A DNA stretch of 46,715 bases, from assembly GCA_948442695.1 (NCBI GenBank), contig CAOJSF010000003.1, positions 1 through 46,715 on the forward strand, read 5' to 3'. A program made the position numbers and the translations under genes. This DNA is from an uncultured Clostridia bacterium. Its GTDB lineage: Bacteria; Bacillota; Clostridia; Christensenellales; UBA1242. This document shows positions 1 to 46,715 of the stretch, piece by piece (position 1 is the first letter of the stretch; each line of letters opens with the position of its first letter). The notes under the pieces were generated by a model. That model made no database searches. It was not told the DNA's origin and saw only the letters and a list, made by a program, of their open reading frames with translations.

Positions 1-2
1 CA

Positions 3-284
3 CTAATAAAAAATAGTAGAGTATTATTTTGGTTTGGTTTAATTATTATGTTATTTGGAATTTATGGTTTTGTTGGCACTTTACTTTCTCTTAGTAATTT
101 ACCAGTAGTATTGATAAATGGTGTAGATACCACTAGTCAAAATATTGGCATAAACATACCAGTTGTTATATGTAGTATAGTTTTAACTTTTATCTTTCTT
201 TATGTAGGTATAAGTATGATTATTTCGTCAAAAAAGAAAAAGCGAAATGCAATAGAAATCTATAAGGCATATAACCAAATGTAG
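3..284 (+). CDS. Small membrane protein, 5'-partial at window edge
   Basis: The frame is open from the window edge (first whole codon at 3) to a TAG at 282-284. There is a Met at 48 but no ribosome site in front of it, and the preceding codons encode a hydrophobic stretch (VLFWFGLII) continuous with it, so the gene probably starts outside the window. It has two or three predicted membrane segments, then a short basic tail with SSKKKKR, which suggests a cytoplasmic C-terminus. I do not recognise a family. It sits in the cargo of the element next to tRNA-Asn and ends directly in a strong terminator. Confidence 0.55.
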   Translation, partial: LIKNSRVLFWFGLIIMLFGIYGFVGTLLSLSNLPVVLINGVDTTSQNIGINIPVVICSIVLTFIFLYVGISMIISSKKKKRNAIEIYKAYNQM

Positions 285-310
285 ACAGCAAAGTTTTTTG
301 CTGTCTTTTA
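283..310 (+). terminator. Rho-independent terminator
   Basis: Perfect 10-bp stem AGACAGCAAA/TTTGCTGTCT (283-292 and 297-306) with a 4-nt loop and a short T tract. It overlaps the stop codon of the membrane-protein gene. Confidence 0.85.
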
Positions 311-454
311 CTTTAAAAAGTAAAAATACTAGATATTAAAACTTAGCGTTTAATAGCACAAAAAGTAAAAGCAATAAAAATATATAAGCATAATATTAAG
401 AACGGCGTAAGACGCATTTAAACGGCTTGTACTAACCGATACAAAGGAGTTTAT

Positions 455-967
455 ATGAAAAGCAATATTGAAAAGTTTAATGACTTAATAAATTTAGATA
501 ATTTTGGCATTGCAACATTGCAAAGGCTTTTTAAGTGGAGTTTTCCAAAGGCAAAATCTACCATGGAAGATTTAATAAAATATGGTGCAGTTGAAAAGTT
601 GGAAAAAGGCTATAAAATTATTTCAGTTGACAAGTTTAAAAAATTTGGCTTGCAAATATTTTTATATAGTAAGTATGAAAATATATCAAAATCACTTTCA
701 AATATGATTTATGAAGAATTGGTTGAAGATGATAGGTTTATGAAAATAGTCAATGATACTTTTGAACTAAATTTAGACATAGATAGCATTTCAAAAAAGC
801 AAAGACAAGAAAATTTTAATTTACTTCTTTTAAACACTGCAAGAAGATTTATAATTGAAAAGTTGGCTGTTAATTTTATAAGCAAATTGTATGTTGACTT
901 TGCACCACATATTTTAGATAAATATTGGTTTGATTGGCTTGATAAGAACTGCCCTACTTGATATTAA
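455..967 (+). CDS. FtsK-gamma-like winged-helix protein with all-helical tail
   Basis: Ribosome site AAAGGAG precedes ATG 455. The first ~65 residues (LQRLF, then P-K-A, then GAVE, then YKIIS-DKF) look like the winged-helix gamma domain that ends FtsK/SpoIIIE translocases. The same pattern occurs in the 97-aa protein at 21407, so the two elements share a DNA-binding module. The rest (~100 aa) is helical and unrecognised. The first stop is TGA at 959-961, followed by TAT and TAA (965-967). If TGA is decoded in this element, the protein gains two residues (…PT-W-Y); otherwise it ends at 961. Probable role: a small DNA-binding regulator. The family call is pattern recognition only. Confidence 0.75.
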
Positions 968-1024
968 TAATATCACAAACTTCCCCTTAAAAATAAAAAA
1001 ATCCGCTTTAAATAAGGAGTTAAA

Positions 1025-1510
1025 ATGATAACGATAAATAAAATAGAAGAATTAGAAAAGTATCTTGAAATAGTTCCCGCAGATAAGTATGACGGAAAGC
1101 ATAAACAAATTATATTTAAGTTTATAGAAAATGGCGAGAAAGTCGATGTTTTATTTAATTGTGCTGTTGACTTAGTTTATGAGTGCCAAAAAGTAAGCAA
1201 AAAAGACTATGAATGTTGCGTTTATGTAAAGGCTAAAACTATTACCTTTAACTATTCTTTTACTTGCAATAAAATATTTGCTGACAACTTAATTATAAAA
1301 GATTGGTGCGTTTGTGAAAGCATATTAATACATAAAAACATAAGTGGAAATATTTTAAAGTGCAAACAAATTACTTGCCTTTCTTCTATTGATTGTAAAG
1401 AGATTTACACGCAAAAAATTAACTGCAAAAATATCAAAACGCAACTGCTTGATATTGATAATAAAATTAGGCTGACAAATTTGTCTTGTGATAAAGTTGA
1501 ATTTATATAA
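1025..1510 (+). CDS. Unknown 161-aa protein, Cys-rich repeat-like C-terminal half
   Basis: Start ATG 1025 follows AAGGAG. I do not recognise the protein. The second half is a run of short hydrophobic/polar repeats with spaced Ile, Leu and Cys (for example CKQITCLSSIDCKEIYTQ), which suggests a short beta-helix, as in pentapeptide or bactofilin-like repeats. It is probably co-transcribed with the next two genes (gaps 11 and 23 nt). No signal peptide or membrane segment. Likely cargo of the tRNA-Asn element. Confidence 0.65.
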   Translation: MITINKIEELEKYLEIVPADKYDGKHKQIIFKFIENGEKVDVLFNCAVDLVYECQKVSKKDYECCVYVKAKTITFNYSFTCNKIFADNLIIKDWCVCESILIHKNISGNILKCKQITCLSSIDCKEIYTQKINCKNIKTQLLDIDNKIRLTNLSCDKVEFI

Positions 1511-1521
1511 AGGGGGTAAAA

Positions 1522-1866
1522 ATGGTTTTTGGTTATGGTTTTATTGACATAATAATAAAAAAGAGTGCTTTAATAAAAGCGCAAATAGATGAGATTATAA
1601 AAAATTATAAAGTTGCGGAAGGTCATTTTGATAGCAACTTAATTGTTATTCGCGCAGGTATGAGTGATAATGACGTAAACTTAACGGCAAAAGAACTTAA
1701 AAATAGTTTTAACCTTTCTCTAAATAACGATTTTGTGTTTATAAAACAACTAAATTTAATTGAGCCTTGCAAGTGGTTAAAAGTATGTAAGTTGAAAAAA
1801 GATTTACAAATAGCAAATAAAAAGTTTACAAAAGGCTTTCCATATTTTGAATTAATAGCCGACTAA
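1522..1866 (+). CDS. Unknown 114-aa protein
   Basis: ATG 1522 is preceded by AAAGGGGG, 11 nt after the upstream gene, so the two are very likely co-transcribed. The protein is soluble, basic and mixed alpha/beta, with no motif I recognise. The segment TAKELKNSFNLSLNNDFVFIK could be a recognition helix, but this is weak. Terminator and promoter are not visible; it belongs to the same cargo operon of the tRNA-Asn element. Confidence 0.6.
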   Translation: MVFGYGFIDIIIKKSALIKAQIDEIIKNYKVAEGHFDSNLIVIRAGMSDNDVNLTAKELKNSFNLSLNNDFVFIKQLNLIEPCKWLKVCKLKKDLQIANKKFTKGFPYFELIAD

Positions 1867-1889
1867 TTAATTTAAAAGGAGTAGGCAAA

Positions 1890-2060
1890 ATGAAAGTTGA
1901 ACAAGAGTTTGAAAAAGACTTAATAGAAATTTTATTAAGTCTTTTAGAGAAAGATTTAGAAACATTTTTAGAGATTTCAATTCAAACATTTAATTTGAAA
2001 GGATTGAAAGAGGTTTTAAAGATTATTAAAACTGAAAGTTTAACGGACGAAATGCAATAA
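1890..2060 (+). CDS. Small acidic helical protein, 56 aa
   Basis: AAAAGGAG lies 8 nt before ATG 1890, and the frame ends at TAA 2058-2060. The product is short, Glu/Leu-rich and almost wholly helical (LLSLLEKDLETFLEIS), suggesting a small helical bundle or partner protein. It continues the operon with genes 1025 and 1522 at 23-nt spacing. Family unknown. Ribosome site and operon position support it as a gene. Confidence 0.55.
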   Translation: MKVEQEFEKDLIEILLSLLEKDLETFLEISIQTFNLKGLKEVLKIIKTESLTDEMQ

Positions 2061-2140
2061 GCAATATATTTTATAAGAAAAAGGTTACGATTGATTGTAG
2101 ACGCATTATATAAGCTCATAAACGCATTGTAATTTAAGTT

Positions 2141-3211
2141 TTAAAATACATCGTCGCTTAGATTATTTGTATTGTCTTGTTTAGTATTTTCTTCCAAAAG
2201 AAATGGAGAGTCGGGACGAAGATAATTAGAAAAGTCGCAACTTTTTTTAGTTTCTAATTTTGGAGGGCGAGAACGCAAAGGAAGATTATTTGTTGTGATT
2301 TGTTTCTCTTCGTCAACTTGTTCTATAAGTTTATCGTATGTAAAAATACTATTATCCCAAAGATAGTTGTTATCAAAATTGTTAGGGTCAAATCCCCAAC
2401 GAGTTAAGTCTAAATTTATATTGCCAAACTTCTTTTTTAAATAACCTATATCATATTGATAGGCTATGTTATCATATTTTGCATTTACATTTTCTATTTG
2501 CTTCTTAATACCTTTTCTACTTTTGCCATTTTCTTTAATAGAATTAATTTTATCATTTTTAAATTCTACACGATTTGATGACCATTCTTCTTTTGTTTTA
2601 TTATTAATATTTGAAATGTAAGATTGACGAAGATTAAAAATAGTTTGTTGGCATAATAAATCACCAAACGGAAAAGTTAAATAATCATAGGGCTTAAAAA
2701 AATGTTGAGATGACGGCTTCTTATTTCCGTTTGCAAAGACCATTGCTCTATGTGAATATTCTCTTAGTTTGGTTAAAAAGTCGGCAAAGCATTCGGCAGA
2801 CATTAAATTAATTAAAGTATCTTGTCTCTCGGGAGATAAGGTTTTAATTATGTTAATAAAATCGGCAAATTGGTTGAGTTTATTATATCGCTTTTCAAGT
2901 TGCTCATAATTAGATTTTAAGGTTTTGTAGTCCTTTTCAAGTTCTGCAAAACTTTTTTTATCTTCTTGCTTTTCGTCCATGGTTGGAATAAGGTCGTTTA
3001 AAATAAAGCAAGGCACATTGTTATATAAATATTCAATGCACTTGCAAGTCTTTTGCCAAAAAGGTTCTTTACTTCCATTTAAGTCTTTTGTAATAGAGTT
3101 TGCAGTTTTATAGCCGATAGAAGAAGAAAGATTTTTTTTGATAATGTATTTATTATTATCAGCCAAAAGTTTTTGCAGATTATTTTTAAAAATATTAGAC
3201 ATATCGTCCAT
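2141..3211 (-). CDS. Element repressor-like protein: HTH plus coiled coil
   Basis: GAGGT lies 5 nt before ATG 3211. The first ~75 residues resemble a degenerate XRE/Cro helix-turn-helix (LLADNNKYIIKKNLSSSIGYK, with TANSITKDLNGSKEP as the second helix pair). Residues ~85-120 form a Glu/Lys-rich coiled coil. The C-terminal ~230 aa are polar, Asn-rich and unrecognised. It is transcribed divergently from the recombinase operon, with an operator-like palindrome at 3271-3290 beside its promoter, so a role as the element's maintenance regulator is inferred. At 356 aa it is long for a phage repressor, and the long tail could carry another function. Confidence 0.65.
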   Translation of the reverse strand: MDDMSNIFKNNLQKLLADNNKYIIKKNLSSSIGYKTANSITKDLNGSKEPFWQKTCKCIEYLYNNVPCFILNDLIPTMDEKQEDKKSFAELEKDYKTLKSNYEQLEKRYNKLNQFADFINIIKTLSPERQDTLINLMSAECFADFLTKLREYSHRAMVFANGNKKPSSQHFFKPYDYLTFPFGDLLCQQTIFNLRQSYISNINNKTKEEWSSNRVEFKNDKINSIKENGKSRKGIKKQIENVNAKYDNIAYQYDIGYLKKKFGNINLDLTRWGFDPNNFDNNYLWDNSIFTYDKLIEQVDEEKQITTNNLPLRSRPPKLETKKSCDFSNYLRPDSPFLLEENTKQDNTNNLSDDVF

Positions 3212-3243
3212 GGTTTACCTCACAAAAAAAGTTTATAACATCT

Positions 3244-3272
3244 ATTATAGCAAGAAGAGTTAAAAATTACAA
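3244..3272 (-). promoter_or_regulatory. Sigma-A promoter of the element regulator
   Basis: On the minus strand TTGTAA, a 17-nt spacer, then TATAAT, about 35 nt before ATG 3211. Confidence 0.7.
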
Positions 3273-3290
3273 TCATATTTAAGTATGATT
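3271..3290. promoter_or_regulatory. Operator-like palindrome in divergent control region
   Basis: AATCATA-6 nt-TATGATT, a perfect 7-bp inverted repeat abutting the -35 box of the regulator gene. Likely binding site for the regulator at 2141-3211 (inference). Confidence 0.45.
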
Positions 3291-3433
3291 TATGAAGAGA
3301 CAAGATAAAATTAGGGATTGTATAAGATAATATCAACAAAAAATTTGGCAAACTTAAAACAACTTGAAAAACACCTTTCAAAACACTTGAAAAATAGCAT
3401 TGGTCGAAAATAAAATATTAAAGGGAGATAAAA

Positions 3434-3619
3434 ATGAAAATCAATAATGATAAAATGCTAACTATTAAAAAGTCGAAACTTAGGGTTAAAAGCAAATTGG
3501 ATGAAAATTATAATGAGGACTGACAAATTGACAATCAAATAAACGATAGCTTAAATACGCTTTACCCTATATTTCAACTATTAAATTATTATTATGAGGA
3601 GGAAAAACAAAATGGATAA
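3434..3619 (+). CDS. Small pre-recombinase ORF with in-frame TGA
   Basis: AAGGGAG lies 7 nt before ATG 3434. Reading straight through a TGA at 3521-3523 (codon 30), the frame stays open to TAA 3617-3619 and overlaps the recombinase start (ATG 3612) by 8 nt. The part after TGA (LNTLYPIFQLLNYYYEEE) is protein-like and helical. Under the standard code the product is a 29-aa peptide ending in NED. Small ORFs directly before large serine recombinases are common in Firmicutes elements, but I cannot name this one. Either TGA is decoded (Trp is most likely) or the gene carries a nonsense mutation; the preserved overlap favours the first. Confidence 0.5.
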
Positions 3620-5426
3620 AATAATCTACGCAGTTGGTTATTGTAGGTTTAGCAGTGATAATCAACGCAACGAGTCGATTGACGCACAAAAAAGGGCTAT
3701 ACAAAATTATGCAGATGAAAACAATATAATAATTACAAATTGGTATTTGGATTATGCACAAAGTGGAACAAGTGCTGACCGAAAAGAATTTCAAAAAATG
3801 ATTGAATCAAGCAAACATAGAAATTTTACAATGGTATTAGTTCATAAACTTGATAGATTTTCAAGAGATAAAGATGACACAGCACTATATAAAGTTATTT
3901 TAAAACGAAACGGAGTTAAAGTTTTTTCGGTAACTGAAAAATTTGACGAATCACCTGAGGGTGTTCTAATGGAAAGCCTTATAGAAGGCTTAGCCGCTTA
4001 TTATTCAAAAAATCTAGCACGAGAAACTTTAAAAGGAATGACCGAGAATGCTTATAATGCAAAAAGCAATGGTAGTGTTCCACCTTATGGCTATAAACTT
4101 GTTCCTAGACTTGATAGCAATAAAAATATTGTTTACAACAAAAAAGGTGCAATGCTTCACGACATAGCACTTGACGAGGAAAAGTCAGAGGCTATAAAAT
4201 TAATATTTGCAAGAGTAATTGAGGGCAAAACATATCCCGAGATAATTGAGGAATTGAGCAAGAAAGGGTTTAAAACATCTCGTGGCAATTATTTTACAAC
4301 AAGTTCCATATTAAATATTTTACGAAATGAAAAATATACTGGCACTTATATTTTCAATAAGTATCGCAAAAAAATGGCTAGGTCTGGTGGCATAAGTAAA
4401 GAACCAAACGAAGAGGACAAAGTAATTAAGGTTAAAGATGGTTTACCAAAAATAATTGAAGAGGACACTTTTAATCTCGTTCAACAAATATTGGATGCAA
4501 GAATTAGGCAGACACCTGGTATTAATTATGTGGACTATTTATTAAGTGGCAAAATAATTTGTGGCGAGTGTGGGTCGGCTTTTACTGGCGAAAGACAACG
4601 CAAAGTTTATAAAGATAGAGTTGAGTATCGAACATATTATAGGTGCAACACAAAAAGGGGTAATCTTCCAGAGGGACAGAATAAATGTGCTAACACTTGT
4701 ATAAGGCAAGACGAGATAGAAAAATTTGTATTGAGTGAAATTTCTAGGGTTGTGTTTAGCAAAAAGAATTTTGATTGCATTTTAGAACTTTACACAAAAT
4801 ATCAAGATGAATTATTAAATAGAGAATATTCGGCAGAGGCAATGAAAAGGCAAATAGTTTCGGTTGAAAATAAGATAAAAAATATTACCGAGGCAATAGC
4901 AGAGTTAGGCTTTTCAACCTCACTTAAAAATCAACTTGAAATGCTGGAAACGCAAAAACGCAACTTGGAAAATGAATTATCCAAAAATAGAACAAGGCTT
5001 GGACCTGAAATTGATAAAAAAAGGTTCGAAAAAGCCTATAATAAACTGGCTAAACTCTTTGAGGATAATAAACTTGAAAATACAAAATTAATTATTGACG
5101 CTCTACTTAATAGAGTGGTCGTGTATAATGATAGGGTCGAAGTATATATAAATATATTACCCTCATTTAATTATGAAAAGGTCGCCATGGAAATAACAGC
5201 AAAAGATATTTTAGAGGTAAAAGAAAAAGGAGTTGAAAGTAATTCAACTCCTTCTTCGCTTGTTTTTAGCCCTTTACATCATAATTTCATGGATGTAAAA
5301 GAATTTGGCTCCCCCAGTAGGACTCGAACCTACGACAACTCGGTTAACAGCCGAGTGCTCTACCGACTGAGCTATAGGGGAATATTAAATTGTTTTGAGC
5401 ACTTAATTATAAATCTCTCGATTTAG
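3612..5426 (+). CDS. Large serine recombinase (integrase) of tRNA-Asn element
   Basis: AGGAGG lies before ATG 3612; the longer in-frame Met at 3594 is inside that ribosome site and is rejected. Order: resolvase domain (residues ~3-150) with catalytic Ser14 in YCRFS and the IDAQ helix; recombinase domain (~165-300); zinc ribbon (CGECGSAFTG, then Cys near RCN and KCANTC); a long coiled coil (~400-460); C-terminal segment ending near VEVYINILPS. It would cut and rejoin element and chromosome att sites. The last ~75 codons read through a terminator, then antisense through tRNA-Asn (SPSRTRTYD is the typical antisense signature), and stop only at TAG 5424. The natural C-terminus is probably about 5215-5300, and the junction with the chromosome lies there. 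Confidence 0.85.
   Translation: MDKIIYAVGYCRFSSDNQRNESIDAQKRAIQNYADENNIIITNWYLDYAQSGTSADRKEFQKMIESSKHRNFTMVLVHKLDRFSRDKDDTALYKVILKRNGVKVFSVTEKFDESPEGVLMESLIEGLAAYYSKNLARETLKGMTENAYNAKSNGSVPPYGYKLVPRLDSNKNIVYNKKGAMLHDIALDEEKSEAIKLIFARVIEGKTYPEIIEELSKKGFKTSRGNYFTTSSILNILRNEKYTGTYIFNKYRKKMARSGGISKEPNEEDKVIKVKDGLPKIIEEDTFNLVQQILDARIRQTPGINYVDYLLSGKIICGECGSAFTGERQRKVYKDRVEYRTYYRCNTKRGNLPEGQNKCANTCIRQDEIEKFVLSEISRVVFSKKNFDCILELYTKYQDELLNREYSAEAMKRQIVSVENKIKNITEAIAELGFSTSLKNQLEMLETQKRNLENELSKNRTRLGPEIDKKRFEKAYNKLAKLFEDNKLENTKLIIDALLNRVVVYNDRVEVYINILPSFNYEKVAMEITAKDILEVKEKGVESNSTPSSLVFSPLHHNFMDVKEFGSPSRTRTYDNSVNSRVLYRLSYRGILNCFEHLIINLSI
5221..5253 (-). terminator. Terminator downstream of tRNA-Asn
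   Basis: Perfect 11-bp stem AAGGAGTTGAA/TTCAACTCCTT (5227-5237, 5243-5253). On the minus strand it is followed by TTTTTCTTTT. It lies inside the overlong recombinase frame and could act in both directions. Confidence 0.7.
5306..5381 (-). tRNA. tRNA-Asn (GTT)
   Basis: Minus-strand cloverleaf of 76 nt. The acceptor TCCCCTA pairs with TGGGGGA with one wobble, the discriminator is G and CCA is encoded (5306-5308). Anticodon arm CTCGG-CTGTTAA-CCGAG gives anticodon GTT, and the T loop is TTCGAGT. The 3' end faces the serine-recombinase element, the usual geometry for a tRNA used as an integration site. Confidence 0.95.
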
Positions 5427-5434
5427 TTTCACAA
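5406..5434 (-). promoter_or_regulatory. Promoter of tRNA-Asn
   Basis: TTGTGA, 17-nt spacer, TATAAT on the minus strand, ending 25 nt before the tRNA 5' end. The rest of 5435-5695 shows no gene; a second weaker promoter-like pair (TTGCAA, 17 nt, TACAAT) is at about 5542-5572. Confidence 0.65.
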
Positions 5435-5695
5435 TCACTTTCTTAACACCAGCCTTGTGCTCTTTGACTGAGTAAAAACAAAATGATTTTTTTCATTGTC
5501 AATGTCTTTCTATATCACATTTTTTTGACATCTTAAAACATTGTATGCCCGCAAATCAAAGTTTGCAACATTATATTATCAAAAATTTCTCTATTTGTCA
5601 ATAAATTTTTAAAAGTTTTTCAAAAAAATTAAATATTCTTTTCTTTACTTTGATTTTTTATTTACTATGATAATTTTAAAGGCTATTTTAAATGC

Positions 5696-5911
5696 CTACA
5701 TTTCAATTCTTGTTTTGATTTCAATCAAATTTTCGCTTATACTAATTTCGCTTTCTGGTTTCTCTGTCGGTTTGACGATATCATTTTTATCATTCAAATC
5801 TTCAAGTTTTTTTCGTTTTGACTCCAAAACTATTGAAGTGATGACAGCAAACAAAATCACAGCAATCAGTGCAACAATCACAAAAATCCTAATGCCTTTC
5901 TCCTTGTCCAT
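5696..5911 (-). CDS. FtsB/DivIC-like small membrane protein
   Basis: The 71-aa product has one membrane segment at residues ~8-27 followed by a short charged coil (SKRKKLEDLNDKND). Its start overlaps the end of yabQ by 23 nt. In many Clostridia the order is yabP-yabQ-divIC, and topology and position match DivIC (FtsB family, divisome scaffold). It is shorter than usual (about 100 aa), and the C-terminal half lacks a clear family motif, so the call rests on context. It could also be a sporulation-specific relative. Confidence 0.55.
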   Translation of the reverse strand: MDKEKGIRIFVIVALIAVILFAVITSIVLESKRKKLEDLNDKNDIVKPTEKPESEISISENLIEIKTRIEM

Positions 5912-6245
5912 CCCTTGAATCCTTTTTTCTACTGAATATACTATAACACTTTTTGATAAGTTTTGTCCACAAAAATTTAGAAATTAGTCGTTCTAAGAAA
6001 AAACTAATAAGTGTTATCGCAATAATATATAAACGAAACTGTCCATAATTAAACTTTAAATTTACTATAAATAAGATTGCAAAGGAAAAGAGGACGGAAA
6101 GAAAACTGAAAAAATGACGAGAATATTTATCGTTCCCTAAAAGCGAAACAATAATATTGAATAAATCAAAAATCACACCACATACAAAGCCTGTGATGAT
6201 AAGCAACAAAAACATAAGAGGTTGATTTAATGTCGGATAAAGCAC
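5889..6245 (-). CDS. yabQ: Spore cortex protein YabQ
   Basis: About 118 aa with four hydrophobic segments and a basic C-terminus, the YabQ layout; the motif GFVCGVIFDLFN matches the family's first-helix glycine and Asp-Leu region. In Bacillus, YabQ is in the forespore outer membrane and needed for spore cortex formation. The start is GTG 6245, 5 nt after AAGGGGG; the in-frame GTG at 6251 is too close to that site. It lies between yabP and a DivIC-like gene, the order in spore formers. Regulation by sigma-E is expected from the family, but I see no clear sigma-E promoter. Confidence 0.75.
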   Translation of the reverse strand: MLYPTLNQPLMFLLLIITGFVCGVIFDLFNIIVSLLGNDKYSRHFFSFLSVLFSFAILFIVNLKFNYGQFRLYIIAITLISFFLERLISKFLWTKLIKKCYSIFSRKKDSRDGQGERH

Positions 6246-6409
6246 TTGCACCCCCTTTTTAGCAAATTTATTTATATATAATAATTTAAATATTTCTAAT
6301 TTAAAGTTATACTTTTACAAGTTTATTGTCATACTTTTATAAATCAAAAGTTTAAAAATTTTAAAGCGACCTCTGTTGAAAAAAAAGCCATGACAAAAAC
6401 AAACAATAT

Positions 6410-6661
6410 CTACTTAAAAATCCTCTTTAGAAAAGAGCCTTTTGAAGCAACACTTTCAGAAAATTTGATATTTTGAAACTTTCCTTGAAGATGAACTTCA
6501 TTTTCTTCAAGATTCAATTTCTTCACTTCAATTCCATTGCCTGATAGGACAACAGCGCTTCCACTCATTTCAACCACCGCCTGCGTTGGCGTAGAAGAAG
6601 CAACCTTTGTCGCACCTTTAATTTGCAATATTTCTCCCTCAAGATGAATATAATTTGACAT
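6410..6661 (-). CDS. yabP: Sporulation protein YabP (YabP/YqfC family)
   Basis: 83 aa, mostly beta. The line VVEMSGSAVVLSGNGIEVKK followed by LNLEENEVHLQGKFQNIKF is the YabP/YqfC pattern (label, 'GNGLEVKKL', 'GEV.I.G.I..l.Y'). YabP is a spore-coat/cortex assembly protein made in the mother cell; YqfC is its paralog. The yabQ neighbour 160 nt downstream favours YabP over YqfC. AGATA-rich leader with GGGAGA before ATG 6661. No obvious promoter recognised. Confidence 0.8.
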   Translation of the reverse strand: MSNYIHLEGEILQIKGATKVASSTPTQAVVEMSGSAVVLSGNGIEVKKLNLEENEVHLQGKFQNIKFSESVASKGSFLKRIFK

Positions 6662-6928
6662 ATCTTTCTCCCAGAGATATTTTATTCATCGTCTTTCTAT
6701 AAAATGATAAATTTAAACAATTTAAATCATCTTCTCAGATTTTTGCTGTAAATATAATATTTCATCCTTTAAAATTTGTAATTCTTATAATTTATTAAAT
6801 AGACACAACTTATCAAAAAACAAGTTTTGTTATGCAAAAGTTTAAATTAACAATAAAAAGGCAAAATCAATTTAAACAAATGACAAAAATTAATAGATTT
6901 ATTTTTAATTTTAATATAAAATAAGATT

Positions 6929-7753
6929 ATGGAAAAAAAGATTTTAAAAATAGAAAATGATTGCATGATAACAGAAAGGCTAAAAGATGAAGGTTTTTCT
7001 TTTGGCCAAATTATGAATATGCTTAAGAGAAAAGATGTCAGGCTCAATGGAGAAAAAGTCAAAGACGATTGTTTTGTTTGTGCGGGTGACGAATTAACCA
7101 TATTTTATGAAGCAATCAAAAAGCCAACAGAAAGAAAATTTGAAGTTGTTTTTGAAGATGAAAATATAATTATAATAAACAAGCCATTTGGAATTGAAAT
7201 TGAGGGAGATGGTCTTGCCAAAGTTTTTCATGCTCTGCCCGTCCATAGGCTTGACAGAAACACCACAGGTCTGACCATTCTTGCCAAAAATTCAAAAGCA
7301 CAAAACTGCCTATTTGACGCATTTAAAAATAGAGGCATAACAAAAAAATATTATGCCGAGGTTGTGGGACAGGCGGATTTTAAAAACTTTAGATTTGACG
7401 CATATCTTGTCAAAGATTCAAAGGAAAGCAAGGTCAAGATTTTTACAAAACCCCTCCCAAATTCTCAAGCGATATCAACCACATTCAACACAATCAAGTC
7501 TTCTAGTTTTTCAAGTCTGATTGAATGCACCTTACACACCGGCAAAACTCACCAAATCAGAGCCTCTCTTGCCTTCCTAAAACATCCCATTATCGGAGAT
7601 GGTAAATATGGAAAAAATGAGGATAATAAGCGTTTTAAAGAAAACAAACAAAGGCTTCACGCTTTCTTTATAATGTTCAACAGCCTCACCACACCACTTG
7701 AATATTTAAATGGCAAAACTTTCAAATCACTTCCGAACTGGGTAAAAAGTTAA
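6929..7753 (+). CDS. RluA-family pseudouridine synthase
   Basis: N-terminal S4 RNA-binding domain (residues ~12-60, RLKDEGFSFGQIMNMLKRKDV, VRLNGEKVK), then the catalytic domain. The active-site motif HRLDRNTTGL holds the Asp that attacks the uridine, and LHTGKTHQIRAS plus HPIIGDGKYG are the conserved C-terminal motifs. It isomerises uridine to pseudouridine in rRNA or tRNA; the target cannot be told from sequence (RluD-type is usual for this layout). 274 aa, a normal length. There is no good ribosome site before ATG 6929, so it may be weakly initiated or nearly leaderless. It stands alone and ends in a terminator shared with degV. Confidence 0.9.
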   Translation: MEKKILKIENDCMITERLKDEGFSFGQIMNMLKRKDVRLNGEKVKDDCFVCAGDELTIFYEAIKKPTERKFEVVFEDENIIIINKPFGIEIEGDGLAKVFHALPVHRLDRNTTGLTILAKNSKAQNCLFDAFKNRGITKKYYAEVVGQADFKNFRFDAYLVKDSKESKVKIFTKPLPNSQAISTTFNTIKSSSFSSLIECTLHTGKTHQIRASLAFLKHPIIGDGKYGKNEDNKRFKENKQRLHAFFIMFNSLTTPLEYLNGKTFKSLPNWVKS

Positions 7754-7872
7754 AAATAAAATTTAAACGAAAATCGTTTTTAAAATTTTAAAAATAGTTT
7801 GCATTTTTAATTTAAGACAATTTTCAAATTTTCTAAAACTTCACCTTAATTTGCCTAAAATAATCTTTATTA

Positions 7873-7904
7873 AAAAAAGAGGTCTTTCTCAGTCCTCTTT
7901 TTTA
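7873..7904. terminator. Bidirectional terminator
   Basis: AAAAAAGAGG/CCTCTTTTTT stem (7873-7882, 7894-7903) with an 11-nt loop, between convergent genes; A and T tracts serve both strands. Confidence 0.85.
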
Positions 7905-7929
7905 TTTTAATTAATTATAAATTTATCTT

Positions 7930-8757
7930 TTATTTATTCCCTACAAAAACATATCCAAATGCATTTGGTCCCCAGTGACAGGCAATCGCAGGGTCAAGAT
8001 TGTCATAAACTTTGATTTGCTTGTGATATTTTTCATCAGTCATATCAATCAATTTTTCAAGATTGTCTTTTTTGTATGTGTAAGAGGCAATGATTTCATA
8101 ATTTTCATCGCAATCAAATTCTTTTAAAGCGTTTGCGATATATTGCATTCCCATCTTAAGCCCGATTTTCTTTGTCAAGACTTTGACCTTTCCTTCAATA
8201 AAGCCGATGATAGGTTTGATTTTTAAAATGCTTCCCAAAATCCAGTCTTTCTTTGAAAGTCTTCCACCTCTAAAAAGATATTCAAGAGTTTCTGGAATAG
8301 CCATAATCTTTATGCGTGGAATAAGATTATTTACCTTTTCCTCGATTTCGTCAAGTGACTTGTCACGATTGTTGTTTATTTCATCGACAATGAGACGCAT
8401 TCCACCCACAGCACAACGAGAATCTAAAACTCTCACCTTTGAATTTCCCTCAAACAACATTCTGATTGCATTGCAAGAGCCTGAAATTTCTGATGAGATT
8501 GTGAGAATAATCACTTCATCTCCCGCATTTGTATATGCGTTCACCTTTTCTTCAAGATCTCCTAAATTTGGCAGAGATGTCTTTGGAAATATCTTTTCTT
8601 CAATAAGTTGATGATAAAACTCATCCATTGAAAGATTTTCTCCGTCTAAATACTCAGTTTCTCCCAAAAGAATTTTGAGTGGTACAAGTTCTGCATTATA
8701 TTTTTCTAATTCCTCTTTTTTGATACTGCTTCCGCTGTCTACTAATAATCTTAACAT
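7930..8757 (-). CDS. DegV family fatty-acid-binding protein
   Basis: 275 aa. Family motifs: VDSGSSI near the start, KTSLPNLGD (the T-S motif that contacts the fatty-acid carboxylate), ISSEISGSCNAI, and RGGRLSK in the second domain. DegV/FakB proteins bind a fatty acid and present it to the kinase FakA for phosphorylation and membrane lipid synthesis; no fakA partner is in the window. AGGAGG lies 5 nt before the second of two adjacent ATGs (8757), so I prefer that start over 8760. Single gene; 8758-9019 is AT-rich and shows no gene. Confidence 0.9.
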   Translation of the reverse strand: MLRLLVDSGSSIKKEELEKYNAELVPLKILLGETEYLDGENLSMDEFYHQLIEEKIFPKTSLPNLGDLEEKVNAYTNAGDEVIILTISSEISGSCNAIRMLFEGNSKVRVLDSRCAVGGMRLIVDEINNNRDKSLDEIEEKVNNLIPRIKIMAIPETLEYLFRGGRLSKKDWILGSILKIKPIIGFIEGKVKVLTKKIGLKMGMQYIANALKEFDCDENYEIIASYTYKKDNLEKLIDMTDEKYHKQIKVYDNLDPAIACHWGPNAFGYVFVGNK

Positions 8758-9019
8758 CATTGCCTCCTGAAAATATTGTAAATTTTAAAAATTACATAAT
8801 TGCCATTTTAAGATATTATACATCATTTTAAAAGATTTGAAAACAAAATTTCATGAAATTAAATAAAATATTCAAAAATAATTCAATAATTTTCAAAGAT
8901 TGAAGAAAAATAATGATCATTATTAAACTTTTTAGAAAATTTAGTTTTTTTGCCTGCCATAAATACAAAACAGAAAAAATCTTTTTGACATTTATTAAAT
9001 TTTATTGTAAACTATAGAT

Positions 9020-9673
9020 ATGGATAAAAAAGGAAAATATCTCTTTTTTGATATTGAATGTAGCAACGGTTATAATATCTGTTCAATCGGTTATTGCCTT
9101 GTCGATGAAAATATGTGTATTATAAAAACTAAAGATATTCTCATCAACCCTGAGAATAAATTTTTATTATCATCTTCTGGCAAGAGACCAAAAATAGAAC
9201 TTGCATATCCAGAAGAACTCTTTTATAAGCAAAACAATTTTGCTTTCTATTATGATGAATTAAAAAAATTGATGGAAGACAAAAGATATACTCTTTTAGG
9301 TCATAGCGTGAAAAGTGATTTATATTTTTTAAATTATGCCTGCAAGCGTTATAATCTGCCACCATTAAATCTCAAAGCATACGACACTCAAAAGATGTTT
9401 CAAATCATATATAAAAGACCGCACGTTGAATCACTTTCAAATATTTTAAAACAACTTGAAGTAGACACCACAAAACTCACTTTTCATAGAAGTTGCGATG
9501 ATGCAAAAGCGACATTCTATGTTGCAAAAGAGATTTGTTGGCAAGAGGGAATTGAACTGGACGAACTTTTAAAAGAGAGGACTGATTGCCTTTCCTGGCT
9601 TGATCAAAAAGAAAATGACAAACAAAAATCACATAAAACAAAACATAGTTTTACAAAAAATCATCAAAGATAA
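9020..9673 (+). CDS. DnaQ-like 3'-5' exonuclease
   Basis: 217 aa with the DEDDh exonuclease pattern: FDIECS (Asp and Glu, motif I), GHSVKSDLYFL (motif II Asp), HRSCDDAKAT (motif III His-4-Asp). It should bind two metal ions and digest single-stranded 3' ends. There is no polymerase domain, so it is a stand-alone proofreading or repair nuclease rather than PolC. The C-terminus is a short basic tail. No ribosome site is obvious before ATG 9020, but a TATAGATATG context suggests a short leader. Convergent with the carboxypeptidase gene. Confidence 0.85.
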   Translation: MDKKGKYLFFDIECSNGYNICSIGYCLVDENMCIIKTKDILINPENKFLLSSSGKRPKIELAYPEELFYKQNNFAFYYDELKKLMEDKRYTLLGHSVKSDLYFLNYACKRYNLPPLNLKAYDTQKMFQIIYKRPHVESLSNILKQLEVDTTKLTFHRSCDDAKATFYVAKEICWQEGIELDELLKERTDCLSWLDQKENDKQKSHKTKHSFTKNHQR

Positions 9674-9731
9674 ATTCAGATAAAGATTCTATTGATTTGC
9701 AAAATTAATTTTTTGCTTCAATGGATTTTTT

Positions 9732-10586
9732 TTACAACTTTTCAAAACTATTAAAAATTTTAAGAGCCTCTTCAATATCTTCATATATGTGCTTATTTTT
9801 TTCAAAGATGTTTTCAATTTCACTTTTTGGATATGGATGAGAAAACTTGTCATCTCCCAGTTCAATAGTCAGTGAAGGAATCATAAATTTTTCTACGCAC
9901 CAGTCCTTATATCCTCCACTGCTTGAAAATTGCGTTGATTTTATTTTGTAGCCACTGCTCTTTGCAAAAACAGAGGCAATCAAAAGGTCCCGCTTCATCC
10001 TCTCTTCATCTTGAAAAAAATCATAATAAATTTCTTCCCCTTTTAGATGATAATTTATTGTCAAAAATGGTCGCAGTTTTTCAGTCCATTTTGCAAGTGC
10101 CTGCACCTCTGGCTCCGACATTGCCATATCTCCATAAAAGCCTTGTGAGGCAGGCTTTGTCGCAGTTGAAAACTTTTTGTGCCACCTTGCAGACCAGTTG
10201 TTGTTTAAATCTACACCATTTATATTTGCCTTAAAAAGTGAAAAATCATCTCCACCATTTATTTTGTGAAGTTGTTTAATTTGTTCTTCACTCATCCCGC
10301 AACAACCATCACAACAAAGCGTTACTCCGTCTGGATTGACAAGCGGAACAAATGAAATATTGAAATTAAATTTTTTATCTCTTGCAAGTGATATAAATCT
10401 GCAAATAAGGTCGGTGGAAAGGTGTTCTCTTGCGTGCATTCCTCCAGTTATGATGACCCACCTGAAGTTTTTATCAAACTCTTTATTGACCGAATATATA
10501 TTTTTCCCTAACACAGATTTCCCGATAACAAAAACATCAAAGCCATCTTCCTTTTTCAAAAAACTTTCAAGTTCTTCTATTTTCAT
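9732..10586 (-). CDS. M14 family zinc carboxypeptidase
   Basis: 284 aa. Zinc site H-x-x-E in GGMHAREHLS, third ligand His in NYHLKGEE, substrate Asn-Arg region NNNWSARW, catalytic Glu in LTIELGDD, and the VPLVNPDGV motif. No signal peptide, so it is probably cytoplasmic and trims peptides, such as muropeptide stems or gamma-D-glutamyl peptides (the MpaA/DpaE-like layout). ATG 10598 overlaps its own ribosome site, so ATG 10586, 12 nt after AAAGG, is preferred. The next gene upstream on the same strand is an M19 dipeptidase, so both may serve peptide recycling. Confidence 0.85.
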   Translation of the reverse strand: MKIEELESFLKKEDGFDVFVIGKSVLGKNIYSVNKEFDKNFRWVIITGGMHAREHLSTDLICRFISLARDKKFNFNISFVPLVNPDGVTLCCDGCCGMSEEQIKQLHKINGGDDFSLFKANINGVDLNNNWSARWHKKFSTATKPASQGFYGDMAMSEPEVQALAKWTEKLRPFLTINYHLKGEEIYYDFFQDEERMKRDLLIASVFAKSSGYKIKSTQFSSSGGYKDWCVEKFMIPSLTIELGDDKFSHPYPKSEIENIFEKNKHIYEDIEEALKIFNSFEKL

Positions 10587-10803
10587 TTTTCCGTCCATCC
10601 TTTTTGATATTCGATTTTGATTTTCGCCCTTTTCTTTATAAACCTAAAAAGGTTATATTTTAACTTTTACCACTCTCCCTTTAATAAAAGATATATTGTT
10701 TTTCAACAATTTCCGCCCATTTCCATTTTGCATCTTCTTTTTTGACAAAGAGTATTTTCGTCATCTTTTCATTCATTTTACGTATATAAAAATCATCTCA
10801 ATC

Positions 10804-11652
10804 TCACTTCGCCCTTTCTTTTTTTGTTCTTTCCAAAAAATCTAGAAAATTCTTGTAAAAGATTTTTTCTATCTCGACATCAGAAAAGCCCTCATCTTTC
10901 ATGGCACAGAAAAGATTGTCAAAATTCTGATAACTATTCAGCCCCTTAGGACAGACATCTATTCCATAAAAATCACTGCCAAATCCGACATTATCACATC
11001 CCCAACGAGAAGTAAAATACTTTAGGTTTTTGACAATATCACACACCGAAAATTCCTCTTCACTCTTCAATGCTTTGTGATAAAAAAACATTCCTATAAA
11101 CCCATTTGAACCAACAATCATGTCAATTTGTTTATCTGTCAAATTTCGTTTATGCCTCTTCATTCCATAAAAGGCGGTATGCGAGCAAAATATATTCTTT
11201 TTTATTTGACCAGCCACTTGATAAAAACTCTTTCTGTTTAAATGTGCGGTGTCAATCAAAATCCCATTTTTTTGAAGTTCTTCCACGCAAAATTTACCCC
11301 ATTTGGAAAGCCCACCTGTTGAGTTTGCACCACCTGCTAAAGAGTTGCTGTCATTCCATGTAAGCGAGCATGAAAAAGGCTTTAAGCACAATAGCCTTGT
11401 AAGGTCAGTTTTATCTTCCACCCACCACAAATCCTCCACATGAAAAAGGCAAATTTCACTCTCACGAATAAGATCTGCTCTCTTTTTAATATGATTTTTT
11501 ATAAAAGCCTTGTTCATTTTACTGCTCCAAAAAGAAGAACAGATAAATTTCACCCTATCTTGCTTGCAAGTTTTTAAATAACTCTCAATTCCACAACTAT
11601 CAAGTTCTGTCAAAAAATCATTGTGACAATCGCATATAAAAAATTTATTCAT
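10804..11652 (-). CDS. M19 (membrane-dipeptidase-type) dipeptidase
   Basis: 282 aa from the Met of MNKFFICDCHND. The metal-binding DCHND near the N-terminus, HVEDLWW (bridging Glu region), SHTAFYG and GSDFYGID match the renal-dipeptidase fold, which cleaves dipeptides with D or L C-terminal residues through two zinc ions. No signal peptide, so cytoplasmic. The frame extends upstream to 11715, but that stretch folds into a terminator-like hairpin, so the inner start is favoured; its ribosome site is poor. Ends in TGA, with a second TGA two codons on, evidence that TGA is a normal stop in core genes. Confidence 0.8.
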   Translation of the reverse strand: MNKFFICDCHNDFLTELDSCGIESYLKTCKQDRVKFICSSFWSSKMNKAFIKNHIKKRADLIRESEICLFHVEDLWWVEDKTDLTRLLCLKPFSCSLTWNDSNSLAGGANSTGGLSKWGKFCVEELQKNGILIDTAHLNRKSFYQVAGQIKKNIFCSHTAFYGMKRHKRNLTDKQIDMIVGSNGFIGMFFYHKALKSEEEFSVCDIVKNLKYFTSRWGCDNVGFGSDFYGIDVCPKGLNSYQNFDNLFCAMKDEGFSDVEIEKIFYKNFLDFLERTKKERAK

Positions 11653-11665
11653 AATAATAAATATG

Positions 11666-11706
11666 AAAAAAAAGAGAAAGGTGTTTAAACGACTTTTCTC
11701 TTTTTG
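11666..11706 (-). terminator. Terminator-like leader hairpin before dipeptidase
   Basis: Minus strand AAAAAGAGAAA, then an ~18-nt loop, then TTTCTCTTTTTTTT. It ends 13 nt before the chosen dipeptidase start. It could be an attenuator or the end of an upstream transcript; no upstream gene is seen closely. Confidence 0.5.
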
Positions 11707-11871
11707 TTTTTTCATAATAACAAAACAACAACTAAATTTTTATTTATTTCAATTTGCTATATTTTAAAAAATCATTGCGACTTAAAAAATCAAATATTTC
11801 TATATAGAAAATTTATTCGATATGAAACAAACTATTTTAAAATCATGAAGATTTTTCCTTAAAAAACAATG

Positions 11872-12480
11872 TCATTTCCCTGACCTCTTTTTATTCCAAC
11901 TTTTTCTTCCACAATTTGGACATTTCATATATCTTGTCCTGCCCATATGCATAGAAAAGAAAAACGACTTAAAAGATGGAATGTATTTATGATGACAATG
12001 TCCACATTCATAAAAGCCAACATTTCTTTCAATCTTCATTGCAGTCATGGCACCAACAAATAGATTTAAAAATCCAAATACTATTAAACAAATCTGCCAT
12101 TCTAGCGGTTTTACAAGAAATGAGCCCACCGCAATCATCACCAAAAATGTCAATGTTGAAAGATAGCCAACCACCCACTCAAGAGCCAGCATCTGCCTAT
12201 TTGTCGCCTCCTGCTGACTTTTCAAAATCACAAGATTCTCTTCCGCCTGCAATCTATACTGCTCGCCAGTCAAATCTTTGGCGGACAAAAGTTCATTTGC
12301 CGAAATATCAAGGGCACGGGCAAGAGGCAATATCAAAGTTGTATCAGGAAAGCCATTTCCACATTCCCACTTTGATATTGTCTTTTCACTTACTCCCAAA
12401 ATTTCTGCAAGTCTGCTTTGCGTATAATTCTTGTTTTTTCTCTTCTCAGCGATAAATTTCCCTGTTTTTGATAAATCCAT
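11872..12480 (-). CDS. XRE regulator with membrane segments and zinc ribbon
   Basis: 202 aa in three parts: XRE helix-turn-helix (residues ~5-60, SRLAEILGVSEKTISKWECG, then FPDTTLILPLARAL); two membrane helices (~100-145); and a C-terminal zinc ribbon (CGHCHHKY ... CPNCGRKSW). HTH-membrane-zinc-ribbon proteins like this are widespread in Firmicutes and are thought to sense signals at the membrane, but the ligand is unknown. AGGAG lies 8 nt before ATG 12480. Ends in TGA. No operon partner; upstream is the remains of a hydrolase gene. Confidence 0.85.
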   Translation of the reverse strand: MDLSKTGKFIAEKRKNKNYTQSRLAEILGVSEKTISKWECGNGFPDTTLILPLARALDISANELLSAKDLTGEQYRLQAEENLVILKSQQEATNRQMLALEWVVGYLSTLTFLVMIAVGSFLVKPLEWQICLIVFGFLNLFVGAMTAMKIERNVGFYECGHCHHKYIPSFKSFFFSMHMGRTRYMKCPNCGRKSWNKKRSGK

Positions 12481-12516
12481 TTCTTCTCTCCTAAAGGTAT
12501 TCTATCACAATAGAGA

Positions 12517-12543
12517 CAAAAAAAACACCCACGAATCGTGGAG
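12517..12543 (-). terminator. Terminator after the hydrolase pseudogene
   Basis: Hairpin CCACGA-A-TCGTGG (12529-12541), followed on the minus strand by T8 (plus-strand A8 at 12518-12525). Confidence 0.65.
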
Positions 12544-12697
12544 TTTTTAAAAAATTTGCATAAAATTTGAGAAAAATTGAATTTTTTTAACAAATTATTG
12601 ATTATTTTTATATCCTTTTAAACTTTTTATGTTTTTTTATACTTTTTATAATATTTCAATAATTTCAGTTTTTCAACAATAGTTTACAAGTTTCCTC

Positions 12698-13199
12698 TCA
12701 AAAATTATTTAATAAAAATTGCTCAATTTTTTCAAAAGAAATTTTATAAAGTCTGTCATAAAGGTCTGTATGAACTGCATTAAGAATAAGAATAAGTTCT
12801 TTATTATCTCCCTTAAGCCTTTTGAAAGTATCTTTAGAAAAATAGCATGAATGAGCCTTTTCTCCATGAATCAAAAGAACAGCACTTTCAATTTCCTCAG
12901 GATAATTCAAAATACTTTCCTTCACAAATGAAAGCGAAGAAGTTGCGTTCCACCCTTGATTAGAACCTAATGACCTTTGGTGATAACTTCTCTCTGTCTT
13001 ATAATAATCATGATAATCCTTTATGAAAAATGGATCATTTTCTTCAACTTATTCTTTTACGCCACCCGCACGCAGTTAAGTCCCATTTTTAAAATTTTCA
13101 AGTCTTTGCTCATTTAAAGCCATGTGAAGCCCTCTTCTAGCCTGCTGATTGTCAGCCTCATCAAAATATCCTTTTGCGGTCACTCTGCACAATATCACC
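12698..13199 (-). pseudogene. Alpha/beta hydrolase, truncated, two nonsense codons
   Basis: One minus-strand frame from ~13199 to TGA 12698 reads as the C-terminal part of a known-looking alpha/beta hydrolase (TAKGYFDEADNQQARRGLH, SLGSNQGWNATSSLSF, LLIHGEKAHSCYFSKDTF with the catalytic Asp-like loop, AVHTDLYDRLYK with the catalytic His). It is broken by two TAA codons (after FKNG-T, and before VEENDPFF) and lacks the N-terminal half with the nucleophile elbow. These breaks are TAA, unlike the TGA interruptions in the mobile elements. Only the last 75 codons form an open frame. It lies directly after the P-type ATPase stop. Confidence 0.75.
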
Positions 13200-13201
13200 T
13201 T

Positions 13202-15124
13202 TTATTTTTTATAATGTCTTGAATTTACTCGCATAGCATTAAGTATTGCAAGTATAGCAACGCCAACATCTCCGAAAACCGCAATCCACATATTTGCTAT
13301 TCCAAAAGCAGACAATAATAATATTGCTAATTTGACAGAAATGGAAAATAATACATTTTGAAAAACAATTCTCATAGTTTTTTTTGCAATCTTTTTGGCA
13401 AGTGTTATACCATGTAAATTGTCACTCAAAAGAACAATGTCAGACGCTTCAATTGCAGCATCACTCCCCACACCGCCCATTGAAATTCCAACATCACAAC
13501 GCATAAGAACAGGTGCATCGTTTATTCCATCGCCAACAAAACACAAAACATCTTGTTGCTTTTTGTTTTTTATAATTTTTTCAACTTCTTCAACCTTATT
13601 TTGTGGAAGGAGTGACGCCTTAAAATCAGACAAACTAATTTGATGAGCAACTTTTTTTGCTATTTCATCATTGTCTCCAGTAAGCATGATTGTCTTGCAT
13701 CCATTTAGGTCAAGTTCCCTCACAACATCATATGCCTCTTCTTTAATTTCATCTTTTATCAAAAGTGAGCCAACAAATCTGCCATTCTTCGCAACATAAA
13801 CAACCGTTCCGATTTCATTTTCTCTTCGATAGTCTATATTGTTTTGTTCCATCAGTTTTTCATTGCCACATAATATAACATCCTTTTCACGAGTGGCCTC
13901 TATTCCTGCACCTGATATGTTTGTAATAGAATATCCTTTAACAATCTTTTTGCCATAAGCATCAATTATTGAGCGAGCAATAGGATGATTTGAATTTTGT
14001 TCTGCGATTGATGCAAGCATGAGAATTTCCTCTTTATCTGCTTCAGGATATACCTTTGTCACAACAAAATTACCTTTTGTAAGTGTCCCCGTTTTATCAA
14101 AAACAAAGATGTTTGCTTTATTAAGTTTTTCTATATAATTTGAGCCTTTAATAAGTATTCCATATTTAGATGCGACACCTATACTTGCAAAAAAGGAAAG
14201 TGGTATAGAAATGACCAACGCACACGGACAAGACACAACCAAAAAACTTAATGCTCGATAAATCCAAATTGACCAGTCAGAAGTGATGGCACCTGGAATA
14301 ACAGCCAAACAAACCGCCAAAATCACAACTATAGGAGTATAAAACCTTGCAAACTTTGTTATAAAATTTTCCGCCTTAGATTTTTGACTTGAAGCATTTT
14401 CAACAAGGTCGAGTATTTTGCAGGCAGTCGAGTCATAAAATTCTTTGGTGACTTTCACCTCAATTTGAGATGTCAAGACTATAGATCCACTCAAAATATT
14501 TTCTCCTTCAACTATTTCTCGTGGAAGAGATTCGCCTGTTAAATTTTTTGTATCTAAACTTGTAGAACCTTTTACCACAATTCCGTCTAGTGGCACCTTT
14601 TCCCCAGGATTTACAATTATTATATCTCCAACATTTATTTCGTTTGGGTCAACTTTCTCAATTTCATCTCCTCGCATTATGTTTGCATAGTCTGGTCTTA
14701 TATCCATAAGCGAAGAAATTGATTTTCGAGATTTGCTTGTGGCATAAGTTTGAAACCATTCTCCAACTTGATAGAAAAGCAAAACTGCGCATCCTTCATC
14801 AAACCCCTCAATTTCAAGACCATTTATCCCTCTATAAATTGCAAGAGCAAAAGCACCTAATGTGGCAATACACATTAAGAAATTCTCATCAAAAATCTGC
14901 CCATGGAAAATATTTCGCATTGCCTTCCAAAGCACATCATAACCTATAATAAGATAAACAACCAAATACAATACAAATGGAAAAAGCCAACCAACTCTTC
15001 CTCCAAATACCCTATCAAGTGCAAATATTTTATCAAAAATAAACACAACGGCAAACATGGCAAGAGCAATTATTATACGCAATAAATTTTTCTTTTCCTT
15101 TCTGCTGATTGATAACTTACTCAT
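13202..15124 (-). CDS. Zn/Cd-exporting P1B-type ATPase
   Basis: 640 aa, eight membrane helices. The metal-binding Cys-Pro-Cys is in SCPCAL (299-301), the phosphorylated Asp in DKTGT (343), the phosphatase loop has LTGES, the HP motif is in NSNHPIA, and GDGINDAP closes the P domain. There is no N-terminal HMA domain; instead a separate HMA protein is encoded 14 nt upstream. The C-terminal helix ends NMWIAVFGDVGVAILAI, the Asp-containing helix typical of ZntA/CadA-type zinc/cadmium/lead pumps. Last gene of an ArsR-controlled operon. Metal specificity is inferred, not shown. Confidence 0.9.
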   Translation of the reverse strand: MSKLSISRKEKKNLLRIIIALAMFAVVFIFDKIFALDRVFGGRVGWLFPFVLYLVVYLIIGYDVLWKAMRNIFHGQIFDENFLMCIATLGAFALAIYRGINGLEIEGFDEGCAVLLFYQVGEWFQTYATSKSRKSISSLMDIRPDYANIMRGDEIEKVDPNEINVGDIIIVNPGEKVPLDGIVVKGSTSLDTKNLTGESLPREIVEGENILSGSIVLTSQIEVKVTKEFYDSTACKILDLVENASSQKSKAENFITKFARFYTPIVVILAVCLAVIPGAITSDWSIWIYRALSFLVVSCPCALVISIPLSFFASIGVASKYGILIKGSNYIEKLNKANIFVFDKTGTLTKGNFVVTKVYPEADKEEILMLASIAEQNSNHPIARSIIDAYGKKIVKGYSITNISGAGIEATREKDVILCGNEKLMEQNNIDYRRENEIGTVVYVAKNGRFVGSLLIKDEIKEEAYDVVRELDLNGCKTIMLTGDNDEIAKKVAHQISLSDFKASLLPQNKVEEVEKIIKNKKQQDVLCFVGDGINDAPVLMRCDVGISMGGVGSDAAIEASDIVLLSDNLHGITLAKKIAKKTMRIVFQNVLFSISVKLAILLLSAFGIANMWIAVFGDVGVAILAILNAMRVNSRHYKK

Positions 15125-15138
15125 CTGACAACCCCTAC

Positions 15139-15360
15139 CTATCTCATGACAATTTTGCAGTCTGGCTCAATCTTCTTGCAAGTTTTGACAACTATTTTCA
15201 TAATTTCATCAAATTTAATCTCATCTGCCTCAATGGTCAATTTTTGTCCCATGAAACTTACATTTGCGAAAAATACGCCGTCAATCTTTGTTATCGCTCT
15301 TTCCATTTTATCCGCACAATTTGCACAATCCAAATCCTCTAATTTAAATACCTTTTTCAT
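15139..15360 (-). CDS. HMA-domain metallochaperone
   Basis: 73 aa, ferredoxin-like HMA fold with the metal-binding CANC motif at residues 13-16 (DLDCANCADKM). It should carry or gate metal for the P-type ATPase encoded 14 nt downstream, and replaces the HMA domain that the pump lacks. The start ATG 15360 follows GGAGG. A SmtB-type operator lies about 75 nt upstream, inside the ArsR-HMA gap. TAG stop. Confidence 0.85.
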   Translation of the reverse strand: MKKVFKLEDLDCANCADKMERAITKIDGVFFANVSFMGQKLTIEADEIKFDEIMKIVVKTCKKIEPDCKIVMR

Positions 15361-15433
15361 AATTCCTCCATAATCAAAATTTTATTTCCAACTGCAATAT
15401 CAGTAAAAAAATATTTATTGAACACTTCATTAA

Positions 15434-15449
15434 TTGAATAACTATTCAA
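15434..15449. promoter_or_regulatory. ArsR/SmtB-type operator upstream of HMA-ATPase
   Basis: TTGAATA-AC-TATTCAA, a perfect 7-2-7 palindrome, between arsR and the HMA gene; it matches the second site at 15850. Confidence 0.65.
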
Positions 15450-15466
15450 CTATCTTTGCTTTTAAA

Positions 15467-15483
15467 ACAGGGACGAGCCCTGT
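15467..15483 (-). terminator. Terminator or attenuator after the ArsR gene
   Basis: ACAGGG-5 nt-CCCTGT hairpin, followed on the minus strand by TTTT. It lies between arsR and the HMA/ATPase genes and may lower readthrough; the operator at 15434 is downstream of it. Confidence 0.45.
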
Positions 15484-15497
15484 ATAAATTTAAATTT

Positions 15498-15833
15498 TCA
15501 TTCCTCAACATGGGTTAGCCCATATTCTAATATCTTAGTGACATGGTCATCATCTAAAGAATATTTCACTTCTTTGCCTTCTTTAATCCCCTTGACCAGT
15601 TTCGCCGTTCGTAAAACTCTTAATTGATGCGATATTGCAGAAATACTCATATTCAATATGTCTGCTATTTCACCAACATACAAATCTCTTATTTGCAAGC
15701 ATTTTAAAATTTTTGCTCTTGTTGGGTCTGCAAACATCTTAAAAAGTTCTGAAAGATTGTATATTACTTCGTCATCTGGCAACTTGTTGCGAATTGTCGA
15801 TGTCAACTCCAACTTTTTTAAATCGTCTGCCAT
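15498..15833 (-). CDS. ArsR/SmtB-family metal-sensing repressor
   Basis: 111 aa winged helix (LFKMFADPTRAKILKCL; recognition helix MSISAISHQLRVLRTAKLV). The C-terminal helix has DDDHVTKILEYGLTHVEE, fitting the alpha-5 zinc site pattern D-x-H-x10-H-x2-E of SmtB/CzrA. The usual alpha-3 Cys box is replaced by DLYVGEIAD, so a CadC-type Cys site is absent and zinc through alpha-5 is more likely. It should repress its own gene and the HMA/ATPase operon; two palindromes with the same half site support this. TGA stop. Confidence 0.85.
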   Translation of the reverse strand: MADDLKKLELTSTIRNKLPDDEVIYNLSELFKMFADPTRAKILKCLQIRDLYVGEIADILNMSISAISHQLRVLRTAKLVKGIKEGKEVKYSLDDDHVTKILEYGLTHVEE

Positions 15834-15849
15834 ATTTCTCTCCTTATAA

Positions 15850-15865
15850 TTGAATAATTTTTCAA
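15850..15865. promoter_or_regulatory. Second ArsR operator at the arsR promoter
   Basis: TTGAATA-AT-TTTTCAA, one mismatch from the site at 15434, between the promoter and the arsR start. Confidence 0.6.
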
Positions 15866-15877
15866 CTGTTCAATAAT

Positions 15878-15906
15878 ATTATATTCTTTTAGTTTAAACT
15901 TGTCAA
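15878..15906 (-). promoter_or_regulatory. Promoter of arsR
   Basis: Consensus TTGACA, 17-nt spacer, consensus TATAAT on the minus strand. Confidence 0.8.
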
Positions 15907-16039
15907 CCCTTTTTCAGTTTTTTTATAAAAAATTACCATTATAAAATGACTCATTTAATATTTTCACTTAGTTGAAAGAATATTTTTCATTTTCTCTTTG
16001 TTTTATCTTTGGCTGTTGCTATAATCATCTTCTTTACAT

Positions 16040-16360
16040 TCAATTTTGATTACTGCATTTATCTTCAAGAGATGTCGCCAACTGCTCTAACATTATCAGA
16101 TTCTTTTCAGAAACTTTTATTTCCTTATAAGTCCCGTTTCTTCCTATAATCAATATCTTATCAGAATCGGCCTCACCTATCAGATATTCAACAGAGACAT
16201 TAAAAAATCTCGCCAACTTGCAAAGAGTCTTATAATCTGGCTCTCTTTTCCCTCGCTCCCAGAAACCTATAGCACCTTGTGTAACATTTATTACTGAAGC
16301 AAGTTCACTTTGTGTAAGATTCTTACTTTCTCTCAATTCTTTCAATCTTTCAGCAAACAT
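16040..16360 (-). CDS. XRE family repressor
   Basis: 106 aa. Canonical XRE helix-turn-helix at residues 5-60 (LRESKNLTQSELASVINVTQGAIGFWERG then EPDYKTLCKLARFFNVSVEYL), with a short C-terminal tail. AAGGAA lies before ATG 16360. It is divergent from the gene at 16582, and a cluster of ATACAA/TTGTAT palindromes lies in the gap, so it probably represses that gene and itself. TGA stop. It could be a core regulator or the left edge of phage-derived region 2. Confidence 0.8.
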   Translation of the reverse strand: MFAERLKELRESKNLTQSELASVINVTQGAIGFWERGKREPDYKTLCKLARFFNVSVEYLIGEADSDKILIIGRNGTYKEIKVSEKNLIMLEQLATSLEDKCSNQN

Positions 16361-16447
16361 ATTTATTTAATTCCTTCTTTTGTTATAATATTATTATAAC
16401 AAATTGTTTTATATAATTCAATATTTTTGTCGAATTTTCATTTTTTT

Positions 16448-16515
16448 AATACAAAATGTATTCTTTTTGTTGATTTTAAAAAATAAATGTGATATTGTAT
16501 AAATACAATTTGTAT
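16448..16515. promoter_or_regulatory. Operator cluster for the XRE repressor
   Basis: Three palindromes with the same half site: AATACAAAATGTATT (16448-16462), ATTGTATAAATACAAT (16494-16509) and ATACAATTTGTAT (16503-16515). Confidence 0.5.
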
Positions 16516-16581
16516 TATTTTTTGTAAATAATTACGAGTTATACTTTAAAATAATACGTTTTGTTATAAAAAGGGGTTGTT

Positions 16582-17001
16582 ATGAAAGAAAAAGGTAGTT
16601 TAATTCAAGATTTAGAAAATTATAGGTTTGATAAGCAATATCATCAAGAAAGAAGCAAAGATGTCAAAATGTTGGATTTAGAGATTGCAAAACTCAAAGC
16701 GCAGGTCCTGGACATGGAACATAAACATTATGATACAACTTCTATAAATATTCAAATTGATGCCCTGCACAACAGACTTACATTTGAAGAAAAAGCATTA
16801 AAATCATACGAACAAAAAAGATGCTTTATTGAACACAAAATAGAAAATATGTCTCAGCCTTATAAAAATATTCTTTTTTTAAAATATATAAAAGGATATT
16901 CTTTCGATGAAATTGCTTCAAAAATGAATTATTCAAGCAAAAAAATATATCAACTTCATAAAGACGCAATCACAAATTATTGCGAAAAATATAAACTTTA
17001 A
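16582..17001 (+). CDS. Phage-type sigma-70 region 4-like regulator
   Basis: 139 aa: a coiled coil (residues ~15-90) followed by a sigma region 4-like helix-turn-helix (QPYKNILFLKYIKGYSFDEI, then MNYSSKKIYQLHKDAI). This layout is that of phage late activators of the RinA/ArpU/DUF1492 group, which steer RNA polymerase to late or packaging genes. AAAGGGG precedes ATG 16582. It lies divergent from the XRE repressor and 90 nt upstream of the RHS-like gene, so it may activate the latter (inference). Confidence 0.75.
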   Translation: MKEKGSLIQDLENYRFDKQYHQERSKDVKMLDLEIAKLKAQVLDMEHKHYDTTSINIQIDALHNRLTFEEKALKSYEQKRCFIEHKIENMSQPYKNILFLKYIKGYSFDEIASKMNYSSKKIYQLHKDAITNYCEKYKL

Positions 17002-17090
17002 AAATTATCAAAAATTATCAAAAGTTAGAAAAAATTAGAAATTTTTCCTTTTATAATGAGATTAAGAATCTTTAATAAGGAGGAAAAATA

Positions 17091-18368
17091 ATGATTAAAC
17101 AAATTGATTCTTTAATCGCCATATCAATTCAAGACTTGAGTGCTGATGGCGTAAAAGTAACTTATTCACCCCAACTTTCATTGATTAAAAGTGAAATGAT
17201 TAAGTTAAGCAAAGCGGTGTTGAGGTTTGACCTTAACAAAGCCCCAACAGAAACTTGCAAAGTTTTCTTTTCTGATTTGCAATCTGGCAATGAATACATC
17301 ATTGACGAGTTTTCGGCAAACAACACAAAAGTTTGCATTGACATAACTGATGAACTTCAAGATTGCCTATTTTCAAAGAAAACATTTTCTCTGCGTATAA
17401 GTGGATTAAGTGCAAACAGCATTATATCAGAAAGCAGAGAAGCCATTCTTGAATATTATTTTAAAAAGCAAACAATCAAAGATCAAGCAATACATAATTT
17501 TGATGTCGGTAAAGCAGGAAATGGTGAAATCAATCTCGCAACAGGAGTTTTCAAGTTTGCCTTTGAAGATGTTGCAACATCTTCCAAAGTTTTGCCTATA
17601 AGCGTAACACACTCTTACAATTCTCTTGATGCAGGAAAAGCAAGCCAAATTGTCCCATACTTTGATGAGTTTAAAACGCTACCAGAAAACAATTGTGGCA
17701 AAGGTTGGAAGACAAACTTCAATCAGTATATCGTCAAAGAACCTAAAGCCGATGGCATACATTCTGATAAAGAAACATCTGCCCGATTTACCTATGTAAA
17801 TGCCGATGGAGAATTTATTCTTTTTGAAGATAAATATTATATCAAGGATTCTGATGGAAATAAAAGTTTTATAGAATCTAATAAAGTTCACATCAACCTT
17901 GATGGTGACCTTGAGTATGTTGATAACCTCGGCAACAGTCAAGAGGCGTTTAAAGAAACTGTTTCCGATTCTGGAATCAACCTAATAACAAAATACGAAA
18001 ATCTTCAAGGAGTCTCTCTTTTAACGCAAGATAGTGAAGACATCTCTAATCTCAAAGAGGATATTAAATCTATCAACAAAACCTTAAAAGAGATGAATCT
18101 GCAAAAGGAAAATAATCTCAAAGCGGTAGAACTTTTAAATCTTTCAAGTGAGATGTCACGTTTAAATCAAGATTCACAAAAAATCAACCTTGAAAACGAA
18201 GAAACTGAAATAAATTTACAAAATCAATCCAAAGAGATAAACCAGCAATATAAATCTCTTTATAAAGAATATAGCAGACTGGTTGATGAACGCTCTTATA
18301 TGTTTAAAGGGACGCCTGTAGATAAAAATGCAAAGGTTGCCTATCCAACAGATACGATATCGTTTTGA
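17091..18368 (+). CDS. RHS/wall-associated-type protein, truncated
   Basis: 425 aa. Residues ~1-140 form a beta-rich carbohydrate-binding or DNRLRE-like domain. Residues ~145-300 match the opening of RHS proteins (GEINLATGVFKF, VTHSYNS, GKGWKTNFNQ, then repeats ADGEFILFEDK and LDGDLEYVDNLGN). Residues ~310-400 are a long coiled coil rich in Lys, Glu and Asn. Typical RHS proteins run past 1000 residues with many YD repeats; these are missing, so the gene seems cut at 3', probably where region 2 was inserted. No signal peptide. AAGGAGG precedes ATG 17091. TGA stop; if TGA were sense, seven more codons would follow to TAA. Confidence 0.75.
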   Translation: MIKQIDSLIAISIQDLSADGVKVTYSPQLSLIKSEMIKLSKAVLRFDLNKAPTETCKVFFSDLQSGNEYIIDEFSANNTKVCIDITDELQDCLFSKKTFSLRISGLSANSIISESREAILEYYFKKQTIKDQAIHNFDVGKAGNGEINLATGVFKFAFEDVATSSKVLPISVTHSYNSLDAGKASQIVPYFDEFKTLPENNCGKGWKTNFNQYIVKEPKADGIHSDKETSARFTYVNADGEFILFEDKYYIKDSDGNKSFIESNKVHINLDGDLEYVDNLGNSQEAFKETVSDSGINLITKYENLQGVSLLTQDSEDISNLKEDIKSINKTLKEMNLQKENNLKAVELLNLSSEMSRLNQDSQKINLENEETEINLQNQSKEINQQYKSLYKEYSRLVDERSYMFKGTPVDKNAKVAYPTDTISF

Positions 18369-18370
18369 AA

Positions 18371-18429
18371 TAACTTTTGTGACATATAATATCTTTTATA
18401 ACTTTTGTAAGTTTTGAGTTAACTTTTGT
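18371..18429 (+). repeat. Three exact copies of TAACTTTTGT
   Basis: Copies at 18371-18380, 18399-18408 and 18420-18429 (spacing 28 and 21). They lie directly after the cut RHS-like gene, so they may be integrase arm sites or Rep iterons at the left end of the element. The rest of 18430-18611 holds no gene. Confidence 0.45.
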
Positions 18430-18611
18430 CATTTTTGTATCTTTTGCACCTTTTATAGATTATATAACCTTTCTAACTTTAAGTAAATATTTTTTATAAT
18501 TAGTTTTATATTTTTTATTTGAAAGTGAAATAACATTTCCCTTTCTTACACTCTCACAAGGCTAAATTAATTGTATAAGGGTTAATTCTACTTATTTAAG
18601 AGGTAATTAAT

Positions 18612-18791
18612 ATGTTTGAAAATAAGCCAAAACTATTTGCTTGCGAAACAAAAGGACATTCGCTTGAAAATGATGTTGTTGAACTTATGAAAATTATGCA
18701 ATACGAAATGAATAAGCGAGGTTATAAAGCAGTTGTTATGGGTTTAGTTAAAGATAATGTTGTAGAAGATATATCAAATTTGCTCAATTAG
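18612..18791 (+). CDS. Small 59-aa protein of unknown function
   Basis: AGAGGT lies before ATG 18612; the frame ends in TAG 18789-18791 and overlaps the end of the convergent XRE gene by 4 nt. Sequence is basic and soluble (MKIMQYEMNKRGYKAVVMGL). It resembles short proteins of Firmicutes mobile elements, but I cannot name a family. Confidence 0.45.
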   Translation: MFENKPKLFACETKGHSLENDVVELMKIMQYEMNKRGYKAVVMGLVKDNVVEDISNLLN

Positions 18792-19093
18792 TTTTTAAGC
18801 AACGATATTATAGCCGATTTCTTTTCGTCATTCGCTTTTTGTAATAGGTTTATAATTTCTTCGTCTTTCTTATATTGTGTAATATCATAATGAAAAAACT
18901 CTTGTGGTGTACAACCGCATTCTTCCATAATTTTTAAAAATACTTCCATACTAGGCAAAAAGCCTTGTTTTTTAGATTCTAGTCTGCTTATATACCATTC
19001 GTTCATTCCTATTGCAATAGATAGCGACCTTGCAGATAAATTAGCACGATTTCTAATTATATTTATTCTAGTTATGATTTCTTGTTTATCCAT
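18788..19093 (-). CDS. XRE family repressor of the integrase element
   Basis: 101 aa, canonical XRE fold at residues 5-60 (RNRANLSARSLSIAIGMNEWYISRLESKKQG, then FLPSMEVFLKIMEECGCTPQEFF). AAAGG lies before ATG 19093. It is divergent from the 19263 gene, whose promoter overlaps an ACCAAAT/ATTTGGT palindrome, so it probably controls that gene. TAA stop. Confidence 0.8.
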   Translation of the reverse strand: MDKQEIITRINIIRNRANLSARSLSIAIGMNEWYISRLESKKQGFLPSMEVFLKIMEECGCTPQEFFHYDITQYKKDEEIINLLQKANDEKKSAIISLLKN

Positions 19094-19177
19094 ATTTTAA
19101 CACCTTTCCTATAACAAATATTTTAAGGCAAAAGTGCCGTTATCTGCGAGACAATGAACATTCAAAAATAAAGCCAC

Positions 19178-19240
19178 ACACCAAATTTTGTGGTGTTGTA
19201 TACCAAATAGTTGACTTCATTTGGTGTTTTATGTTATAAT
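19178..19240 (+). promoter_or_regulatory. Promoter with overlapping operator
   Basis: TTGACT (19211-19216), 18-nt spacer, TATAAT (19235-19240). ACCAAAT (19202-19208) and ATTTGGT (19219-19225) form an inverted repeat across the -35 box, and ACACCAAAT (19178-19186) repeats the half site. Likely target of the XRE repressor at 18788. Confidence 0.65.
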
Positions 19241-19262
19241 ACTCCTGTTAAAAGGAGTAATT

Positions 19263-20870
19263 ATGAAATATTCAATATTTGTAATTTTAGGAATTACGGC
19301 TACATTGTTGGTTTTTAGTTTAATGTTGTTCTTCAAGGCAAAGAAAAAAGAAAAGGCTTTTGGAGTTTATTTTATAATTCCTATTTGTATAGGGTTAATG
19401 ACTATTACAGGGATGTCTCTCGGATTATCTAGTAAATTAGAATATGATAAACTTATCAAAGAAAAGAATCAAGAAATTGTTTGTTTTTTGAATGATTATA
19501 CTTATTATTGCGAAATTTGGGCTAGCATCGTTGATTATTGCGAAAGCAATGAAATTGACTTTTCACAATCTTATGATATAGAACCAACTTTGGAACAAAA
19601 TAAGTTAAGCAAAAAAGTTTTGCAATATGATACTTTTTATACTTACTTTTCTCGTTATTATGTAAAGTCAGCCAATTCATTTGGTTCTTACTATGGTGAT
19701 TGTTGTATAATATTAGAATCAATAAACAGTTATTATTATGACGAAAGAGCTTCAATACCATTTGGCATTTATAAATTTTCTGGTAGTGGCAATTCGTATG
19801 TAGAGCCATCATTTACACAAGAAACAAGATTAAATGAAGAAAGATTTAAACTGATACAAATTACAGAATCAGACAATTTAGAAAATATAATTTCTGATTT
19901 AACGTTTTATAGTGATAATGGTTATAATTATGGCACAAGTCCTTTTACTATTACAGAATACATAATTATGATTGTTTATACTTCATTAATCGTACTGTTT
20001 AATTTGATTAGTATGATATATTTCTTCGCAAGACATAAAGATTTAGTACAAGGCGACAACACAATTAATAATAGTGCAATAAAAGTCATTTCAAATGATA
20101 ATAAAATTTTAGAAGAACATTCAGATATTAATAAAGAAACACCACCTCCTCCACCAAAGCCAAAATGGGAAGAATTAAAAGAAGAAGAGAAAAAATCCTA
20201 TATAGATAATGCTATTAAACAACTATATGAAAATCAGTTAAAAAATACAAATTTAGAATTAACAAGACAGCAAAGAGCAATTAAAAAAGACTGTTTAGAG
20301 AATAAGGAATTTTATTTGGAAGATTTAACGGAAGAAGAAAAGGCAAGCGTAGAACAAACAGCGAAAAGCGATTATGACAATGGAATTTCTTTAACCAAAA
20401 CGCAAGTTATAGATATACCACAAGAATCAAATAAATCTATCGTTAAGAAAGGGTTTAAGTGGTTTATTTACAATTCTATGATAACAACAAGAGAAAGACA
20501 GTTAAATACAAAAACTACAACATTAAAAGCAAATGGTTATGGTGGACTAAAACTTGAAGAGAAAGATAACTCTAATAAGGCTAGCCTAATAAGACCTTGT
20601 GGAAAATGTATGTCAGTATCTGGCGAAAAACCTCTTGACTTTGTAGTCGGCTTTAATCCGTTTAAAAAAATATTTTATTGCTGTGGAGTATTTAAAGGGT
20701 TTAGTTTTGTAGGAGAAGATATTTTACAATATAAAATGCTGTCTTCAAATTCAAAAAGTGAAAAATATGAGTTGATTCACAAAACAGGGAAAAAGATAGT
20801 TGTATCATTTAATCCAATAGGAAGTGAATTGTTGAACGCAGTATTAGGTGCAGACAAGTTTATAGATTAA
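19263..20870 (+). CDS. Membrane protein with Pro-rich linker and DUF-like C-terminus
   Basis: Start ATG 19263 lies 6 nt after AAAAGGAG; an earlier in-frame ATG at 19221 sits in the promoter. 535 aa: two N-terminal helices (~4-22, ~35-55), an extracellular Tyr/Ser/Asn-rich stretch (~60-225), a third helix (~235-255), then a cytoplasmic part with TPPPPPKPKWEE, a Lys/Glu-rich helical segment, and a compact C-terminal domain with CGKC and GFNPFKKIFYCC. I do not recognise the family. It ends in a strong terminator. Likely cargo of the element, perhaps an exclusion or defence factor (speculative). Confidence 0.7.
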   Translation: MKYSIFVILGITATLLVFSLMLFFKAKKKEKAFGVYFIIPICIGLMTITGMSLGLSSKLEYDKLIKEKNQEIVCFLNDYTYYCEIWASIVDYCESNEIDFSQSYDIEPTLEQNKLSKKVLQYDTFYTYFSRYYVKSANSFGSYYGDCCIILESINSYYYDERASIPFGIYKFSGSGNSYVEPSFTQETRLNEERFKLIQITESDNLENIISDLTFYSDNGYNYGTSPFTITEYIIMIVYTSLIVLFNLISMIYFFARHKDLVQGDNTINNSAIKVISNDNKILEEHSDINKETPPPPPKPKWEELKEEEKKSYIDNAIKQLYENQLKNTNLELTRQQRAIKKDCLENKEFYLEDLTEEEKASVEQTAKSDYDNGISLTKTQVIDIPQESNKSIVKKGFKWFIYNSMITTRERQLNTKTTTLKANGYGGLKLEEKDNSNKASLIRPCGKCMSVSGEKPLDFVVGFNPFKKIFYCCGVFKGFSFVGEDILQYKMLSSNSKSEKYELIHKTGKKIVVSFNPIGSELLNAVLGADKFID

Positions 20871-20894
20871 AAGACCTTGCATAAGGTCTTTTTT
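20869..20894 (+). terminator. Rho-independent terminator
   Basis: AAGACCTT-GCAT-AAGGTCTT (20871-20890) plus a T tract, overlapping the stop region of the membrane-protein gene. Confidence 0.9.
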
Positions 20895-20908
20895 AATGGT
20901 AATTTTAT

Positions 20909-20938
20909 TTGACTTTATAGATTGGTTTTTGGTATATT
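20909..20938 (+). promoter_or_regulatory. Promoter of the TGA-containing small gene
   Basis: TTGACT, 18-nt spacer, TATATT. Confidence 0.6.
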
Positions 20939-20964
20939 CACTCTGTATAAAAGTGAGGTAAATA

Positions 20965-21234
20965 GTGGGTAGCAATAAAAACCAAAAGATTGAACAAAAA
21001 GAATATAGAGGTTTAATAAAAAATATTTTAGAAGAAATCGGTGCCATTGAATATTGTTCTTGTTGAGAGAAACGTCGTTTAACTGGCAAACTTGACGACG
21101 GCGAAATAAGCAAGTTGGTTGAAGAAAAATTAAAGAAACTAGGCGAGGATTTTGACAAAGCAGTATTAAACAAAATCTTAGCTGAAACACCATTTGATAA
21201 CAAATGCGAACGTTGTGAAGAAATTGACGATTAA
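20965..21234 (+). CDS. 89-residue putative Cys-cluster protein with in-frame TGA
   Basis: TGAGG lies 6 nt before GTG 20965. The frame is open to TAA 21232-21234 except for one TGA at 21064-21066 (codon 34). The part after TGA is well formed: KRRLTGKLDDGEISKLVEEK helical stretch and a C-terminal CERCEE. CSC before the TGA and CxxC at the end could bind zinc together. The gene has its own promoter and a strong terminator. Under the standard code only 33 residues are made. With TGA as Trp the motif is CSCW-EKRR. Family unknown. Confidence 0.5.
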
Positions 21235-21281
21235 TTTTTAGTCCATTCACTTTTCTTCAATTATATATACAGTGATTTATT

Positions 21282-21316
21282 AAAGAAAGGACATTCTCTA
21301 TCCTTTCTTTTTTGTT
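21282..21316 (+). terminator. Rho-independent terminator
   Basis: AAAGAAAGGA/TCCTTTCTTT stem (21282-21291, 21301-21310) with T tract, 48 nt after the TGA-containing gene. Confidence 0.85.
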
Positions 21317-21406
21317 TTGAAATTTTTACTTTTTTATTATTATTTAAAATAAATGCTTGGCTAAATTTTATGTAGGCAGTGCTAATTAATTTAAGGAGAA
21401 ATTATT

Positions 21407-21700
21407 ATGAAATTTAAACGAGAACAAAATAATGAAATAGACAAAATGATTGACGAAAGCAAAAAATTTTGTAAGGCAATAGAAATTTTAGATGTTGTTT
21501 CCGCCACCACTTTGCAAAGGTTATTTGATATAGGTTATCCTACTGCCGACACCCTATTGAGAAATCTTTTAATAAATGGTGCGGTTGAACAACACGAGAT
21601 GTTTTATAAAGTAATATCAAAAGACAAATTCGCTAACATTTGCCAAATATATGGATTTGACAAAATCTCTCCAAAGTTTTATGTCTATTTGGCAAAATAA
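21407..21700 (+). CDS. FtsK-gamma-like winged-helix protein, 97 aa
   Basis: AAGGAG lies before ATG 21407. Residues ~25-75 (SATTLQRLFDIGYPTADTLL, LINGAVEQ, YKVISKDKF) look like the FtsK/SpoIIIE gamma winged helix, which binds specific DNA repeats. The same module starts the protein at 455 in the other element (identical LQRLF, GAVE, IS-DKF positions). It is probably a DNA-binding regulator or accessory factor of the element, not a translocase, because no ATPase domain is present. TAA stop, then a terminator. Confidence 0.7.
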   Translation: MKFKREQNNEIDKMIDESKKFCKAIEILDVVSATTLQRLFDIGYPTADTLLRNLLINGAVEQHEMFYKVISKDKFANICQIYGFDKISPKFYVYLAK

Positions 21701-21739
21701 AACAAGTACTTATTTATTATAAATAATAATATAAAATGG

Positions 21740-21767
21740 CAACGATTTTAATAGTCGTTGTTTTTTT
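21740..21767 (+). terminator. Rho-independent terminator
   Basis: CAACGA/TCGTTG stem (21740-21745, 21755-21760) with T7. The following 21768-22093 is AT-rich and holds only a decayed-looking frame (see rejected list). Confidence 0.75.
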
Positions 21768-22093
21768 ATTGTTAAAATTTAAAAGTTGTTAAAACGAATG
21801 TATATATATTGTGACGGTCGAAATTATTAGTTTTTTAAGTTGTTAGTGAGTTCATAATTAGAAATATTGCTAGACACTTATTCTCACAACGGGAAACATA
21901 TCTCTCCCTTGTTTTATTGATATTTATAATAATTTATATTGATTTGAATTAAAACACAAGAGAATAAAAGGTTTAAAAACTTTTTATAATTCACCAAGAA
22001 CTAGTGAAACGACTGTATGATATTATGACCGCACAATAAAAAGTGTGGATTCAAATTTAAAAAGTTTTTATAATAAAGGAGAAAGAAAGATAA

Positions 22094-22306
22094 ATGGAAA
22101 AAATTTTTATTCCCAGATTTAGGACAATTCATCAGTGCTTAGTTGAAATCAAAAAGATAGATAGCGAGAGTACAATCAGTGAATGATTTATTCGTTCATT
22201 GTGCAAGAAAGAACTAATTGAGTATTACCCTAGTGGCAATAAATCGTTAGTTAATTTTGATAACTTATTAGAGTATTTAGGTGGAGGCAGAAAAAATGAA
22301 GAATAA
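22094..22306 (+). CDS. Excisionase-like HTH protein with in-frame TGA
   Basis: AAAGGAG is upstream of ATG 22094 and the frame runs to TAA 22304-22306 apart from TGA at 22184-22186 (codon 31). The core, ISE-[TGA]-FIRSLCKKELIEYY, then GNKSLVNFDNLLEYL, matches the MerR-like excisionase domain (ISEW/Y..R.L.K.G.I ... G.K.LIN.D.L..YL). The TGA sits exactly where such proteins have an aromatic residue, often Trp. It overlaps the integrase start (ATG 22296) by 11 nt, so the two are translationally coupled. Xis proteins bend DNA and push integrases toward excision. Read as Trp it makes 70 aa; otherwise 30 aa. Confidence 0.6.
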
Positions 22307-23744
22307 GAATGATATTATGTCTATTAAAAAAGTATATAATAAGCGTGGCGAACTTAGTTTTCAATTATATGGTAGTGGTAAAGACCCATACACGAAAGAA
22401 TATAAAGTTTACCCAAAGAGATTTAAGGTACCAAAAGAATTAACCAAACAAAAAGATATTGATAAATTTAGAATGCAGATTCAAGTCGAGTGGAAAGAGA
22501 AAGTTGAGCAGTTATCAAAAGGCATACTTTTATACACTGACAAAAAAATCTGTTTTTGTGATTATGCTGAGCAATGGGTGGAAAGATTGAGACTATACAA
22601 CAAAGAGGGTTATAACCATTATGCACACTGCAAACTTCATTTAAAAACATTCAAAGAACATTTTGGTCGTTTTACACTAGCAGAAATGACCTTGCCTGTA
22701 ATTCAACATTTTTGTGATTGGTTATGTACTAGGACTTATAAAAAAGAAACAATAATTGTCAAAGAAAGTTTAAGACCTATTTTGAGAGCAAGAAAAATCA
22801 AAATTAAAGATATTGCCAGCGGTTGCACTTTGAATACTGAAACCGTAAAGCATGCTCTTACCATTGGAAAACATATCGCAAAAGACACTGCTAAAAAAAT
22901 GTGTAATTATTTAGATGTTCCCCTAACAACTTATTACAATGTGATAAGTGAAGATAGATTATATTCCAAAACCGCAAACAAAGGTTTAAAGGTTTTGCTA
23001 CATAGCATTTTAAAACAAGCGGTTAAGGAAAACCTTATTCCAATCAACTATGCTTCAAGTGAATATACCAACAAAGTGACTGGAACTGTTGGCAAGAAAA
23101 ACATTTATGAAACACAAGAAGAAATACAAGAGTTTTTGGACTGCCTTAGCAGAGAAAAAGACATAAGGAAAAAAGTTGCATTTTCAATAGGTATAAGTTT
23201 AGGATTGCGTGGTGCTGAAATTAGCGGACTAGCATGGCAAGATATTAACTTTGATAAAGGCACTATCTCAATAAATAAAAATACTATCTATGTTGAGGGT
23301 TTCGGTATCATCACAAAAGGTACTAAAAACAAATCTTCAACTAGAACAATTAATATGCCTAACACTCTTATAGAACTGTTAAAAGAGTACAATGTTTGGT
23401 GGTTGGAAGAACAAAAGAAACACGGCGATTTATGGGCTAACACCGACAAGTTATTTGTGCAAAATAATGGAAATGACATGAGCAACTGCACTATTGCAAT
23501 ATGGTTAAAAAAATTTCAAAGTGAAAATAATTTAAAAAGAGTGACCATGCACGGTTTAAGGCATACCAATATAACAGTGCTGATTTTAAATGGTGGTGAT
23601 TTTAGAACTGTTGCTTCTAGAGTTGGACATAGTGATGTGCAAACAACATTAAACATTTATTCACACTACACGAATCAATCCGACAAGAAAACAAGTGATT
23701 TGATAGAACAATTACTGTATGCACCAAAGGCTGTTAGTGTTTAG
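22296..23744 (+). CDS. Tyrosine recombinase (integrase) with inserted XRE-like domain
   Basis: 482 aa. Start ATG 22296 lies 8 nt after GGAGG; the GTG at 22281 is too close to be right. Arm-binding domain (~1-55), core-binding domain (~65-260), catalytic domain (~270-480) with Arg in GLRGAE, His-x-x-Arg in HGLRH, His in VGHSDV and Tyr in NIYSHYT. Between residues ~155 and ~215 an XRE-like helix-turn-helix (KIKDIASGCTLNTETVKHAL, then YLDVPLTTYYNV) splits the core-binding domain. All Trp codons here are TGG. It should integrate at a tRNA-like att site. TAG stop. Confidence 0.9.
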   Translation: MKNKNDIMSIKKVYNKRGELSFQLYGSGKDPYTKEYKVYPKRFKVPKELTKQKDIDKFRMQIQVEWKEKVEQLSKGILLYTDKKICFCDYAEQWVERLRLYNKEGYNHYAHCKLHLKTFKEHFGRFTLAEMTLPVIQHFCDWLCTRTYKKETIIVKESLRPILRARKIKIKDIASGCTLNTETVKHALTIGKHIAKDTAKKMCNYLDVPLTTYYNVISEDRLYSKTANKGLKVLLHSILKQAVKENLIPINYASSEYTNKVTGTVGKKNIYETQEEIQEFLDCLSREKDIRKKVAFSIGISLGLRGAEISGLAWQDINFDKGTISINKNTIYVEGFGIITKGTKNKSSTRTINMPNTLIELLKEYNVWWLEEQKKHGDLWANTDKLFVQNNGNDMSNCTIAIWLKKFQSENNLKRVTMHGLRHTNITVLILNGGDFRTVASRVGHSDVQTTLNIYSHYTNQSDKKTSDLIEQLLYAPKAVSV

Positions 23745-23867
23745 ACTAACAGCCAGTCATTTATTATAAAATAATAATATAAAAAGAAGATAAATAAATA
23801 ATCAAAAAAGAGGTAATAGCGGTAGATAATCGTAAAAGTAAGTAATCTCCACAAGAGGTAAATTTAT

Positions 23868-23896
23868 TTGATTTGAATTTTATAAAGTGCTATAAT
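23868..23896 (+). promoter_or_regulatory. Promoter of the rep gene
   Basis: TTGATT, 17-nt spacer, TATAAT, about 120 nt upstream of ATG 24019. Confidence 0.7.
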
Positions 23897-23941
23897 GCTT
23901 CCACCAAGTGATTTCTTGTCTAATTTAAGGAGGTTTATTTA

Positions 23942-23968
23942 TTGAGAATTTGACCTAACTCTTCCTAA
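23942..23968 (+). CDS. Possible leader peptide with TGA before rep
   Basis: AAGGAGGT lies 8 nt before TTG 23942, followed by AGA ATT, then TGA (23951-23953), four codons, and TAA. As a gene it is either 3 codons (MRI) or 8 with TGA sense. The excellent ribosome site in front of such a short frame in the rep leader hints at regulation. Low confidence. Confidence 0.2.
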
Positions 23969-24018
23969 CCTTTCTCGTTTTTATATAATTATTCTTTATC
24001 ACTGAAAAGGAGAAGATT

Positions 24019-24846
24019 ATGGAAGAAAATAAAAATTTTGTCGTTGTCAACTATGATAATGGCATAACTCTAATTAAGAGAAGAAGAACAGACCCGAAAG
24101 CGGGAATGCCGACGGGTCGTAGCAAACACTGAAATAGCAGAGTAAGGAATGTTGAAACACCGTACATCACTACAAAGCAATACGAAAGCACACTTTATAG
24201 GAATGAGCAAAAACTAATCAATGTTGATTTAGTCAATCACGACTACAAAGTGTTAATGCTACCAACAGATACTGAAATGGACTATTTCGATTTTCAAGCA
24301 GAGGTTAAAAAGTTTATAGCGAGTTTTCGTTATGAATATAAAGATGTGGAATATATCAATGCGATTGAATGTTATGAAAATGGCTTCAATCGTTATCACT
24401 CACATTTGCTAGTTATATTTAAAGATAAAGCCCCTGTTTTGAGCCTCAACTGGTTGAAAGACCATTGGAAATTCGGTAAGATTACAATTCGTAATGTCAG
24501 AGAATTTGAAGAGAGCGACCCAATTAGATATTTTACTAAGTTCAAAGACAACAATCTACAACTTGATAAAAAAGAGTTGACCAAATTTCCGCAATTTGCC
24601 AAGTTTATTTCAACTAGCAGAAATCTGCCAATGGCAAATGTAATGTCCGCAGAATATGTGGACTACAAAACTGCTGTCAACACCTCTAACACTCTTTTAC
24701 AACAGAAAAGTGCTAAGATAAATAGACGAACACATATGTTTGAAAATAATGTTTACTTTGATGGTGCAACAGTCTATAATGTTGACAACACTAAATCACT
24801 TGGTTATGAGGACGACACCATTTATGGTGGCGAAGAAGTCTTCTAA
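24019..24846 (+). CDS. HUH-type replication initiator (Rep) with in-frame TGA
   Basis: GGAG lies 6 nt before ATG 24019. A single TGA at 24130-24132 (codon 38, within RSKH-[TGA]-NSRV) interrupts a 275-codon frame. The core (residues ~75-200) has HUH metal ligands in RYHSHLLVIF (His127, His129) and a catalytic Tyr with Lys in IRYFTKF (Tyr171, Lys174), the pattern of rolling-circle Reps of the G2P/ORF2 group. It should nick the element origin during replication or excision. The frame before the TGA is basic (KRRRTDPKAG). If TGA is a stop, a shorter product from ATG 24256 is possible, since the ~75 residues before the HUH core would be lost. Confidence 0.65.
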
Positions 24847-24852
24847 GAATGA

Positions 24853-24879
24853 GGCAAGTTTAATCGACTTGTCTTTTTT
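24853..24879 (+). terminator. Terminator after rep
   Basis: GGCAAGT/ACTTGTC stem with one wobble, then T6. Confidence 0.7.
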
Positions 24880-24883
24880 CAAT

Positions 24884-24911
24884 ATAAAAAATCGTGGCAC
24901 TGAGACCACGA
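24884..24911 (-). terminator. Terminator of the fragmented tRNA-Arg
   Basis: Minus strand CGTGG-8 nt-CCACG, followed by a T run (plus A5 at 24886-24890). It lies after the 3' end of the tRNA fragment. Confidence 0.6.
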
Positions 24912-24921
24912 ATAAGAATTA

Positions 24922-24965
24922 TGGTGCCCCCAAGAAGACTCGAACTCCTACGCCAAGTTCCGAAG
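24922..24965 (-). pseudogene. 3' half of a tRNA-Arg-like gene (attachment-site remnant)
   Basis: Minus strand, from the anticodon loop CTTCGGA through anticodon-stem ACTTG, a 4-nt variable loop, T arm AGGAG-TTCGAGT-CTTCT, acceptor TGGGGGC, discriminator A and encoded CCA. No matching 5' half lies beside it (position 24966 onward is unrelated). The loop matches that of the intact tRNA-Arg(UCG) at 38022, but the other bases differ. Fragment breaks in the anticodon loop are typical of tyrosine-integrase attachment sites. Confidence 0.75.
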
Positions 24966-25155
24966 TTGTATAAACACAATATCGGGCGTTCGTGTTTTAT
25001 ATCGTTTTACACCATTTTTTATCGTATCGTAAAGTGCCTAAATCCCTTTATTTATCAAATGTTTAGCAATTTCACTTTAACAAAAAGTATTATACAACAT
25101 TTTGCCAAAAAAACATAGCACAAAACGGCACTTTTGCAAAAATTTTGCATTTTTC

Positions 25156-25174
25156 TTGCAAAAATTCGTCACAA
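25156..25174 (+). repeat. Island-end repeat, left copy
   Basis: TTGCAAAAATTCGTCACAA, 18 of 19 identical to 37820-37838 in the same orientation. Both copies lie about 0.2 kb inside the two tRNA-like ends, as integrase arm sites would. The stretch 24966-25280 has no gene. Confidence 0.55.
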
Positions 25175-25280
25175 GTAAGCGCAGTTGAGCTTATTAATTG
25201 AATTTTTAACAATGTCCTTAAGTTCACTTACCCCAATTTTATTATATTTGTTTTAAATTTTATCTACTAAAATCAATACA

Positions 25281-25310
25281 AAACAAAAATAAGCACTTAG
25301 CAAGTGCTTA
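25281..25310 (-). terminator. Terminator of the ABC-F gene
   Basis: TAAGCACTT/AAGTGCTTA perfect 9-bp stem with a 3-nt loop (25290-25310); minus-strand T tract from 25281-25289. Confidence 0.85.
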
Positions 25311-25312
25311 TT

Positions 25313-27028
25313 TTAATATTCTATTTCTTCTATGATACTGTTTTGTTTAGCAGGTATTATGTTTTTTTTTGAAGTTTGTTTGGTAGATACGTTACGCTTA
25401 TTTTTTTGCTCCTTGTAATAATCATAATTACCATAATATGTCGTCGTATGTCCGTCCTTAAATTCAATAGTCTTATCAGCAAATTTGTTGATAAAATATC
25501 GATCATGACTTACAAAAATCAATGTTCCATCAAAATCTTCGATTGCCTCTTCTAAAACCTCTTTTGTAGGAATATCAATATGGTTTGTGGGTTCGTCAAA
25601 AATTAATGTATTTATTTTTTGTTGCAAAAGCTCGGCAAGTTTTATACGTATTTTTTCACCACCAGAAAGATTTTTGATCTTTTTACTAACATCTTCCTTA
25701 TAGAATTGAAAGCCCGCAAGAATTTGCCTTGCTCTTTGTTCAGTTATTCCTATTTCCCCTTTAAAATACTCAAGCAATTTTATCTCTCCATTTGGGAAGT
25801 TTATTATTTGTGGTAAATACCCTACTTTTACACTCGGACCAATAAAAGACACACCGCTAATTGGCAGCGTCTGTTCCCCCATGATAGATTTAATAAAAGT
25901 TGACTTTCCGCTGCCATTTGCACCAATCAAAGCAACTCTTTCCCCTGCACAAATATTTAAATTTATTTTATCCAAAATGATTTTACCATTTGGCACATTA
26001 ACCGACAAATCCTCTGCTACAATTATACGTTTGCTTGTTTTTCTTTCTTCCTCAAAGCCAACTTTTAATTTCTTTTGCTCTTTTGGCCTTGCCACCGCTC
26101 TCTTTTTCATTCTGTCAAGTTGGGTCTGCAAAGCATGGGCTCTATCACACAATGTTGAACTATTTGTTGCCATGCCTCTTTCTGAGAAATATTTAATTTG
26201 TTCTTCTAAACGTTTCATAGCAATTTGTTGATCTTTATATTCAGCCATTTGCTTTTCAAAATCACGTTCACGCTCTTGTAGATAACCAGAATAATTTGTG
26301 CTATATACTTTTGCAATGCCATTATCAAGAGCGAGAATTTTTTTTGACATTCTGTCTAAGAAATATCTATCATGCGAAACAATGACAATTGCACCTTTAA
26401 AAGATTTTATATAACTTTCAAGCCATTCAATTCTTTCAATATCCAAATGATTGGTAGGCTCATCAAGCAAAAATAAATCTGGCTTAATTAGCAACGCTTT
26501 TGCAAGTTGAACCAAAGTTTTCTCGCCACCGCTTAAATCATCATATCTTTGCATCAATAAACTTTTATCAATTTTCAACCCCTCGACAATGGTGTTTATA
26601 TTGAAATCTATATCATAACCGCCTGCCATCGAAAATTTCTCTAATAGGTCACAATATTTGTTCATAATAGCGTTATATTCGCTTTCCGGTAAATTTTCAT
26701 TTAGTTTATTTTGCAACACGGCAAGTCGGTCATTCATTTCATTAAGTTCTTTGAATACGCTATGCAAAATTTCATTGACTGCTCTATCATCTTTTTGGCT
26801 TGAACCAGTTTGATCCAAATATGCAACACGGGCTCCTTTTTTGATATTAACATTGCCAGAATCAACTTTTTCTAACCCAGCAATCATTTTTAACATAGTT
26901 GACTTTCCACAACCATTTGGTCCAACAATGGAAATAGACTCCCCTTCATTCAATGAAAAAGAAACATCTTCAAAAAGTTGTCCATACCCAAAATTTTTTG
27001 AAATTTTATCAACATTAAGTATAAGCAT
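25313..27028 (-). CDS. ABC-F ribosome-protection ATPase
   Basis: 571 aa, two ABC domains without membrane segments. Walker A GPNGCGKST and GANGSGKST, signatures LSGGEKTLVQLAKALL and LSGGEKIRIKLAELL, Walker B LFLLDEPTNHLD and TLIFDEPTNHID, and the linker between (about residues 210-310, Glu/Arg/Lys-rich). Members bind in the ribosomal E site and displace antibiotics from the peptidyl transferase centre, or act as translation factors. ATG 27028 lies 7 nt after GAGG; the upstream TTG is rejected. Its place in the island with a nucleoside-antibiotic-like operon makes self-protection plausible, but a housekeeping ABC-F cannot be excluded without phylogeny. Confidence 0.85.
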   Translation of the reverse strand: MLILNVDKISKNFGYGQLFEDVSFSLNEGESISIVGPNGCGKSTMLKMIAGLEKVDSGNVNIKKGARVAYLDQTGSSQKDDRAVNEILHSVFKELNEMNDRLAVLQNKLNENLPESEYNAIMNKYCDLLEKFSMAGGYDIDFNINTIVEGLKIDKSLLMQRYDDLSGGEKTLVQLAKALLIKPDLFLLDEPTNHLDIERIEWLESYIKSFKGAIVIVSHDRYFLDRMSKKILALDNGIAKVYSTNYSGYLQERERDFEKQMAEYKDQQIAMKRLEEQIKYFSERGMATNSSTLCDRAHALQTQLDRMKKRAVARPKEQKKLKVGFEEERKTSKRIIVAEDLSVNVPNGKIILDKINLNICAGERVALIGANGSGKSTFIKSIMGEQTLPISGVSFIGPSVKVGYLPQIINFPNGEIKLLEYFKGEIGITEQRARQILAGFQFYKEDVSKKIKNLSGGEKIRIKLAELLQQKINTLIFDEPTNHIDIPTKEVLEEAIEDFDGTLIFVSHDRYFINKFADKTIEFKDGHTTTYYGNYDYYKEQKNKRNVSTKQTSKKNIIPAKQNSIIEEIEY

Positions 27029-27051
27029 CAAAAATCCTCACTTACATTAAA

Positions 27052-27080
27052 ATTTTATCACTAAAAACTTAACTTGTCAA
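27052..27080 (-). promoter_or_regulatory. Promoter of the ABC-F gene
   Basis: TTGACA, 17-nt spacer, TAAAAT on the minus strand; leader only ~20 nt, so no attenuator. Confidence 0.8.
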
Positions 27081-27106
27081 TATACTTCAACAAATATTTA
27101 TAATAG

Positions 27107-27135
27107 TTGACTTTTATATTTATTTAGTTTATAAT
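27107..27135 (+). promoter_or_regulatory. Promoter of the APH-like gene
   Basis: TTGACT, 17-nt spacer, TATAAT; divergent from the ABC-F promoter. Confidence 0.75.
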
Positions 27136-27186
27136 AAAATATATTAAAAAACTTAAAAATCTTAAAAGCGTCAAAAGGGAAACAAA

Positions 27187-27957
27187 ATGATAACAAATAT
27201 ACCAGAACAAATAAAAGTATTTATTAAAGATGCCACCATTCAAGAAATAAGCATAGGTTGCTCAAATACAAATGTGTATAAGATTGCCAAAACAGATGTG
27301 TTATATTTTTTGAAAATTGGGAAAATCCCAACCTTGACAAAAGAATACGCATCTCTTATTTGGCTTAATGGCAAATTGCATGTTCCTCAATGTGTGTGTT
27401 TTTGCAATGACGGGATAAATGAATATTTGCTTACTTCTTCTATGGAAGGAGGAATGAGCTGTTCAGATAAATATTTAGCTATACCAGAAAAAACAGTTGC
27501 TTTATTAGCAAAGGCTATAAAACAATTGCAATCTGTCGAAATACTTGATTTCCCATTTAGGGGTGATTTAACTTATAAATTAGGTCTGGCAGAATATAAC
27601 GTAAAAAACAATTTGCTTGTAGATAGCCCTAGCAGTAAAATCGGTAAAGAATTAAAATCTTATGAAAAAATATTGGAATATCTTATTAAAAATCGTCCTA
27701 CTGAACAATTAGTATTTTCACACGGAGATACTAGTTTACCTAATATATTCTTTGAAAACGATAAAGTAAGCGGTTTTATTGATGTAGGAGAATGCGGAGT
27801 TGCAGATAAATGGTTTGACATTGCTATTTGCTACAAATCAATAATAAGAAATTTTCCAGGCAGAGGTGATCTTTTAGAGCTGTTCCTAAAAGAATTAGGT
27901 GAACAGTATTCTAACAAGATAGATTACTATATAGCATTAATGGATCTATATGTTTAA
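27187..27957 (+). CDS. APH(3')-like aminoglycoside/antibiotic kinase
   Basis: 256 aa, close to the usual ~264 for APH(3') enzymes. Catalytic HGDTSLPNIF (Asp181, Asn186) and the Mg-binding FIDVGECGVADKWFDIA (Asp199) are intact. The order and spacing match APH(3')-IIIa-type kinases, which transfer phosphate from ATP to a hydroxyl. Whether it acts on an aminoglycoside or on the island's own nucleoside product cannot be told. Own promoter, ends in a terminator; the gene beside it is ABC-F. Confidence 0.85.
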   Translation: MITNIPEQIKVFIKDATIQEISIGCSNTNVYKIAKTDVLYFLKIGKIPTLTKEYASLIWLNGKLHVPQCVCFCNDGINEYLLTSSMEGGMSCSDKYLAIPEKTVALLAKAIKQLQSVEILDFPFRGDLTYKLGLAEYNVKNNLLVDSPSSKIGKELKSYEKILEYLIKNRPTEQLVFSHGDTSLPNIFFENDKVSGFIDVGECGVADKWFDIAICYKSIIRNFPGRGDLLELFLKELGEQYSNKIDYYIALMDLYV

Positions 27958-27985
27958 AAAATGGCTTTAAATAGCCATTTTTTAT
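27955..27985. terminator. Bidirectional terminator
   Basis: AAATGGCT/AGCCATTT stem with flanking A and T runs between the convergent APH and PHP genes. Confidence 0.85.
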
Positions 27986-28857
27986 AACATATTATTATCT
28001 TCAAAATAATCAACTAAACTACAACTTGTTTTTAATAAATTGTTGTTTATACCTGAACCAATAGTTTTATTGTTTCTATCTGGTCTATGATAATCAGATC
28101 CCACAGAAACTAGCATATTATTATCAGTAGCTAATTTTTGATTTTCTAACATTTGCACTTCGCTTGCGTCTGCATGAAAAACCTCTATTCCCAAAAGTCC
28201 TTCATCTTTTAATTGTTTTATAAGCAACTCTTTATCATCATAGTTCATTTTGATTTCTTGCGGATGAGCTAGCACTGCTGTCCCACCAGCCTTTATTATT
28301 AGTCTTATTGCATCAATTATATTCATTTCGTAATTTTGATATTTTGGAACAAATGGTTTTACGCTATCAACAAAATAATGTACATATTCATAATCATAAT
28401 CGTTTTTTACTAAAACTCTTTTCATCTCAGAAACTATGCTTAAATAATTTTCAAACTTAACTTCATCAAATATGCAGTCTGGGACATCAATTTTGTTTTT
28501 GATTAAATTATTTAGCATCTTAATATTTTCTCTATATCTCGCACATTTATATACTTGCATTTGTTTAACTATGGCAGAATTATAAATATCAATTCCATAC
28601 CCTAACAGATGCACTTTTTTTCGCGTCTTCTCAACAGGACTAAAATAATAAGTAGACAATTCAACAGCACTTATTGTTTTTAATTTATATTTATCTACCA
28701 AAGACTTTAATAATTCAAAATTACGTACATCATCATGGTCACAAATGGAAAACACTCTGACATTATTTTCTTTTGCCATGTGAATTAATTCGGCAATAGT
28801 TTGATAACCATCACTAAAAGTAGAATGTACATGTAAATCAATAAAAGTTTTATTCAT
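27982..28857 (-). CDS. PHP-domain phosphoesterase
   Basis: 291 aa. Metal ligands: DLHVHSTFSDG (His-x-His), CDHDD, the Glu of SAVELSTYY, AHPQEI, and SVGSDYHRPD near the end. This is the TrpH/YciV-like group that cleaves 3',5'-nucleoside bisphosphates or nucleotide ends. GAGG lies before ATG 28857; an upstream in-frame start at 28887 lies in the promoter. It could act on a nucleotide intermediate of the operon, but this is inference. Confidence 0.85.
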   Translation of the reverse strand: MNKTFIDLHVHSTFSDGYQTIAELIHMAKENNVRVFSICDHDDVRNFELLKSLVDKYKLKTISAVELSTYYFSPVEKTRKKVHLLGYGIDIYNSAIVKQMQVYKCARYRENIKMLNNLIKNKIDVPDCIFDEVKFENYLSIVSEMKRVLVKNDYDYEYVHYFVDSVKPFVPKYQNYEMNIIDAIRLIIKAGGTAVLAHPQEIKMNYDDKELLIKQLKDEGLLGIEVFHADASEVQMLENQKLATDNNMLVSVGSDYHRPDRNNKTIGSGINNNLLKTSCSLVDYFEDNNML

Positions 28858-28875
28858 AATTGACCTCTTGTTTAA

Positions 28876-28904
28876 ATAATAGTACATTTTACAAAATTTG
28901 TCAA
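28876..28904 (-). promoter_or_regulatory. Promoter of the PHP gene
   Basis: TTGACA, 17-nt spacer, TATTAT on the minus strand. Confidence 0.65.
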
Positions 28905-28912
28905 TAATTTAC

Positions 28913-28941
28913 TTGCTTTTTATAACAAAATAATTTATAAT
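28913..28941 (+). promoter_or_regulatory. Promoter of the GNAT gene
   Basis: TTGCTT, 17-nt spacer, TATAAT, with AGGAG before ATG 28984. Confidence 0.7.
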
Positions 28942-28983
28942 AAATATAGTTTATAACAATATCTAAATTAGGAGAATAAATAA

Positions 28984-29454
28984 ATGAGTATAACTATTGA
29001 TTATCTATCAAAACACATTCAAGATGCTGATTATGGGGAATTATGTAAACAAATTTATTATGTCACAGATCATCTAACAGTTGATTATCCCAAACATAAA
29101 GACTGGTTTTTTAATAAACATTTAAATGACATCGGAAAAGATAGAGAAGTTGTTTTTATAAAATTTCATAATAATATTTGTGGAGTTGCTTTTCTCAAGA
29201 AGACTATTAACGAAAAAAAGATTTGTACATTTTATGTGGCTGAATATAGCAGAAAACATGGGATTGGTGGGCAACTTTTAGAAGAATGCTTTAATTATTT
29301 AGACACTAAAACACCACTAATTTCTATGCCTAAATATAAAGTTCAATATTTTTTATACTATGTTTATAAATACGGCTGGAAAATAACCCAAATATTGCCT
29401 GGCTATTACAATAATGAAAATGACGAAGTTGTATTTAATGGTGAATTAAACTAA
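28984..29454 (+). CDS. GNAT N-acetyltransferase
   Basis: 156 aa. The acetyl-CoA-binding loop is YSRKHGIGGQLLEECF (R/Q-x-x-G-x-G/A), preceded by the beta strand ICTFYVAEY. Own promoter. Its TAA stop overlaps the opposite-strand stop of the DegT protein by 3 nt, so the two genes are tightly packed. Acetylation of an amino group is a common self-resistance mechanism for amino-sugar and nucleoside antibiotics, and it could serve that role here; the substrate is unknown. Confidence 0.75.
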   Translation: MSITIDYLSKHIQDADYGELCKQIYYVTDHLTVDYPKHKDWFFNKHLNDIGKDREVVFIKFHNNICGVAFLKKTINEKKICTFYVAEYSRKHGIGGQLLEECFNYLDTKTPLISMPKYKVQYFLYYVYKYGWKITQILPGYYNNENDEVVFNGELN

Positions 29455-30410
29455 CTTTCGCCATCAACAATTTTATTAAAATAATTACAAATTTCTAATA
29501 TATTATCTTCGTTTATCCAATCACAAGTTCTAAAATAATGATAAGAGGATTTCAAACATTTATAATTTTTAAAATAATTTAAATTTAATCTTGTATGATC
29601 AGTCATTAGCTTTTGCAAATTTGGCTCACAGAACGCCTCAACAGGAATAGTAGACTGATAATTGTCTATATGATTTTTATCCATGAACTTGTACATTTTT
29701 TCACTAATCTCATAATAATGTAGCGGTTTATAAAACAAAAGGCGATGATAAATATTATCAAGATAACAAGGCTTATCTAAAATATCTTTTTTGTTCAAAA
29801 ATCTTTTATATATTTTTACTTTTTCAAGCTTTTCTTTTAAAATATTTTTTATATTATCAAATTTATCGCTTAATACACTAAGCTTTTGTTCACTATACAA
29901 AGAAGGAAATTCATCAATTTCATATAAATTTGATGCGATAAAACCATAACATCCTACATCAATCGGTTTGCCTTTACCAAAAGAATAAATTACAAAATCC
30001 CCTTGCGAACTTTGTTTATATCTATTTTTTGCACAAACATATTGAGCTGAATCTTCTATAAGGATTATATTATATTCATTACAAAATTTTACAAAATTTG
30101 ATACATCTTTCAATATTCCATACGCATAAACATAAATCACTGCACTTATTTTATTATTAAAGCCTTGAACCAGTTTTTGATAATCCAAGCAAAAATCGTT
30201 ATCTACATCTATAAAAAATGGTAGACAGCCATATTCAATAATTTCATCAACAACACTTTTGCAAATAGTTACTGGCACGGCAATATAAGTGCCTTTCTTT
30301 ATTTTTGCATTTATTAAAGCAAATTTAATTGCCTCGGAACCACTGTTTGTTAGCTTTCCGAACAAAAATCCCCAAGTACACTTTATTTTTTTTTCAATTT
30401 CATTTTTCAT
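29451..30410 (-). CDS. DegT/DnrJ/EryC1-family protein (second)
   Basis: 319 aa from ATG 30410, which overlaps the FemAB-like gene by 11 nt; the upstream ORF start is not a good one. PLP fold: TNSGSEAIKFAL (phosphate-binding loop), LIEDSAQ (Asp120), and the Lys in SFGKGKPIDVG (Lys146 or 148), followed by GCYG instead of the usual GEGG. It is a sugar aminotransferase, or a dehydratase-like relative, acting on a keto sugar. Last gene of the operon; the C-terminus is less conserved, so activity is uncertain. Confidence 0.75.
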   Translation of the reverse strand: MKNEIEKKIKCTWGFLFGKLTNSGSEAIKFALINAKIKKGTYIAVPVTICKSVVDEIIEYGCLPFFIDVDNDFCLDYQKLVQGFNNKISAVIYVYAYGILKDVSNFVKFCNEYNIILIEDSAQYVCAKNRYKQSSQGDFVIYSFGKGKPIDVGCYGFIASNLYEIDEFPSLYSEQKLSVLSDKFDNIKNILKEKLEKVKIYKRFLNKKDILDKPCYLDNIYHRLLFYKPLHYYEISEKMYKFMDKNHIDNYQSTIPVEAFCEPNLQKLMTDHTRLNLNYFKNYKCLKSSYHYFRTCDWINEDNILEICNYFNKIVDGES

Positions 30411-31371
30411 AATAAGCATACATTGTCCTCGCAATTTCTTCTACACCATCAATATCATAATGCAAATTATAAAATCTATCTTGATAAGCACCAAATGATA
30501 TATTCCACTTTTCTACACTTTCATAAACAGATCCTTCAAAATCTATATATTTTATGTTTTTATTCTTACTTAAAAATTTAAATATGTTATCATATAAAAA
30601 AGCAATAGTGCCGAGATCATAATTTTTATCAAAATATGAATACATAATATAAGCAATCCCATTACGCCATAGCATCCCAACAGACCCTATCACAATATCA
30701 TCCTTAATTGCAACAAAACACATTCCATTATCATTCATAATGGCATTTGACAATATTTTTTTAACTTCATCTACTGATGAATCAAATCCATATTTGCTTT
30801 CCCATTCAACATATTTATTGATATTAGTTAATTGCAAAGCATCATCAGTTTTAAAAACCACATTATTATTGCAAGCCTTTCTGATCTCTTTTCTCCTATC
30901 ATGTCCATAATTTAAGTTGAGTAATTCTGGCTCACTTACATTTAATTTATATGTATATCTAATTTCTGGCATAAAACCTCGTCTAATATATGGCATTATA
31001 TCAACAATTTTGGGATCTATTGAAAATGAAATCTTTGTATATTGTCTTTTTAAAATTTCTATCAATGCATTATTGATTTCTCTTAAATATCGAATTTTGT
31101 TTCTTTCTTCGACAGGAACTTTTTTAATAACTGGCCCCCCATAAGGTATATACATTGTGCTTTGATTAAGTGTCTTGCTACCAACATCACAAAACAAAGG
31201 CATCAACGCCAGTATATCGTTATCCTCTTCTATAATCACAAAATTCTTTACATTTTTTAATTTTATAAACCAGCTAGTAGCAAATACCGTTCCGTTAAAA
31301 CTACGATCAATAAATTCATCTAAATTTATACGAGAATTCAATTCTCTATCACTAACAATTTTACTTGTCAT
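30400..31371 (-). CDS. FemAB-like / GNAT acyltransferase
   Basis: 323 aa from ATG 31371, which overlaps the upstream gene by 11 nt, with AGGAGG 4 nt ahead (two ATGs adjoin; the second is preferred). Residues ~130-310 carry a GNAT fold (GHDRRKEIRKACNNNV is the FemX/FemAB-type RKxIRxA motif, then ISFGAYQDRFYNLHYD). FemAB proteins transfer amino acids from aminoacyl-tRNA, so in this operon it may add an aminoacyl group to a nucleoside. This is inference from the fold and place. TGA stop overlaps the next gene. Confidence 0.7.
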   Translation of the reverse strand: MTSKIVSDRELNSRINLDEFIDRSFNGTVFATSWFIKLKNVKNFVIIEEDNDILALMPLFCDVGSKTLNQSTMYIPYGGPVIKKVPVEERNKIRYLREINNALIEILKRQYTKISFSIDPKIVDIMPYIRRGFMPEIRYTYKLNVSEPELLNLNYGHDRRKEIRKACNNNVVFKTDDALQLTNINKYVEWESKYGFDSSVDEVKKILSNAIMNDNGMCFVAIKDDIVIGSVGMLWRNGIAYIMYSYFDKNYDLGTIAFLYDNIFKFLSKNKNIKYIDFEGSVYESVEKWNISFGAYQDRFYNLHYDIDGVEEIARTMYAYYEK

Positions 31372-32203
31372 CATGCCTCCTAATTTCCAAATGACATCTT
31401 TTAACATCTGTATTTTTAAGCATGTCATAAAATTGGTTTCGTCGACCCCAAAAATCTAGCTCCAAATTTTTCCCTTGTCGATCTGCAATATAATTAATAT
31501 GGTTAAGCAATACTTTAATACCAGCACTTACTTGTCTGCCAGAATATGAAGCTCCCCACTTTGCAGCATACCAAATATCATTATCTGCTTTAAACCATAA
31601 AGAATATGCCATAGGTTCATTCCCCTTAAATGCAACCATTAATGATGAATTTTGCGGTTCTTTTATCAAATAAAAAACATATTGCAAATCTTCTCTATCT
31701 AACGATTTCATATCACATAATTTTTGTCCCTTCCAAGAATTTTTATCAATTTCAAGAACGCTTACCCACAAATCTAAAGAAGTACCATCATATAATTTAT
31801 ATTGTAAGCTTTTGTCTTTTTCAAACTTTATATAATCTTTTTTTAATAGAGAGCATTTGTTTTTTATATAGCTTTTTAAATCTTGATTTAAGAATAGTTG
31901 TGGAGCATCCCAAACATCAGCTATTTTTAAATCATAGTTATGTTTTTCACACCAATCTTGTAAAATAGATAGTTTCTTGACTTCTAAATTCAAATATTTG
32001 AATATAACTTTTTCTCTATGCTTTAGCAATTCATCTAATAAATTTTCAGAAAAGTCAAGGTTAAAAAATTGCAAGCATAACAACTCTGAATTGTTATCTA
32101 AAAAATCTACATCTTCTAATTCAATAATTTTTGAAATGTCATATCTTATCCTATTTGACTGTTTCCAAACTTCGGCGTTTGTAAAATTATCTTTTCCCAG
32201 CAC
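31361..32203 (-). CDS. GNAT-like acyltransferase (BcsL/CelD-type)
   Basis: 280 aa. GTG 32203 lies after GGAGGAG and overlaps the DegT gene by 17 nt. The C-terminal half (~145-275) resembles the double-GNAT acetyltransferase group found in sugar-decoration operons (SLMVAFKGNEPMAYSLWF, KWGASYSGRQVSAGIKVLL, LDFWGRRNQFYDML). I have no direct substrate evidence; a pairing with the FemAB-like next gene suggests both decorate the same amino sugar. Confidence 0.6.
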   Translation of the reverse strand: MLGKDNFTNAEVWKQSNRIRYDISKIIELEDVDFLDNNSELLCLQFFNLDFSENLLDELLKHREKVIFKYLNLEVKKLSILQDWCEKHNYDLKIADVWDAPQLFLNQDLKSYIKNKCSLLKKDYIKFEKDKSLQYKLYDGTSLDLWVSVLEIDKNSWKGQKLCDMKSLDREDLQYVFYLIKEPQNSSLMVAFKGNEPMAYSLWFKADNDIWYAAKWGASYSGRQVSAGIKVLLNHINYIADRQGKNLELDFWGRRNQFYDMLKNTDVKRCHLEIRRHDDK

Positions 32204-33386
32204 GGAACTCCTCCATTTTTGAAATAATAAATTTTACATGTTTGTGTTTAAACTCGGCAGACAAATTTAACCATGCAGTTCTATTTATTAGATCCATGGC
32301 TTTTGAACAATCACCCTCTTTATATTCTATATCAGTAAGATTAAATGGGTAATTGCTTTTATTTGGCCCTTGTTTCTTTTTAAACACATCATAACTGTTG
32401 ATTAATTTTGTACAATACTTGTTAAATGGTATTTGATACTTTTGCATGTAAGTTAAAAATTCTGTACAAATCTTGCCGTTTTCAAACACTAAACAAAAAC
32501 TTACATTGATATTTTTATTATAATCACTTTTTGCCCTAAGTTTATAAAATTTTGTCTTATCTAAATAATTTTTAAAATAATTAAAAATTTTATCTTGGTG
32601 TTTTACAATTTTTTCAATTTTAGATAATTGCGCCAAAGCAACCCCACTCTGCAACTCAGTGAGTTTATAATTTTCACCATAAGAAGTTTCACCATTCATC
32701 CAAGTTGGATAATCACAACCAACTCTATGACCACCGTTATCATGAAAGTCCTTAGCTTTTTGAAAAGCAACCTCGTCATTTGTTGCTAAAAAGCCACCTT
32801 CACCGCAAGTAATAGTTTTCCCCGCTTGAAGGCTAAATGCTCCAATATCACCCAAAGTCCCGCTCTTTTTATTATTGTATTCACTTGCAAACGCTTGTGC
32901 GGTATCTTCAATAATAATCAAATTATGCTTTTTCGCCACATCTAAAATTGGCAACATGTCACAACATTGCCCCTGCATATGTATACACATTATAGCTTTT
33001 GTCTTTTTTGTAATTGCCTGTTCGATTTTGGTTGGGTCTATATTCATACTTTCATCAATATCTACGAATTTAGGTATAGCCCCACAAGCCAAAACACTTG
33101 AAGCAGAAGCTATAAATGTAAATGGACTCATCAAAACTTCATCACCAGGCCCAATCCCATAAGCAATACAAGCAAGTTTTAATGCTGACGCTCCATTTGA
33201 ACAAGCAAGTACATATTTTACATTCAAGTATTCTTTTAATTTGCTTTCCAATTTATTTGTCATAAACAATAATTTAGGTCCATGGTATCTAAACAAAGAT
33301 TTTGCATTTAAAACTTTCAATGCATTAATCTTTTCTTTAAATCCTATGTATTTAGTTCCAATAAACGGATTATTAGGTATTTTCAT
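32187..33386 (-). CDS. DegT/DnrJ/EryC1 PLP aminotransferase (BlsH-like)
   Basis: 399 aa, full length. ATG 33386 follows AAAGGA and overlaps the glycosyltransferase gene by 14 nt. Phosphate loop CSNGASALKLA, EDTAQAF (Asp161), and Lys190 in FSLQAGKTITCGEGG binds PLP. The enzyme should aminate a 4-keto pyranose attached to cytosine, by analogy with BlsH in blasticidin S biosynthesis. Product and amino donor are inferred. Confidence 0.8.
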   Translation of the reverse strand: MKIPNNPFIGTKYIGFKEKINALKVLNAKSLFRYHGPKLLFMTNKLESKLKEYLNVKYVLACSNGASALKLACIAYGIGPGDEVLMSPFTFIASASSVLACGAIPKFVDIDESMNIDPTKIEQAITKKTKAIMCIHMQGQCCDMLPILDVAKKHNLIIIEDTAQAFASEYNNKKSGTLGDIGAFSLQAGKTITCGEGGFLATNDEVAFQKAKDFHDNGGHRVGCDYPTWMNGETSYGENYKLTELQSGVALAQLSKIEKIVKHQDKIFNYFKNYLDKTKFYKLRAKSDYNKNINVSFCLVFENGKICTEFLTYMQKYQIPFNKYCTKLINSYDVFKKKQGPNKSNYPFNLTDIEYKEGDCSKAMDLINRTAWLNLSAEFKHKHVKFIISKMEEFRAGKR

Positions 33387-34530
33387 AATCAATTCCTTTT
33401 AAAATGGTTTCAACAACAATGCTAGCTGCATCGCCAGAAAACTTAGACGTATACTCGTCTCGTTTTGCAAAATATTTCTGGTGTGTTTGAGAATTTATAA
33501 AGTCTATAACTTTGTCATGTAAAATGTTTGATATATCTTTTAAATATTGCTTAACATTATCAACCACCATATTTACACCTGTTTCTTCATCTAACAAATG
33601 TGGTACTTTTTTATAAAAAGAGTAAGCATCCCAATTTAATAATTCTAGTCCTAGATCCAATTTTTTATATTCAATCAACTGTAATAATTGACTATAATTG
33701 ACAGGCGGAATAAACATGAGATTTTTTGCTATACCAATGGACTCAATAAAATTACCCAAGCCTGAAGACATAATTACATGAGAACATAGATGTAGTTTTT
33801 GTATATATTCTTCATTTGGCAAAGTCTTTATTTCTACTTTCCCTGGGAATGTGACTTCTCTTTTGAGATAATCAATAATTCCACTTCCTCCGCAAACAAA
33901 GATCTTATTAAATTTATTGATTACTGGCTTACTTAAAATTTCATTTAGTGCTTTAAGATAAAACTTTTCAAGAATCGACTTATCTAACATAAAAGCTTCT
34001 GCACCACCAAAATTTATCATAAGCATATTTTTAGACTTGTAGTGTTTTTTATTTATTTCTCTTAAAGGCCCTATAAAAATTGGATTTTTTACATTCATTC
34101 CAATCTTTTTAAAATTTTCTTTACTACTAAATGTTTCAGAAATAAAATATCCGTCCACATTTCCTAGCCCAGGTGTAATCTGATCCCACATCCAAACCAA
34201 ATTATCAATAAAATAAACATTTTTTAAAGCCAACCTCTTAGCATATATCGCACCAAATTGATTTTCTGAACTCAAAATTGCTTTCGCATTAACAAACAAA
34301 CTCTTGAAACTTTCAAGTTCATTATAATCATACGTTTTACATTCAATAACTTGGTCAAAAAGTTTGCTTAGGATAGCCTGCTCTTTAGCTATGCTTGTTC
34401 CAAGAAAAATTAATTTCTCTTTTCTGTTTTTTTTGCTTAAAGTATTACTAAGATTTTTAACAACATTCAAGCATGTTATTATCGGCCCATAACCAAATTT
34501 TTCTGCAGTAATCAAAATATAATCATCCAT
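33373..34530 (-). CDS. GT-B glycosyltransferase (cytosylglucuronate synthase-like)
   Basis: 385 aa with the two-domain GT-B pattern: N-terminal GYGPIITCLNVV glycine loop, then MINFGGAEAF, IFVCGGSGI, and SHVIMSSGLGNFIESIGIAKN, the nucleotide-sugar site, with FIPPVNYSQLLQL after it. The overall layout and its place beside a CMP hydrolase and radical SAM enzyme suggest a BlsD/MilC-type cytosylglucuronic acid synthase, joining cytosine to glucuronate from UDP-glucuronate. ATG 34530 is 4 nt after the radical SAM stop. No UDP-glucose dehydrogenase is in the window. Confidence 0.65.
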   Translation of the reverse strand: MDDYILITAEKFGYGPIITCLNVVKNLSNTLSKKNRKEKLIFLGTSIAKEQAILSKLFDQVIECKTYDYNELESFKSLFVNAKAILSSENQFGAIYAKRLALKNVYFIDNLVWMWDQITPGLGNVDGYFISETFSSKENFKKIGMNVKNPIFIGPLREINKKHYKSKNMLMINFGGAEAFMLDKSILEKFYLKALNEILSKPVINKFNKIFVCGGSGIIDYLKREVTFPGKVEIKTLPNEEYIQKLHLCSHVIMSSGLGNFIESIGIAKNLMFIPPVNYSQLLQLIEYKKLDLGLELLNWDAYSFYKKVPHLLDEETGVNMVVDNVKQYLKDISNILHDKVIDFINSQTHQKYFAKRDEYTSKFSGDAASIVVETILKGIDYENT

Positions 34531-34533
34531 ATC

Positions 34534-35547
34534 TTATCCCTCTTTAACAATATTTCTATTAAAAATACAATTCGCTTCATCACATTTAATTTTACAATTA
34601 AGTTCACCTTTATTAAGCATGTTTAGTAAATCTGCTCTTTTTTGTCCAGTCCAAATATTCTTAAAGGTTTCTTCGTGCAGCGAACCTAAACAATATAAAT
34701 TTCTATCACAATGTATTGAACAATCACAAGGATAAACTTTTCCTGTTGGGCAATCAATAAAAGCAGTAAAATTTGCAAAAAAACAACGCATGTCTTGATT
34801 TTGTGTCCTTGCACCATTTAATTTAATTTCGCTATCAAAAATATCTAAACTTTGGCATAATAGATTTAATCCATATTGCCTTAACAAATCTAAATAATAT
34901 GATTTTTTATTATTAAAATCACATATTTGTTCTTTGCTTGGCGTCAGCTCTTCACAATCTTTTATAACAATAGGATTTAAATAGTCAAAATTTACACTTT
35001 CCTTTAATTTAATAAAGCCTTCAAAAAAATCGATATTCTGACTGTTTACCACATGATTTAAGTTCACTTTTACATTTGGTAGTTTTCTTTTAAGCTCATT
35101 TATGCCTTCTACTGCATTTTCAAATAAGTTCTCTGTTCTTCTTAAACTGTTATGTACCTTTGGAAAACAACTATCCAAAGAAACAAAAATTGCTTTTAGA
35201 TTCATGTTTACAAGTTTGTCAATCTGACTTTTTAGCAAAAAACCATTTGTAATAAACACAATATTCATTCCTTTCGAAGTCGCATATTGCATATAATCTA
35301 TAATCTTGCTATCTGTAAAAGGTTCGCCGCCACCAGTAAAATGTAAATATTTAGTCCCCAGCTCAGCCAATTCATCTATCAATTTGTAGACATCAACAGA
35401 GCATAACAATTTTTCATTGCAACGCACATCACAGAACACACAATTTGCATTACAAGTGTTTGTTAATGAAAGAAATATAAAAAATGGTTTATTTTTATAT
35501 TTTGTTTTTACCTCTTTCATATTTTCATCCAATAATGTTAAATACAT
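34534..35547 (-). CDS. Radical SAM enzyme (BlsE-like)
   Basis: 337 aa from ATG 35547 (AAGGTGG 7 nt ahead); an alternative start at 35520 avoids overlapping the hydrolase gene. The radical SAM [4Fe-4S] motif is CNANCVFC (Cys32, 36, 39 of CX3CX2C), followed by FTGGGEPF. A C-terminal SPASM/twitch-like cluster has Cys in DMRCFF, DCPTGKVYPCDC, SIHCDR, CLGSLH and CKIKCDEANC. It should use SAM to make a 5'-deoxyadenosyl radical. By analogy with BlsE it would decarboxylate cytosylglucuronate; this is inference from operon context. Confidence 0.8.
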   Translation of the reverse strand: MYLTLLDENMKEVKTKYKNKPFFIFLSLTNTCNANCVFCDVRCNEKLLCSVDVYKLIDELAELGTKYLHFTGGGEPFTDSKIIDYMQYATSKGMNIVFITNGFLLKSQIDKLVNMNLKAIFVSLDSCFPKVHNSLRRTENLFENAVEGINELKRKLPNVKVNLNHVVNSQNIDFFEGFIKLKESVNFDYLNPIVIKDCEELTPSKEQICDFNNKKSYYLDLLRQYGLNLLCQSLDIFDSEIKLNGARTQNQDMRCFFANFTAFIDCPTGKVYPCDCSIHCDRNLYCLGSLHEETFKNIWTGQKRADLLNMLNKGELNCKIKCDEANCIFNRNIVKEG

Positions 35548-36001
35548 TTTTTCCACCTTCCTGCAAAATTAAATTTTTAATATCTTGCAAAAGTCCCTTA
35601 GATGGAAAAGCATCTGAATAGTGATAAGTCACATTTGTCAACGTATTTAATCCCATTACAACTGGGGAATATTTTTTGTTCTTTTCTAGGAATATGTGCA
35701 TATTCTTTTTATTAGTTGAAGCCCAACCCATTTCAATATGGACACCGCCAGAAATAGGATCTCCAGGAACAACAATCATAATATCCGATTTAACAACACC
35801 CGCATAATCATTTGGAACACATTCTTCAGGACCTTTAAATTCAGCTCCCCAATCTTCTCTCTCGTGAGCCAAAAAGTAATCATGTCCATTTTCTTTGGCT
35901 ATTTTCTTCAATCCATCAAAAAAATCTCTATATTTAGAATTTACTTGTCCATCTGTTGAATTACATAATTGAGCAAAGGGAAAAGCATAAAATATATACA
36001 T
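35525..36001 (-). CDS. CMP hydrolase-like nucleosidase (BlsM/MilB type)
   Basis: 158 aa, nucleoside 2-deoxyribosyltransferase fold. Near the N-terminus FYAFPFAQL, then LAHEREDWGAEF, DIMIVVPGDP and SGGVHIEMGWAS; Glu90 in the last motif matches the catalytic nucleophile of MilB. BlsM/MilB-type enzymes cut CMP or hydroxymethyl-CMP to cytosine and ribose 5-phosphate, the first committed step of blasticidin/mildiomycin. A plain 2-deoxyribosyltransferase is the alternative. AAGGAG is inside the MazG gene, 1 nt separates them. TGA stop. Confidence 0.75.
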   Translation of the reverse strand: MYIFYAFPFAQLCNSTDGQVNSKYRDFFDGLKKIAKENGHDYFLAHEREDWGAEFKGPEECVPNDYAGVVKSDIMIVVPGDPISGGVHIEMGWASTNKKNMHIFLEKNKKYSPVVMGLNTLTNVTYHYSDAFPSKGLLQDIKNLILQEGGKNVFNIIG

Positions 36002-36002
36002 A

Positions 36003-36302
36003 TTATTTATCTCCTTTTAATTTTTCAATTCTTTTTTTAGTTCTAATAAGTTTCTCTAATCTTATAGAAGCAATTTCTTTTTCTCCAAAGTACATTTCAA
36101 TTTGCTCGATCATGTTATGCACATCAGCAATTTCTTCGAGAACATTTGCTTTTATAGCAGGATCGGCTTGCTCATAATTAAATCTCTTGTATTTGCATAA
36201 AGCTTTTATGAGCTCAGCCATTTCTTCAATAAGCATGTTGCTTTGAAGTTCATAGCCCCAAAAGTCTAACGCCTCCTGAGATATTTCTTTTATTTTATCC
36301 AT
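36003..36302 (-). CDS. MazG-like nucleotide pyrophosphohydrolase
   Basis: 99 aa, all-helical MazG/phage-type fold with the metal-binding pattern LIEEMAELIKAL (E-x-x-E-x-x-E) and VLEEIADVHNMIEQIE (E-x-x-D). These enzymes split NTPs to NMP and pyrophosphate. First gene of the operon, directly before the CMP hydrolase-like gene, so it may make CMP from CTP as substrate (inference). GGAGG lies before ATG 36302. Confidence 0.8.
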   Translation of the reverse strand: MDKIKEISQEALDFWGYELQSNMLIEEMAELIKALCKYKRFNYEQADPAIKANVLEEIADVHNMIEQIEMYFGEKEIASIRLEKLIRTKKRIEKLKGDK

Positions 36303-36320
36303 TTTAACCTCCTTTTTAGT

Positions 36321-36349
36321 ATTTTAGCATAATTTTTATAATAAATCAA
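36321..36349 (-). promoter_or_regulatory. Promoter of the nucleoside-type operon
   Basis: TTGATT, 17-nt spacer, TAAAAT on the minus strand, directly before the MazG-like gene. Confidence 0.75.
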
Positions 36350-36373
36350 CTAATTATAAATATATTTTATAAT

Positions 36374-36408
36374 AAAAAACAGCAAGCTTTTGTAGTTAGC
36401 TGTTTTTT
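36374..36408 (-). terminator. Terminator after the LysR gene
   Basis: AAAAAACAGC/GCTGTTTTTT 10-bp stem with a 15-nt loop; it separates the LysR gene from the operon promoter. Confidence 0.75.
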
Positions 36409-37250
36409 ATAATTGATTTAATAAATTCTTTTGCTTTATTAGATATATACTTTTCGTTATAAACTATATTTATAGGAATAGATGGCAAATTAAAATCTGT
36501 CTTAAGAACAAAATATTCGTTATTCTTAAGTTTTTCTTCAACAAGTTCTTTTGGAATATACACAATAGCATCCAAACTATCTATAATAGATAAACACACG
36601 TGATTTGAATTAAATTCATATATAGGATTAATCTGCAATTCTTTGTCCAAAAATATCCTATCCAATTCTTTTCTTAACTTGGTAGTTTTTAATGGCAAAG
36701 AAAATCGATAATCTGATATATTGTTTTTATCTAAACTAATGTTATTTTTTGATACAAAAACCATATTCAAATCTTTAATTTTTTTGCAAGTTAAATTCCC
36801 TACATAATTACCAGCCAAAATCGCACATTCAATTTCTTTATTTTCTACTTTTTTAATCAAATCTTCAGCTGTATCATCAATAAATTTAATGCGAACATTC
36901 TTATTATCAATGATATATTTATTAAAATTTGTTAAAGCGTTAATTAAATATGACTGAACTCCTAAATTAAATTGATATTTGTTATCTGTTGTACTATTAA
37001 AAATTTTTTGCTCAGCAAGTTGCAGTGTATTAAAACAATCATCAACATATTCTAATAAATCACCACCTGTTTTAGTCAATTCAATTTTTTTGCCTCTTCT
37101 TATAAACAACTCGCTTTTAATAAATTTTTCTAATTCAGAAACAGAATAACTTACAGCTGGCTGCGAAACCCCAAGTTCTTTTGCTGCCAAAGAAAAACTG
37201 CCTAATTTTGAAACATAATAAAAAGTTTTATATAAATTCAAGTCAATCAC
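36396..37250 (-). CDS. LysR-family transcriptional regulator
   Basis: 284 aa from GTG 37250. N-terminal winged helix (FSLAAKELGVSQPAVSYSVSELEKFI) and a C-terminal periplasmic-binding-like effector domain. An in-frame ATG at 37265 overlaps the GGAGG ribosome site and would nearly be leaderless from the promoter below, so GTG is chosen. It lies upstream of the nucleoside-type operon in the same direction and likely controls it, with a small molecule as effector; no binding site (T-N11-A) was confirmed. Confidence 0.85.
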   Translation of the reverse strand: MIDLNLYKTFYYVSKLGSFSLAAKELGVSQPAVSYSVSELEKFIKSELFIRRGKKIELTKTGGDLLEYVDDCFNTLQLAEQKIFNSTTDNKYQFNLGVQSYLINALTNFNKYIIDNKNVRIKFIDDTAEDLIKKVENKEIECAILAGNYVGNLTCKKIKDLNMVFVSKNNISLDKNNISDYRFSLPLKTTKLRKELDRIFLDKELQINPIYEFNSNHVCLSIIDSLDAIVYIPKELVEEKLKNNEYFVLKTDFNLPSIPINIVYNEKYISNKAKEFIKSIIKNS

Positions 37251-37272
37251 AATTTTATCCTCCATAAAGCCT

Positions 37273-37300
37273 ATTATAACATATTTTTATTTTAAAGCAA
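37273..37300 (-). promoter_or_regulatory. Promoter of the LysR gene
   Basis: TTGCTT, 16-nt spacer, TATAAT on the minus strand. Confidence 0.6.
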
Positions 37301-37560
37301 CTAAATATAAGTTTTTTGCAAATATATTTTATAAAATTAAAATAATGAAAGATATATATCTAAAGAAAACGTTTAATTGTTAAAGAATCGCTTTCCTAAA
37401 ATTTAAAAAATAGGGCAAAATGAAAAACGAAATTCTAAATTTTCATATCCTTATACATACAAAATTGCTAAGGCTTTAATTTAAGTGAAAAAAACAATGC
37501 TGCGATATTTTTGACATTGTGTGATTCTAAATAACCACTATATATTTTTATACCAACATT

Positions 37561-37734
37561 TCATCTAAAATCAGATCCGTTAACATTATTGGAACACAGC
37601 TTTCAGCGTATAACTACAAAGTCGCTATACACAAACATGTTTTAAAGCTTGAAATAAAGAGATTAAACCGTTTGCTTGAAGAAAAACAAGCGCTTTTGAA
37701 CAAGCAAAAAGCTACCAATAGCGGAATGGAATAA
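37561..37734 (+). pseudogene. Possible integrase C-terminal remnant
   Basis: The frame 37531-37734 ends in TAA 37732-37734. IIGTQLSAYNYKVAIHKHVL vaguely resembles the GHSQLSTTLNTYTHV segment of tyrosine integrases, followed by a Lys/Glu coil (LEIKRLNRLLEEKQALLNKQ). No start or ribosome site is visible. It lies at the right end of the island beside tRNA-Arg, where an integrase would be expected. Weak evidence. The rest of 37301-37560 has no gene. Confidence 0.35.
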
Positions 37735-37819
37735 ACCCCATTTGCAAAAATCTTGCAAAAATAACACTATACGATACAATACGAAATTGCCCGAAATTAA
37801 ATGGAATTAAGCCATTTTT

Positions 37820-37849
37820 TTGCAGAAATTCGTCACAAATTCGTCACAA
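37820..37849 (+). repeat. Island-end repeat, right copies
   Basis: TTGCAGAAATTCGTCACAA (37820-37838), one base different from 25156-25174, plus a second ATTCGTCACAA unit in tandem (37839-37849). Confidence 0.55.
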
Positions 37850-37964
37850 AGCCCATTTTTGCATGCTTTTTTCAGAAAAAATCGTAAAATTTGGCTGTCA
37901 AAAATCGAACCCCCTCACTGAAAAATTTTGCGTTAAGGGGTTCGATTGGGGGTTCGAGAGATAT

Positions 37965-37995
37965 AAAAAATGTAGCGATTGTCAAAATCGCTACA
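37965..37995 (-). terminator. Terminator of tRNA-Arg
   Basis: TGTAGCGATT-5 nt-AATCGCTACA perfect 10-bp stem; minus-strand T6 from 37965-37970. Confidence 0.85.
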
Positions 37996-38021
37996 TCGCC
38001 CTAAAATAAAGGGATTTAAGG

Positions 38022-38096
38022 TGGTGCTCCCGTCAGGATTTGAACCCGAGACCTTTGTTCCGAAGACAAATGTGATATCCATTTCACTACGGGAGC
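38022..38096 (-). tRNA. tRNA-Arg (TCG)
   Basis: Minus-strand cloverleaf of 75 nt. Acceptor GCTCCCG/CGGGAGC, discriminator A, CCA encoded. Anticodon arm TTTGT-CTTCGGA-ACAAA gives anticodon TCG. Its loop is identical to that of the tRNA fragment at 24922, making it a likely attachment-site end of the island. Confidence 0.95.
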
Positions 38097-38123
38097 ATAT
38101 AAAATTTTCAGCATTTTCGAAAA

Positions 38124-38189
38124 GGGAACACTCAAACCCCCACAAACTCTCTCCGAAGTCGATTGTGATGTCCACTTCACCATGGAAGC
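38124..38189 (-). pseudogene. Decayed tRNA-Arg copy
   Basis: 28 nt before the intact tRNA-Arg 5' end. The 5' half (GCTTCCA acceptor strand, then GTGAAGTGGACATCAC D arm) and the CTTCGGA loop align with tRNA-Arg(UCG). The anticodon stem (ATCGA/GAGAG) and T arm no longer pair. The remaining 38190-38429 has no gene. Confidence 0.6.
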
Positions 38190-38429
38190 ATAATTTGAAT
38201 ATTATTTTATAATTGGCTTTATACTTATTCCCCTCTCTTATTTCTTCTTCCTTTATTTAGCAATAATATTTCTGGCTCTATTTTTATTATAAAGACAAAC
38301 TTTTTCTCTTAATACCTTTAAATGTTTGAAAAAATTCTCAATATTTTTCTTATTTCATTTTAAAATCTACACAAATTCCCTTTGCACCTTTTCTTCTGTC
38401 ATTTCATAAATAACAAAGAGGGCTGTTTT

Positions 38430-38873
38430 ATGTATAATGATGAACAATTATTAAGTGTAACCGACTACGAAAACCTTGCAAAAGCCTATTCTTCTGCCTT
38501 AAAAAACAAAGGTTTTATGATTGTGCAGGTGGACTCGGAAGCAAATAAAATTTTACTTAATGAAATTTTTGAAAATCTTTATTCTATAAAAACCTATCTT
38601 TTTAATTTAGGTGGTTTTTTGGGAACTGGCAAATTCTATTCATTAAACGAAAGACAACTCAAAAAACTCTCCATTCTCTTCGACTATGAAAGGGCAGAAT
38701 TTAAAACAAACCCACCTCGAGACAAAACAAAATGTCTATTAAAATTTCTCTCGTCAGAATGCAGGCTTATTAAAAATCTGATTTCCCTCAGTGAAAGAAC
38801 AAGTTTTGAAACACAAATTCAAGATATTATAAGTGCTAGACTGACGCTATTAAGTCAAATTCTTGATGTTTAA
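38430..38873 (+). CDS. Unknown 147-aa protein
   Basis: GAGGG lies before ATG 38430; the longer frame from 38382 has no ribosome site. Soluble, helical protein (FENLYSIKTYLFNLGGFLG, ERQLKKLSILFDYER). No motif recognised. It stands alone, convergent with the gene at 38895. Confidence 0.6.
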   Translation: MYNDEQLLSVTDYENLAKAYSSALKNKGFMIVQVDSEANKILLNEIFENLYSIKTYLFNLGGFLGTGKFYSLNERQLKKLSILFDYERAEFKTNPPRDKTKCLLKFLSSECRLIKNLISLSERTSFETQIQDIISARLTLLSQILDV

Positions 38874-38894
38874 ATTTTCCATGAAGTGAAATAA

Positions 38895-39455
38895 TTATTT
38901 CATAAATTCAATAGTTTTTGGAACAGCCTCGTCTATATATCTTTTCAAAGTAACAAAATACTTTTGCTCGTAAGGCTCATAATCATCATCAAGTTCTACA
39001 AGGCTTACAGGAAAGGCTTTCAAAAAATCTTTAACCAAAATTTTGCATAGATTTTTTCCAACGACATAGAGTGCATTATATTCATCTATGTCATTTTTAT
39101 ATTCTATATCTTTATAATCATCACAAGAAGCAATTTTGTCACAAGCAATGCTGATTAAGAATTGTAATTTTTCTATAGCAAGTTCATTTCCCCTCGCCCC
39201 TGCGACAAATTCCCATGTAATATATCTCATATAATTCTCTGGTAAAACACCAGGGACGCCCGTCTTGTAATAATAAGCAAGAACATCCATTGCAACAGCA
39301 TCCTCATTGACCGCTTTTTGTTTCAATTCTTCAAATTTTTTAAGAAAGGCATTTTTATCCTTCAAAGAAAACTCATTAAATTCCTTTCTATACGCCATAA
39401 AACTATCTAAAGCCTCTTTATAAGGTATAAATGCTCTTCTTCTTATTCTTTCCAT
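38895..39455 (-). CDS. Unknown protein with Sel1-like repeat region
   Basis: 186 aa. Residues ~45-100 (AVAMDVLAYYYKTGVPGVLP, ITWEFVAGARGNELAIEKL) resemble a Sel1/TPR-type helical repeat, which binds partner proteins. The N-terminus is Arg-rich (MERIRRRAFIPYKE). The C-terminal part is unknown. Upstream 39456-39822 is AT-rich and holds no gene. Confidence 0.6.
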   Translation of the reverse strand: MERIRRRAFIPYKEALDSFMAYRKEFNEFSLKDKNAFLKKFEELKQKAVNEDAVAMDVLAYYYKTGVPGVLPENYMRYITWEFVAGARGNELAIEKLQFLISIACDKIASCDDYKDIEYKNDIDEYNALYVVGKNLCKILVKDFLKAFPVSLVELDDDYEPYEQKYFVTLKRYIDEAVPKTIEFMK

Positions 39456-39822
39456 TCTCGCCCTCCGCTATATAAAATTAGTATAAACCTATTTATCAAA
39501 AAAACCAAATAAAATATAAAAATTTATATTAATATAAAAATCTTTTCCATCAGCATATTTAGTCTTGTTTTGCCAACAATCATTGACATCAGTCAAACGC
39601 TTATATTATTGTTTTCTCAATTTTAGTTGATTAAAAGAATTGTTTATATTTATAAATTCATAGAAAAATATAAATAACTCTTGTTTGATAAAATAAAGAA
39701 AATTAGAATAATTTGCCTAAAAAATATGATTTTTTGATAAAAAATAACTATTTTTTTGTAAGTTTTGAGTATTTACCCACAACAATTGTAAATATATCTT
39801 GCACAAAACTTACAATTTATCT

Positions 39823-40722
39823 TCAACTAATTTTTTCAAATTCTTCAATCTTCTTTTGATTTCTTGCAAAATATTTATTATAAGATTTTTTGCAATATTT
39901 CTTATGTTTTTCTTCCTCGGTCTCATTTGGATTATTAAAATTATAAGCACCATTGACCTTCCATTTTTCAAACCAACCTATCTTAATTGCATTTTTAGGA
40001 CAATGGAAGGAGCATCTCATACACATAAGACAATTTTTGCCAAACTTAAATTCTCCATTTTCTATAGTAATATTATGAGTTGGACATCTCTTAACGCAAG
40101 CCTGACAATTTATACACTTATCATTGACTTTATAGCGTTTTCCATTAACTCTGCCACCCCAGTGTTCTACCCTAAATATCCATGCCAAAAATCGACCAAA
40201 AGGGAAATATTTGAGTTTTGATTTCTTGCCCTCAACTATTTCTCTGCAGTCAATAGGGATTACTTTATCTGCTGTGTTCCACATCTTATAAGCCATATTG
40301 TCAGTATGACGGAAAATGATATTATAAGGCATACAATAATGATATTCATTATTAAGTATAAATCCCTTCTTCTTTAATATTGATTTTATTTTTACCGAAG
40401 AAATATTATTAAGTGCTAAAGGTTCACCAGATGTTTTTATGATAAAAAGAGGTTTTTTTACTCTTTTTTTCGTTTTTTCATCCTTTTTTAGTTTATTTAA
40501 ACTTTTTATAAATTTTATAACATTTGACGGAGCATTAAAAGCATGGACCGGATAAGCAACTCCCAGCATATCAAAACTATTTAAATCATGGTCAAAATTG
40601 TCATCATCAATATTGTATAAGGTCACATCGCAACCCTCTTGTTGCAAACACTCACTCGCCCTGTTTACAACCTTTTTAGTATTGCCTGTCCCTGAAAAAT
40701 AACAAATTAAAACTCTTTTCAT
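39823..40722 (-). CDS. EFR1-type flavodoxin/4Fe-4S ferredoxin fusion
   Basis: 299 aa: flavodoxin-like part (YFSGTGNTKKVV FMN loop, then AYPVHAFNAPSNV) followed by two 4Fe-4S motifs, CINCQACVKRCP and CLMCMRCSFHCP. It should shuttle electrons, probably as a low-potential reductase partner. Its ATG overlaps the TGA of the upstream epimerase gene (ATGA), so the pair is coupled and TGA is a working stop here. The C-terminal tail is basic. Confidence 0.85.
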   Translation of the reverse strand: MKRVLICYFSGTGNTKKVVNRASECLQQEGCDVTLYNIDDDNFDHDLNSFDMLGVAYPVHAFNAPSNVIKFIKSLNKLKKDEKTKKRVKKPLFIIKTSGEPLALNNISSVKIKSILKKKGFILNNEYHYCMPYNIIFRHTDNMAYKMWNTADKVIPIDCREIVEGKKSKLKYFPFGRFLAWIFRVEHWGGRVNGKRYKVNDKCINCQACVKRCPTHNITIENGEFKFGKNCLMCMRCSFHCPKNAIKIGWFEKWKVNGAYNFNNPNETEEEKHKKYCKKSYNKYFARNQKKIEEFEKIS

Positions 40723-42260
40723 AATTGTTTCATCCTTGCAGTATATTTTTCATCAAGATAGTAGAACTTGTCTTCATTTTGTTTGTGGCTGTCATACCAA
40801 ATTTGAGCATAAATTTTGTCTGTTTTGGATAGACGATCAAAATCCCAAACATTTTCAAAATATGTCGGATTTATCCAGTGACCAGCCTTAAGCACTGTGT
40901 ATGCACTGGCTTTAAACTCCTGACCGTCACTATTGCACCAGTCTAATTTTTGATAAAGGTCATCACAACTTGTTGACAAAAGTTTTCCTCCATGCATTGA
41001 AGCCACATTTTGCAAGTCTTTTAAAGTTGGAATCTCTTTATTTAAATCATAGCCATGATCTATTATCTTTGCGTTTTTCTTTTGTTTTAATATTTCATAA
41101 TCAATATCATTGCCATTCTCATCTTTTCCTTCAATCAAAAGACTAAAACCATTCCAGTTTTTTGGCAACTGTTTATAACTATCCATTCCTCCAAAGTATG
41201 CAAATAACTTTGGCTCATCGTTATGCTTAACCCAGTATTTTACTGAATTTGGACTTTTAAACAATCTTTTAATTGCAAATTTTTTAATAAGAGATTTAGG
41301 CACTGCCTTTCCCATCTTAAAATAGCCATGACTCTTTGCAAATGCCATCCAAAAGTCCTTTGCTTTTTGGGTCTGATAATGAAAGAGGTTGTCAAGTTTT
41401 TCTCCGTCATAGAACCATACACCATGAAAATTTCGAGTAGCATTGAAATTTGGCTCAAAAAAGTCCTTTGCACTTCCACCTATAATTTTAAATCCGTCAT
41501 TCAAAGTATCAAAGCCAGTGAGGCGATTCTCCGCTCCTGCACCGATATTGAAACATCTTTTCCAGAATGTCTTGCTTAAATCTTTCTCTGAATCTTCTTT
41601 GATAATATTTGCAATAAGTCGTCCAGAATCTTCTGCAGTCACCCATTCCAGCGGAGCATTAAAGCAGGTGTGAAACATAAGACCATCACTCATATTATCG
41701 CTTAGCATATTTTTGTGAAGCATTGCAGACTGTCTCAAAACCGCCCAGTTTTTTATCTCACTTTCAAGCACGCAAAATTCGCCACGAAGTTTTGTTGCAG
41801 AATAAATATCAAATGGACTTACTAAAAGTGGGTCTCCAACCTGAGCCCATGGATGCAAAGAATTTCTGTTTCCATAAAGGGCAACAGTAGAGGTATGAAT
41901 AAGTTTAGGCTGATTTTCTTTTATATTTTCAATCACCCCAACAAGCGTTTTGACACCCACCTCATTGCACTCGACCGCTTTTTCAGGAAACTTGTCTGAA
42001 TGTGGTGGAATGACAGCGGCCAAATTGATTACATAATCAGCCTCTTCAACAAACTTCTCGCAAACGTCATGCCTGGCAATGTTGCCATAAACCAACTCTA
42101 TTTTTGCTTTATTTTTCTTATGTTCTTTTAAAATCTTTTTTATTTTCTTATCTCCTGGCAAAACCAAAAGTTTCAATTTCTCAAGCCCTGACAATTTTAA
42201 TAATTCGTTGACAGCAGCCTGTCCCATATTACCAGTTGCTCCGGCAAGTGCAATTTTCAT
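40719..42260 (-). CDS. NAD-dependent epimerase/dehydratase-like protein, large
   Basis: 513 aa. Rossmann GATGNMGQAA at residues ~7-16, VINLAAVIPP, the SDR-type YSATKLRGE, and an extended substrate part. The C-terminal ~180 residues (GGMDSYKQLPKNWNGFS, then DKFYYLDEKYTARM) are an additional domain. Start ATG 42260 lies after GGGGGAG. It may act on a sugar or an aldehyde; the flavodoxin/ferredoxin partner suggests a redox step. Substrate unknown. Confidence 0.8.
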   Translation of the reverse strand: MKIALAGATGNMGQAAVNELLKLSGLEKLKLLVLPGDKKIKKILKEHKKNKAKIELVYGNIARHDVCEKFVEEADYVINLAAVIPPHSDKFPEKAVECNEVGVKTLVGVIENIKENQPKLIHTSTVALYGNRNSLHPWAQVGDPLLVSPFDIYSATKLRGEFCVLESEIKNWAVLRQSAMLHKNMLSDNMSDGLMFHTCFNAPLEWVTAEDSGRLIANIIKEDSEKDLSKTFWKRCFNIGAGAENRLTGFDTLNDGFKIIGGSAKDFFEPNFNATRNFHGVWFYDGEKLDNLFHYQTQKAKDFWMAFAKSHGYFKMGKAVPKSLIKKFAIKRLFKSPNSVKYWVKHNDEPKLFAYFGGMDSYKQLPKNWNGFSLLIEGKDENGNDIDYEILKQKKNAKIIDHGYDLNKEIPTLKDLQNVASMHGGKLLSTSCDDLYQKLDWCNSDGQEFKASAYTVLKAGHWINPTYFENVWDFDRLSKTDKIYAQIWYDSHKQNEDKFYYLDEKYTARMKQL

Positions 42261-42346
42261 ATTCTCCCCCTTAAATATATTCATTTAATAAAATTCTCTA
42301 AACAAAATTTTTTCTTTTTAAAATTTTAGTCACTCATAATATTAAA

Positions 42347-42487
42347 TGCAAATGATTTATTGTAAATGATTTTTTATTATGTAAATTCATCTTAAATATT
42401 TTTCTTATATCCTTGACTTAGAATCATTTTCTTAAATTAAATTTGTTGAATGATTTTTTCAAATTAATCTTGATTGCAAATGATTTA
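42347..42487 (+). repeat. Short repeated motif TGCAAATGATTTA
   Basis: TGCAAATGATTTA occurs exactly at 42347-42359 and 42475-42487; AAATGATT-like words also lie between. The rest of 42261-42521 has no gene. Confidence 0.3.
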
Positions 42488-42521
42488 AGTTAAAACAAAA
42501 CCGTATCTCATACACTATTTA

Positions 42522-43103
42522 TTATGATTTAGATTTTTGTAGTTCTAAAACGGCTCTATAAATTTCACCCCAGTTATGCACTTCTTTTGTTTTTTCATTT
42601 TGACATTTTGGAATCCATTGTTCTCGGAAATAAAGACAGTTTATTCCATCCTGAGATATGGCATTTATATGTCTGAAACAGTCGTCAATCATTACATCAA
42701 TTTTTTCTGCCTGACAAACCTTTAATTTATCACTAGCACTGAAATGATAACCATCAAATTCAAGCCCGACTTCTTTCAATCTTCTAAGAGATATATCAAT
42801 CTCTCTTTGACTGATATTGCCTCTTGCAGTAATTATATAGAGTTTATGACCATCATCTTTAAGCCTTTTTATTACTTCAACAGCACATGGCATAAAAGAT
42901 GAACCCTCTTGTGCATCATACAATACTGTTTCAATAAATTTCTTACGAAGTTCTTCATTCCAGTCATAAGAGTCGCATACATCAAAAACATCTGATGCTA
43001 TCTGCCCTTTGCCACCATGCGCAATGTCAAACAATTCTCCCTTTGCCCTGTATAGTCTTTCGCTGTCAAATATAACCCCGTCTAAATCTATTCCTATTTT
43101 CAT
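42522..43103 (-). CDS. HAD-family 5'-nucleotidase-like phosphatase
   Basis: 193 aa. HAD motif I GIDLDGVIFD (nucleophile Asp6, general acid Asp8), motif II YIITAR, motif IV DDCFRHI. Fold and size fit 5'(3')-deoxyribonucleotidase or YqfW-type proteins; substrate is probably a nucleotide. Starts at ATG 43103; upstream gene is an ASCH protein 58 nt away, same strand. Confidence 0.8.
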   Translation of the reverse strand: MKIGIDLDGVIFDSERLYRAKGELFDIAHGGKGQIASDVFDVCDSYDWNEELRKKFIETVLYDAQEGSSFMPCAVEVIKRLKDDGHKLYIITARGNISQREIDISLRRLKEVGLEFDGYHFSASDKLKVCQAEKIDVMIDDCFRHINAISQDGINCLYFREQWIPKCQNEKTKEVHNWGEIYRAVLELQKSKS

Positions 43104-43160
43104 TTGTTTTCCTTTTAAATTAGCATATTAAATTTCGAATGAAATTTGAAATTGCAGATT

Positions 43161-43514
43161 TTATTCATGCAACAATTCAATTTCAAATATAGCGACACCA
43201 TATTTTTCAACCTTTTCTCTTTCATAGATTGAATAATATGTGCTTATCATTTCTTCGTTAGATGAATTTGCAAAGCCCAGTTTAGCCTTGTCAATCTCAT
43301 CTGCCATTTCTTCAAAATCTTTAAATAAAAATATGTTTTTTATTTTAGCAGAAACAGACTTTTTATGTTCTGGCTCTTTTATAAACTTTATTTCGTCGCC
43401 TATTATAAACAACTTTCTTTTTTCATCATAAAGTCTGCCTTCAAATGTCTTTGTGCCATTTTCTATCATGTCAAAGTACTTAGGCATCAATTTAAGAGTA
43501 TGTAAATTATTCAT
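43161..43514 (-). CDS. ASCH-domain protein
   Basis: 117 aa, beta-barrel ASCH/PUA-like fold: LKLMPKYFDMIENGTKTFEGR is the typical opening and GDEIKFI the central strand. ASCH proteins bind RNA; some are N4-acetylcytidine amidohydrolases. GGAG lies before ATG 43514. Ends in TAA. Confidence 0.85.
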   Translation of the reverse strand: MNNLHTLKLMPKYFDMIENGTKTFEGRLYDEKRKLFIIGDEIKFIKEPEHKKSVSAKIKNIFLFKDFEEMADEIDKAKLGFANSSNEEMISTYYSIYEREKVEKYGVAIFEIELLHE

Positions 43515-43573
43515 AAATTCTCCTTTTTTATTATAACAAAATCATTTTATCTAGTCAAATATTTTTTATATAC

Positions 43574-43603
43574 AAAAAAAGCGTAATTTTAGTTACGCTT
43601 TTA
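43574..43603 (-). terminator. Terminator-like hairpin
   Basis: AAAGCGTAA-6 nt-TTACGCTTT stem; A and T runs on both sides. It lies upstream of the ASCH gene, so it likely ends the transcript of recO. Confidence 0.7.
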
Positions 43604-43687
43604 AAAATCGTTTCAACTTAAAACTAATTAAAAATGTTATAAAAAACTTAAAAAATAAATCCTAATACTAATAAAAATCAAAAAAAA

Positions 43688-43748
43688 TTAAAATCGGAAG
43701 ATATTAAAATCAGAAGTTATTAAAAATTAAAACATTTAAAATCAGAAG
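43688..43748 (+). repeat. Three copies of TTAAAATC(A/G)GAAG
   Basis: 43688-43700, 43704-43716, 43736-43748. The region 43604-43824 holds no gene. Confidence 0.4.
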
Positions 43749-43824
43749 TAATTATAATTAGGTGGTTTACAAAAATAAGAAATTAATTAAAATAAGCATT
43801 TATAAATAAGTAAGACTTAAAACA

Positions 43825-44532
43825 TTAAAAATTTATGCAATTTTGACCAGTGCGAAACAGAAAATCTTTACATAACAGGTGATATGATTGCACCTCTCCC
43901 ATGCCCCCTAATCTGACCGAATGCAGTTTTTCATATTCCGTTTTATCAAGCAATCTCAATGCGCTATAAGTTGCATCACTCACCTTTTCGCACATCGAAT
44001 TTTGACATCTGGCACAAACAATTTCTCCAACATCAAAATTGAAAAACTTATGTTCTAAATTCGTGCCGCAAGCCGAACACTTATCAGATAAAAATCCATA
44101 GCCCATATTTTTAAGCACAGAAAGCAAAAATTTATCAAAAACATAATATTTTCGCACATTATCATAACATAGAGTTTTGAGGGCTTTGATAATCTCAATA
44201 AATAAGAAAGGATTTGGTTCATTTGAAGCAATCTTGTTTGCGATATCAATAATTGCACAACCCTCATAATAAGCATCTATATTTTTAGATAAATCATAAA
44301 AATTATCTATAATATCAACCGCCGTGATTATGTTGGTTTTCCCTTCTTCTATACAATACTGACCAAAAGTAAAGATTTCTTTTGCAGACTTTAATTTCGC
44401 CTTTTCCCCTCGCACTCCTCTCATTGAGACAGAAATCTTCCCTTTTTCAAGGGTGAAAAGAGTGACAAGTTTGTCCTTTTCCTTTATGTTTACTCCGCCC
44501 AGCACTATCGCTTTAACTTTTGTTGATGGCAT
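43825..44532 (-). CDS. recO: DNA repair protein RecO
   Basis: 235 aa, OB-fold N-terminus (KAIVLGGVNIKEKDKLVTLF, KISVSMRGVRGEKAKL) and a C-terminal zinc site CSACGTNLE with CARCQN. RecO loads RecA with RecF and RecR and anneals strands in gap repair. Start ATG 44532, 3 nt after the YqzL stop, so translationally coupled. Confidence 0.9.
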   Translation of the reverse strand: MPSTKVKAIVLGGVNIKEKDKLVTLFTLEKGKISVSMRGVRGEKAKLKSAKEIFTFGQYCIEEGKTNIITAVDIIDNFYDLSKNIDAYYEGCAIIDIANKIASNEPNPFLFIEIIKALKTLCYDNVRKYYVFDKFLLSVLKNMGYGFLSDKCSACGTNLEHKFFNFDVGEIVCARCQNSMCEKVSDATYSALRLLDKTEYEKLHSVRLGGMGEVQSYHLLCKDFLFRTGQNCINF

Positions 44533-44535
44533 ATT

Positions 44536-44691
44536 TTATAGTTCCAACGCTCCTTCCTCTTCTGATTCAAGAAAGTCATAGTACCTTGAGGCCTCAATAA
44601 GTCCACGTGCATCCTCTATATCACCAGTCATGCTGAAAATCTCCCACCATTCAAGCATACTTTCTCTTGCTGTAGTTAAACTTGCCTCCAT
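44536..44691 (-). CDS. yqzL: YqzL-like small protein
   Basis: 51 aa, not in standard gene calls because of its size. GGGAGGGA precedes ATG 44691 and it ends 3 nt before recO. WWEIFSMTGDIEDARGLIE matches the YqzL pattern (W-x-x-F-x-x-T-G-x-I), and YqzL is normally directly upstream of recO in Firmicutes. Function unknown. Confidence 0.7.
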   Translation of the reverse strand: MEASLTTARESMLEWWEIFSMTGDIEDARGLIEASRYYDFLESEEEGALEL

Positions 44692-45091
44692 GATTTTGTC
44701 CCTCCCTTGTAAATATAGTATATACCAAAATCTTCAAAACACACAAACTTTTTTGATAAAATTATTATAACTTTGTCGAGATTTTTTTGGCTTGTCTATT
44801 TGTATTTTATGCAAACAAAGATGAAAAAATGCTCTTTTTAGACTATTTTGTTAAAAGATTTCATCTAGCAAAAGTTTTTAGTAGATTTTGGAATTTTATT
44901 TTCTTTAATTTTTGGATTATTTAAGTCCGTATTTTTCGTTTTTTTGTAATAAACTTTATCAAGTTTTTAATATTTAATTTCAAAGATTTTGCCCCCATGC
45001 CTGATATTTTCTGTTGTATTTTTAAAATATCTTTAAAGATATTATTTTAAGCGTGGTTTAAAAAATTTCACATACAGTTTGGTTTGAGAAT

Positions 45092-45189
45092 GGGGCGGAA
45101 AAGCAGGATGAAAATAATATTTTCATCCCCTCGTGGCTTCGCCCCGAGTTCATGCCCGCCGAACGGCGGTCATGGGCTTTTCCGCCCCT
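45092..45189. ncRNA. GC-rich branched palindrome, RNA candidate
   Basis: A 13-bp perfect outer stem GGGGCGGAAAAGC (45092-45104)/GCTTTTCCGCCCC (45177-45189) encloses three hairpins: GGATGAAAA/TTTTCATCC (45106-45129), CTCGTGGC/GCCCCGAG with one mismatch (45131-45149), and CATG-C-CCGCCG/CGGCGG-T-CATG (45152-45175). Far more GC-rich than its surroundings. It could be a structured RNA, a mobile palindromic repeat, or an operator. Rest of 44692-45329 has no gene. Confidence 0.5.
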
Positions 45190-45329
45190 CCCAAAACACC
45201 ACACCACTTAAAAATCCCTCTCTCAAAGTTTATTTTCAAACCCTATACAAAACTCAAACTTTTCTGTAAACTTAATTAAAATCACTAAACAACTTAAATT
45301 CATCTTTGACTATTTTACTCATAAAAATG

Positions 45330-45470
45330 TCAAACACCCAAATCTGGCAAAACAATGAAATTTTGTGAAGTATTATTAAACAATGAAATAAAAATGTTTC
45401 TGCAAGTAAAAATAGGTTCTGGATAGTTTCTTCCCGTAAAACACTGATTAAAATTTAAATTGCAAGGCAT
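45330..45470 (-). CDS. Small 46-aa protein candidate
   Basis: GGAGAGGAG lies before ATG 45470, and the frame ends in TGA 45330. Product MPCNLNFNQCFTGRNYPEP... is short with three Cys and no known family. Upstream has a TATAAT box at about 45509. Gene status uncertain. Confidence 0.35.
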   Translation of the reverse strand: MPCNLNFNQCFTGRNYPEPIFTCRNIFISLFNNTSQNFIVLPDLGV

Positions 45471-45671
45471 AATTTCTCCTCTCCATTCTGTCACATCCCC
45501 TCTTATTATTATATGTAAAATAATTGCTTCTGCCCACTTTTTAAACAAAAAAATCAAACACAAAAATTACAAAAAAATAGAAAATAAAATACAATATAAA
45601 TGCATTATAAAATGCAAACAAAATCACCATATAATTCTCCTGATATTTTGATAAAAATATTAAAAATATAA

Positions 45672-45700
45672 TTGATTTTTGACAAAAAATATTATACAAT
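45672..45700 (+). promoter_or_regulatory. Promoter of mscL
   Basis: TTGATT, 17-nt spacer, TACAAT, 35 nt before ATG 45735. Confidence 0.65.
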
Positions 45701-45734
45701 AAATTATCGAAAGTAAAATAAAAGGAGCAAAAAA

Positions 45735-46388
45735 ATGAAAAAGTTTTTTAAAGATTTTAAAGCCTTTATCAGCAGAGGCAATATTATCGATATGGCTGTC
45801 GGTGTAATCATAGGTGGCGCTTTCAGCACAATCGTCAAAGCACTCACAGACAAAATCATCATGCCTGTCATCAACTGGCTTTTGGCTCTGGGTGGAAGCG
45901 GTCTCGACTCTGCATACACCTTCCTCAAAAAGGCTTATCAAGTAGACCCAACAACAGGACTTGCAACAAATGTCATTGACTTAAGCAAAAGTATCTATAT
46001 CGACTGGGGCGCTTTCATCACCGCAATCATTGATTTCCTGCTTATCGCATTCGTGCTTTTCATCATCTTGAAAGCAGTAATGAAAAGTTCTGCCCTTCTT
46101 AGAGAGGCAAGTGATAAAGCAAAACAAGGCAAACTCACAAAAGAGCAAAAGCAAGAACTTAAATCTCTCGGCATAAAGAAGAAAGATAAAGAAGCCGTTG
46201 CCCTCTATCTTGAAGGCAAAAAACAAGAGGAAGAAAAAGCAAAAGCAGAGGCTGAAGCAAAAGCAAAAGCGGAAGAAGAAGAGAAATATAAAAACTCAAC
46301 AGAATATCTCTTAAAAGAAATCCGAGACCTCTTGAAAGAAAATAAAGAACTTCGTGAGGCTCAACTTAATAATCTCCCAAAAGAATAA
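45735..46388 (+). CDS. mscL: Large-conductance mechanosensitive channel MscL
   Basis: 217 aa, with the signature FKAFISRGNIIDMAVGVIIGGAFSTIVKALTDKI-start and the second helix FITAIIDFLLIAFVLFIILKA. It opens on membrane tension to release solutes on osmotic downshock. The usual length is 130-150 aa; here a ~85-residue charged coiled tail (EEEKAKAEAEAKAKAEEEEK) follows. AAAGGAG precedes ATG 45735. Confidence 0.95.
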   Translation: MKKFFKDFKAFISRGNIIDMAVGVIIGGAFSTIVKALTDKIIMPVINWLLALGGSGLDSAYTFLKKAYQVDPTTGLATNVIDLSKSIYIDWGAFITAIIDFLLIAFVLFIILKAVMKSSALLREASDKAKQGKLTKEQKQELKSLGIKKKDKEAVALYLEGKKQEEEKAKAEAEAKAKAEEEEKYKNSTEYLLKEIRDLLKENKELREAQLNNLPKE

Positions 46389-46453
46389 AACAACAAATTC
46401 TTTTATTTAAAACAAGACCTCACCATAAAAAAATTGATTTTATATCAAATTCC

Positions 46454-46481
46454 AAAAAGACTGATTCATCAGTCTTTTTTA
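46454..46481 (+). terminator. Terminator after mscL
   Basis: AAAAAGACTGA/TCAGTCTTTTT stem with a 4-nt loop and T tract. Confidence 0.9.
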
Positions 46482-46622
46482 ATCAAAAAATTTCAACAAA
46501 AAAAGTGTCAAATGTTTTTATAGCGTTGCAATTTGTAAGATTAATAGATAGTTTAAAAATTTATTGAAATGATTATACAAAAATTCAAAAAGAATGTTAT
46601 AATTTACATAAGGAGAAAATTT

Positions 46623-46715
46623 ATGAAAAAGATTTTAATAACTGGCGGAAGTGACGGACTAGGAAAAGCCATCGCAGAAGAATTATCAAAAGATAACAAA
46701 GTAATCATCGTTTCC
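46623..46715 (+). CDS. Short-chain dehydrogenase (SDR), 3'-partial
   Basis: AAGGAG lies before ATG 46623, with a TATAAT box at 46598-46603. The first 31 residues MKKILITGGSDGLGKAIAEE contain the SDR NAD(P)-binding TGGSDGLG (TGxxxGxG). The rest, including the catalytic Tyr-Lys, lies outside the window, so the substrate is unknown. Confidence 0.85.
   Translation, partial: MKKILITGGSDGLGKAIAEELSKDNKVIIVS

Follow-up and report, generated by a model that had tools for sequence, protein, structure and literature searches.

A putative gene cluster for peptidyl cytosine nucleoside biosynthesis in uncultured Clostridia and small-genome Bacilli

A 46,715-nucleotide stretch of contig CAOJSF010000003.1 from an uncultured Clostridia bacterium, hereafter the window, carries a set of genes that probably directs the synthesis of a peptidyl cytosine nucleoside along a new variant, as we judge it, of the pathways to such compounds. 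The evidence consists of protein homologies, key residues retained in a nucleotide hydrolase, gene content and order conserved among genomes, and accompanying genes of the resistance type. Cytosine-sugar antibiotics are best known from Streptomyces; all annotated clusters with a cytosylglucuronate (CGA) synthase found in our searches are from actinomycetes, and the literature found on cytosylglucuronate or cytosylglucuronic acid deals with Streptomyces or Streptoverticillium pathways. The present clusters belong to Clostridia and small-genome Bacilli.

Gene organization and distribution

The preliminary description recognized eight leftward, tightly packed genes, which we confirm as open reading frames (Table 1), and its account of junctions that mostly overlap or span 1-4 nt is borne out: five overlap, whereas gaps of 1 and 3 nt separate the MazG-like from the hydrolase gene and the radical SAM from the glycosyltransferase gene, respectively. 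GGAGG-like ribosome sites precede several core genes. The single promoter proposed for the operon was not confirmed; a promoter-like site (9 of 12 matches) lies upstream at 36349-36321, but such sites are no commoner in the region than shuffling predicts (71 observed vs 71.3 expected). The original borders, 29451 to 36302, also proved too narrow, because related clusters carry PHP, APH, ABC-F and sometimes GNAT genes, and these accompany the window cluster at 25313-29454. A LysR-type gene likewise lies near the cluster in a second genome of the same genus (G062), as it does for 8 of the 13 Bacilli clusters. Family profile searches matched no cluster protein to an exporter family. Searches of Pfam and NCBIfam with the eight core proteins matched no 2,3-aminomutase, NRPS or ATP-grasp family, in agreement with the earlier remark that lysine 2,3-aminomutase and an NRPS or ATP-grasp ligase are absent; the combination of an amino-acid 2,3-aminomutase with an ATP-grasp ligase, taken here as the mark of a blasticidin S pathway, was thus not found among them.

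Table 1. Features of the window cluster and its surroundings
Feature	Position	Strand	Basis
Ribosomal-protection-like ABC-F protein, probable self-resistance	25313..27031	-	455.8 bits to NF000355, above its cut-off of 380
APH(3')-like kinase of small molecules, probably for self-protection or tailoring	27187..27957	+	PF01636 1.2e-22, over Pfam cut-off
PHP-domain protein, phosphatase-like	27982..28887	-	PF02811 3.5e-09
Single-domain GNAT acetyltransferase, tailoring or self-protection	28984..29454	+	PF13673 23.7 bits vs cut-off 23.6
Eight-gene core	29451-36302	-	ORFs as described in contig CAOJSF010000003.1
AT2, second DegT-like aminotransferase, short form	29451..30410	-	PF01041 1.3e-20; start at 30419 possible
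FemA2, GNAT-superfamily protein, ~320 aa	30400..31371	-	Acetyltransf_4 5e-05, 23.8 bits vs cut-off 24.3
FemA1, conserved protein of uncertain family, possibly GNAT-like	31361..32203	-	In 10/10 window-type clusters
AT1, DegT/DnrJ/EryC1/StrS sugar aminotransferase	32187..33386	-	PF01041 7.1e-84; PLP Lys present
CGA-synthase-like glycosyltransferase	33373..34530	-	TIGR04467 best NCBIfam match, under cut-off
Radical SAM/SPASM enzyme, loosely BlsE-like	34534..35547	-	PF04055 + SPASM; GTG start at 35556 possible
CMP N-glycosidase-like, MilB/BlsM family	35525..36001	-	PDB phmmer 4jen/5vto/4jem + key residues
MazG-like nucleoside triphosphate pyrophosphohydrolase	36003..36302	-	87.8 bits to the PHROG family of the same name
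LysR-type regulator, which may control the pathway	36396..37265	-	HTH_1 7.7e-17

Conservation of gene order in other genomes, proposed earlier as a check, was found. The order hydrolase-radical SAM-glycosyltransferase-DegT-FemA1-FemA2 is not due to chance, since it recurs in G062, on a Bacilli contig (L016) whose proteins are 40-65% identical, and in further Bacilli clusters with the same gene set. What had been missed is the distribution: clusters, in two types, occur in 13 of 241 genomes of one Bacilli order, a higher frequency than the 2 of 391 found for the class sample. The total of fifteen clusters comprises ten of the window type and five of a second type with shared gene content, carried by draft genomes of 0.9-1.6 Mb. 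Together they would show small genomes investing in translation inhibitors, and would span a gradation that begins with clusters plainly of the CGA-synthase/BlsE type and runs to divergent ones.

Sugar transfer and the radical SAM enzyme

Profile homology relates the glycosyltransferase, a divergent protein, to the cytosylglucuronate synthases. Its score against TIGR04467 is 23.5 bits (E 2.7e-5) vs a curated cut-off of 300, and the same family is the best NCBIfam match, again far below the cut-off, for its counterparts in G062, L016 and the Bacilli cluster L047 (29-34 bits); two second-type enzymes tested reach 167 and 200 bits, far above the next family. An hhalign comparison of twelve homologues, three of them second-type members, with two annotated CGA synthases of Streptomyces/Kitasatospora gave a probability of 99.5 (E 2.2e-23, 319 columns), and the window/G062 pair alone gave 76 (E 2.2e-5); pairwise BLAST found no match between the window protein and these synthases, so the relationship is detected by profile only.

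The radical SAM enzyme presents a similar picture. A three-sequence profile searched against the PDB found BlsE first (7vob/7voc, 2e-18) and then SkfB (1.4e-10), but the window protein scores 86.8 bits against the BlsE family TIGR04466 (cut-off 400) and 84.4 against the next family, a tungsten-cofactor maturase, and for the L016 protein AhbD is the best family (97.5 bits vs 65.7 for BlsE, which ranks only 14th). The two second-type proteins tested score 161 and 169 bits against BlsE, far above the next family, and in the tree BlsE groups with the second type (93/96), while window-type sequences fall outside, in open forks. All three aligned proteins contain CNANCxFC and GGGEP, which include the CxxxCxxC and GGEP motifs given for BlsE in the available extract of its description (PMC3715490). 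The cysteine motif CxxxCxxC is common to radical SAM enzymes generally.

These comparisons raise the alternative of a true cytosylglucuronate pathway, with UDP-glucuronate as donor, a radical SAM enzyme acting as BlsE/MilG, and a product of the blasticidin/mildiomycin type. The alignment with CGA synthases and the first place of BlsE among PDB matches speak for it, and the second-type clusters look exactly so, two of them (L048 and L050) including a UDP-glucose dehydrogenase gene. For the window type, the distance of both enzymes from the curated families argues against it, and glucuronate as donor is doubtful because only one of the ten window-type carriers has a UDP-sugar 6-dehydrogenase above its cut-off, vs four of the five second-type carriers (Fisher p 0.017, a post hoc contrast among related draft genomes). 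With the dehydrogenase match under the cut-off in the window's own genome and in nine of ten carriers of the same type, the cytosylglucuronate intermediate named in the preliminary description is not supported, and we regard this alternative as unlikely. The broader analogy drawn there survives in part: the homology to CGA synthases and the first rank of BlsE in the PDB hold, but the glycosyltransferase stays far below the CGA-synthase family cut-off, and the radical SAM enzyme is hardly nearer to BlsE than to another family.

Flanking genes and the remaining core proteins

The genes beside the core, which the earlier borders had excluded, add ABC-F, APH and GNAT proteins as candidates for self-protection. 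In family searches the kinase falls just short of the APH(3') family NF033068 (198.8 bits vs 205), and the PHP-domain protein scores 131.1 bits against NF041577, under the cut-off of 400. PHP-domain genes occur in 14 of the 15 clusters, APH in 12 and ABC-F in 11; in the clusters lacking APH or ABC-F, the contig ends first on that side. GNAT homologues stand beside APH in L041 and L042, inside the clusters in L048 and L050, and also in G062. The presence of ABC-F, APH, PHP and GNAT genes therefore suggests a ribosome-targeting product with self-protection.

It could instead be that the core is read correctly but that ABC-F, APH and GNAT are ordinary resistance genes lying nearby by chance, with a product that does not act on the ribosome. 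Homologues of the window ABC-F at 57-81% identity do occur in 12 other genomes of the genus, most of them nearer to it than the copies of the Bacilli clusters (39-42%; 61% in L047), and a glycosyltransferase search of 11 of these genomes (all but G912) gave no match; such genes may represent matching resistance of neighbours. G062 yielded no ABC-F homologue at E<=1e-140, and the GNAT gene is found in only six of the fifteen clusters. Against a chance association, ABC-F and APH accompany, for both types, each of the ten Bacilli clusters (of 13) that no contig end truncates, and among 101 genomes of the genus a 77% APH homologue is found only in the other carrier, G062, with a 39% relative in G014 besides. 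Coincidental proximity thus seems rather improbable.

The core proteins other than those for sugar transfer bear on a further question, namely whether the locus might be a surface-sugar or glycan-modification operon with a plain nucleoside 2-deoxyribosyltransferase. Glycan loci often contain enzymes of the DegT, GNAT and glycosyltransferase kinds. The PDB relatives of AT1 are sugar aminotransferases (down to 1.5e-68), the best being sugar-nucleotide aminotransferases, and among the relatives of FemA2 are ordinary GNAT proteins from Cupriavidus and Parabacteroides. The hydrolase, however, matches CMP N-glycosidases in the PDB at 3e-19 to 2e-22 (phmmer; 4jen 1.6e-22, BlsM 5vto 1.2e-21, 4jem 3.4e-20), and Nuc_deoxyrib_tr only under its Pfam cut-off; the kinship of the glycosyltransferase with CGA synthases, the recurrence of ABC-F and APH alongside, and profile searches that matched no cluster protein to a membrane-protein family further make a glycan operon very unlikely.

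At the level of sequence, the hydrolase is MilB/BlsM-like with a CMP-type specificity pocket, which upholds the BlsM/MilB likeness assigned to it earlier together with the motif SGGVHIEMG. Its F9, E49, D65, S84, G86 and E90 correspond to MilB F22, E62, D78, S97, G99 and E103, and A10 occupies the place of MilB R23, as in CMP-type rather than hydroxymethyl-CMP-type pockets; that position is A, S or T, never Arg or Lys, in all nine window-type hydrolases aligned. Second-type hydrolases have Ile at MilB Phe22 (5/5) and split from all others in the tree. The stretch of L046 examined contains no hydrolase. An antivitamin pathway, bacimethrin-like or otherwise, that merely uses free (hydroxymethyl)cytosine is brought to mind by a Priestia plasmid (L008) on which a MilB-type hydrolase gene accompanies genes for a thymidylate synthase and a methyltransferase, but is scarcely credible given Ala at the hydroxymethyl-reading position, no match to a thymidylate-synthase family in the cluster, and glycosyltransferase, DegT and radical SAM genes with no evident place in such a route. 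A MazG or HAM1 NTP pyrophosphatase occurs in 10 of the 15 clusters (in L048, L050, L051 and L052 by weak matches), and in L047 a MazG domain homologous to that of the window immediately precedes the hydrolase (phmmer 1.8e-24); the role of MazG may be nucleotide-pool cleaning instead of CMP supply.

AT2 retains the PLP Lys and Asp in 13 of 13 sequences; the window and L016 proteins are only 27% alike. A fold-type-I PLP enzyme is present in G062, L041 and L047. The labels formerly given to the two remaining proteins, GNAT for FemA1 and FemAB-like for FemA2, were too strong. The window FemA1 has no Pfam or NCBIfam match and no credible relative in PDB searches; Acetyltransf_6 appears in one of ten members (21.8 bits vs 22), and hhalign against FemA2 is not significant (E 0.078, probability 0.7%). 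FemA2 has a GNAT match alone, just below cut-off, with Acetyltransf_6 matching seven of twelve homologues at E<=0.1 and the L016 protein exceeding the curated cut-off (24.7 vs 22), and near full-length tblastn matches at 20-23% identity in four plasmid records, three annotated GNAT. FemAB did not appear among the families listed for the FemA1 and FemA2 proteins tested, so the Fem-like name rests on GNAT matches and length.

Proposed route and known systems

For the peptidyl cytosine nucleoside reading we propose seven steps, in which every substrate and product, the use of tRNA and the ribosome as target are predictions. The MazG-like enzyme would convert CTP to CMP and PPi, and the hydrolase would release free cytosine from CMP. 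The glycosyltransferase would join cytosine to a UDP-hexose, probably UDP-glucose and not UDP-glucuronate, giving a cytosyl-hexopyranoside, whose pyranose the radical SAM enzyme would dehydrate or dehydrogenate to a keto-sugar. AT1 would aminate the keto-sugar and AT2 would supply a second PLP step. FemA2, perhaps with FemA1, may then attach one or two amino acids from aminoacyl-tRNA, a role suggested by analogy with other GNAT-superfamily proteins and with the proposal made for mildiomycin. The product would hit the ribosome, the host being protected by ABC-F and by reversible modification (APH kinase/PHP; GNAT). The clusters yield direct predictions about the donor of the sugar, the radical step and an assembly that depends on tRNA.

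More tentatively, and with the balance somewhat against it in this full form, the clusters may define a family of peptidyl cytosine nucleosides, so far undescribed, that target the ribosome and have a neutral hexose rather than glucuronate as their sugar; uncultured Bacilli with reduced genomes would make them and would have handed the genes on to a Clostridia genus, with amino acids taken from charged tRNA, CMP supplied by interchangeable MazG or HAM1 enzymes, and the drug silenced by APH phosphorylation and PHP dephosphorylation besides ABC-F.

Among known systems, the available extract on mildiomycin (PMC11784345) lists a nucleotide hydrolase and a CGA synthase, together with three putative activities: a DegT aminotransferase, a radical SAM decarboxylase of cytosylglucuronate and, for MilH, a tRNA-dependent aminoacyltransferase; as far as that extract goes, the functions (MilB, MilC, MilD, MilG, MilH) are the same as those proposed for the window cluster. 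The window differs in having no match to a MilA-like CMP hydroxymethylase, a CMP-type hydrolase pocket, a glycosyltransferase and radical SAM enzyme far from the curated families, and additional MazG, APH, PHP and ABC-F genes. Clusters of the blasticidin/arginomycin type (L007, Kitasatospora NBC_00039; L012, Streptomyces NBC_00467) likewise combine a BlsM-like hydrolase, CGA synthase, BlsE and DegT, but no window protein matches their BlsF, arginine 2,3-aminomutase (L007), ATP-grasp ligase or MFS exporter. Gougerotin (gouA-gouN), in the part of its description at hand, joins a 4-amino cytosylglucuronate skeleton to activated amino acids, GouK being described as activating these with CoA and GouJ as an N-acetyltransferase (PMC12835213); compared by description, it resembles the route proposed for the window in uniting a cytosine-sugar with amino acids and is set apart by GouK and GouJ. 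FemA2, finally, can be likened, again by description and as a GNAT-superfamily protein, to the GNAT-fold aminoacyl-tRNA transferases of small-molecule pathways named in the available extract of PMC12945691, namely Orf11 (BD-12), PacB, VlmA and DhpH-C/DhpK, of which Orf11 acts on an amino-sugar intermediate.

Gene content and taxonomic distribution of the locus

The assembly, 1.32 Mb in size, 96.9% complete and of Clostridia lineage, holds on contig C3 all eight of the leftward open reading frames first described for this locus, joined by five overlaps and, at the two remaining junctions, separated by 1 and 3 nt. As developed below, the locus probably represents a peptidyl cytosine nucleoside cluster; the original observation stands, and its first interpretation holds in outline and alters in detail. 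The single promoter proposed for the genes does not stand out from chance, with 71 promoter-like sites vs 71.3 +- 7.1 expected. An island with defined ends formed by integration at a tRNA-Arg gene was set aside: despite two integrase genes, only repeats of at most 15 bases, and no attachment repeat, were seen there. One of these genes encodes a tyrosine integrase, and its paralogue (45%) lies on the opposite side of the cluster in the same genome (G000); a replication-protein-like gene is also present.

Positions of the features discussed (window unless another source is named)
Feature	Source	Position	Strand
MazG-like	window	36003-36302	-
Nucleotide hydrolase	window	35525-36001	-
Radical SAM enzyme	window	34534-35547	-
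Glycosyltransferase (GT)	window	33373-34530	-
AT1 (DegT)	window	32187-33386	-
FemA1	window	31361-32203	-
FemA2	window	30400-31371	-
AT2 (second DegT)	window	29451-30410	-
GNAT	window	28984-29454	
PHP	window	27982-28887	
APH	window	27187-27957	
ABC-F	window	25313-27031	
Replication-protein-like	window	24250-24846	+
Tyrosine integrase	window	22281-23741	+
tRNA-Arg	window	38022-38096	
Integrase paralogue	G000, contig C3	48472-49908	-
GT with N-terminal domain	L051	8484-10580	
GT with N-terminal domain	L052	8415-10505	
~360-aa protein	L051	11034-12113	
~360-aa protein	L052	10959-12047	
202-aa protein	L042	11488-12093	
MazG fusion	L047	6743-8071	
Locus with MilB-like hydrolase	L018	3944-9865	

The glycosyltransferase is present in 2 of 151 relatives, the window's own genome counted, and the same two carriers are the only ones among 391 genomes of the class; its family profile matched 1 of 398 phylum genomes, again the window's own. 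The hydrolase occurs in 2 of the 398, the second carrier being Selenomonas sp. AE3005, where the fetched stretch (L009/L017) holds no pathway neighbours and, by eye, a transposase lies nearby. A scan of named genome contigs yielded four loci. One of them is L016 ('Bacilli bacterium isolate STF1_144'), in which genes for PHP, hydrolase, radical SAM enzyme, GT, AT1, FemA1, FemA2, a methyltransferase, AT2 and HAM1 follow in line. Within the Bacilli order of L016, 13 of 241 genomes carry the GT (that of L016 included), and stretches were fetched for the other 12.

The clusters fall into two types. Ten are of the window's type (window, the same-genus carrier G062, L016 and L041-L047). Radical SAM, GT, AT1, FemA1 and PHP genes are present in all ten, the hydrolase in nine (none in L046), FemA2 and AT2 in nine each (the L045 contig being short), APH in eight (the L016 and L045 contigs end first) and ABC-F in seven (the G062, L016 and L045 contigs end first). 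The second type comprises L048-L052, from the small-genome Bacilli G1069, G1106, G933, G983 and G1063. All five carry the hydrolase and GT, and four of five carry each of the radical SAM, AT1, FemA2-like (27-49 bits), AT2, PHP, APH and ABC-F genes, L049 and L050 being cut by contig ends; none of the five has a FemA1 match. Two second-type GTs scored 167 and 200 bits to cytosylglucuronate (CGA) synthase, and two radical SAM proteins 161 and 169 bits to BlsE, in each case well above the next family. These strong scores make it likely that the second type encodes a cytosylglucuronate pathway, and such clusters would then probably represent cytosylglucuronate pathways outside actinomycetes.

The window type is likely a divergent sister of the second. 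In the GT tree, window and G062 are sisters (99/100) and group with eight Bacilli window-type sequences (100/100), among which the inner order is unresolved and long branches are flagged; in the hydrolase tree, the second type splits from all other sequences. Since only two of the 151 relatives carry the GT, the cluster was likely acquired by transfer from Bacilli.

Two second-type clusters (L051, L052) have additional features. Their GT is fused to an N-terminal domain of ~330 aa, for which a Fem-like label was rejected (no Pfam match for L051; FemA2 aligns over 20 columns, prob 0.7%); together with that label, a weak match of the domain to FemA1 (prob 2.5%) was dropped as evidence. Both also encode a conserved ~360-aa protein with class I tRNA-synthetase-like signatures by eye (PHFG, KLSKS in L051), which Pfam leaves unmatched in both copies, as do NCBIfam and PDB for that of L051. 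This protein, left out of the evidence here, might serve to load an amino acid ahead of a transferase reaction.

Proposed route from nucleotide to keto-sugar

The proposed likeness of the hydrolase to MilB and BlsM is supported. Pfam returned only a sub-threshold nucleoside deoxyribosyltransferase match, while PDB matches are to the CMP/hydroxymethyl-CMP N-glycosidases 4jen (1.6e-22), BlsM 5vto (1.2e-21) and 4jem (3.4e-20), and the residues named for MilB in the part consulted of its structure paper (PMC4081090) are present (F9, E49, D65, S84, G86 and nucleophile E90). According to the same portion of that paper, Arg23 of MilB reads the 5-hydroxymethyl group, and those homologues that go with a MilA/ThyA-like gene are reported to have Arg or Lys at this position (PMC4081090). 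The window hydrolase has Ala here, the position is Ala, Ser or Thr in 9/9 window-type hydrolases aligned, and Pfam searches matched no MilA/ThyA-like family at the window cluster; on the strength of the Ala and of this negative search, CMP is the expected substrate. A bacimethrin pathway was set aside, given the pocket residue and no thymidylate synthase among the families matched in the cluster. In the five second-type hydrolases, Ile replaces Phe22 and the other five MilB residues are kept.

No hydrolase relatives were found in viral contigs. MilB-like hydrolases do occur in other settings. In L018, a Bacilli locus where a GT match is absent, one lies between proteins resembling, by eye, a radical SAM enzyme, a phosphorylase and a B12-type radical SAM enzyme, and this is perhaps a different cytosine-using cluster. 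Another (L014, Rhodococcus sp. 2G plasmid p1) sits amid NDP-hexose 2,3-dehydratase, DegT, GNAT and glycosyltransferase genes, an arrangement resembling an amicetin-type cluster, here on a plasmid. In L042, a 202-aa protein with no Pfam or NCBIfam match is encoded between the hydrolase and PHP genes.

CMP could be supplied by an NTP pyrophosphatase, found in 10 of 15 clusters. In PHROG, the MazG-like protein of the window falls with an NTP pyrophosphohydrolase family (87.8 bits), and MazG is shared with G062 and with L047, whose copy is fused and adjoins the hydrolase; another kind of MazG, at or below cut-off, is found in L051 and L052, HAM1 in L016, L041 and L042, and weak, sub-threshold HAM1 matches in L048 and L050. 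The stretches fetched for L043, L044 and L046 yielded none, and those of L045 and L049 are truncated. The folds of MazG and HAM1 differ. The recruitment of two enzyme families to one job suggests conversion of CTP to CMP; the alternative is a role in cleaning nucleotide pools. In L047, the MazG domain follows a ~330-aa domain matching phrog_30143 (213 bits), a family of unknown function.

The window GT has no Pfam match, and its best NCBIfam family is that of the CGA synthases, TIGR04467 (23.5 bits, E 2.7e-5), as also for the GTs of G062 (32.6 bits), L016 (33.6) and L047 (29.1). Against two annotated CGA synthases, the window/G062 pair aligned with prob 76 and E 2.2e-5, and 12 homologues of both types with prob 99.5 and E 2.2e-23 over 319 columns. 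Three of the 12 are of the second type, lie nearer to CGA synthases and account for part of this score. Direct BLAST gave no pairwise match of the window GT to CGA synthases, and tblastn none to plasmids; the GT domain of L051 matched three plasmid records (L007, L010 and that of L012), two annotated as CGA synthase at the matched place and one unannotated. Homology to CGA synthases by alignment is thus retained, but the family cut-off (300) is missed, and we read the window GT as an enzyme outside that family that probably works alike.

The cytosylglucuronate intermediate proposed for the window is more doubtful. UDP-sugar 6-dehydrogenase (TIGR03026) exceeds its cut-off in only 1/10 window-type genomes, vs 4/5 second-type genomes and 13/14 controls, with the caveat that genes can be missing from drafts; the difference between types has a Fisher p of 0.017, in a test chosen after seeing the data and on related genomes. 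PF03721 likewise misses its cut-off in three genomes, namely the window's own, G062 and that of L016. In L048 and L050, UDP-glucose dehydrogenase is encoded inside the cluster. The rarity of the dehydrogenase suggests that the window type probably uses a UDP-hexose other than UDP-glucuronate, for which UDP-glucose is a guess.

The proposed likeness of the radical SAM enzyme to BlsE is supported by a PDB search, where a three-sequence profile finds BlsE first (2e-18) and SkfB next (1.4e-10), but the NCBIfam results are less decisive and the BlsE cut-off is missed: the window protein scores 86.8 bits to BlsE vs 84.4 to a tungsten-cofactor maturase, and that of L016 97.5 to AhbD, with BlsE fourteenth (65.7). 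In the tree, BlsE groups with the second type (93/96), and the window-type sequences lie outside that group in open forks. BlsE was initially reported to decarboxylate cytosylglucuronic acid (PMC3715490, seen in part). We read the window enzyme as lying outside the BlsE family by cut-off and working in a similar way, with a radical step that would form a keto-sugar. BlsE itself, going by the title of a later paper, reportedly catalyzes a radical 1,2-diol dehydration.

Proposed amination, acyl transfer and self-protection

By Pfam and PDB, AT1 is a typical sugar aminotransferase; AT2 is short and keeps its PLP lysine in 13/13 homologues aligned. FemA2, to judge from its family matches, is a GNAT-superfamily protein. 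The window copy falls just below the cut-off for Acetyltransf_4, 7/12 homologues match Acetyltransf_6 at E<=0.1 (above cut-off in L016), and the L016 copy aligns, with 20-23% identity and 86-92% of its length covered, to proteins in four plasmid records, three of them annotated as GNAT. With no FemAB family among the matches listed, only GNAT matches and length, 'Fem-like' is a label we infer. The family assignment of FemA1 is uncertain: one of 10 homologues matches Acetyltransf_6 (21.8 bits vs 22). The L016 copy matched no plasmids. Kinship of FemA1 with FemA2 was dropped, the hhalign signal (prob 0.7%, 97 columns; two unrelated families gave 8 and 28 columns) being too weak.

A search of 101 genus genomes with the window's APH (E<=1e-30) gave a 77% homologue in G062 and, beyond that, nothing but a 39% relative in G014. 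The APH/PHP pair would maintain a phosphorylated, silent form of the product inside the cell, for which streptomycin and amicoumacin provide parallels. The window ABC-F scores 455.8 bits vs a ribosomal-protection cut-off of 380, which the L041 protein also passes. It has homologues (57-81%) in 12 other genus genomes (G059, G070, G009 and nine others), 11 without a GT match and the twelfth (G912) outside the GT search; those lacking the GT are possibly resistance-only neighbours. This spread had suggested a generic bystander, a view overturned by the Bacilli, in which ABC-F is at the cluster in 10/13 cases, namely those uncut on that side. The Bacilli proteins are 39-42% identical to the window's (61% in L047), and none was found in G062 at E<=1e-140. 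A ribosome target would fit, since blasticidin S blocks translation (PMC5572114, seen in part).

Comparison with known nucleoside pathways

No description of this cluster was among the matches listed in the literature searched, which is thin in subscription journals and thus weak evidence of novelty. Blasticidin-type clusters (L007, L012) share the hydrolase, CGA synthase, BlsE and DegT, whereas their side-chain genes differ from the window's. GNAT-fold aminoacyl-tRNA transferases operate in small-molecule routes, one of them on an amino-sugar intermediate (PMC12945691, seen in part). Closest in logic is mildiomycin, whose pathway, in the part of PMC11784345 consulted, combines a nucleotide hydrolase and a CGA synthase with proteins assigned putatively as DegT, radical SAM enzyme and tRNA-dependent aminoacyltransferase.
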